A stretch of 33,192 nucleotides of DNA from a virus. Each line of letters starts with the position of its first letter. The first letter of the stretch is position 1. The position numbers and the translations under genes were made by a program. Shown piece after piece: positions 1 through 33,192 of this stretch. The notes beneath the pieces were generated by a model that did not search any database, had not been told where the DNA came from, and was given only the letters and a program-made list of their open reading frames with translations. The stretch lies in the IMG/VR virus record IMGVR_UViG_3300044639_000144, positions 1 to 33,192 of that record; one strand, written 5' to 3'.

Positions 1-1437
1 GGAGGGCTGTCAGCGGCTCTTACAGGCTCTCTACGCGCTTTGTTGGACTCTGCCCATATCAACAATGCGGCGACCATGCTAAAGCTCAAGGGAGCGAAGA
101 TCTCTGGTCAGTCCCAACAGGTGGACGTGACGCAGGTTTGTGAGATTGAGGGGATGCCGGGCGTCGATGACATCCGCAAGATCGCCATGCCTATGCCCTT
201 CAACCCTCCCTCACCCGTTCTATTCTCGCTTTTGGGCTGGTTAGACAGTGCGGCTAAGGGTGTCGTGACCACCGCAGAGGAAAAGATCGCTGACGTGAAC
301 TCCAACACCCCTGTTGGAACCACCCAAGCCTTGATCGAGCAGGGAGCGGCGGTGTTCTCTGCCATCCATGCACGCCTGCACGAGTCACAAGGTCGTGTTC
401 TGAAGATCCTTGGACGCTTGAATCGTTGGTACATCGACGAGCAACGCAAGGGTGAAGTGGTTGCTGACCTTGAAATCAGCAAAGAAGACTTCGCATCCAA
501 CACGGACGTGATCCCAGTCTCTGATCCGCACATCTTCTCAGAGACACAGCGCATGGCGCAGACTCAATCGGTGATGGCGTTGATGGAAAAGAACCCAGAC
601 CTGTTCAATCGCAAGGTGGTGCTGGAAAGGTTCTTAAAGCAGATCAAGGTGCCCGGCATTAACGAGTTGATGAAAGACGTCCCTAACCCCGAAGAGCGCC
701 CAGTTGCAGACGAAAACGTCGCCATGGCTCTTGGTCAGATGGGTTTTGCCTTCATTGATCAGGATCACTTGGCTCACATTCAAGGTCACTTGGACTTTGC
801 CAAAGATCCAGCCTTCGGTGCAAACCCCATGATCGCGCCAGCCTTCATCCCACAGATGATGGAGCACATCAAACAGCACATTACCCTGTGGTACTTAAAG
901 CGCATGAACGGCTATGTGACCAAGTCCACTGGCAAACAACAGGCGGAGTATGCAAATCCCAAGTACATGGCAGAGATTGACAAGATATACGCCTTGGCTT
1001 CTCAGCACGTTGCCATGGACAGCGAGAAAGCGTTCAAGGGCGTTATGCCTGTCATCCAACAGATGATGCAAATGATGCAACAGGGCAAGCAACAAGCTCC
1101 TTTGCCACCCGAAGCACAGGTTCTCATGCAGACAAGCATGGCAGAGACCCAACGACGTGCCGCAAAAGACCAAGCCGACCTACAGTTGGCGGACAAACGC
1201 CTCACACAAGAGGGTCAAGAGTCTGCCGCAAGACTGCAAATGGAGATGGCTAAGCAACAACAGTCGGATAGCGTCAAGATGTCCACCAACTCGGCTGACA
1301 ACCTGACCAGAGAACGTATTGAATCTGCAAAACTGACGCGAGACGCGGCTAAATTGCAAAACGAGCAGGCAGAAACTGCACTGGCGCTTCAAAGAGAAGC
1401 ACAACAAACTCTAGGAGATCGAAATGGCTACATCTAA
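1..1437 (+). CDS. Portal protein, C-terminal part (5' end outside window)
   Basis: The frame is open from base 1 to the TAA at 1435-1437, so this is the distal part of a longer gene. A TTG at 40 is only the first start-like codon and is unlikely to be the true start. The product resembles the C-terminal half of P22-type podovirus portals, the dodecameric ring through which DNA enters and leaves the head. Visible features are a conserved middle containing VPVSDPHIFSETQRMAQTQ and a Met/Gln-rich helical tail over about the last 130 residues (repeated MMQQ, then long Ala/Lys/Glu/Gln helices), as expected for a portal crown or barrel. Scaffold and coat genes follow directly, which fits a portal. 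The family assignment rests on motif recognition and gene order, without an alignment. Confidence 0.8.
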   Translation, partial: GGLSAALTGSLRALLDSAHINNAATMLKLKGAKISGQSQQVDVTQVCEIEGMPGVDDIRKIAMPMPFNPPSPVLFSLLGWLDSAAKGVVTTAEEKIADVNSNTPVGTTQALIEQGAAVFSAIHARLHESQGRVLKILGRLNRWYIDEQRKGEVVADLEISKEDFASNTDVIPVSDPHIFSETQRMAQTQSVMALMEKNPDLFNRKVVLERFLKQIKVPGINELMKDVPNPEERPVADENVAMALGQMGFAFIDQDHLAHIQGHLDFAKDPAFGANPMIAPAFIPQMMEHIKQHITLWYLKRMNGYVTKSTGKQQAEYANPKYMAEIDKIYALASQHVAMDSEKAFKGVMPVIQQMMQMMQQGKQQAPLPPEAQVLMQTSMAETQRRAAKDQADLQLADKRLTQEGQESAARLQMEMAKQQQSDSVKMSTNSADNLTRERIESAKLTRDAAKLQNEQAETALALQREAQQTLGDRNGYI

Positions 1438-1579
1438 CCCTTACCACAACGAAGCCGTGCCCATGCACAAGCGTATTGCCGCTGGCGAAAAGCTTGATGG
1501 CACGTCGCTCAAGCCCTCTGGCAACACAGCGCCAGCCAAAAAACAAGGAGGCGCTCTATCGCAAGCTAAGAAGAAGTAA
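1424..1579 (+). CDS. Small basic protein, 51 aa, unknown function
   Basis: This short reading frame starts at ATG 1424 inside the end of the portal gene (14-base overlap) and ends at TAA 1577-1579, which shares its last base with the next ATG (TAATG). A good ribosome binding site, GGAG at about 1414-1417, sits at the right distance. The product begins MATSNPYHNEAVPMHKRIAAG and ends in AKKK. It is rich in Lys, Ala and Gly, with no membrane segment or recognisable domain. Coupling on both sides and the SD signal argue that it is translated. It could be a small head-associated or regulatory peptide, but I do not recognise it. Confidence 0.6.
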   Translation: MATSNPYHNEAVPMHKRIAAGEKLDGTSLKPSGNTAPAKKQGGALSQAKKK

Positions 1580-1770
1580 TGATATTCAATTTGGGTGATC
1601 TGATCGGCGCAATCAAGGCGCGTCAAGCTGTAATAGCTTCTTCCTTAGCGGCTGGGAACGTCGCGTCATGGGAGGCGTACCAACGCACGGTCGGCACAAA
1701 CTTGGGATTGCAGGAAACCCTCGATCTCATTAACAAAATGTTAAAGGAAGAAGAAGAAGATGAGCGATAA
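1579..1770 (+). CDS. Conserved-type small phage protein, 63 aa
   Basis: The start ATG at 1579 overlaps the preceding stop (TAATG), and the 3' end overlaps the co-chaperonin gene by 11 bases. The product begins MIFNLGDLIGAIKARQAVI, is largely helical by composition, and ends in an acidic run (KEEEEDER). Proteins with this kind of N-terminus turn up between portal and scaffold genes in environmental phages as far as I recall, but no function is established. No signal peptide or catalytic motif is visible. The tight packing suggests co-expression with the portal and GroES-like genes. Confidence 0.65.
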   Translation: MIFNLGDLIGAIKARQAVIASSLAAGNVASWEAYQRTVGTNLGLQETLDLINKMLKEEEEDER

Positions 1771-2191
1771 CCCCGAAGTGTTGGAAAACGCTGAAGTTAA
1801 GTGGGCATTCCCCGCTGTGAATCCGGGTGCTAAGCCATTAGGTGGTCGAATTTTGGTGCAACTACGTCGCACTAAGCATAAAACGACAGGCGCAGGGATC
1901 ATATTGGTGGAAGAGACCAAAGAGAGTGAGAAGTGGAACAACATGGTGGCTAAAGTCATCGAAGTTGGCCCTCTTGCATTCAAAAACCGCGACACGATGC
2001 AAGGATGGCCCGAGGGGTCATGGTGCGAAGTCGGCGATTACATCCGAGTCCCTAAATGGGGCGGAGATAGATGGGAAGTTAAGGTTGAAGAGGATGATCG
2101 AGAAGATCCAGCCCTGTTCATGATCCTAAACGACCACGAAATCATTGCCAAAGTCATTGGTGATCCCTTAGCCATGAAAGCATTCTTATGA
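1760..2191 (+). CDS. Phage GroES-like co-chaperonin (Cpn10)
   Basis: This 143-aa protein has the GroES pattern. PLGGRILVQLRR (about residues 26-37) is the first beta strand. It is followed by a flexible loop KTTGAGIILVEE, in which I47-I48-L49 match the IVL tripeptide that GroES uses to dock on GroEL. Next come a VAKVIEVGP strand, a VGDYIRVPKWGG strand, and a C-terminal ILNDHEIIAKV strand. GroES is about 97 aa; the extra length is an N-terminal extension of about 25 residues and an insertion after VGPLAF. Phage co-chaperonins such as T4 gp31 replace GroES so that host GroEL can fold the coat protein. The position between portal and scaffold, about 2 kb before the coat gene, fits that role. The start overlaps the upstream gene, with an AAGGAAGAAG purine stretch as SD. 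Confidence 0.85.
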   Translation: MSDNPEVLENAEVKWAFPAVNPGAKPLGGRILVQLRRTKHKTTGAGIILVEETKESEKWNNMVAKVIEVGPLAFKNRDTMQGWPEGSWCEVGDYIRVPKWGGDRWEVKVEEDDREDPALFMILNDHEIIAKVIGDPLAMKAFL

Positions 2192-3135
2192 CCACAGAAA
2201 ACGAACTTAAAAAGATTGTTGTTACGGAAGAGGCGGACGGTTCAGCCGTTATCGACCTGCCTGACAGCATCGAGTCCCCTGATGATATGGAGGACGACCG
2301 CGAGATGGCCTCTGGGGGCGCTACAGACGACGATGTAGCCCCTGAAGACGAGACGGAGTACCAACGTGCCCGTCGTGAGAAACGCCGCGCCAAGCGTGAT
2401 CTAGCCAAGAAGACTGGCGTAGAGAAGGACATGAAGCTTCAGCACTTGGAACGCAAGAACCAAGAGCTGATGGAGCGTTTGTCCGTGGTGGAGCGCAAAA
2501 CCCACTCCGCTGACCTAGCTCGTATCGACAAGGCTATTGAAGACCAAGAGCTACGCCTCCAGTACGCCAAGATGAAGATTGCTGAGGCGGCAACAGCCGC
2601 TGACGGTAATGCCATGACTGACGCACAGGAGATGATGTACGAAGCACGTCGTCAGATTGAGTCTCTGTCGTCTCTCAAGAAGACAGCGGTTCAGCCTAAC
2701 CAAACCCAAGGAAATGTCCCAGATCCTCGCCTGCAACGTCTGGCGGCTAACTGGATGGAGAGAAACGATTGGTACGACCCTAACGGGCGCGATACCGATT
2801 CTAAGATTGCTAAGCAGATCGACGAAGCCTTGTCGGCGGAAGGTTGGAACCCAACTGACGCAGATTATTGGAATGAACTCGATAATCGCTTGCATAAGTA
2901 CTTGCCCCACAAGTACAATGACAGCACGGACGTACGTTCGTCTACTAAGAGACCAAGGAGTGTTGTAACAAGTTCTGGTCGCGAAAGCGTCAACGGAAGC
3001 ACCAACAGGAATACATTTGTTCTAAAACCAGAACAGGTGCGTGCCATGAAGGATGCAGGCTTTTGGGATGATCCCGATAAGCGTTCCAAGATGATCAAGC
3101 GATATGCGCAAGAAGCTCGAAACAACACTTACTAA
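2188..3135 (+). CDS. Capsid scaffolding protein
   Basis: The 315-aa product has scaffold architecture. Residues 1-56 are very acidic (DDMEDD, DDDVAPEDE). A charged helical or coiled-coil part spans about 57-165 (RARREKRRAKRD, then heptad-like LEXKXXEL segments). A middle part with Trp/Tyr clusters is followed by a basic C-terminal helical end at about 275-315 (LKPEQVRAMKDAGFWDDPDKR). In P22-like phages the C-terminus of the scaffold binds coat protein. The ATG overlaps the upstream stop (ATGA), so translation is probably coupled to the co-chaperonin gene. Position before the coat gene supports the call. Sequence similarity to P22 gp8 itself is not evident by eye. Confidence 0.75.
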   Translation: MTTENELKKIVVTEEADGSAVIDLPDSIESPDDMEDDREMASGGATDDDVAPEDETEYQRARREKRRAKRDLAKKTGVEKDMKLQHLERKNQELMERLSVVERKTHSADLARIDKAIEDQELRLQYAKMKIAEAATAADGNAMTDAQEMMYEARRQIESLSSLKKTAVQPNQTQGNVPDPRLQRLAANWMERNDWYDPNGRDTDSKIAKQIDEALSAEGWNPTDADYWNELDNRLHKYLPHKYNDSTDVRSSTKRPRSVVTSSGRESVNGSTNRNTFVLKPEQVRAMKDAGFWDDPDKRSKMIKRYAQEARNNTY

Positions 3136-3145
3136 GGAAACAAGT

Positions 3146-3697
3146 ATGACCGAATCACGTTTGAAAAAATCTCTGAATGCGGGTGGACGCAATGATCGCG
3201 CAAGCGAGGATGCAAGCCGTGCCGCACCAGAAACAAAGTTCGTAAGCTCACAGGAACGTCGAAAGATGTGGAGTGATGAATGGAACCAATCAGCACTGCC
3301 AAAAGTACCAGAGATGCCGGGCTGGCACCTCATTTGGCTCTCAACCACCAACGCATACGACACCATTGATAAAAGGGTGCGACTTGGATATACACCCGTG
3401 AAAGCGGAAGAAATGTCTGGGTTCGACAACTATAGAGTCAAGGCTGGCGAACACGTTGGGTACATATCATGCAACGAGATGTTGCTGTTCAAATTGCCCA
3501 TGGATGTCTATCAAGACGTCATGACGCAACTGCACTACGAAGCTCCCATGGAAGAAGCGGACAAAGTCCGTATTCAACTTGAGAACCTTCAAGGTCAGCG
3601 TGACAGTAGCGGTAAGTCGCTGGTACGGTTGGAAGGCGAAGGTATGGGTAGGTTTGACCAATCTCAATCTAATCGTGCCCCCATTTTTGAGGGCTAA
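3146..3697 (+). CDS. Conserved head-region protein of unknown function, 183 aa
   Basis: I chose ATG 3146 (MTESRLKKSLN) because AAGGAAA lies at about 3134-3140. An upstream in-frame ATG at 3104 would run well into the scaffold gene. The N-terminus (residues 1-40) is polar and probably disordered. The core contains PEMPGWHLIWLSTTNAYDTI, a GYTPVKAEEM segment and VGYISCNEMLLFKLPMDVY, followed by a helical end (EADKVRIQLENLQ). No enzyme motif is visible. Lying between scaffold and capsid genes, it is probably a virion or assembly component, but the function is not known to me. Confidence 0.7.
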   Translation: MTESRLKKSLNAGGRNDRASEDASRAAPETKFVSSQERRKMWSDEWNQSALPKVPEMPGWHLIWLSTTNAYDTIDKRVRLGYTPVKAEEMSGFDNYRVKAGEHVGYISCNEMLLFKLPMDVYQDVMTQLHYEAPMEEADKVRIQLENLQGQRDSSGKSLVRLEGEGMGRFDQSQSNRAPIFEG

Positions 3698-3715
3698 CTT
3701 CTAAGGAGTAAGACT

Positions 3716-4291
3716 ATGTCTTCTACAAATGCTCCGTTCGGTATGCGTCCTGCATTCCACCCTTCTGGGTTGGATCGTGCTTCGGCGTTAGCTGACGGTA
3801 TTCTCTCTACGTACAGCACCGACATCTTGAAGGGTCAGCCCGTCAAGATGGCTACAGGTGGTGTTATTCAGGTCGCCGCCGCTGGTGATGCGTTCCTCGG
3901 TTGCTTCTCAGGCGTCGAGTTTACGGACACTACTGGTCGTCGTCGCGTGTCGAACACTTGGCCTGCCAACACGGCATACCAAACAGGTTCATGCATTGCG
4001 TACTTCTACAACGACCCTAATATCGTCTATGAAATTCAAGCCGCTGGTTCACTAGCGCAGACTTCCATTGGCGATGAGGCTGATTTGAGCAACACAACTG
4101 CTGGTTCAACAACCACTGGCTTGTCTGCTTGCACATTGTCAACCACCTTAGCTGGTGCTGGCAATAGCGCACAAATGCGAATCATCAACCTCGCTCCGTA
4201 CCCTGACAATGCTTGGGGTGATTCTTACACCATCGTTCGTGCCACTATTGCCGAGTACCAGTTTGCTGGTGCGGCAGGTACGGCAATTTAA
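3716..4291 (+). CDS. Probable head decoration or minor capsid protein
   Basis: This 191-aa protein is rich in Ala, Thr, Ser and Gly, beta-type in composition, and begins MSSTNAPFGMRPAFHPSGLD. It contains QPVKMATGGVIQVAAAGDAFLG, reminiscent of decoration-type proteins that sit just before the coat gene in many phages. The SD AAGGAG precedes the ATG by a normal gap, and the coat gene follows 17 bases after the stop. No signal peptide or catalytic residue is seen. The decoration role is inferred from position, size and composition; an alternative is a head-completion protein. Confidence 0.6.
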   Translation: MSSTNAPFGMRPAFHPSGLDRASALADGILSTYSTDILKGQPVKMATGGVIQVAAAGDAFLGCFSGVEFTDTTGRRRVSNTWPANTAYQTGSCIAYFYNDPNIVYEIQAAGSLAQTSIGDEADLSNTTAGSTTTGLSACTLSTTLAGAGNSAQMRIINLAPYPDNAWGDSYTIVRATIAEYQFAGAAGTAI

Positions 4292-4307
4292 TAGGAGGAC
4301 ATGAACC

Positions 4308-5225
4308 ATGGCCGCTCCAATGCGCAGTACCGACTTTCGTAGCATCGTCGAACCTATCTTGAATGAATGTTTCGACGGTGTCTACGATCAACGTGCCGAT
4401 GAATGGTCTCGTGTTTTCACGGAACAAGACGGCATTCCACGTAACTACCACGAAGAACCCGTCTTGTACGGTTTCGGCGCGGCACCTCAGTTGCCTGACG
4501 GCACACCAGTGTCGTACCAACAGGGTGGTGTTCTGTTCCTGAAACGCTATGTGTACTCTGTGTACGGCTTGGCATTTGCTTTGACCAAAGTTTTGGTTGA
4601 AGACGGTGACCACATCCGTATCGGTCAGGTGTACGCACGTCACTTGGCTCAGTCATTGATTGAGACCAAAGAGACATTGTCTGCTAACGTGTTGAACAAC
4701 GCCTTCACTGGCGGTGCTACAGCAGGTGGTGACGGCGTTGCTTTGATCAGCACATCACACCCTATCGTCAGCGGTACATTCAGCAACCAATTGGCTACAG
4801 CCGCCAATCTGTCACAGACATCGCTTGAGCAGATGTTGATCCAGATTCGTCAAGCTGTGGACAACAACGGTAAGAAGATTCGCTTGGTTCCACGTCAACT
4901 CGTCGTGGCTCCCGGTAACGTCTTCCAAGCTGAAGTTCTCTTGAAATCAGTCTTGCGTGCTGGTAATGCAAACAACGACATCAACCCTGTTAAGTCCATC
5001 GGTCTGTTGGATGAAGGCGCGGCTGTGTTGTCACGTTTGACCAACGCATCAGCATTCTTCGTACAAACCGACGCGCCTGAAGGCATGAAGATGATGATGC
5101 GTCGCAAGCTCGAGAAGACCATGGAAGGCGACTTCGAAACTGACTCTATGCGCTACAAAGCGACAGAGCGTTACGACGTGGGCTTCACTGATCCTCGTGC
5201 AATGTACGGCACTGCTGGCGTCTAA
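4308..5225 (+). CDS. Major capsid protein, HK97-fold type
   Basis: The 305-aa product begins MAAPMRSTDFRSIVEPIL and shows the order expected of HK97-fold coat proteins related to the Mu gpT-like group. An N-terminal helical part is followed by a YGLAFALTKVLVEDGDHIRIG segment, a helix with multiple Ala/Leu, a SHPIVSGTFSNQLATAANLS loop, an LVVAPGNVFQAEVLL strand, and a C-terminal RYDVGFTDPRAMYG. AGGAGG at 4293-4298 is 9 bases from the ATG and is one of the strongest SDs in the window, as expected for the most expressed structural gene. A different-frame ATG at 4301 is ignored. A stem-loop follows the stop. The call is from composition, size and order; the fold itself is inferred. Confidence 0.85.
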   Translation: MAAPMRSTDFRSIVEPILNECFDGVYDQRADEWSRVFTEQDGIPRNYHEEPVLYGFGAAPQLPDGTPVSYQQGGVLFLKRYVYSVYGLAFALTKVLVEDGDHIRIGQVYARHLAQSLIETKETLSANVLNNAFTGGATAGGDGVALISTSHPIVSGTFSNQLATAANLSQTSLEQMLIQIRQAVDNNGKKIRLVPRQLVVAPGNVFQAEVLLKSVLRAGNANNDINPVKSIGLLDEGAAVLSRLTNASAFFVQTDAPEGMKMMMRRKLEKTMEGDFETDSMRYKATERYDVGFTDPRAMYGTAGV

Positions 5226-5232
5226 AACCAAG

Positions 5233-5250
5233 TGGGGGGTTCGCCCCCTG
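5233..5250 (+). terminator. Stem-loop after capsid gene (UUCG loop, no U-tract)
   Basis: Eight bases after the capsid stop, a G-rich arm at 5233-5239 pairs with a C-rich arm at 5244-5250 around a TTCG loop (5 G-C pairs plus two G-T closings). No T-run follows; the next bases lead into the SD of the next gene. It may be a weak or Rho-assisted terminator, an mRNA 3'-end protector, or a processing site that keeps the coat message high. It resembles the hairpin at 7005. Confidence 0.5.
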
Positions 5251-5270
5251 CGCTTTAAGGAGAAAAGACA

Positions 5271-5963
5271 ATGGCAAATTTACTGGTAACCCGTTTCCCA
5301 AATGGCGTGACAAACGTCGGGGAAGATTCACCGTTTGCTGATCTGACAATGCCAGCACCAACAAAGTTTCACACTTACTATGAAGATTTTGACTACTATG
5401 TAGCCGCAAATTGGACTGTAACTGAGACTCAGGCTGGTGCTACTCAGGCTTTGACTGACGGTGATGGTGGTTTACTTTTGATCACCAACACTGCCGCAGA
5501 TGATGATCTTGTTTCTTTGCAAAAAGTAGGCGAGTCATATCGCTTTGCTTCAGGCAAAGAGCTTTTCTTTGAAGCTCGCTTCAAGGTTAGCGACGCAACT
5601 CAATCTGATGTAGTTATTGGTCTTCAAATTACCGATACAACCCCACTTGACGTTTCGGATGGTGTGTTTTTTATCAAGGCAGACGGCTCTACTTCGGTAA
5701 GCCTGTTGGTTGAGAAAAACGGCACAGCAACTACGACCTCTAGCGTGGCTACTATGGCTAACGACACATTTATTAGTCTTGGTTTTTACTACGATGGCGC
5801 ATCAAGCATTCAATACTCCGTAAACGGCGTTGTAAAAGGCACTTCTGTGACCACCAACTTGCCTGACGACGAAGATATGACTGTGACAATTGCTCTTCAA
5901 AATGGTGAAGCCGTTGCAAAGACAATGACTGTGGATTACGTCTTTGTTGCGAAGGAGCGTTAA
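5271..5963 (+). CDS. Beta-rich virion structural protein (possible concanavalin-like fold)
   Basis: The 230-aa protein begins MANLLVTRFPNGVTNVGE. It then has alternating strands with Phe/Tyr/Asp: YYEDFDYYVAANWTVTE, a LFFEARFKVSD strand, VVIGLQITD, ISLGFYYDG and YSVNGVVKG. This strand pattern resembles jelly-roll, LamG-like domains that bind sugars or decorate heads. The SD AAGGAG lies upstream, after the capsid hairpin. It is separated from the next gene by two bases, so the two are probably co-translated. Whether it is a head fibre, decoration or neck protein is not visible from sequence. No catalytic motif is seen. Confidence 0.65.
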   Translation: MANLLVTRFPNGVTNVGEDSPFADLTMPAPTKFHTYYEDFDYYVAANWTVTETQAGATQALTDGDGGLLLITNTAADDDLVSLQKVGESYRFASGKELFFEARFKVSDATQSDVVIGLQITDTTPLDVSDGVFFIKADGSTSVSLLVEKNGTATTTSSVATMANDTFISLGFYYDGASSIQYSVNGVVKGTSVTTNLPDDEDMTVTIALQNGEAVAKTMTVDYVFVAKER

Positions 5964-5965
5964 TC

Positions 5966-7000
5966 ATGGGTCAATTCAAGCCAATGGTCAAAATGATGAC
6001 CACAGAGCCTACGGTTGAGTTAAAGCTCAAAAAAGGCGGCGCTGTGAAAAAGGCTGACGGCGGAATGATGGCTATGCCATCTGCGATGTCTTCTATGCCT
6101 GCTCGCGGTGGCATGATGCCCGTAGCTCGTCCTAAGCGTCCTTCAATGGCAATGCGTCGTGCCGCTATGGCTGGTGCAACCATGAAGGATGGTGGCGAGT
6201 CTAAAGCTACGCACAAGGCTGAGATGTCGAAGATGAAGGGTCTTGAAAAAGAGCTGAAGTCTCACGAGTCCAAGCCTGCAAGCAAAGGCCATAAAGGTCT
6301 AGCTACTGGTGGCATTGCCAAGTCGACGAAGCCCGGCGGTTACGCCACAGGCGGCGTTGTCAATGGTCAAGGTGGTTACAAAAAGGGCGGTGCTATCGCC
6401 AGCGTGATTCCTGAGTCAGTATCTGCCAAGGGCGGAGAAGGCTACAAGAACACGAAGATGGTCACAGCCCATCCTGACAACAACAGCGCCCCAACAGGTG
6501 ATGTCAAGTTAGGTAATGGCGGTGGTTACAAAAAAGGCGGTGCAACAAAAAAGCACTACGCTACGGGGGGAGCTGTTAATAACAGCGGTCACGCCGTAGC
6601 AATGCCTGCGAAAAAGCCATCTGCTCCTGTCAGTAATGATCGTCAATCAGGCACCTTTAAAAAGGGTGGCAGTGTGACCCCAGCCCAGAAGAAAGAGCAA
6701 TCTGCCTTCAAGGCTGAGAACGCAACAGCGATGAAGCAAGCGAAAGCCCAGAGCAACCTGAAGTATCAAGATGGCGGGAAAGTAACTGACCTGTCCAAAG
6801 GCGCTTACGACAAATCGATTGGCCCATCTGAGAGTGATATGGACATGGCTAAAACCATCCGTAGCATTCCTAGCAAGCTGATGCAGGGTGCTAAGAGCTT
6901 GTTTACTAGCAAGGACAAGCCTTCTGGCTCTGTCACTAAGACTGAAAAGTCCGTGACTGTCACCCCTGCTAAGAAACGTGGTGGATCAGTAAAGTGCTGA
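5966..7000 (+). CDS. Lys/Gly-rich repeat protein, 344 aa, unknown function
   Basis: The product is strongly basic and low in complexity. Short units KKGG (for example LKLKKGGAVKK, GYKKGGAIA, GYKKGGATKK, TFKKGGSV) alternate with ATGG units (LATGGIA, YATGGVV, YATGGAV). A Met/Ala/Arg-rich stretch (MMAMPSAMSSMPARGGMM) lies near residues 32-50. There is no globular domain or membrane segment, and most of the chain should be disordered. A good SD (GAAGGAGCG) precedes the ATG. Proteins of this type are common between head genes of environmental phages; DNA condensation or a virion-internal role would fit the charge but is inference. A strong terminator follows directly. Confidence 0.7.
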   Translation: MGQFKPMVKMMTTEPTVELKLKKGGAVKKADGGMMAMPSAMSSMPARGGMMPVARPKRPSMAMRRAAMAGATMKDGGESKATHKAEMSKMKGLEKELKSHESKPASKGHKGLATGGIAKSTKPGGYATGGVVNGQGGYKKGGAIASVIPESVSAKGGEGYKNTKMVTAHPDNNSAPTGDVKLGNGGGYKKGGATKKHYATGGAVNNSGHAVAMPAKKPSAPVSNDRQSGTFKKGGSVTPAQKKEQSAFKAENATAMKQAKAQSNLKYQDGGKVTDLSKGAYDKSIGPSESDMDMAKTIRSIPSKLMQGAKSLFTSKDKPSGSVTKTEKSVTVTPAKKRGGSVKC

Positions 7001-7004
7001 ACCT

Positions 7005-7040
7005 AAGTGGGGGCTTCGGCTCCCACTTTTAATTTATTTT
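7005..7040 (+). terminator. Rho-independent terminator
   Basis: A near-perfect 10-bp stem (7005-7014 with 7019-7028, a single G-T pair) closes on a C(UUCG)G tetraloop, the most stable loop class. It is followed by TTAATTTATTTT at 7029-7040. The stem starts five bases after the stop of the Lys/Gly-rich gene. Just downstream, GGAGAG at 7041-7046 serves the next gene, so the downstream message needs read-through or its own start. Confidence 0.85.
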
Positions 7041-7050
7041 GGAGAGCCGT

Positions 7051-7830
7051 ATGGCAACCGTAATTTCATCTATTTCGCGTCAAGGCGCATATGAACCGTT
7101 CGAGTTGCAGGTCTCTCGCGGTCAAATTCAAGGTCACAGCACGGTCATTGTGTTTGGATACAACCCAGATGTGGATACATCTGAAGAATCAGTCTGGCCT
7201 GATGGCGGTCTTATTCCGCACCCAACCGTTGCGTCTGTTTTGAAAATCAGCTCATCTAGCGCAAACGACACCTCTGCTGGCACTGGTGCGCGAACCGTTT
7301 TTATTGAAGGCGTAAACGGCAACTTTGCTGTGGTGAGCGAGACCGTGATATTGAACGGTCAAACAGAAGTCAACACAACAAACTCGTACCTGTATGTGAA
7401 CAGTTTTTATGTCGCTACGGTTGGCTCTGGCGGGGCAAACGCAGGCAACATCAATGCTGGCACTGGCACGGTGACATCGGGTGTCCCAGCAGTTTTGTAT
7501 GACATCATTGCAATCGGTTACAACCAGCGCACCACTGGTCATTACTGTGTTCCAGCAGGCTTCACAGGTTATATGACAACGGGTTCAATTTCTGCTGGTC
7601 AAGCCTCTGGCTCGACTTCTGTGACTACCTTTCTAAAGCAACACGGCACAGACAACATCTTGCGTGTTGGTGCGGTTGCCGCAGTAAACAACAACGCCGC
7701 TGTGTTTGATTTTGTACAGCCTTACATAATTCCAGAAAAGAACTGTGTGGGCGCAAGCGCAATTGGAGCCGCCGCAAACAACGCAGTGAGTTCTTACTTC
7801 AACATCATCTTGATTAAAGACGGCCCTTGA
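7051..7830 (+). CDS. Virion structural protein, 259 aa
   Basis: The start is set at ATG 7051 because GGAGAG lies five bases upstream; the in-frame TTG at 7039 falls in the terminator T-run. The protein begins MATVISSISRQGAYEPFE. It is beta-rich with many Asn, Thr, Ser, Gly and Val residues, including a GYNPDVDTSEESVWP segment near residue 40 and VPAGFTGYMTTGSIS in the centre. Similar proteins are annotated as virion structural proteins in aquatic podoviruses as far as I know. No enzymatic motif or coiled coil is seen. It probably belongs to the neck, tail or head surface; which one cannot be decided here. Confidence 0.65.
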   Translation: MATVISSISRQGAYEPFELQVSRGQIQGHSTVIVFGYNPDVDTSEESVWPDGGLIPHPTVASVLKISSSSANDTSAGTGARTVFIEGVNGNFAVVSETVILNGQTEVNTTNSYLYVNSFYVATVGSGGANAGNINAGTGTVTSGVPAVLYDIIAIGYNQRTTGHYCVPAGFTGYMTTGSISAGQASGSTSVTTFLKQHGTDNILRVGAVAAVNNNAAVFDFVQPYIIPEKNCVGASAIGAAANNAVSSYFNIILIKDGP

Positions 7831-7831
7831 T

Positions 7832-8341
7832 ATGCCAAGCAAATCACCATCCCAAAAGCGTTTGATGGAAGCCGCCGCCCATACCAAGGGTGGCTTTGGT
7901 GGTGTGCCTCAGAAGGTCGGCAAAGAGTTTGTCAAAGCCGACAAGAAGTTAAAAGAAGGTGGTCTGTATGCCAACATTCATGCAAAACGCGAAAGAATCG
8001 CTGAAGGCTCTGGGGAAAAAATGCGCAGAGTTGGGAGCGAAGGTGCTCCAACGGCTAAAGCATTTAAAGAATCTGCCAAAACAGCCAAAATGAAGAACGG
8101 TGGGCCTAGCTTGGCCATCGGTCGTGGTGAGAAGCTGTCTGCTGACAAAGGTGCTGGTTTGACGGCTAAAGGTCGTGAAAAGTACAACCGTGAGACTGGT
8201 TCAAATTTAAAGGCTCCACAGCCCCAAGGAGGCCCTCGTAGGGACTCGTTTTGCGCGAGAATGGGGCCTGTAGCAGAAAAGAGCGAAAAGGGCAGTAGGG
8301 CGCGTGCTTCGATGCAACGGTGGAACTGCCCCGGCTGGTAA
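7832..8341 (+). CDS. Basic protein with a conserved C-terminal GLTAKG-type domain (DUF6321-like)
   Basis: The 169-aa product begins MPSKSPSQKRLMEAAAH and is rich in Lys, Ala and Gly. Its last 60 residues carry a well-defined motif set: GLTAKGREKYNRETGSNLK, then PQGGPRRDSFCARM and RASMQRWNCPGW, with two Cys and three conserved Trp/Gly positions. I recall this C-terminus as a phage domain of unknown function (DUF6321-like); that name should be checked. The start lies one base after the previous stop and shows no clear SD, so coupled translation is likely. The middle KMKNGGPS and the N-terminal GGFGGVP resemble the Lys/Gly-rich style of the protein at 5966. Confidence 0.65.
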   Translation: MPSKSPSQKRLMEAAAHTKGGFGGVPQKVGKEFVKADKKLKEGGLYANIHAKRERIAEGSGEKMRRVGSEGAPTAKAFKESAKTAKMKNGGPSLAIGRGEKLSADKGAGLTAKGREKYNRETGSNLKAPQPQGGPRRDSFCARMGPVAEKSEKGSRARASMQRWNCPGW

Positions 8342-8350
8342 GGAATACAA

Positions 8351-9421
8351 ATGGCGTACTCAGATACATACGGTCAGACAGTTAACGTACAAACCCTGAT
8401 TGATCATGGTGCGAGACGTGCAGGCAAATTAGCCGAAGAGTTGACCTCTGAGCAACTTGTGTCCGCTCGTCAGTCGCTTGGCTTCTTGCTTCAGCGCTTA
8501 ATCAACATTGGAATACAGTATTTCGCCATCGATAAGGTCGTTTTGGGCGTCTCTGCAAACAATTACATATACAGCCTACCAGCAGGTGCAAACGACGCTC
8601 TAAACGTGCTCTATCGCAAGATGAGCCGCCCTAGTGCAAGCTACTCAAGCTCCGCGGGTGGTACGGTCGGCAACGTAGGTGACAACGACGTAGACACATT
8701 CTGCTTACAGACCAGCACAAACGGCAACATTTCAGCTAATTTTGGGACAAACAACCCCATCTATGCTGGCTCCATTGGTCTTCTGCCTTACATAGCAGGG
8801 GGCGGAAGCGCCACATGGACGTTGACCCTTGAGTATTCGACAGATAACAGCACTTGGACGACGCTTGAGAGCCTTGGATCTGTGGCTGTGACGGATAACC
8901 AGTGGATTTGGACGGACATCAACCCCGGTCAAGACGTCCAGTACTACCGAGTCCGTGCTTCTAACGGCACAACGCTAGCTTTGCGTGAGTTTTACGTGGG
9001 AAACAACTCTACCGAGATCACCATGTCTCGCCTAAACCGCGACGACTACACAAACCTGCCAAACAAGAACTTCACAGCAAACCAGCCCTTCCAATTTTGG
9101 TTTGATCGCACAATTCCTTTGCCCACGCTGTATTTGTGGCCTGTCCCCAGTGATCCGTTTGTGCAAATTACCGTGTGGTACAGCAAACAGATCATGGACG
9201 TGGGTGCTTTGACGGACGAGCTGTACATCCCAACGCGTTGGTACGAGGCGACTTTAATGATGCTGTCACATCGGATGGCGCTAGAGTTGCCCGGCGTCGA
9301 TCTGGCTCGCATCCAGTATCTGGAAGGACAGGCTGAGAAGTACTTGAACGAGGTTGAGCAGGAAGAGCGTGACAAGTCTCCGATCTACTTTGCCCCTAAC
9401 ATTTCCGTGTACACAAGATAA
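8351..9421 (+). CDS. gp4-like head-to-tail adaptor with inserted beta domain
   Basis: The 356-aa product matches the plan of P22 gp4-type tail accessory factors, which close the portal ring and begin the tail. A helical N-terminus (TLIDHGARRAGKLAEELTSE, then LLQRLINIGIQYFA, residues 15-60) is followed by a strand pair (NNYIYSLPAGANDALNVLYR). A C-terminal part with YLWPVPSDPFVQITVWYSKQ and a Tyr/Met/Leu-rich helical region follows (LYIPTRWYEATLMMLSHRM). Between about residues 95 and 219 there is an extra beta-rich domain (TWTLTLEYSTDNSTWTTLES, YYRVRASNGTTL) that looks like a discoidin or F5/8C-type sugar-binding module. The SD is AAGGAA. The last base of its stop is the A of the next ATG (TAATG). 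Confidence 0.75.
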   Translation: MAYSDTYGQTVNVQTLIDHGARRAGKLAEELTSEQLVSARQSLGFLLQRLINIGIQYFAIDKVVLGVSANNYIYSLPAGANDALNVLYRKMSRPSASYSSSAGGTVGNVGDNDVDTFCLQTSTNGNISANFGTNNPIYAGSIGLLPYIAGGGSATWTLTLEYSTDNSTWTTLESLGSVAVTDNQWIWTDINPGQDVQYYRVRASNGTTLALREFYVGNNSTEITMSRLNRDDYTNLPNKNFTANQPFQFWFDRTIPLPTLYLWPVPSDPFVQITVWYSKQIMDVGALTDELYIPTRWYEATLMMLSHRMALELPGVDLARIQYLEGQAEKYLNEVEQEERDKSPIYFAPNISVYTR

Positions 9422-9768
9422 TGCCAGTCTTTCTCGACACTCGTGGAAATGCTACTTTATCGATAGCGATCTGTGATCGTTGCAAGATGAAGCGCGACCA
9501 CGACCAGATGAGACCAGACCCCAATTTCCCCGGCTTGCAGGTCTGTGGGCAAGGCTGTGCAGATGAGAAAGATCCCTATAGACTTCCAGCCCGAAAAACT
9601 GAGAGAATAACGATCAGATTCCCACGTCCTGACGTGAGCGTTGCCGCCAATGACAACAATGTTGTCACTACCCAAAACGGTATCACTGGTGGTAGCTTTA
9701 TCATCTCGACAGAGGGTAATACTCAGGATCCTGAGAATAACGGTAACCTAGACCAACTGAGCCCATAA
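9421..9768 (+). CDS. Small zinc-finger-like phage protein, 115 aa
   Basis: The ATG overlaps the previous stop by one base, so translation is coupled to the gp4-like gene. Residues 18-46 hold two Cys pairs: CDRC (C18, C21) and CGQGC (C42, C46), with basic residues between (KMKRDHDQMR). This is a plausible zinc-binding site of treble-clef or ribbon type. The C-terminus is Asn/Thr/Gly/Asp-rich and probably flexible (NNGNLDQLSP at the end). Position next to the adaptor suggests a neck or assembly role, but DNA or RNA binding is also possible. I do not recognise a named family. Confidence 0.65.
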   Translation: MPVFLDTRGNATLSIAICDRCKMKRDHDQMRPDPNFPGLQVCGQGCADEKDPYRLPARKTERITIRFPRPDVSVAANDNNVVTTQNGITGGSFIISTEGNTQDPENNGNLDQLSP

Positions 9769-9769
9769 T

Positions 9770-11578
9770 ATGTCCGCACAAGTAACGATCACACAATTAC
9801 CTGCCGCTGGTGCGATTACTGGTACAGAAGCTGTCCCTATCGTTCAGAATGGTCAGACCGTACAGACGACGACTGCCGCGCTTGCGGGATCTCCCGTTCA
9901 GACTCAGACGTTTATCACAAAGAACCAAGAGCCTACATTGGCTAACAGCAGGGCGTTGTCTAGCGGTACTGGTGTTGGTTTAGTTGATGGTGGAGCTCAA
10001 TCTACCCTTCAGATCACCTTGAATGGGGTCTCAGGAAGCCTTGAAACGTCCTCAGACGGCATTATTGCCAAGTCTGGTGGCTCGGTAACAGGACGCACCT
10101 TATCGACGTCTGGAAACGGTTTAAGCGTCACTGACGGCAATGGCGTATCAGGCAACCCAACATTCCAATTGACAGGCGTTGCCGCTTCGGTGGCTAACCT
10201 GTCTGGCACGGGCATGTTGGCGATGACTGGTAGCGGGACGACGGTGTCTGGTCGTGACCTTTTAGGCACGGCAAATCAGATCACCATTACCGATGGAAAC
10301 GGCGCTTCTGGTAACCCTACGTTTGCTATAACTGACAACGCGGTGTTCCCCGGCTTGGAGGGCGTGACCCTACCCATCGGGACTACTGCACAGCGCCCCT
10401 CTCCAGCTAACAACGGTGAGCTTCGCTACAACACAACAACAGCGACGTTTGAAGGCTACGCAAACAATGCATGGGGTTCAATCGTCACAGGTACTGGCGT
10501 TACATCGGTTGATACGGGTACGGGACTCACGGGAGGCCCAATCACTTCCACGGGGACAATCTCTCTTGCTAATACGACAGTGACCCCCGGCGCTTACACA
10601 AATGCAAATGTAACAGTTGATCAACAGGGTCGAATTACTTTGGCTTCAAGTGGTGCGGCTGGCGGTGTAACAACATTTGATGCAGGCACTACTGGGTTTA
10701 CTCCTAGCACTGCAACATCTGGCGCTATCACCTTGGCTGGGACTTTAGCGCTTACCAACGGCGGCTCAGGTCAAACTACAGCTCAAGCGGCAATAAACGC
10801 TTTTGCGGGTGCGGTCACAAGTGGATCGTACTTACGAGGTAACGGAACGAATGTGGTGATGAACACCATACAAGTTGCCGATGTTCCTACGCTTAACCAA
10901 AACACAACTGGCACAGCGGCTGGTCTTTCTGCTACCTTAGCGATTGGCTCTGGTGGTACTGGACAGACAACAGCAGGTGCGGCATTTAACGCTTTGTCGC
11001 CTATTACCACAACTGGTGATCTAATCCTTGGTAACGGCACAAACAGCGCTACCCGCTTGGGTATTGGCGCTAATGGCTACCTTTTATCGTCTGACGGCAC
11101 AACTGCCTCATGGCAACCCGCCCCTGCTGGTGGTGTGACGACTTTCAGTGCGGGAACTACAGGTCTGACACCTTCAAGCGCAACTGGTGGTGCAGTTACT
11201 TTGGCTGGCACTTTGGCTTTGACTAATGGTGGTTCTGGTCAGATAACTGCTCAGCTAGGAATGAACGCTTTTGCTGGTGCAGTCACTAGCGGATCGTATT
11301 TGCGTGGCGATGGCACAAATGTTGTGATGAACACAATTCAAGTGGCTGATGTCCCAACACTCAATCAAAACACCACTGGCACAGCTTCTAATGTCACAGG
11401 AATCGTGGCAATTGCCAACGGCGGTACAAACTCTACTGCAACGGCTACGGCTGGCGGCTCGGCCTATGGAACTGGTACAGCTTTCGCTTTTACTGCGGCA
11501 GGAACAGCAGGTCAAGTGTTAACATCGGCGGGTGCATCAGCTCCCGTATGGTCAGGAATCTCAGGAGGGACATTTTAA
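9770..11578 (+). CDS. Fibre-like tail protein with internal repeats, 602 aa
   Basis: The chain is almost entirely Gly, Thr, Ser, Ala and Asn with short hydrophobics, the composition of fibrous phage tail proteins. It begins MSAQVTITQLPAAGAITGTE, a typical fibre N-terminus for aquatic phages. Smaller repeats (GNGVSGNPTFQL and GNGASGNPTFAI) lie near residues 125-190, and a large 86-residue block occurs twice (298-383 and 454-539). TNGGSGQTTA and SGGTGQTTA motifs recur. No catalytic domain is visible. The C-terminus (SGISGGTF) resembles that of the fibre-like gene at 25814 (TGITGGSF), hinting at a shared attachment or folding element. A fibre or tail-surface role is inferred. Confidence 0.65.
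   Translation: MSAQVTITQLPAAGAITGTEAVPIVQNGQTVQTTTAALAGSPVQTQTFITKNQEPTLANSRALSSGTGVGLVDGGAQSTLQITLNGVSGSLETSSDGIIAKSGGSVTGRTLSTSGNGLSVTDGNGVSGNPTFQLTGVAASVANLSGTGMLAMTGSGTTVSGRDLLGTANQITITDGNGASGNPTFAITDNAVFPGLEGVTLPIGTTAQRPSPANNGELRYNTTTATFEGYANNAWGSIVTGTGVTSVDTGTGLTGGPITSTGTISLANTTVTPGAYTNANVTVDQQGRITLASSGAAGGVTTFDAGTTGFTPSTATSGAITLAGTLALTNGGSGQTTAQAAINAFAGAVTSGSYLRGNGTNVVMNTIQVADVPTLNQNTTGTAAGLSATLAIGSGGTGQTTAGAAFNALSPITTTGDLILGNGTNSATRLGIGANGYLLSSDGTTASWQPAPAGGVTTFSAGTTGLTPSSATGGAVTLAGTLALTNGGSGQITAQLGMNAFAGAVTSGSYLRGDGTNVVMNTIQVADVPTLNQNTTGTASNVTGIVAIANGGTNSTATATAGGSAYGTGTAFAFTAAGTAGQVLTSAGASAPVWSGISGGTF
10661..10918 (+). repeat. Coding repeat unit 1, 258 bp (86 codons)
   Basis: The translation of this block (starting GGVTTFDAGTTGFTPST, ending LNQNTTGTA) recurs at 11129-11386 with few replacements. 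The copies are in frame and 468 bases apart. Their DNA differs at many third positions, so the duplication is not recent. Confidence 0.85.
11129..11386 (+). repeat. Coding repeat unit 2, 258 bp (86 codons)
   Basis: Second copy of the 86-residue block (starting GGVTTFSAGTTGLTPSS). The part GAVTSGSYLRG(N/D)GTNVV and the following NTIQVADVPTLNQNTTGT are almost unchanged between copies. The stretch around QAAINAF versus QLGMNAF differs. Confidence 0.85.
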
Positions 11579-11899
11579 ATGGCACAAGCAGGCTTTACAC
11601 CAATTCAACTTTATCGCACGACGACAGGGGCGGCTGTGCCTTTGGCGGCTGACCTGTTGCCGGGCGAGCTTGGCTTTAACATTGCCAACACCGACATGGC
11701 TCTGTACGCCGAAAACGCATCAGGCACTGTCACCCGCATCATGAACAACCCTGCTGGCTTAAAATACCCAACTGCGGATGGCACGGCAAATCAAATTATT
11801 AAAACTGATGGTGCTGGCAATCTTACTTTTGTAACTCCTGCTTCGGCTGGCGCTACTAAGGGTCAAGCTATCGCTTTCTCAATCGTATTCGGTCTGTAA
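11579..11899 (+). CDS. Short tail-type protein, 106 aa
   Basis: The product begins MAQAGFTPIQLYRTTTGAA and continues with LLPGELGFNIANTDMALYAE. This pattern (sequence of a parameter list, then PGELGFN, then ALYAEN) is typical of N-terminal domains of phage tail fibre or tropism proteins. Here the protein is short and ends KGQAIAFSIVFGL. It may be a stand-alone fibre base, or the conserved remnant of a longer fibre. An AGGAGG lies in the end of the upstream gene about 12 bases before the ATG, and the start follows the upstream stop directly. Confidence 0.6.
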   Translation: MAQAGFTPIQLYRTTTGAAVPLAADLLPGELGFNIANTDMALYAENASGTVTRIMNNPAGLKYPTADGTANQIIKTDGAGNLTFVTPASAGATKGQAIAFSIVFGL

Positions 11900-11908
11900 G
11901 GAACCACC

Positions 11909-12286
11909 ATGGCAAATCCTAATATTGTTAACGTCACTACCCTCACAGGTAACACGACATACCTCACACCAGCTAACACGACAGCTAACGTCTTGTTGTC
12001 AAACGCCGCATCTTCTGGTTTGGTCTTCAAGATCAATCAAATCGTGTGCGCTAATGTCAATGGTTCTAGTGCTGTGAATACCACCGTATCAATTGACAAC
12101 GCCGCCGCTGGCGCTGGTACAGACTTCCCAATTGTGTCTACGGTATCTGTTCCTGCTAGTGCATCTTTGATTGCTGTGGATAAAACCACTGCTATCTACT
12201 TGATGGAGAACTCATCCATTGTGGTGACTTCTGGCACAGCAAGCGGTATCACTTACACAATCAGCTACGAATCCATCGCGGCATAA
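11909..12286 (+). CDS. Small beta-rich structural protein, 125 aa
   Basis: The protein begins MANPNIVNVTTLTGNTTYLT and is rich in Thr, Val, Ser, Ala and Asn, with alternating polar and nonpolar residues consistent with a small beta sandwich. The segment LVFKINQIVCANVNGSSAVN and the C-terminal ITYTISYESIAA are reminiscent of small virion proteins found near fibres in aquatic phages. The SD AAGGAA lies upstream. Position between a tail-type protein and the first RCC1-repeat gene suggests a tail-surface role; the function is unknown. Confidence 0.6.
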   Translation: MANPNIVNVTTLTGNTTYLTPANTTANVLLSNAASSGLVFKINQIVCANVNGSSAVNTTVSIDNAAAGAGTDFPIVSTVSVPASASLIAVDKTTAIYLMENSSIVVTSGTASGITYTISYESIAA

Positions 12287-12298
12287 ACGGGGAGCAGT

Positions 12299-13438
12299 AT
12301 GTCTATAAGACAAATGTTTCCGGGGAGTATTGTTAAGCCGGGGTTCAATCCTCTGGGTACGCAAACTGGATTCTATACTTATGAACCCTATCTTTTTGCA
12401 TGGGGTACGGGTAGCTCTTATCAATTAGGACTTGGTAATAGCTCTAGTTATTCATCACCCAAGCAAGTTGGATTGTTAAGTAATTGGTCAGTTATTTCTA
12501 CTGGTGGAAATTTTACTGCCGCTATTAAATCTGACGGAACACTCTGGACATGGGGTTCACAATCTAGTGGTCAACTTGGACTTGGCAATAGAACTAATTA
12601 CTCTTCCCCAAAACAAGTTGGAGCTTTAACAAATTGGTCAAAAGTTCAAGCGTGTAATAATTTTTGTTTAGCTATCAAGACTGACGGAACTTTATGGTCT
12701 TGGGGTGCTAATAATCAAGGACGATTAGGTCTTTCGGTTGTTACTAACTACTCTAGTCCAAAACAGGTTGGATCATTGACCAACTGGCTATATATTGCAA
12801 ACTCTTATGATTGTGGAATTGCAATTAAAACAGATGGCACTTTGTGGGCTTGGGGTGGAAATTCTCTGGGGCAAGTAGGTGATGGCACGACAATTGCACG
12901 ATCTTCTCCAGTGCAAATTGGGGCTTTAACAAGTTGGGCAAGAGTTTACACAAATCCTAGACAATCAGTTTTAGCCATTAAAACTGATGGGACTTTATGG
13001 TCTTGGGGAAATAATGCAAATGGTCAACTTGGTTTAAATAATAGAACCAATTATTCCAGCCCAAAACAAATTGGAGCTTTGACTAATTGGTTAAATTTTG
13101 CTGGTGCTTATGGTGCTGTTATTGGTGTAAAAACAGATAACTCTCTTTGGTCATGGGGGCAAAATGGTAATGGTCAATTAGGTATTGGCAACACAACAAA
13201 GTATTCTTCACCCAAACAAGTTGGTTCTTTAACCAGTTGGCTTTCAGTAGCCGCTGGTTATTATTTTTGTCTTGCAACAAAAACAGATGGCACGCTTTGG
13301 TCTTGGGGTGTTAATTCTACAGGCCAACTTGGACTTGGTAACACAACTCAATACTCTTCTCCAAAGCAAGTTGGATCAGCAGTTAATTGGGTTGCAGTTG
13401 CCGCGCAAGGTGCAACTTCTTTTGGCACAAACTGGTAA
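12299..13438 (+). CDS. RCC1-type seven-blade propeller protein A1
   Basis: Seven consecutive units of about 50 residues follow the pattern LWSWG-x-N-x2-GQLG-x-GN-x-T-x-YSSPKQVG-x-LT-x-W, ending each time in AIKTDGT. Seven blades is the number in human RCC1. The 32-residue N-terminus begins MSIRQMFPGSIVKPGFNPLG; the core KPGFNPLG recurs in the protein at 16391, so it is probably a common attachment or cap element. GGGGAG lies before the ATG. Base composition is AT-rich: 22 of 60 bases are G or C in 12481-12540. Variable positions cluster after the Trp of each blade. In a phage tail region a surface-exposed propeller is most likely an adhesin or receptor-binding protein; that role is inference. 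Confidence 0.8.
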   Translation: MSIRQMFPGSIVKPGFNPLGTQTGFYTYEPYLFAWGTGSSYQLGLGNSSSYSSPKQVGLLSNWSVISTGGNFTAAIKSDGTLWTWGSQSSGQLGLGNRTNYSSPKQVGALTNWSKVQACNNFCLAIKTDGTLWSWGANNQGRLGLSVVTNYSSPKQVGSLTNWLYIANSYDCGIAIKTDGTLWAWGGNSLGQVGDGTTIARSSPVQIGALTSWARVYTNPRQSVLAIKTDGTLWSWGNNANGQLGLNNRTNYSSPKQIGALTNWLNFAGAYGAVIGVKTDNSLWSWGQNGNGQLGIGNTTKYSSPKQVGSLTSWLSVAAGYYFCLATKTDGTLWSWGVNSTGQLGLGNTTQYSSPKQVGSAVNWVAVAAQGATSFGTNW

Positions 13439-13464
13439 TGTCTAGAAAATTCTGAATAAATACT

Positions 13465-14622
13465 ATGCCAAGAACATTTACACCAACATCAGGCGTTCAA
13501 TACTCAGGCATCTGGACAATGCAACAGGTGAATGCCGCTATTGCGGCTGGAACTTGGACGGGTTTTCCAGAGTTATGGAGTTGGGGTTTAAATAACTTTG
13601 GGCAATTAGGATTAGGTAACGCAACAAGTTACTCATCCCCAAAACAAGTTGGAGCTTTGACTACATGGTTAAAAATTTCAGGGGGCTATACTTTTGGAAT
13701 AGCTATTAAAACTGATGGAACTTTATGGTCTTGGGGGCAAAATGCTTATGGACAACTAGGTGATGGAACAACAGCCAATAGATCATCTCCAGTACAAATT
13801 GGCGCATTAACCAGTTGGCTTTCGATTGCCTGTGGTGAATACCACACTTTAGCAGTTAAAACTGATGGTACTCTTTGGTCTTGGGGTGTTAATGATTATG
13901 GACAACTAGGAAAAAGTGACATTACTAACCGATCATCCCCAGTGCAAATTGGCGCGTTAACCACTTGGTATGATGTTGCAGGTGGTCGTCAGTTCTCTCT
14001 TGCCACAAAAACAAACGGTACTCTTTGGGCTTGGGGGCGCAACAGTGATGGGCAACTTGGTCTTAATAACAGAACATATTATTCTTCCCCAAGACAAGTT
14101 GGCTCATTAACTACATGGTCTAAAATTTCAGGTGGTTTGGGTAGTTTTACGGTAGCCACTAAAACGGATGGTACTCTTTGGACTTGGGGAGCTAATGGTT
14201 ATGGGCAACTAGGGCAAAATAATTTAACCTATCGTTCATCCCCAGTTCAAGTTGGCTCATTAACTACATGGTTAAATATTGCAAGTGGTCAATATCAAAC
14301 AATAGCCATTAAAACAGACGGCACTCTTTGGTCTTGGGGGCGCAACGGTAATGGTCAATTAGGGTTAAGTAACCTCACTGGTTATTCTTCGCCAAAGCAA
14401 GTAGGTGTTTCAACTAACTGGTCTAGTATTACCTGTGGTCAAACATATACAATGGCTATTACAACAAATGGTAATCTTTATTCTTGGGGTCAGAATACCA
14501 ATGGGCAACTAGGTTTAGGAAATGTAACAGATCAATCATCCCCAAGCCAAGTAGGAACATTATCTTCGTGGTCTAAGATTGCTGGCGCGGGACGGTCTTC
14601 AATAGCCATAAAAAGAACCTAA
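13465..14622 (+). CDS. RCC1-type seven-blade propeller protein B1
   Basis: Seven RCC1-like blades fill residues from about 35 to the end, the last being truncated after AIKRT. The N-terminus begins MPRTFTPTSGVQYSGIWTMQ; the part SGVQYSGIW is shared with the protein at 17522 and differs from the N-termini of the A-type genes. Three of its blades (2, 3 and 5) belong to a subtype reading RSSPVQ instead of YSSPKQ. No clear SD precedes the ATG, and the gene lies 26 bases after A1. Its stop overlaps the start of the next gene (TAATG). Probable tail-surface propeller; the function is inferred from context only. Confidence 0.8.
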   Translation: MPRTFTPTSGVQYSGIWTMQQVNAAIAAGTWTGFPELWSWGLNNFGQLGLGNATSYSSPKQVGALTTWLKISGGYTFGIAIKTDGTLWSWGQNAYGQLGDGTTANRSSPVQIGALTSWLSIACGEYHTLAVKTDGTLWSWGVNDYGQLGKSDITNRSSPVQIGALTTWYDVAGGRQFSLATKTNGTLWAWGRNSDGQLGLNNRTYYSSPRQVGSLTTWSKISGGLGSFTVATKTDGTLWTWGANGYGQLGQNNLTYRSSPVQVGSLTTWLNIASGQYQTIAIKTDGTLWSWGRNGNGQLGLSNLTGYSSPKQVGVSTNWSSITCGQTYTMAITTNGNLYSWGQNTNGQLGLGNVTDQSSPSQVGTLSSWSKIAGAGRSSIAIKRT

Positions 14623-16394
14623 TGAACAAAACACTGCACTTCCTCTCAGGTATTCCTCGTTCTGGCTCAACAGTCCTTGCGGCTATCTTGAACCAGAACC
14701 CAATGACCCATGTATCCACCACATCAGGGCTAGTTCACGCTCTTGATGGCTTAGCTAATACATGGCACTCAGCAGGTCTGTTGAACGACAACGACCCCAC
14801 CAGAGAGAAACTTGCACAAACAATGCGTGGTTGCATTGATGCGTTCTATGCTGATACTGATAAGCCTGTCATCATTGACAAGTCCCGTGGCTGGCCTATC
14901 CCCCAGATCATGGGCGCAATGGCTCAGGTGATTGGTCGTCCATGCAAGGTGATCGCTACAGTGCGTCCAGTACCTGACTGTATGGCTTCATTTGTTCGTG
15001 TGGCAAAGCCTGCTGATCTGGATGAGTTCATGTACTCAGGACAGTTAGCTGACCACCTGAAAGCCGCTTACCTGTCGTTAGAAGCAGGCTATGCCGCCAT
15101 GCCAGAGAATTTCTTGTTTGTTGTGTACGACAAGCTGTTGGCTGATCCCCGCGCAGAATTAGCCCGTATCCATGAGTTCTTGGAACTGCCTGAATACGAC
15201 TACGACTTCTCTAATATTGACGGCTCTTCAGTCAAAGAAGACGACGAGAACCTGCACGGCTACGCTGGTATGCATGATGTCAAACCAGTCTTGGCTAAGC
15301 AACATAACGATGTATCCAAAGACTTGCTCAAGCACCACTACAACCAGTTCTGCCAGCCAGAGTTCTGGGATGGTGGTAATCGCACGATGCCTGAATTGGA
15401 TGACCTTGATCTACAGGTCGCCGCAGGCAAGATGGGTGACTTTGCTGAAGGTTGGCGCTTGTCTGAGAAGCTCAACGCAGAGCGTCCTAACGACCACCGT
15501 GCCGCCTATAACCGCTCATGGTACTTGCTCAAACAGGGTCAGATTGGCGAAGGCTACAAGCAGATGGATCGCGGTCGTTACTGCGGGATCATCGGTGAAC
15601 GCCGCCCAGAAACACCAGCACCTGAGTGGGACGGTAAGACCAAAGGGACTATTCTCCTGTACTGCGACCACGGCTTGGGAGATCAGATTCACCAAGTGCG
15701 CTATGCCCGTGACCTAGTGGCTCGTGGCAACAAGGTTGTGGTCTGCTGTTCTGGCCCGTTGGCTGGTTTGTTCTCAGGCATAGAGGGTGTATCTGCTGTT
15801 GTTCAGGTTGGTGCTGAGTTTGGCGTGTTCCACGACTTCTGGTGCTATGGCATGACAGCCCCTAACTACCTTGGTTATGAGATGTCAGACCTGCGTGGTG
15901 ATCCTTATATTGCCAAGCCTACGACCATCAAAGGACGCAAGAAGCGCATCGGTATTCGCTGGCAAGGTAACTCGAAGTTTGAGGACGATCACAATAAGAA
16001 GTTTCCTTATGAAATGCTGTTCAACGCCATCAAAGATGCTGACGCAGAGTTCATTTCATTACAGCGTGATGAGGGTGCAAGTGCTTGCCCAGTATGGGTA
16101 AAACAAGTACCATTAAACACATGGGCAGACACCCAAGCGGCGGTTGCAAGTTGTGATCTGGTAATCTCTTCTTGCACATCGGTCAGCCATTTGGCGGCGG
16201 CTATGGGCGTTGAGACTTGGGTAGTGATTCCAGTGATGGGCTACTACCTGTATGCACTTGATGGCGACAAAACACCGTACTACGACACCATGACTTTATT
16301 CAGGCAAGAAGTATTTGGCGAATGGGAAGCTCCGTTTGAGAAGATCAAGGAGCGCCTGAACGCTAATCGTGCCGCACTGAGGAGCGTAGCGTGA
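14622..16394 (+). CDS. Sulfotransferase - TPR - GT9-like glycosyltransferase fusion
   Basis: Three parts are visible in 590 aa. Residues 1 to about 230 are a PAPS-dependent sulfotransferase domain: the 5'-phosphosulfate loop SGIPRSGSTVL (9-19) and a 3'-phosphate site RPVPDCMAS (115-123). Residues about 255-330 are TPR-like helices (AAGKMGDFAEGWRL, YNRSWYLLKQGQIGEGYKQM). From about 340 there is a GT-B domain of the GT9/TPR-glycosyltransferase kind: ILLYCDHGLGDQIHQVRYAR, the SCTSVSHLAAAMGVETWV nucleotide-sugar site, and LFRQ. GT9 includes ADP-heptose heptosyltransferases, which links it to the heptose genes at 21225-23419. It sits between the two RCC1 gene pairs and has ordinary GC content (30 of 60 in 15001-15060). 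Likely acceptors are host surface glycan or the phage's own virion; this cannot be told from sequence. Confidence 0.8.
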   Translation: MNKTLHFLSGIPRSGSTVLAAILNQNPMTHVSTTSGLVHALDGLANTWHSAGLLNDNDPTREKLAQTMRGCIDAFYADTDKPVIIDKSRGWPIPQIMGAMAQVIGRPCKVIATVRPVPDCMASFVRVAKPADLDEFMYSGQLADHLKAAYLSLEAGYAAMPENFLFVVYDKLLADPRAELARIHEFLELPEYDYDFSNIDGSSVKEDDENLHGYAGMHDVKPVLAKQHNDVSKDLLKHHYNQFCQPEFWDGGNRTMPELDDLDLQVAAGKMGDFAEGWRLSEKLNAERPNDHRAAYNRSWYLLKQGQIGEGYKQMDRGRYCGIIGERRPETPAPEWDGKTKGTILLYCDHGLGDQIHQVRYARDLVARGNKVVVCCSGPLAGLFSGIEGVSAVVQVGAEFGVFHDFWCYGMTAPNYLGYEMSDLRGDPYIAKPTTIKGRKKRIGIRWQGNSKFEDDHNKKFPYEMLFNAIKDADAEFISLQRDEGASACPVWVKQVPLNTWADTQAAVASCDLVISSCTSVSHLAAAMGVETWVVIPVMGYYLYALDGDKTPYYDTMTLFRQEVFGEWEAPFEKIKERLNANRAALRSVA

Positions 16395-17509
16395 GCTTTA
16401 GATATGGTTCTGGGATAAACAAGCCGGGGTTCAACCCGCTGGGTGCTCAGACGACTACAACTCAAGCTACTTTGTTTAGCTGGGGCTTGAATAGTGCAGG
16501 GCAACTAGGCTTAGGTAACATTACAAACTATTCTTCCCCCAAACAAGTTGGGGCATTAAATAATTGGTCTATGTTAGATGGCGGTAACAACTTTGCGGTT
16601 AGCATCAAAACCGATGGAACATTATGGACTTGGGGAGATAACGGACAAGGTCAACTAGGGCAAGGCAATACTACATACCGCTCATCTCCAGTTCAAGTAG
16701 GCGCTTTAACTACATGGTATAAGATTTCTGCTGGCGGCAGACATACAATAGCAATTAAAACCGATGGTACTTTATGGACATGGGGGGATAATGCCAGCGG
16801 TCGGTTAGGTTTAGGTAACATAACATATTATTCTAGTCCAAAGCAGGTAGGCGTTTTAACTACATGGGCATCAATTGCTGGTGGCGGCAGACATACAATA
16901 GCCGTTAAAACTGATGGCACTCTTTGGACTTGGGGAAATAACGCTCATGGACAACTTGGATTAGGTAATACCACTTCATACTCATCCCCAAAACAAGTAG
17001 GCGTTTTAACTGCTTGGTTAAATATTGCGGCGGGGTATTATTTTACGATAGCTGTTAAAACTGACGGTACTCTTTGGACTTGGGGAAATAATGCTCAAGG
17101 TCAATTAGGACAAGGTAATCTAACATATCGATCATCTCCAGTACAAGTTGGTGTTTTAACTGCTTGGTCTAAGATTTCTGGTGGCGCTTACCACACCATT
17201 TCAATTAAAACCGATGGCACTCTGTGGACTTGGGGAGATAACAGCTTTGGACAACTAGGATTAGGTAACATTACTTATTACTCTAGCCCAAAACAAGTTG
17301 GAGCTTTAACTAATTGGTCAAAAATTGCAGGGGGGCAATTTTATACAATAACTACAAAAACTGATGGCACTTTGTGGAGTTGGGGTAGGAACAGTAATGG
17401 TCAACTAGGTTTAGGTAATATTACTAATTATTCTTCTCCCAAGCAGGTTGGTTCATTAACTACATGGGGCGATGTAGCCGCTGAATACAATAGCACTCTT
17501 GCCACATAA
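16391..17509 (+). CDS. RCC1-type seven-blade propeller protein A2
   Basis: The start is GTG 16391, overlapping the upstream stop (GTGA). It is supported by the N-terminus MSFRYGSGINKPGFNPLGAQ, which aligns with that of the protein at 12299. Seven blades follow, with the most regular sequence of the four paralogues (LWTWGDN and LWTWGNN repeated, GRHTIA(I/V)KTDGT in blades 2 and 3). Blades 2 and 5 are of the RSSPVQ subtype. The last blade ends early (EYNSTLAT), as in the other family members. DNA is AT-rich relative to the fusion gene before it. Probably an adhesin or tail-surface propeller, by inference. Confidence 0.8.
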   Translation: MSFRYGSGINKPGFNPLGAQTTTTQATLFSWGLNSAGQLGLGNITNYSSPKQVGALNNWSMLDGGNNFAVSIKTDGTLWTWGDNGQGQLGQGNTTYRSSPVQVGALTTWYKISAGGRHTIAIKTDGTLWTWGDNASGRLGLGNITYYSSPKQVGVLTTWASIAGGGRHTIAVKTDGTLWTWGNNAHGQLGLGNTTSYSSPKQVGVLTAWLNIAAGYYFTIAVKTDGTLWTWGNNAQGQLGQGNLTYRSSPVQVGVLTAWSKISGGAYHTISIKTDGTLWTWGDNSFGQLGLGNITYYSSPKQVGALTNWSKIAGGQFYTITTKTDGTLWSWGRNSNGQLGLGNITNYSSPKQVGSLTTWGDVAAEYNSTLAT

Positions 17510-17521
17510 AAGAACAACATC

Positions 17522-18685
17522 ATGGCAACTACAACAATTAAATCAGGCGTTCAATACTCAGGTATATGGAACATCAGCAGTCAAGCCAATGCTAAGGGTG
17601 CTGGGACTTGGCCTATTGCTTTTAATCCTCAAGCTCTGTATAGCTGGGGTAGAAATAATAGGGGTCAATTGGGGCTTGGGAATACAACTTATTATTCATC
17701 TCCCAAACAAGTTGGAAGTTTAACTAATTGGTTAAAAATATCTAACGGAAATACTTTTGTAACTGCAATTAAAACGGATGGTACTTTGTGGTCATGGGGC
17801 AGAAATGTTTTTGGTCAACTTGGACTAGGAAATACTACTTATTACTCAAGTCCAAAACAAGTTGGAAGCCTTACTGCATGGAGTGATCTTGCTCTTAGCT
17901 CAGGGTCTAATTCTTCTTTTGCTATTAAAACAGATGGAACCCTGTGGTCTTGGGGATACAACTCAAATGGCGAATTAGGTCAAGGAAATTTGACTAGTTA
18001 CTCATCCCCTAAACAAGTTGGTACATTAACTAATTGGTCTAAAATAGCTTCTGGAACAAGTTTTGTTAGCGCCATTAAAACAGATGGTACGCTATGGGCT
18101 TGGGGATTGAATAGTAGCGGTCGGTTAGGGCTTGGTAATACCACCGATTATTCTTCCCCAAAACAAGTTGGCTCATTAACCGCTTGGTTGTATATTTCTT
18201 GTGGAAATAATTATTGTGTAGCCACTAAATCTGATGGAACAATTTGGTCTTGGGGTGATGGTACTTTTGGTCAACTGGGATTGGGAAATATAACTGCTTA
18301 CTCATCTCCAAAGCAAATAGGCGCACTAACTTCTTGGTCAAATACATCAAATACACAACTGCATACATTAGCTGTTAAAACCGATGGCGCATTATGGGCT
18401 TGGGGTAGAAACAATTTTGGTCAATTGGGTTTAGGTAACACCACTAATTATTCTTCACCCAAACAAGTCGGTGCTTTAACTACTTGGTTAAAAATATCCA
18501 CTGGAATTACTTTTAGTTCGGTAATTAAAACAGATGGAACCCTATGGAGTTGGGGATTAAATGATTATGGTCAATTAGGGCAAGGAAATATAACAAACAG
18601 ATCAAGTCCGGTGCAGGTTGGTGTGCTAACTAATTGGTTATCTACTTGTGCTGGCGGTTACCAAACTTTAGCAATTGCATCATAA
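17522..18685 (+). CDS. RCC1-type seven-blade propeller protein B2
   Basis: The N-terminus MATTTIKSGVQYSGIWNISS matches the SGVQYSGIW element of the protein at 13465. Seven blades follow; blade 2 carries a small insertion (LALSSGSNSSFAIK), blade 5 diverges (SNTSNTQLHTLAVK), and blade 7 is the only RSSPVQ subtype. The gene starts 12 bases after A2 without a clear SD, so it is probably coupled. The protein ends in the middle of the last blade (YQTLAIAS), a shared feature that lets the N-terminal segment complete the ring, as in Velcro-closed propellers; that closure is inferred. Confidence 0.8.
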   Translation: MATTTIKSGVQYSGIWNISSQANAKGAGTWPIAFNPQALYSWGRNNRGQLGLGNTTYYSSPKQVGSLTNWLKISNGNTFVTAIKTDGTLWSWGRNVFGQLGLGNTTYYSSPKQVGSLTAWSDLALSSGSNSSFAIKTDGTLWSWGYNSNGELGQGNLTSYSSPKQVGTLTNWSKIASGTSFVSAIKTDGTLWAWGLNSSGRLGLGNTTDYSSPKQVGSLTAWLYISCGNNYCVATKSDGTIWSWGDGTFGQLGLGNITAYSSPKQIGALTSWSNTSNTQLHTLAVKTDGALWAWGRNNFGQLGLGNTTNYSSPKQVGALTTWLKISTGITFSSVIKTDGTLWSWGLNDYGQLGQGNITNRSSPVQVGVLTNWLSTCAGGYQTLAIAS

Positions 18686-18713
18686 AATTTACATTTTTTT
18701 AAAGGAGTCTTAA

Positions 18714-18764
18714 ATGACACATTTCGTGCAAATCCTCAATGGTGAGGTAAAACAAGTGATATAA
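18714..18764 (+). pseudogene. 16-codon 5' stub of a gene homologous to the one at 19379
   Basis: A full SD (AAAGGAG, 18701-18707) and an ATG at 18714 open a frame reading [16 protein letters not shown], then TAA. It aligns with the first 16 codons of the gene at 19379 (MTHYVQVIGGEIKQVW), including the upstream T-rich and AAGGAGT stretch. The homology ends where the homing endonuclease region begins. Differences at both silent and replacement positions show a diverged homologue, not a fresh copy. The simplest reading is a recipient gene cut off when the endonuclease plus a replacement gene came in. The frame could still be translated as a leader peptide. Confidence 0.7.
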
Positions 18765-18771
18765 TGTGTGC

Positions 18772-19368
18772 ATGGACGCACACTTCTGTTACTACATTTA
18801 CGCTTATCTACGGGATGACTGGACTCCTTATTACATAGGTAAAGGGAAAGGCAGACGCTTTCGTGCCCCGCATAAAAAGAACATTGCCGTTCCCAAAGAT
18901 CGTACAAAAATTGTGTTGATGGAATTTAACTTGTCTGAAGTCGGTGCATTGGCGTTGGAGCGCAGATACATTGAGTGGTATGGCAGAAAAGATATTGGCA
19001 CTGGGATATTGAGAAATTTGACTGACGGCGGGGAAGGTCAGTCTGGGCGTGTTTTATCGGAAGACCACAAGGCAAAGATAAAAGCGGCAATGATTAAGAA
19101 TGCTTATTGGACAGGCAAGGTGGTTCCAGAAGATGTGCGGCAAAAGATGTCTGCTGGCAGAATTGGGATGAAACTGTCCGAAGAGCATAAAAACAACATT
19201 CGTCAGTCTTTGCTTGGTAAAATTAAATCTGAAGAAACAAGGTTGAAGTTAAGCCAAGCAAACAAAGGAAAGACAAGCAACCGCAAGGGTGTTAAAGTTT
19301 CCGATGAAACAAGACAACGGATGATTGAGGCTCGTAACAAAAGAGTTTTAAACACTGTAAATTTTTAA
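18772..19368 (+). CDS. GIY-YIG homing endonuclease with NUMOD3-type DNA-binding repeats
   Basis: I chose ATG 18772 ([13 protein letters not shown]); a GTG at 18766 is also in frame. The 198-aa protein has a GIY-YIG nuclease domain at residues 5-90: YYIYAYL, then [13 protein letters not shown], with conserved Tyr/Gly/Arg residues, and [11 protein letters not shown] supplying acidic and Tyr residues. The C-terminal half has repeated NUMOD3-like units ([59 protein letters not shown]) that would grip DNA along a target. Free-standing nucleases of this kind cut related genomes lacking the insertion and spread by gene conversion. Its stop lies in the T-rich stretch leading to the SD of the next gene. 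Confidence 0.9.
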
Positions 19369-19378
19369 GGAGTAAGTT

Positions 19379-19768
19379 ATGACACATTATGTCCAAGTAA
19401 TTGGGGGCGAAATTAAGCAAGTTTGGGACACACCTCCATCTGAAGGTGTTGGTAACAACGGCTGGCGTAACGCTGTCGAAGTTCGTCCTGCTATTCAAGC
19501 TGGTCGCCAAGGCTACACAGCCCACCGCTTTGACCTGAACACTGATCCAGTGCAGATCATCTGGGATACCTATGAGATTTCCGTGGATGACCGCAAAGGT
19601 GGCATGAAGTCCAACGCTGGCTTTGAGTTCCAAATGGTTGTGAACCAACAGGCTCGTGATCCTGCAACTTATGATGCCGCCGCCATTGAGACTGCTCGTC
19701 AGGCTATGGTTGCCAAGCAAGCCGCTATTGAAGCCTGCACTACGCACGACCAGTTAGACGCTCTGTAA
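19379..19768 (+). CDS. Conserved-type phage protein, 129 aa, possibly tail-fibre associated
   Basis: The protein begins MTHYVQVIGGEIKQVWDTPP and continues with a compact domain (GWRNAVEVRPAIQAGRQGY, then VQIIWDTYEISVDDRKGG). It ends in an Ala-rich helix (YDAAAIETARQAMVAKQAAI). This arrangement, a small N-terminal domain with a helical tail, is seen in tail fibre assembly and related proteins, but I cannot name a family. The SD AAGGAG lies upstream. Its likely homologue is the 16-codon stub at 18714, so it may be the replacement copy delivered with the endonuclease. Confidence 0.6.
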   Translation: MTHYVQVIGGEIKQVWDTPPSEGVGNNGWRNAVEVRPAIQAGRQGYTAHRFDLNTDPVQIIWDTYEISVDDRKGGMKSNAGFEFQMVVNQQARDPATYDAAAIETARQAMVAKQAAIEACTTHDQLDAL

Positions 19769-19864
19769 GCTGTTGCCTGCAAAGCACAACGACAAATTTT
19801 TTGTTTGGTTGGGCAAAAAGCCGCTATCTATCTTGTATCATGGCTCCATTAACAAGGAGTTAAA
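19769..19864 (+). promoter_or_regulatory. 96-base gap; weak promoter candidate before the sugar cassette
   Basis: This is the largest non-coding gap in the window. It contains an AT-rich stretch (CAAATTTTTTG around 19794), TTGTTT at 19801-19806 and TATCTA 18 bases further on at 19825-19830, plus TATCAT at 19836-19841. These fit sigma70 boxes poorly. AAGGAG about 7 bases before ATG 19865 is clear. The gap could carry the start of transcription for the methyltransferase-to-epimerase gene run, but only position supports this. Confidence 0.3.
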
Positions 19865-20446
19865 ATGAAGATCAACTTAGGTAGTGGCTATAAGCGTATT
19901 GACGGGTTCCTTAACATTGATGATGACCCGCTGGTTGAGCCAGATTTCCTTTGCAATATTGAGAGCGACAAGTTGCCCCTTGAGGACAACTCTGTTGACG
20001 AGATCCGTGCCCACCACATCCTAGAGCACATTGGGGACGGTTTCATTCCCCTGATGAAAGAGCTACACCGTGTATGCAAGCATGGTGCTTTGCTGGACAT
20101 TGTGGTTCCCCACCACTTCCACGACAACTTCTACGGCGATCCTACCCATAAGCGTCCCATCACTGTGAGCGGGATGTACATGTTCTCACGTAAGCACTGC
20201 GAAGAGCACCGTGATACTTACGGCTCAAGCTCTGGTATGGCTTTGAAGTACAACATTGACTTTGACATTGAGTCGTTTGACTTTGAGTACGACCCCTTTT
20301 ATCACGGACTGCTGGACATGATGAAGCAGAAGACCGAGAACGGCACATTGACGCATGACGAGAATCAGATGTTCAGGCGTTTAATGAGGGAAGCGAACAA
20401 TGTGGCGCTTCATACTTTAATCAAAATGAAAGCGGTGAAAGAATGA
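19865..20446 (+). CDS. SAM-dependent methyltransferase (class I, Methyltransf_11-like)
   Basis: The 193-aa product begins MKINLGSGYKRIDGFLNIDD, with the glycine-rich motif I (NLGSG) and an acidic residue after the second strand (NIDDDP). LPLEDNSVDEIRAHHILEHI is the motif around the methyl-transfer site, and LLDIVVPHHF is the following strand. Proteins starting like this are common among sugar-modifying methyltransferases in surface-polysaccharide loci. It heads a run of six overlapping genes for activated sugars and overlaps the next by four bases (ATGA), so methylation of a sugar or surface glycan is the likely job. The acceptor is not predictable. Confidence 0.75.
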   Translation: MKINLGSGYKRIDGFLNIDDDPLVEPDFLCNIESDKLPLEDNSVDEIRAHHILEHIGDGFIPLMKELHRVCKHGALLDIVVPHHFHDNFYGDPTHKRPITVSGMYMFSRKHCEEHRDTYGSSSGMALKYNIDFDIESFDFEYDPFYHGLLDMMKQKTENGTLTHDENQMFRRLMREANNVALHTLIKMKAVKE

Positions 20447-21228
20447 AAAGAATTCTAGTGATGGGGTTACCCGGTGCAGGCAAGACCACTTTAGCCCAGC
20501 ACATCCTTGAACACTTGCAAAACGAACGCAAGACGGTCATGTGGCTTAACGCCGATGATGTGCGCAAAAAGTACAACGACTGGGACTTCTCCCACGAAGG
20601 TCGTATTCGCCAAAGCTTGCGTATGCGCGAGTTGGCTGACAGCTACGATGTAGATTATGTGATCTGCGACTTTGTTGCCCCCTTGGTAGAGATGCGTAAC
20701 AACTTCAAGGCTGACTGGACTATCTGGGTTGATACGATTGACCAAGGTCGGTTTGAAGACACCAACAAGGTATTTATTCCTCCGAAGGAATATGATTTTA
20801 GGATCACCGAGCAGAAGTCTGAGCAGTGGGGTGAGTTTATTGCCGCGCACATCCTAGACGACCGCCGCCGCCCTTTGTTTGATTGGCAAAAAGAAACAGT
20901 CCAAATGCTTGGCAGATGGCAACCTTGGCACGCAGGACACCGCAAGTTGTTTGAGCGAGCACTGGCAAAGACTGGTCAGGTTGTGATTCAGATTAGGGAC
21001 TGTCAGGGCTGGAACGGATCTAACCCGTTTGCCGCCAATCAAGTCAAAGAGTTCATTAGCCGTGACTTAGACCCTCTGTACCAAGGTCAGTACGAGGTTC
21101 AATTGGTTCCCAACATTGTCAACATAACCTATGGTCGTGATGTTGGCTACAAGATTGAGCAGGAATCTTTTGATGACGCTACCCACGCTATCTCTGCTAC
21201 CAAGATACGCAAAGAGATGGGTGTGTGA
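20443..21228 (+). CDS. Bifunctional: APS-kinase-like P-loop kinase plus nucleotidyltransferase
   Basis: The 261-aa protein has two parts. The N-terminal part (1 to about 145) has a Walker A GLPGAGKTT (8-16), an LNADDVRKK segment, FSHEGRIRQSLRM and VICDFVAPLVEMRNN, and later KEYDFRI; this order fits adenylylsulfate kinases. The C-terminal part (about 155-261) has GRWQPWHAGHRKLFERAL with the HxGH at 163-166, YGRDVGY, and an ISATKIRKEM end motif, the signature of HxGH nucleotidyltransferases (NMNAT, PPAT and ATP sulfurylase types). Possible outputs are PAPS for the sulfotransferase at 14622, a nucleotide sugar, or NAD-type salvage. Motifs alone cannot decide. ATGA and GTGA overlaps on both sides indicate tight coupling. 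Confidence 0.75.
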   Translation: MKRILVMGLPGAGKTTLAQHILEHLQNERKTVMWLNADDVRKKYNDWDFSHEGRIRQSLRMRELADSYDVDYVICDFVAPLVEMRNNFKADWTIWVDTIDQGRFEDTNKVFIPPKEYDFRITEQKSEQWGEFIAAHILDDRRRPLFDWQKETVQMLGRWQPWHAGHRKLFERALAKTGQVVIQIRDCQGWNGSNPFAANQVKEFISRDLDPLYQGQYEVQLVPNIVNITYGRDVGYKIEQESFDDATHAISATKIRKEMGV

Positions 21229-21638
21229 TCGTTTTCACCAATGGGTGCTTTGACGTGCTCCATCGTGGGCACGTCGAGTACCTTAAACAGTCCCGTAAGC
21301 TAGGGAAAAAACTTATTGTGGGTCTGAACTCGGACGAGTCAGTAAAACGCCTCAAAGGCTTGAATAGACCCATCAATAACGAAGAAGATCGCAAGGCAGT
21401 TCTGTTGGCGCTGAGGTTTGTGGATGAGGTCATCATTTTTGATGATCCAACGCCGCTATCGTTAATTCAGGTACTGAGACCAGACATCATCACCAAGGGT
21501 GGAGACTACAAGCTAGAGCAGGTTGTGGGTTATACGTTTGTCAAACAGACAGTCATTATTCCGTTCTTGGACGGATATTCATCAACAAGGATTATCAATG
21601 AGACTATCAGGGATTGTGAAAAAGGGTTGGGGATCTGA
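21225..21638 (+). CDS. hldE (C-terminal domain type): D-glycero-beta-D-manno-heptose 1-phosphate adenylyltransferase (HldE C-domain type)
   Basis: The GTG start overlaps the upstream TGA. The 137-aa product is a stand-alone form of the HldE/RfaE2 domain: FTNGCFDVLHRGHVEYL contains the HxGH at 13-16, SDESVKRLKG follows at about residues 36-45, then the DVIIFDDPTP-like VDEVIIFDDPTP segment, DIITKGGDY and the YSSTRIIN end motif. The family transfers AMP from ATP onto heptose 1-phosphate to make ADP-heptose, the donor for the LPS inner core. Length is normal for the domain (about 130-160). The kinase domain sits two genes on, at 21948, so the fused HldE of many bacteria is here split. Related cytidylyltransferases for glycerol share the motif; the neighbours favour heptose. 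Confidence 0.85.
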   Translation: MIVFTNGCFDVLHRGHVEYLKQSRKLGKKLIVGLNSDESVKRLKGLNRPINNEEDRKAVLLALRFVDEVIIFDDPTPLSLIQVLRPDIITKGGDYKLEQVVGYTFVKQTVIIPFLDGYSSTRIINETIRDCEKGLGI

Positions 21639-21960
21639 GCTAATCTGGGCTACCAACGACAAATACTGCGGAAAACTGCTGACCTTTAAGCAAGGTGCTA
21701 AGTTTTCCATGCACTTTCATGCCGTCAAGGATGAGACTTGGCTTGTTCAAAGCGGTATGTTCAAGGTGATCTACATTGACACAAAGGATGCCAGCCACCA
21801 CGAGCAGGTATTGAACATTGGGGACAAGTGGCACAACCCACCACTCATGCCGCACCAGTTAGTTTGTTTAACAGCGGGTGCAATCATGGAGGTTTCTACG
21901 GCTGACTCCGTGGAAGACAATTACCGCGTTAAAGCTGGAGATAGTCAATGCGCATACTAG
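21598..21960 (+). CDS. Cupin protein, sugar-phosphate isomerase or binding type
   Basis: ATG 21598 (MRLSGIVKKGWGSELIW) is chosen because the homologous cupin block begins there. An earlier in-frame start would lie deep in the adenylyltransferase gene. The overlap with that gene is 41 bases. The 120-aa protein has one cupin barrel with ligands H39, H41, E46 (SMHFHAVKDETW) and H86 (MPHQL). This resembles the C-terminal cupin of mannose-6-phosphate isomerase and GDP-mannose pyrophosphorylase. Small cupins beside HldE-type genes are common. It might isomerise a sugar phosphate ahead of the kinase, but no substrate-specific residue is visible. Confidence 0.7.
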   Translation: MRLSGIVKKGWGSELIWATNDKYCGKLLTFKQGAKFSMHFHAVKDETWLVQSGMFKVIYIDTKDASHHEQVLNIGDKWHNPPLMPHQLVCLTAGAIMEVSTADSVEDNYRVKAGDSQCAY

Positions 21961-22661
21961 TGATTGGAGACGCCTGCATAGATGAGTACAGGTACGGTGA
22001 GATATTAAGGCTAAACCCTGAGTCTACTGCGCCGCTACTCAACTTTGAGAACAGCGAAGAGAAGATGGGCATGGCGTACAACGTGGCTCAGAACCTTGAA
22101 GCGTTTGGGGCAGAAGTTACGCTGTGTGTCAGTGATCAACTGTCCCGCAAGATCCGCTACATTGATCGTAGAACTGGGGAGCACCTTCTTCGGGTAGATC
22201 AGGACGTGGAAGCCCAGCCGTATGACTTTAGCACCACTTTGGAAGACTTTGATGCCATTGTGATCTCTGACTACAACAAGGGCTATGTTTGGGTTGAGAC
22301 AATCAAGGAGCTTAGGCATCAGTTCAAAGGAGCCATCTACATGGACACCAAGAAACGCGACTTGGCAGACTTCCCTGACATCTACATCAAGATCAACGAG
22401 AGGGAGATGTCTGAGTCCTACTCACTGCCTGATCCAGAACATCTGATTGTGACCCATGGCGCTAAGGGTTGTGAATACATGGACAACATGTACCGTGCCA
22501 AGCCTATTGAGGTAGTAGATGTCTGTGGGGCTGGAGACGTGTTCCTAGCCGCTATGGTGGTCAAGCACCTAGAGACTGGCGATATGAACATAGCCTTGCC
22601 GTTTGCCAACGAGAAGGCGGCAATATCTTGCCAAAGTTTGGGAGCTGTATGCGTATCTTAA
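21948..22661 (+). CDS. hldE (N-terminal domain type): Heptose 7-phosphate kinase-like, PfkB family (HldE N-domain type), compact
   Basis: The 237-aa product follows HldE kinase closely at the ends: VIGDACIDEYRYGEILRLNP at the N-terminus, a MAYNVAQNLEAFGAEVTL segment in place of the usual GGAANVA, ISDYNKGY, and VVDVCGAGDVFLAAM with the catalytic Asp 197. HldE kinase domains are about 310-330 aa. About 80 residues, mainly the region between VTL and the RVDQD segment, are missing, so the lid or substrate part is reduced. The reaction expected is phosphorylation of D-glycero-D-manno-heptose 7-phosphate at C1. It overlaps the cupin by 13 bases and the epimerase by 13. Activity should be treated as uncertain because of the deletion. 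Confidence 0.75.
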   Translation: MRILVIGDACIDEYRYGEILRLNPESTAPLLNFENSEEKMGMAYNVAQNLEAFGAEVTLCVSDQLSRKIRYIDRRTGEHLLRVDQDVEAQPYDFSTTLEDFDAIVISDYNKGYVWVETIKELRHQFKGAIYMDTKKRDLADFPDIYIKINEREMSESYSLPDPEHLIVTHGAKGCEYMDNMYRAKPIEVVDVCGAGDVFLAAMVVKHLETGDMNIALPFANEKAAISCQSLGAVCVS

Positions 22662-23419
22662 TTACAGGTTACAAAGGCTTTATTGGGCAGAACATGGTCA
22701 AAGCCTTGTCAGACCACGAGCTAGACCTGTGTGATTTGGGTGACGAGTATTCCCTCTACGGAATAGATCAAGTCATTCACCTTGGGGCGATCTCTGATAC
22801 CCGTTGTGATGATTGGTCAGCTCTACGCAAGCAAAACGTGGGTTATTCCATTACTTTGATGGAGCGGTGTCAGAAGTACAGCATACCTCTTCAGATAGCC
22901 TCATCTGCATCGGTCTATGGCCCCCACAACACGACGTTCAAGGAAACTGACCTCGTAGCACCAGCCAACCTTTACGCCAAGTCTAAGGCGTTTGTAGAGG
23001 GCTACTTTCACGACATGCGCCCAGAGTCCCCTGTTCAGATCTTTCGCTACTTCAACGTGTACGGCGACCACGAGGATCACAAGGGTGATCAGGCTTCACC
23101 GTTCCACAAGTTTCGAGAGCAGGCTAAGACTGGTGTGATCAAGATATTTGAGGGTAGCGATGAGTTTAAGAGGGACTTTATCCATGTGGATGAGGTGATC
23201 AGCATCCACAAGAAGTTCTTCAATGTGACAAAATCTGGTATTTGGAACGTGGGTACTGGAAAAGCAATATCATTCGCAGAGGTTGCCCACTTGGCAAGTA
23301 TTGAAATACCAGCGAAAATAGAAACAATTCCGATGCCCGAAGACCTAAAGTCTGGGTATCAAAAGTTTACCCAAGCCGATTTAACCAAGATCAAGGCAAC
23401 CCTGAAAAATGAGCGATGA
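22649..23419 (+). CDS. hldD: ADP-L-glycero-D-manno-heptose 6-epimerase (HldD-like)
   Basis: The start is ATG 22649 (MRILITGYKGFIG). The TTG at 22628 would extend further into the kinase gene. The 256-aa product is an extended short-chain dehydrogenase: a GYKGFIGQN nucleotide loop, SSASVYG with the catalytic Ser/Thr region, and YAKSK with the Tyr-Lys pair. A C-terminal half strongly recalls HldD: RYFNVYGDHEDHKGDQAS, FEGSDEFKRDFIHVDEV, GIWNVGTGKAISF and YQKFTQADL. HldD converts the ADP-D-D-heptose made by HldE into the L,D form used in LPS. Length is about 50 residues shorter than E. coli HldD (310 aa). It is the last gene of the sugar run and overlaps the lysis-region gene by 11 bases. Confidence 0.85.
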   Translation: MRILITGYKGFIGQNMVKALSDHELDLCDLGDEYSLYGIDQVIHLGAISDTRCDDWSALRKQNVGYSITLMERCQKYSIPLQIASSASVYGPHNTTFKETDLVAPANLYAKSKAFVEGYFHDMRPESPVQIFRYFNVYGDHEDHKGDQASPFHKFREQAKTGVIKIFEGSDEFKRDFIHVDEVISIHKKFFNVTKSGIWNVGTGKAISFAEVAHLASIEIPAKIETIPMPEDLKSGYQKFTQADLTKIKATLKNER

Positions 23420-23606
23420 AATTGATAAGAGGTTAGCTGTGCATGAAGCTGTCTGCTTAGAACGATACAACAGCATAGATCGTTCTTTGCGGGATGGGGA
23501 CAAGCGTATGACGAAGATTGAGTACTTGTTATATGCGGTGATGATCTGCGTGCTGTTTGGCCCCGGCGTCGCAAGCGAGTTTGTTAAAAAGCTTTTGGGG
23601 TTGTGA
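23409..23606 (+). CDS. Small membrane protein, 65 aa (lysis-associated?)
   Basis: The product begins MSDEIDKRLAVHEAVCLERY, a charged helical stretch, and ends with one clear membrane segment (YLLYAVMICVLFGPGVASEF) and a basic tail (VKKLLGL). A soluble N-terminus with one TM near the C-terminus resembles XhlA-type lysis accessory proteins or small holins. It lies just before a 33-aa TM peptide, an endolysin and a three-TM holin, so a lysis role is likely but not shown. Confidence 0.6.
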   Translation: MSDEIDKRLAVHEAVCLERYNSIDRSLRDGDKRMTKIEYLLYAVMICVLFGPGVASEFVKKLLGL

Positions 23607-23607
23607 C

Positions 23608-23709
23608 ATGCGAGACTGGGCTGAAGCATTGATTGCGGCGGCTCTCATAATTGCCTTTGTCACCTTTGGCACGTACATGATTGCATGGAGTTGGAGTTTA
23701 TATGGTTGA
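23608..23709 (+). CDS. Single-TM peptide, 33 aa
   Basis: This short frame starts one base after the preceding stop and ends at TGA 23707-23709. It overlaps the ATG of the next gene by 8 bases. It reads MRDWAEALIAAALIIAFVTF and on to WSWSLYG: a charged N-end, a membrane span of about 20 residues and an aromatic C-end. The start has a weak SD (TTGGGGTTGTG). Tiny TM peptides in lysis clusters can act as holins or antiholins. Translation is plausible because the spacing is tight, but the ORF could be fortuitous. Confidence 0.5.
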   Translation: MRDWAEALIAAALIIAFVTFGTYMIAWSWSLYG

Positions 23710-24157
23710 CCTTACCAAAGCCATTGGAGCCGTTGCCGCTAGTGTTGCCGCATTAGGTGGCAGTTACACGCTTGCCGATAAGTTTGGCTTTTTTGACCGA
23801 GCCATCATTGAATGGACTCCAGAGCATTTTAAAATTGTGGCCGAGGCGGGTAAGCCCATTAATGTGACGGTTGCTCGGATCAAAAAGCGGGACGACTGTT
23901 CTGTTGAAAGTTTTACGCCAAGCATCCGTGATGCGGCAGGTATGGTGCATGAAGCAACCACTACTGCAAGCAAGTTCAGCGGCCCAGCGGGGCCAGAAAT
24001 TGACACGTTCACATACCAACTCACGATGGTAAGAAAAGAAAAGATTGCCCCCGGCAAAGCCACCTTGCTTGCGACCATCAAATACAAATGCCCTGAAGGT
24101 GAGCGTGTTGTGCAGTATCCCCGCCATCCCAACCTTAGTTTTGACTTGAAGGGGTAA
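23702..24157 (+). CDS. Membrane-anchored protein of the lysis region, 151 aa
   Basis: ATG 23702 (MVDLTKAIGAVAASVAALGG) is preferred because it keeps the overlap with the upstream ORF small and starts right at a hydrophobic N-terminal segment (residues 5-25), which could be an anchor or uncleaved signal. The rest is a periplasm-like soluble domain with charged strands (WTPEHFKIVAEAGKPINVTV, TLLATIKYKCPEGERVV). It may be a spanin-like or envelope protein, although no lipobox is present. It lies four bases before the endolysin gene, so co-expression is likely. No family was recognised. Confidence 0.55.
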   Translation: MVDLTKAIGAVAASVAALGGSYTLADKFGFFDRAIIEWTPEHFKIVAEAGKPINVTVARIKKRDDCSVESFTPSIRDAAGMVHEATTTASKFSGPAGPEIDTFTYQLTMVRKEKIAPGKATLLATIKYKCPEGERVVQYPRHPNLSFDLKG

Positions 24158-24161
24158 AGAA

Positions 24162-24677
24162 ATGGCGCAGTTTGAACCTGCTTTTGAACAGATGATGCAA
24201 GACGAGGGCGGCTACGTCCTCCACGAAGTACCCGGCGACACCGGGGGTATGACCTATGCTGGCATAGCACGTAATAAAAACCCTCAGTGGCCCGGCTGGG
24301 CGCTTGTGGATAAGAAGGAGTTTGGTGGCTCCCTAACGCCTATGGTGCGTGAGTTCTACCGTGTTGAGTTCTGGGACAAGATGCGCGGCAACGAGATTAG
24401 CAACCAAGACGTAGCAAACACCATCTTTAATTTTGGGGTAAACGCTGGAATGGGCATGGCTGTAAAGCTGGCTCAGCTCGTGGTGGGAGCTACTCCTGAC
24501 GGCGGTATTGGGGCCAAAACCGTAGAAAAACTCAACCAGATCACTGACGGTCAGCGTTTTAAAGAGTCCTACGCTTTGGCAAAAATTGCCCGTTATGTTG
24601 AGATTTGCAATAAGAACCCTGTGCAGGTTAAGTTCCTAAAGGGTTGGCTGAACCGCACATTGAAGGGTTTGAAATGA
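24162..24677 (+). CDS. Endolysin, GH108-type N-acetylmuramidase
   Basis: The 171-aa protein begins MAQFEPAFEQMMQDEGGYV. E15 of the EGGY motif is the expected catalytic Glu of the GH108 (zliS/lysozyme) family. GDTGGMTYAGIAR (about 25-37) follows as in that family. The C-terminal half (about 90-170) resembles the PG_binding_3 helical domain (FNFGVNAGMGMAVKLAQ, TPDGGIGAKTVEKLN). There is no signal peptide, so a holin is needed for export; the three-TM holin gene overlaps at its end (ATGA). Length is typical. The substrate is murein of a Gram-negative wall. Confidence 0.9.
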   Translation: MAQFEPAFEQMMQDEGGYVLHEVPGDTGGMTYAGIARNKNPQWPGWALVDKKEFGGSLTPMVREFYRVEFWDKMRGNEISNQDVANTIFNFGVNAGMGMAVKLAQLVVGATPDGGIGAKTVEKLNQITDGQRFKESYALAKIARYVEICNKNPVQVKFLKGWLNRTLKGLK

Positions 24678-25111
24678 GCTTAATAGGCGTTGGATCAATC
24701 ATTGAAGCCGTGGGTAAGGTTGCAGGCGACCTCATTACCACTGACAAAGAAAAGATGGAAATGGAGATTGAGCAACGTAAGCTCGATCTTGAAGAAAAGC
24801 GCATTGACCAAGCTACAGACCTAGCCCAGATTGAGGTCAACAAAATCGAAGCGGCGTCCTCTAGCGTGTTTGTCAGCGGCTGGAGACCTGCCATCGGCTG
24901 GATCGGTGTAGCGGCTATGGGCTACCAGTTTTTGGCTTACCCACTGTTTCAATGGGCTTGGAAGTACTTGCAGGCTATGGGTTGGGTTCCTGTTGGCATG
25001 GATCCCCCTCCCGTACTTGATGCTGACCAGCTTTGGGTCATCCTATCAGGAATCTTGGGAATCGCTGGTATGCGCTCTTTTGAGAAGACTAAGGGTGTGG
25101 CAAGCAAGTAA
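24674..25111 (+). CDS. Three-TM holin (GTA_holin_3TM type)
   Basis: ATG 24674 overlaps the endolysin stop (ATGA). The 145-aa product has an N-terminal amphipathic helix (MSLIGVGSIIEAVGKVAGDL). A charged coiled-coil segment follows (KEKMEMEIEQRKLDLEEKR, about 25-45), then membrane parts SVFVSGWRPAIGWIGVAAMG and YQFLAYPLFQWAWKYL (about 64-100), and LWVILSGILGIAGMRSFEK (about 120-138). The WRPAIGW motif and the last segment match the holin family first noted in gene transfer agents. It would permeabilise the inner membrane so that the endolysin reaches murein. It ends the lysis cluster; a promoter candidate follows. Confidence 0.8.
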   Translation: MSLIGVGSIIEAVGKVAGDLITTDKEKMEMEIEQRKLDLEEKRIDQATDLAQIEVNKIEAASSSVFVSGWRPAIGWIGVAAMGYQFLAYPLFQWAWKYLQAMGWVPVGMDPPPVLDADQLWVILSGILGIAGMRSFEKTKGVASK

Positions 25112-25113
25112 CC

Positions 25114-25142
25114 TTGTCACAAGTTAAAAGGCATACTAAAAT
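25114..25142 (+). promoter_or_regulatory. sigma70-type promoter before the tail connector genes
   Basis: TTGTCA (25114-25119) and TAAAAT (25137-25142) each match the consensus at 5 of 6 positions and are separated by exactly 17 bases. Initiation would fall near 25149, within the gap before ATG 25170, and GAGGTG serves as SD. This is the best promoter-like sequence I found in the window. It would drive the second virion module. Confidence 0.6.
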
Positions 25143-25169
25143 GTCCCAACGAATCTACGAGGTGAACGC

Positions 25170-25805
25170 ATGACGACCGCAAGTGTTATGACCTATGACA
25201 GTTTGGTCGAGAACATCCAATCCTATTTGGAGCGTAACGACACCTCCACGCTGGACAAGATCCCTCTGTTTATCATGTTGGCTGAGCAGGTCATTGCCGC
25301 CGAGATCAAGTTCTTGGGCAACTTAACCGTCAATACCAGCACCATGACCATTGGGGAAGCAACGATTGATAAGCCAGCTCGTTGGCATAAGACGGTGTCT
25401 ATGAACGTCACAGTAGCTGGGGAGCGCCAGCCAGTCTTGCTACGTAAGTACGAATACTTACGCGAGTACTGGCCTAACCCCACCTCCACGGAAGTACCCA
25501 AGTACTACTGCGACTACGACTACACCCATTGGTTGGTTGCTCCTACCCCCGCGGCGGCTTATAACTTTGAGGTCTTGTACTACGAGCGTGTCCAGCCTTT
25601 GGATAGCTCAAATCAGACCAATTGGTTTACCATCTACGCGCCACAGGCTTTGCTGTACGGATCGCTCCTACAAGCTATGCCGTTCCTCAAGAACGATGAT
25701 CGCGTACCTCTGTGGCAGGCTCAGTACCAAGCGATCATGCAGACCTTGATGACTGAGGACAAGTTGCGTATTGCAGATCGTCAAGCGATTGCCGCTGACA
25801 GTTAA
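25170..25805 (+). CDS. Phage adaptor / head-tail connector-like protein, 211 aa
   Basis: The product begins MTTASVMTYDSLVENIQSYL and has a helical N-terminus with DKIPLFIMLAEQVIAAEIKF (about 29-48). A beta-rich middle follows (ATIDKPARWHKTVSMNV, then LVAPTPAAAYNFEVLYYERV) and a C-terminal helical part (LLYGSLLQAMPFLKNDDRV, WQAQYQAIMQTLM). This plan is seen in phage adaptor proteins (gp6 or gp4-type) that bind the portal and receive the tail. It is the second such protein besides the one at 8351, so the two may form successive rings or play different roles. It is the first gene after the promoter at 25114. Confidence 0.7.
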   Translation: MTTASVMTYDSLVENIQSYLERNDTSTLDKIPLFIMLAEQVIAAEIKFLGNLTVNTSTMTIGEATIDKPARWHKTVSMNVTVAGERQPVLLRKYEYLREYWPNPTSTEVPKYYCDYDYTHWLVAPTPAAAYNFEVLYYERVQPLDSSNQTNWFTIYAPQALLYGSLLQAMPFLKNDDRVPLWQAQYQAIMQTLMTEDKLRIADRQAIAADS

Positions 25806-25813
25806 GGACTAAC

Positions 25814-27058
25814 ATGAGCTACAACTCACCATTCACAGGTAACGTCATTCAACCGACGGACGTCTCTTATCGTGCTGTTACGCTGAGTGCTAACACCCAG
25901 TTACAGTGGCCTATCAACGGGAACGCCACTGACGACTACGCCGCTCGTATCATGCAGGTTACAGCTACAACTGCTGGTCTAAGTCTGTACATGCCCCCTG
26001 CTAACCAAAGCTCTGTGGGTAATGACGCGCTGATCCGTAATGTTGGCGCTAATACTTTTACTGTCAAAGACTTTGCTGGCACAAACACGATCATCTCTGT
26101 TGCCGCAGGCGAGTCCAAGTATGTGTACATCACAGCTAATCCAACAACAACGGGAACATGGGGAACCATTGCCTTTGGTACTGGTACATCCTCTGCTGAT
26201 GCCGCTACCTTGGCTGGTTACGGATTGGTTGCAAGTGGCACAACATTGAACCAAAGTCACCCAGCTCAGGCTGTTGTTACTGGTGGAACCTTTGCCACTA
26301 CGGATCGCGCCCAAGCATTGGTTTGGACTGGCGGAGCGGGTACTTACACACTGCCAGCAGTTGCTACTTTGGGCAATAATTGGTTTACCCTGTTTAAGAA
26401 CAGCGGAACTGGCTCGATGGTTATCTCAGCGTCTGACAACATTGATGGAGCTTCCACAAAGACATTTGCGCCTACAGAGTCAGCATTTATTGTATGTACA
26501 GGAACTACTTACGTCACTGTCGGATACGGCGTTAGTGCGCAGTTTGTCTATACGTCGCTAGTTAAAGCGGTTGTTTCTGGCTCTTACACCTTAAGTGCCA
26601 GTGAGGCGTCTAACACCATTCAGACCTACACGGGAGTGCTCACAGGCAACGTCACGGTGGTTTATCCGCCTGTGGTGAACTTGTACGTGATCAAGAACTC
26701 TGTGACAGCAGGCGGTTTTACGCTCACTGTAGGGACTGGATCTGGCACGTCTGTAACCATTCCTTCTGGTCAACAAGTGACTTTGGCGTGTGATGGGACT
26801 AACTTCTTCAACGCCAACACGTCTCAAGCTGGTGCGGTTACGACCCTAAGCTTGGCTGATGGCTCGGTTGGTGCGCCCTCTTTGAATTTTGGATCAGAGG
26901 CAAATACGGGTGTTTATCGTGCTGGCGCTGGTCAATTCAACACAGCAATCTTGGGCACTTTGAGGTCTACGTTGTCGGCAACAGGTTTGACGGTTGCTGG
27001 GTCTGTAGCAGGAACAACTGGAACCTTCACCACAGGTATTACTGGGGGCTCGTTCTAA
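25814..27058 (+). CDS. Fibre-like structural protein, 414 aa
   Basis: The product begins MSYNSPFTGNVIQPTDVSYR. It is Gly/Thr/Ser/Val-rich with repeated short strands (LQWPINGNAT, SLYMPPANQSSVGNDALIRN, NTFTVKDFAGT, and later similar units), a hallmark of beta-helical or repeat fibre proteins. The C-terminal part from about residue 356 (SLNFGSEANTGVYRAGAGQF, then TLSATGLTVAGSVAGT and TTGITGGSF) is a motif that I associate with tail fibre or virion proteins of aquatic phages. The stop shares its last base with the following ATG. A tail-surface role is inferred from composition and position. Confidence 0.65.
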   Translation: MSYNSPFTGNVIQPTDVSYRAVTLSANTQLQWPINGNATDDYAARIMQVTATTAGLSLYMPPANQSSVGNDALIRNVGANTFTVKDFAGTNTIISVAAGESKYVYITANPTTTGTWGTIAFGTGTSSADAATLAGYGLVASGTTLNQSHPAQAVVTGGTFATTDRAQALVWTGGAGTYTLPAVATLGNNWFTLFKNSGTGSMVISASDNIDGASTKTFAPTESAFIVCTGTTYVTVGYGVSAQFVYTSLVKAVVSGSYTLSASEASNTIQTYTGVLTGNVTVVYPPVVNLYVIKNSVTAGGFTLTVGTGSGTSVTIPSGQQVTLACDGTNFFNANTSQAGAVTTLSLADGSVGAPSLNFGSEANTGVYRAGAGQFNTAILGTLRSTLSATGLTVAGSVAGTTGTFTTGITGGSF

Positions 27059-29298
27059 TGACCAAGAAGGTGTTCGCGCTTGACACGAAGCCGGGCGTCC
27101 AACGGGACGGCACACTCTTTGATGCGGACAGTTATGCCGACGGTCGTTGGGTAAGGTTTCAGCGCGGTCGCCCTCGCAAGATGGGTGGGTATAGACAGAT
27201 TACTGGTGGGATCTCAGGCCCCTCCCGCGGGATCTACGTCAACCCACAGCAGAGCTTTAACAACGTGTTCAATGGGCACTCACAAGGCTTACAGGTTATA
27301 CCGATTGACAACAACGGGGTTGGCTCTGGCATTACGGACATGACCCTGAGCAACTTCACCGCATCTGACAATAACCTTTGGCAGTTTGATACGTTCTATG
27401 ACGTGAGCGGATCTGGGGATAACCTGCTGTTGGCGCACCCCGGTCAATCCCTCACCCTCATCGACAACAACATCAACACCCCCGTTTTGGGTGGCAACAT
27501 CACTGGCACTTCTATGTCAGCCATTGGTGTGTTTTCTTTGTCGGTGTTCTTGAACTCCACGACGACCATGTACCTGTCAACCCAAAGTCTTCAGATTGGT
27601 GCTGGTCAATCCATCTCTGGAACTGGCATTCCCTCTGGCGCTACAGTTGTCTCGACCAACCTTTCCGTTCCCGTTCTAAACGCCGTAGCCGTGACTGGTA
27701 TTGCTGGTCAGTGTTCCTGCACCTCTACGACGGGTTTGTACATTGGTCAGACGGTTGCGGTGTCTGGAACTTTGACTGGAACCGCCACAGGCATCACCTC
27801 TGGCGTGACGTACTTCATCATTGCCACCAACTACGCAACGACGTTTACCTTGTCGGCATCTTCTGGTGGTGCGGCAATTGTCACGACTGCTGGCACAACG
27901 GATGGTTTGGTTTTTACCCTTGGTCAGATTCAAAACGTGGTAATTTCTGCCGCCGCAACAACGTCTGGTGCTTCTACAATCACTTTTGACAACAATGTTT
28001 CCGTATCTGGTGGTGTGGTCACCCTTCACCCTTACGTGTTTGTTTATGGCAACGACGGACTGATAAAGAACTGCTCAGCAGGCAACCTAAACGATTGGGT
28101 TTCAGCAGACGCAAATGAGGTCTCTGTAGCCACAGGAAAGATTGTCCAAGGGCTACCCGTCAGGGGCGGCTCAAACGCGCCTTCTGGGCTGTTTTGGAGC
28201 CTTGATAGCCTTATCCGCGTGTCATTCATCGGTGGTGCTGGTACACCCCCACAGTTTTGGCGCTATGACTTGATCTCTTCTCAGTCGTCTATTCTGTCTT
28301 CTCAGTCTGTGATTGAGTACGACGGTATCTACTATTGGTGTGGTGTTGATAGGTTCTTGCTTTACAACGGTGTTGTGAAAGAGATCCCCAACACTTTTAA
28401 CCAGAACTACTTTTTTGACAACCTAAACTATGCCCAGCGCGAAAAGATTTGGGTGTCTAAAGTTCCTCGTTTTGGTGAGATTTGGTGGTTCTATCCACGA
28501 GGCAACGCCACAGAGTGTACAGACGCAATTGTCTTTAACGTGCGTGAGAATGTTTGGTATGACGCAGGTCAGGCTTTAGGGTCTAGGCGCTCTGCTGGTT
28601 ACTTCTCTCAGGTCTTTCACTACCCAACTTGGGCGGCATGGGAGACCAATGAAGTTGGTGGTGTGAACGCAATTACGATAACTGCTGGCGGTACGCTGTA
28701 CACCAACGGAACCTACACCAACCAAGCTCTGACAGGCGGAAGCGGTTCAGGGGCAACAGCTAATATTGTTGTGGCTGGAGGTATCGTTACCTCTGTGACG
28801 ATCTTTGCCAAAGGCAAGAACTACGTTGTTGGTAATACGCTATCTGCTTCGCTCCCAGTGGGGTCTGGTTTGATTATCACGATCAATCAGGTGGTTAACT
28901 TTGTGTCGCTGTGGCAACACGAGATTGGTACTGACGCGGTTCAGGATACGTCAGTCCTTGCAATTGAGTCTTACTTTGAGACGAATGACTTGGGTCTGGT
29001 GTCTGGAGGGCCTTCCCAGCCGTCCCCAGTCGGTGAGAACAAGTGGCTACGCTTAGAGCGTATTGAGCCTGACTTTATTCAAGAAGGCGACATGGAAGTC
29101 TACGTGACGGGACGATCATTTGCTCAGTCTGAGGATGTTACGTCTGCCGCGTACACATTCACGCCTTCAACGGGTAAGGTTGACATGCGTGAACAGCGAC
29201 GTGAGCTGAGATTGAAGTTTGTCTCTAACGTGGCTGGCGGTGACTACCAAGTTGGTAAGATCCTCTTAGACGCAGACTTGGGTGATGTGAGACCATAA
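27058..29298 (+). CDS. gp10-like tail hub / packaged-DNA stabilisation protein with insertions
   Basis: The 746-aa product begins MTKKVFALDTKPGVQRDGTL and continues with FDADSYADGRWVRFQRGRPR, a signature of P22 gp10-type proteins that plug the tail below gp4. Beta-propeller-like strands follow (LWQFDTFYDVSGSGDNLLLA, VFVYGNDGLIKNCSAGN, GLFWSLDSLIRVSF, YYWCGVDRFLLYNGVV, EIWWFYPRGNATECTDAIV). At least two extra beta segments look inserted: about 205-285 (VTGIAGQCSCTSTTGLYIGQ and on) and about 537-612 (ITITAGGTLYTNG, then a GGSGSGATANI stretch). P22 gp10 is 472 aa, so the length fits inserted domains. The next gene starts one base inside the stop (TAATG). Confidence 0.75.
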   Translation: MTKKVFALDTKPGVQRDGTLFDADSYADGRWVRFQRGRPRKMGGYRQITGGISGPSRGIYVNPQQSFNNVFNGHSQGLQVIPIDNNGVGSGITDMTLSNFTASDNNLWQFDTFYDVSGSGDNLLLAHPGQSLTLIDNNINTPVLGGNITGTSMSAIGVFSLSVFLNSTTTMYLSTQSLQIGAGQSISGTGIPSGATVVSTNLSVPVLNAVAVTGIAGQCSCTSTTGLYIGQTVAVSGTLTGTATGITSGVTYFIIATNYATTFTLSASSGGAAIVTTAGTTDGLVFTLGQIQNVVISAAATTSGASTITFDNNVSVSGGVVTLHPYVFVYGNDGLIKNCSAGNLNDWVSADANEVSVATGKIVQGLPVRGGSNAPSGLFWSLDSLIRVSFIGGAGTPPQFWRYDLISSQSSILSSQSVIEYDGIYYWCGVDRFLLYNGVVKEIPNTFNQNYFFDNLNYAQREKIWVSKVPRFGEIWWFYPRGNATECTDAIVFNVRENVWYDAGQALGSRRSAGYFSQVFHYPTWAAWETNEVGGVNAITITAGGTLYTNGTYTNQALTGGSGSGATANIVVAGGIVTSVTIFAKGKNYVVGNTLSASLPVGSGLIITINQVVNFVSLWQHEIGTDAVQDTSVLAIESYFETNDLGLVSGGPSQPSPVGENKWLRLERIEPDFIQEGDMEVYVTGRSFAQSEDVTSAAYTFTPSTGKVDMREQRRELRLKFVSNVAGGDYQVGKILLDADLGDVRP

Positions 29299-29558
29299 TG
29301 GCAAACATCCTTAACGTCTCACAGGTCTACGACCCCCGCTACCATACTTTTGAGTCGTGGGCGTCACTTATGTGTGAGCTGTATGCGGCACAACAATTGG
29401 CTATTCCAGACGCAAACACAAACTGGCAAGATTGGGCGTCTGGTCTCAAGGCTATTGATGTGTTTGCCAATGAAGGGATACCCGGCCCCTTTATCTACGA
29501 TGACTGGCATGAATGGGCTGAAGCCCTTGTCAACGCCGTTAACCCAACAGTGAACTGA
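29298..29558 (+). CDS. Small conserved-type virion protein, 86 aa
   Basis: The product begins MANILNVSQVYDPRYHTFES. It is helical and Trp-rich (WASLMCELYAAQQL, TNWQDWASGLKAIDVFAN, YDDWHEWAEALVNAVN), with six Trp in 86 residues. The ATG overlaps the stop of the gp10-like gene. Its place between the hub and the giant protein suggests a tail-completion or needle-associated role. I do not recognise a family, and no catalytic motif is visible. Confidence 0.6.
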   Translation: MANILNVSQVYDPRYHTFESWASLMCELYAAQQLAIPDANTNWQDWASGLKAIDVFANEGIPGPFIYDDWHEWAEALVNAVNPTVN

Positions 29559-29559
29559 T

Positions 29560-32500
29560 ATGGCATTAACAGGTTCATTCAGAACAGGTCTTGAAGACAC
29601 TGATGACTTCGGTGTTGGCAGTACTGACACAACTGCTACCCAAGGCGCGTTGTCACAAGCCTCAACAAACACTGGTGCGCTTCAAACCGCAACAAGTACA
29701 CCACCTACTGTTGACCAACAAATAGTTGATTGGCTTAAAGCAAACCCAACGGCAGATGATTCCGCCATTGGCTCCGCGATGAATCAGTTTGGTTGGAATC
29801 CTGCGGATATTTCACGCGCTACTGGAACCAACCTTGCTGATGTTAATTCACGGTATTTTGGTAATCTAGAAAATCAGTACGGAAAACTTGGTGCTTTAAC
29901 TGGGACAACCACAACTACTGAGCAAGGCGATCAAACCAACTACAACTCAACCGATTTAGGTGGTGGATGGATGGCTTGGGAAAAGCCAAGAGATATTATT
30001 GGATACGAAGGACAGGGTGAAAGCGCAACACCGATCTTAGGTGAGGCGAGCCTTGGTGGTTTTGCAAAACGCAATCCAAGCGGTAAGGCTACAGATTTTT
30101 ACGACAAGAGTGGTACTTTTTTATTCACTCAAAAAGATGTACCTCTGTCTAAGCAGGTATTGTCTGACCTCTCGCCGTTGATTTCATTTGCTACCGCTGG
30201 CTTGGCTGGCCCCGCTGGGCTTAACCTTGGATCTACTTTAGGCTCGTCTATCTCTGGCGCACTTGACCTTGGGTTGAGTAACGCCGCCTCTAGCGCCTTG
30301 GGATCTGGCGTGCTTGGTGGAACTTTATCTGGATTGACTGGTGGCAACCCTGTACTCGGTGCATTGTCTGCCGCGGCAGGAGCCTCTGGTAATCTTCCAA
30401 TTGGAGATACTGGTCTTACCCTTGGAAACATCAACACAGGCGCAAAGCTTTTAAGCGCCAATGATGCCGCGTCTGTTTTTAATATTTTATCTTCTGACAA
30501 AAATATTTCAGGTCTTACTGGTAATTTAGTAGGCGCTGATACAGCCGCTACGATCAATCAAGGCTTAACAATTTCAAGCATAGTAAGCAATTTGGAAGCT
30601 GGAAATAATGGTGCGGCGTTAAGTAGCCTTGCAAGCTTGGCTGGCAGTTCAGACCTAAAAATTGCTGGAGCCGCAACGTCTCTCATTGAAGCAGTTAATT
30701 CTAACAACCCTACTAATGTTGGTAATGCACTTGCTAGTCTTGCCAACGCTACCAAAGCTCCAAAAGCTACAGCACCAACAACCACCACAACAAGTGGTTT
30801 AGATGCATTGACCACAAGCGCGGGTGGTACAAGCACTACAACTGCTGGGTTGACAGATAGAACGCAAGAACTTTATGACTACGCCATATCACAAGGCGTT
30901 TCTCCTGAGCAGGCAAGCTTGTTTGCTAGTTCTGGTGGTCAAGGTGGTCTAACGCAAACCGTTGGCCCAATACTTTTGGCTGGCGCGGCTCTCTCCCCCA
31001 GCACTGCCGCTTTTGTTACCGCGGCTCACGCTGGCTTAGCTTGGTTATCATCATTTTGGAATCCAACCTCTGGCGTTACTGCTAACAAGCCAGATGCCGC
31101 AACCATAAGTGCTACTGTCAGATTATTGCAAGACGATAATATGACGAATGCACAATTAAAAAGCGCGGGCATTAGTATGTCCGACGAAGAATTTGCAATC
31201 TTAAAAGCTAAAGCGGCAGATCCATCAAGTGTTGAAGAAATTGAAACAGTAACGATTACAGGCGAAAGAGACAAAACACAAACAGTTTTAACTCCAGCCC
31301 AGCAAGCTGAGATGGATGCAATCTTTGCTGAAGATTTTGCACAGTACAAGGCTACAGACACCACATTAACCAATGATGGCTCTTCTGCCTATATTGCATC
31401 GAAACGAGCTGGGGCAACAGATGCAGATGCTTTAGCGGCGGCTAACCTTGCTTCTGGTAAGGCGGCGGCAGACAAAGCCGCGGCAGATAAGGCGGCGGCT
31501 GAAAAAGCCGCTCAAGCCAATCAAGTTTCCGATCAGGCGGTTAAAGACTTTCTTGCCGAAAACCCAAATCTTACAGATGCTGAAATTGCATCTAAGATGG
31601 ATGAGTTTAAAGTAAGCGCCGAGCAAATGGCTAGGGCAACGGGTCTTAGTGCCGCTGAAGTCCAAACAAGATATGACGCCGCAAAAGCCAAAGTGGCGTC
31701 TGACAAGATTCTTGCTGACGCACAAACTCTTGCCGCCAAAACCGCCGCTGACAAGTTAGTTGCAGATAAAGCCGCCGCAGATGCAATTGCTTTAGCTGAC
31801 GCAACAAAAAATGCAAAAGCTATAGCAGATGCTCTTGCCGCAAAAGAAGTCGCAGACGCCGCCGCATTAAAAGCCGCTGAAGCTAAAGCCGCCGCTGATA
31901 AGTTAGCCGCTGAGGAAGCCGCAAACAATACAGGTACAGGCACGGGAACGGGAACGGGGACTGGGACTGGGACTGGGACTGGTACAGGAACATCTACAGG
32001 AACCAGTACTGGTACATCAACTGGCACGTCTACTGGCACGTCCACAGGGACTTCTACAGGCACTAGCACGGGTACAAGCACTGGAACCTCAACAGGAACC
32101 TCAACAGGAACTAGCACAGGGACGTCCACGGGAACTTCCACTGGAACATCTACAGGGACTTCAACAGGGACAAGCACTGGAACTAGTACTGGTACAAGCA
32201 CGGGAACGTCTACTGGTACTTCAACGGGTACTTCAACAGGAACATCCACGGGCACATCCACAGGGACATCTACTGGAACGTCAACAGGAACGTCAACAGG
32301 AACGTCAACTGGGACAAGTACAGGGACTTCCACAGGTACGTCAACTGGAACGAGCACAGGCACATCAACTGGTACTTCGACAGGTACTTCGACAGGAACC
32401 AGCACTGGAACCTCAACGGGCACATCTACGGGCACAAGTACGGGAACTTCTACTGGAACATCCACTGGAACATCAACAGGTACTTCTACGGGGACGTCAA

Positions 32501-33192
32501 CGGGAACTAGCACAGGAACTTCCACAGGCACTTCGACTGGAACTAGTACTGGGACGTCAACTGGTACATCAACTGGTACAAGTACAGGAACAAGTACTGG
32601 CACGTCCACAGGGACATCTACTGGCACTTCTACGGGAACATCTACGGGAACATCGACTGGTACATCGACTGGGACAAGCACTGGGACTTCAACTGGAACG
32701 TCTACGGGAACTAGTACAGGTACATCAACGGGTACAGGCACATCAACAGGGACTTCCACGGGTACATCAACGGGTACAAGTACAGGGACGTCTACAGGAA
32801 CTAGCACCTCTACTGGGACATCTACCAGTACTTCCACTGGTACAAGTACTTCTACGAGCACTGGAACCTCGACAAGCACATCTACCAGTACCTCAACCAG
32901 TACGTCAACTAGTACGTCTACCAGTACTTCCACAAGTACCTCTACCAGTACAGGTACAGGAACGGGTACGGGGATCAGTATTACAACGAGCACGCCGCCA
33001 CGTACGGCTTCTACATTTGTCGCTGGTACACCAGCTCAAGGTGGCAAAGGCAAACCAACCGAGTTCTTGAAGGAACAGCTTCTCAAGACTTACATGACCA
33101 AGGATAGCTTTAAGGATCCCTTGGCTCAATTTAATAAGGCTCGTAAAGAGCTTGCGAAGGATGAAATGATGCAACAAGGCGTAGACCCTCGT
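29560..33192 (+). CDS. Giant virion protein (at least 1,211 aa; 3' end outside window)
   Basis: ATG 29560 lies one base after the previous stop and the frame stays open to 33192. No SD is clear. Parts seen: residues about 55-100 and 660-706 are two copies of a small helical domain ending RATGTNLADVNSRY and RATGLSAAEVQTRY. Residues about 208-290 are Gly/Ala/Leu-rich (ISFATAGLAGPAGLNLGSTL). About 627-790 is Ala/Lys helical (KAAADKAAADKAAAEKAA). Residues 791-1138 contain only Thr, Ser and Gly. A basic helical part then follows (FLKEQLLKTYMTKDSFKD). By place after gp10 it may be an ejection (internal virion) or tail-tip protein. The Gly/Ala/Leu segment would suit membrane insertion, but no TM is certain. 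The function is not known. Confidence 0.7.
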   Translation, partial: MALTGSFRTGLEDTDDFGVGSTDTTATQGALSQASTNTGALQTATSTPPTVDQQIVDWLKANPTADDSAIGSAMNQFGWNPADISRATGTNLADVNSRYFGNLENQYGKLGALTGTTTTTEQGDQTNYNSTDLGGGWMAWEKPRDIIGYEGQGESATPILGEASLGGFAKRNPSGKATDFYDKSGTFLFTQKDVPLSKQVLSDLSPLISFATAGLAGPAGLNLGSTLGSSISGALDLGLSNAASSALGSGVLGGTLSGLTGGNPVLGALSAAAGASGNLPIGDTGLTLGNINTGAKLLSANDAASVFNILSSDKNISGLTGNLVGADTAATINQGLTISSIVSNLEAGNNGAALSSLASLAGSSDLKIAGAATSLIEAVNSNNPTNVGNALASLANATKAPKATAPTTTTTSGLDALTTSAGGTSTTTAGLTDRTQELYDYAISQGVSPEQASLFASSGGQGGLTQTVGPILLAGAALSPSTAAFVTAAHAGLAWLSSFWNPTSGVTANKPDAATISATVRLLQDDNMTNAQLKSAGISMSDEEFAILKAKAADPSSVEEIETVTITGERDKTQTVLTPAQQAEMDAIFAEDFAQYKATDTTLTNDGSSAYIASKRAGATDADALAAANLASGKAAADKAAADKAAAEKAAQANQVSDQAVKDFLAENPNLTDAEIASKMDEFKVSAEQMARATGLSAAEVQTRYDAAKAKVASDKILADAQTLAAKTAADKLVADKAAADAIALADATKNAKAIADALAAKEVADAAALKAAEAKAAADKLAAEEAANNTGTGTGTGTGTGTGTGTGTGTSTGTSTGTSTGTSTGTSTGTSTGTSTGTSTGTSTGTSTGTSTGTSTGTSTGTSTGTSTGTSTGTSTGTSTGTSTGTSTGTSTGTSTGTSTGTSTGTSTGTSTGTSTGTSTGTSTGTSTGTSTGTSTGTSTGTSTGTSTGTSTGTSTGTSTGTSTGTSTGTSTGTSTGTSTGTSTGTSTGTSTGTSTGTSTGTSTGTSTGTSTGTSTGTSTGTSTGTSTGTSTGTSTGTSTGTSTGTSTGTSTGTSTGTGTSTGTSTGTSTGTSTGTSTGTSTSTGTSTSTSTGTSTSTSTGTSTSTSTSTSTSTSTSTSTSTSTSTSTSTGTGTGTGISITTSTPPRTASTFVAGTPAQGGKGKPTEFLKEQLLKTYMTKDSFKDPLAQFNKARKELAKDEMMQQGVDPR
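31930..32973 (+). repeat. Thr/Ser/Gly tract, 348 codons, 12-base period
   Basis: Every second residue is Thr. The residue between is Gly in a first block (10 TG units), alternately Ser and Gly in the long central block (TSTG, 12 bases per unit), mostly Ser near 32800-32940, then Gly again. Thr, Gly and Ser codons of nearly all kinds are mixed, so the DNA is much less repetitive than the protein. The tract is one third of the visible gene and must be a long flexible or extended linker. Confidence 0.95.

Follow-up and report, generated by a model that had tools for sequence, protein, structure and literature searches.

In a freshwater-type phage, represented here by a 33,192-nucleotide stretch of DNA (the window), four RCC1 propeller genes are ordered around a sulfotransferase-glycosyltransferase gene as A-B-enzyme-A-B, and they probably constitute an exchangeable adhesin set of the virion, combining slot-specific anchors, seven-blade propellers, a pooled diversity and a linked modifying enzyme. 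All features of this block lie on the + strand. Its 5' border is a small conserved gene (11909..12286; 125 aa, without known family) that has no Pfam or PHROG match and a homologue in 56 of the 62 relatives whose upstream sequence reaches 1.5 kb or more. It is followed by propeller gene A1 (12299..13438; seven blades, anchor type A, MSIRQMFPGSIVKPGFNPLG), whose anchor (12299..12391) comprises the N-terminal 31 residues ahead of blade 1 and is slot-specific across phages, and by B1 (13465..14622; seven blades, anchor type B, SGVQYSGIWTMQQVNAAIAAGTW), whose anchor (13465..13572) consists of 36 N-terminal residues; it includes a short helix, and its first 12 residues are modelled with low confidence. 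The fusion gene (14622-16394) separates this pair from A2 (16391..17509; GTG start, seven blades, anchor type A, MSFRYGSGINKPGFNPLG; anchor of 27 N-terminal residues, 16391..16471) and B2 (17522..18685; seven blades, anchor type B, SGVQYSGIWNISSQANAKGAGTW; anchor of 38 N-terminal residues, 17522..17635). A NUMOD3/GIY-YIG-type homing endonuclease gene (18766..19368; PF07460, 9.8e-17) is inserted at the block end, and such genes occur in or at the block, at varying places, in 16 of 79 relatives, as counted after inspection and removal of false matches inside the enzyme gene. The 3' border is a second small conserved gene (19379..19768; 129 aa, without known family), present in each of the 40 relatives whose downstream sequence extends for 3 kb or more.

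The original prediction of seven RCC1 blades in each of the four open reading frames, 28 in total, was confirmed by PF00415, which matches seven stretches per frame with E-values across the four proteins of 1.5e-68 to 7.6e-86. A search of the whole record returned exactly 28 RCC1 repeats, all within these four genes and all above the curated cut-off, and no internal stops were found in the four frames. The blades are spaced by 50 aa, with exceptions of +1 or +2, and exactly seven are present in 570 of 572 complete homologous frames of 340-430 aa from the fetched contigs (a count that includes copies from overlapping loci), a regularity far beyond chance. Closure into a seven-blade ring, for which structure prediction had been proposed as the check, was found for B1, the one protein modelled of the four. 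Its AlphaFold2 model places 7 x 4 strands (28) in a closed ring (pLDDT 92, pTM 0.87), and fold comparison matches it to the RCC1-like domain of HERC2 (Z 54; Z 54.1 to 7q40), with an rmsd to an RCC1-like domain of 1.5 over 352 residues.

Anchor and propeller behave as separate modules. The N-termini from which an A-B/A-B pairing had been proposed read as described (the first and third genes carry KPGFNPLG, the second and fourth SGVQYSGIW), and the pairing stands for these N-termini, but the propeller bodies hold no trace of it. Across relatives, the N-terminal ~30 residues are 61-74% identical within the same slot (71% for the A1 anchor) and about 20% (19-21%) identical between A and B, whereas the propeller bodies are 57-59% identical in every comparison, with no slot signal. 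Both anchor types are without a match among known attachment domains. Identity between any two propellers is about 58%, also in cases where the genes next to them agree at 97%, and the propellers reach 52-66% in comparisons with relatives whose enzyme shows 95-97% identity. Among nine close relatives, fourfold-site identity is 38-43% in the propellers and 77% in the enzyme, compared with the 35% expected of unrelated codons, and the propeller synonymous sites are near saturation.

This divergence is accompanied by mosaic sharing between loci. In L238 and L241, A1 is 100% identical, B1 77% and the enzyme 95%, while the A2 gene of L177 is that of L238 (96%) and its B2 gene that of L241 (98%). 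The B2 propeller of L228 recurs in L255 behind a fused A+B anchor at 96% identity, blade-shifted sharing is seen in L080/L083, L230 and L069/L090, and RCC1 is replaced behind the same anchors by LamG (L039) or by a glycine-rich domain (L229 and L064). Because the anchors are slot-specific, the propellers lack a slot signal, the synonymous sites are nearly saturated and mosaic sharing reaches 100%, the propellers are best understood as units exchanged onto fixed anchors, and all four genes join a conserved anchor to a variable, exchanged binding part in the manner of receptor-binding proteins. It is very improbable that the propellers instead diverge in place by hypermutation, through strong positive selection or the action of a diversity-generating retroelement; the two short hypervariable patches in each blade, with their abundance of Y, N and S, would suit such a process, but synonymous sites have diverged as much as the protein, and a propeller gene compared between phages is identical or else fully diverged, in a mosaic pattern of sharing. 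A search of the window and of 15 related contigs, some of which are fragments, found no reverse transcriptase (PF00078), which disfavours a diversity-generating retroelement as the source of diversity. Recent blade shuffling was rejected as the main source, as shared segments with breakpoints inside both genes were seen in only 6 pairs among 366 genes (three of them blade-shifted); the nearest blade is only weakly tied to blade index (32% vs about 17%) or to slot (32%). The low GC of the RCC1 genes was also considered as a mark of recent import into the source phage, and this was rejected because in each of the 58 loci tested their GC3 falls below the enzyme's (0.30 against 0.55).

Most variable are two loops of each blade, both at the same end, where per-blade entropy reaches 2.8 bits (positions 6-9) and 3.0 bits (positions 37-41), compared with 1.0 and 0.7 in the loops at the other end; the assignment of these loops to a face rests on strand order, and loop variability of this kind may be common to RCC1 families at large, which limits the adhesin inference. 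Each protein would consist of a short slot-specific N-terminal anchor (A1, B1, A2 or B2), most likely docking it on the tail or on the neighbouring A/B partner, and a closed seven-blade propeller that would present its variable face, with two loops per blade, to the host surface. Propeller diversity would be old and maintained in a common pool, with whole propeller genes or domains swapped by recombination in conserved flanks (the 11909 gene, the enzyme gene, the 19379 gene and the anchor-coding 5' ends) and, at times, by blade-shifted exchange. The suggestion of a receptor-type set in a phage tail region gains from homologues that adjoin tail genes, from virion proteins in other phages and from the adhesin-like variation, and on this basis we infer a virion location in the source phage and a role in receptor binding. 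RCC1 proteins of the Vequintavirinae phage W70 and of phage GAP32, which carries a single RCC1 gene, were detected in virions by mass spectrometry (PMC11370258, PMC5259590); phrog_4219 includes the W70 proteins and is matched by those of the window as well. The virion RCC1 proteins of both phages are distant relatives of the block propellers. In PollyC, RCC1 is carried on a T7-fibre-like N-terminus (6.7e-5, just below the cut-off).

A role in ordering or condensing phage DNA has been suggested for RCC1 in phAPEC6 (PMC7247149), and the PHROG category 'DNA, RNA and nucleotide metabolism' and a name and fold in common with a chromatin protein speak for it. For the block it is extremely improbable, since such a role would not lead one to expect a position in the tail/fibre region, the same anchors bearing lectin-like or glycine-rich domains, or hypervariable loops at one end combined with whole-gene exchange.

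The complete block, from the 11909 gene through A, B, the enzyme, A and B to the 19379 gene, recurs in 32 distinct contigs with differing tail backgrounds, and reduced forms are found in further contigs; most loci were picked by similarity to the query. RCC1 homologues were found next to tail genes in many backgrounds. At least one RCC1 gene adjoins the enzyme in 79 of 79 enzyme loci. Of 78 loci located through RCC1 alone, 66 contain the enzyme as well, and the remaining 12 are for the most part truncated by contig ends. That a two-gene cassette was duplicated had been offered as the simplest history of the four genes, but as a recent private event such a duplication is contradicted by the order common to the 32 contigs; the propellers have been replaced since the duplication, which therefore survives only in the anchors. 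Nor is the enzyme a bystander between two pairs, as it had been taken to be, because its gene is, of all those in the block, the most constant and is accompanied by genes for PAPS supply and, in some cases, for ADP-heptose supply. Matches in genome bins of Betaproteobacteria, Phycisphaerales, Methylobacter and others do not point to a host, since they may be mis-binned phage contigs.

The earlier label of a sulfotransferase-glycosyltransferase is upheld by a PF13469 match and by the predicted GT-B/GT9-like fold of the C-terminal half. The sulfotransferase domain (14622..15395; residues 1-258; PF13469, 6.3e-14) has as its closest fold tyrosylprotein sulfotransferase 1/2 (Z 19.4, rmsd 3.5 over 237 residues, predicted model), and its PRSGST PAPS loop and 3'-phosphate site (R115/S123) are conserved in 29 aligned homologues, one of them N-terminally short; family match, PAPS loop and 3'-phosphate site together mark a putative PAPS-dependent sulfotransferase. 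A TPR-like linker (15396..15593; residues 259-324), which matches the TPR part of AspH over 66 residues (Z 11.5), leads to the glycosyltransferase domain (15645..16382; residues 342-587). This half has no Pfam sequence match; its predicted model adopts a GT-B fold of the GT9 type (Z 15-16 to WaaC, WaaF, TibC and the GT9 enzyme 3tov), and its GLGDQIHQ and CTSVSHL motifs are conserved among homologues. The bacterial autotransporter heptosyltransferase (BAHT) family is defined by an iron finger of four cysteines (Cys-339, 342, 358 and 370 in TibC; PMC4358343). Only three cysteines, one within the sulfotransferase half, are invariant among the 29 homologues, and the TibC-type four-cysteine finger that would place the enzyme in this family is absent from them. 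The fusion enzyme resembles a tyrosylprotein sulfotransferase joined to an ADP-heptosyltransferase.

Candidate donor-supply genes lie downstream. An APS-kinase-like domain, for the sulfate donor PAPS, is fused to an adenylyltransferase-like domain (20443..21228; PF01583, 1.2e-10); the APS-kinase half is matched in 54 of 54 homologues of this gene. Three further genes resemble heptose-1-phosphate adenylyltransferase (HldE domain II-like, 21225..21638; TIGR02199, 1.1e-51, just under the curated cut-off), a shortened heptose-7-phosphate kinase (HldE domain I-like, 21948..22661; TIGR02198, 3.2e-31, below cut-off) and ADP-heptose 6-epimerase (HldD-like, 22628..23419; TIGR02197, 8.2e-61, below cut-off). 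Of 40 relatives, 37 have an APS-kinase homologue downstream and 14 have ADP-heptose genes, which suggests sulfo-/heptosyl modification of a putative target. The case for ADP-heptose use by the glycosyltransferase domain, from the HldE-/HldD-like genes of the window with counterparts in only those 14 relatives, is circumstantial. The enzyme, TPST-like, TPR and ADP-heptosyltransferase-like in turn, would work with phage-encoded PAPS and, in some phages, ADP-heptose, and most likely modifies the propellers or another adsorption partner.

Tentatively, the enzyme may modify the adjacent propellers by O-heptosylation and/or O-sulfation, much as autotransporter adhesins are heptosylated by TibC, a reading that extends the adhesin set rather than opposing it. 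The reciprocal linkage of enzyme and RCC1 genes points this way, as do the donor genes, closest folds that modify proteins (tyrosylprotein sulfotransferase, and GT9 enzymes including TibC), and the arrangement in cyanomyophage S-SRM01 and marine virus AG-345-E08, where separate glycosyltransferase-like and sulfotransferase genes adjoin RCC1 genes. However, no acceptor site was found in the propellers, and the iron-finger cysteines are missing. Blade Tyr 20 (N-x-T-x-Y-S-S-P; 78% Tyr at this position) was rejected as a general sulfation site, being Arg or Lys in the enzyme-bearing L260, L262 and BUCT-ZZ01. The LPS heptosyltransferases WaaC and WaaF, moreover, match as well as TibC, and a case can be made, with similar reserve, for modification of a host or secreted surface glycan, in receptor masking or superinfection exclusion, the enzyme being linked to the adhesins merely via a host-range module. 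A distant homologue in L261 lies with GT2, a methyltransferase domain and APS kinase but without RCC1, and cyanophage S-SKS1 matches the sulfotransferase half yet is not among the RCC1 matches. Action on a glycan sits less easily with a sulfotransferase whose closest fold is protein-modifying and with an enzyme that, in the block's phage group, always adjoins the propellers, inside the adhesin run and across differing backgrounds. It is conceivable, if rather unlikely, that the phage makes its own PAPS and ADP-heptose and that the enzyme decorates the constant scaffold of the four interchangeable propellers with both sulfate and heptose; if so, a common pool of binding rings would be modified alike on all block-bearing phages.

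Under the adhesin reading, phage RCC1 genes, for which 'regulator of chromosome condensation' or DNA condensation is the usual annotation, acquire a definite role that can be tested, as exchangeable adhesins. Their clean anchor/binding-domain architecture, with four slots served by one pool of seven-blade rings, makes the block a scaffold library of natural origin whose variable loops lie at one end, and the fusion enzyme and donor-supply genes raise the question of whether glycosylation and sulfation of receptor-binding proteins can be carried out by the phage itself.

The description of RCC1 as best known from eukaryotes and scattered bacteria proved incomplete, as the jumbo coliphages PBECO4, 121Q and phAPEC6 are already known to carry, like the block, several adjacent genes with one RCC1 domain each. 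The combination of such arrays with an A-B-enzyme-A-B block was not found described, and no paper was found that joins phage, ADP-heptose and sulfotransferase, considers ADP-heptose as a phage auxiliary metabolic gene or treats RCC1 as a phage receptor-binding protein. Unlike the block, PBECO4 has no linked sulfotransferase-glycosyltransferase annotated in the stretch examined, and the jumbo coliphage and W70 RCC1 proteins are sequence-distant (32% for PBECO4), with no A/B anchor pairs reported. S-SRM01, AG-345-E08 and BUCT-ZZ01, of which the first and last are available as isolates, have RCC1 near tail-fibre genes together with a sulfotransferase and/or glycosyltransferase homologous to the fusion halves; their clusters include a TPR-GT, and AG-345-E08 also has a PfkB-type sugar kinase. 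They differ in phage type and lack the A-B-enzyme-A-B order, and in S-SRM01 and AG-345-E08 the two activities are in separate genes rather than fused. TibC/AAH (BAHT) systems share with the block a GT-B/GT9-type fold, an adjacent adhesin-like repeat gene and ADP-heptose as the likely donor, though the block enzyme, of putative activity, has no four-cysteine iron finger and is fused to a sulfotransferase. TPST1/2, the closest fold to residues 1-258, is 14-18% identical to an enzyme that is, in contrast, bacteriophage-borne and fused to TPR and glycosyltransferase domains. Phage tail-fibre tips and adhesins, such as the glycine-rich gp38 adhesins of T-even phages, likewise combine a conserved anchor with an exchangeable variable tip at a recombination hot spot; in the block the tip is a seven-blade propeller, and four such slots stand in parallel, the putative modifying enzyme lying between them.

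The RCC1 genes of the window, all on the plus strand, are termed A1 (12299-13438), B1 (13465-14622), A2 (16391-17509), and B2 (17522-18685), and a sulfotransferase-glycosyltransferase gene (14622-16394, hereafter the enzyme) lies between A1-B1 and A2-B2. A repeat search bore out the original observation of four ORFs at these places with exactly seven RCC1 repeats apiece; the 28 repeats of the whole 33 kb record all fall inside these genes, and among 572 homologous ORFs that are complete, counting redundant copies, 570 have exactly seven blades. The closed seven-blade ring was recovered by structure prediction, the B1 model closing with high confidence (pLDDT 92, pTM 0.87) into a propeller with 28 strands; among solved structures it is nearest to RCC1-like domains (HERC2 RLD2; Z 54, rmsd 1.5, 352 residues). 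Residues 1-12 of the model are not confidently placed and a short helix occupies residues 19-27, features that a docking tail would be expected to show. Elsewhere in the window, a Lys/Gly-rich repeat protein with KKGG motifs is encoded at 5966-7000, and at 29560-33192 an open-ended ORF (1211 aa or more) contains a long T-G-T-S repeat run; the antisense VPV ORF overlapping the latter (31533-32993) is probably its mirror image and no gene.

The block is real and widely conserved. Searching IMG/VR with the enzyme yielded 80 loci, 79 of them assignable, and at least one RCC1 gene adjoins the enzyme in all 79; two stand on each side in 34 loci (32 without repeats), contig ends not being allowed for in this count. 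Of the 78 loci from an RCC1-only search, 66 hold the enzyme and most of the remainder stop at a contig edge; the locus lists from both searches are biased to close relatives. The order is constant in phages with differing other tail genes: a small conserved gene of no known family (the 11909-gene), A, B, enzyme, A, B, and a second such gene (the 19379-gene).

Each protein comprises a slot-specific N-terminal anchor of roughly 30 residues, of type A or B, followed by the propeller. The pairing of the N-termini as A-B and A-B is real: across 32 full blocks, N-terminal identity is 61-74% within a slot, 54% between A1 and A2, 50% between B1 and B2, and about 20% between A and B. Propeller bodies, in contrast, are 57-59% identical throughout, whether from the same slot, another slot, another phage, or within one genome. 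The duplicated pair originally proposed is therefore visible in the anchors only, any two propellers being equally related. In loci with a single RCC1 gene per side, the two anchor types are joined within a single protein (for example MSERYTGAWLQDGAFNPL...YIQYGGVWTTSQAADAVASGTW in L221), which suggests that A and B share one site of action in the virion.

In relatives with 95-97% enzyme identity, the propellers match those of the window at 52-66%, which is no closer than the match with distant phages. DNA identity, about 90% within the enzyme gene, drops to about 60% at each of its borders. Had the propellers changed in place by fast adaptation, their synonymous sites should resemble those of neighbouring genes, a reading that is disfavoured: at fourfold sites among nine close relatives, propeller genes are 38-43% identical, close to the 35% expected for unrelated codons, whereas the enzyme gene and 19379-gene are 77-78% identical. 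Replacement by old alleles accounts for such saturation. Loci L238 and L241 share A1 (100%) but differ in B1 (77%), A2, and B2; L177 is a mosaic with the A2 of L238 (96%) and the B2 of L241 (98%); L255 carries the B2 propeller of L228 (96%) behind a fused anchor; and blade-register-shifted segments are common to a few propeller genes. By these sequence comparisons, the propellers are both hypervariable and subject to exchange. The 16 records searched yielded no reverse transcriptase. GIY-YIG/NUMOD3 homing-endonuclease genes lie in or beside the block, at several places, in 16 of 79 loci, including the window (18766-19368), and could promote propeller exchange. GC3 of the RCC1 genes is below that of the enzyme gene in all 58 loci with RCC1 on both sides (means 0.30 and 0.55).

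Per-position variability among 896 standard-length blades is highest at positions 6, 8, 9, and 39-43 (2.7-3.7 bits), while GQLG, SSPKQVG, LTxW, and KTDGTLWxWG are near-constant. In the B1 model, positions 6-19 form the strand 1-2 loop and 38-40 the strand 3-4 loop, the other two loops (26-31 and 47-50) being conserved. Because an antiparallel four-stranded blade places loops 1-2 and 3-4 at one end and the other two opposite, the variable loops of the seven blades should form one face, as deduced from strand order rather than coordinates.

Anchors also carry other domains. In the B2 slot of L039, a LamG/concanavalin-like domain (PF13385, 8e-11) comes after the B anchor, and glycine-rich domains (PF21722) follow RCC1-type N-termini in L229 A1 and one L064 gene; lectin-like and glycine-rich domains are common parts of phage adhesins. 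In phage PollyC, a T7-fibre-like N-terminus (6.7e-5, slightly below the curated cut-off) precedes RCC1 repeats. Mass spectrometry of purified virions detected three RCC1 proteins of phage W70 (PMC11370258) and GAP_001 of GAP32 (PMC5259590), and the W70 proteins belong to phrog_4219, which window proteins match too. The PHROGs matched by the four window proteins (phrog_4219, phrog_7220, and phrog_16766) carry the category 'DNA, RNA and nucleotide metabolism', which is likely misleading, since phrog_4219 includes virion proteins of W70. A role in ordering DNA was proposed for the eleven RCC1-like proteins of phage phAPEC6 (PMC7247149), and PBECO4 has ten RCC1 genes side by side.

The original naming of the enzyme is upheld at the level of domains, by a Pfam domain for the putative sulfotransferase and by an ADP-heptosyltransferase-like predicted fold for the putative glycosyltransferase. 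In an AlphaFold2 model (pLDDT 87), residues 1-258 match tyrosylprotein sulfotransferases (Z 19.4; other sulfotransferases 16 and below), residues 259-324 a TPR segment, and residues 342-587 the ADP-heptosyltransferases WaaC, WaaF, and TibC (Z 15-16). At the sequence level, a 29-homologue profile also reaches tyrosylprotein sulfotransferases (2.3e-6), a polyketide-synthase sulfotransferase domain scoring slightly higher. An APS-kinase-like gene lies 3' of the block in 37 of 40 loci having enough sequence, which fits PAPS supply; that of the window (20443-21228) is fused to an adenylyltransferase-like (NMN-adenylyltransferase-type) domain, and its shorter relatives have the kinase half only. Genes for an HldE-like kinase and adenylyltransferase and an HldD-like epimerase, scoring below NCBI cut-offs, lie downstream in the window and 14 of 40 loci and fit ADP-heptose supply; in the window they occupy 21225-23419 with a cupin gene, the HldE-like functions being split between genes and the kinase shortened, and neither GmhA nor GmhB was noticed in the window beside them. 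Modification of the propellers is attractive, with TPST and TibC (PMC4358343) as protein-target precedents, but somewhat doubtful, as none of the sites considered could be singled out as acceptor and the enzyme lacks the iron-finger cysteines of TibC. The fold is equally compatible with WaaC-like action on LPS, and modification of a host glycan is proposed just as tentatively.

The preferred reading of the block is that its four propellers are adhesins forming one exchangeable set, to which a putative modifying enzyme is linked. Sulfotransferase and TPR-GT homologues of the enzyme halves adjoin RCC1 genes in cyanomyophage S-SRM01 and marine virus AG-345-E08, though as separate genes rather than the fusion of the window. 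In the isolated phage BUCT-ZZ01, one gene of 700 aa encodes 14 RCC1 blades (L264:6131-8233) and is followed by a 34% homologue of the C-terminal half. On a contig binned as Woesearchaeota, an enzyme homologue is fused to a methyltransferase and accompanied by GT2 and APS kinase, without RCC1 (L261:4664-9077). RCC1 arrays in phages are already known, whereas neither the exchange of propellers on anchors in four slots nor the fused sulfotransferase-heptosyltransferase-like enzyme appears to have been described in the literature searched here.
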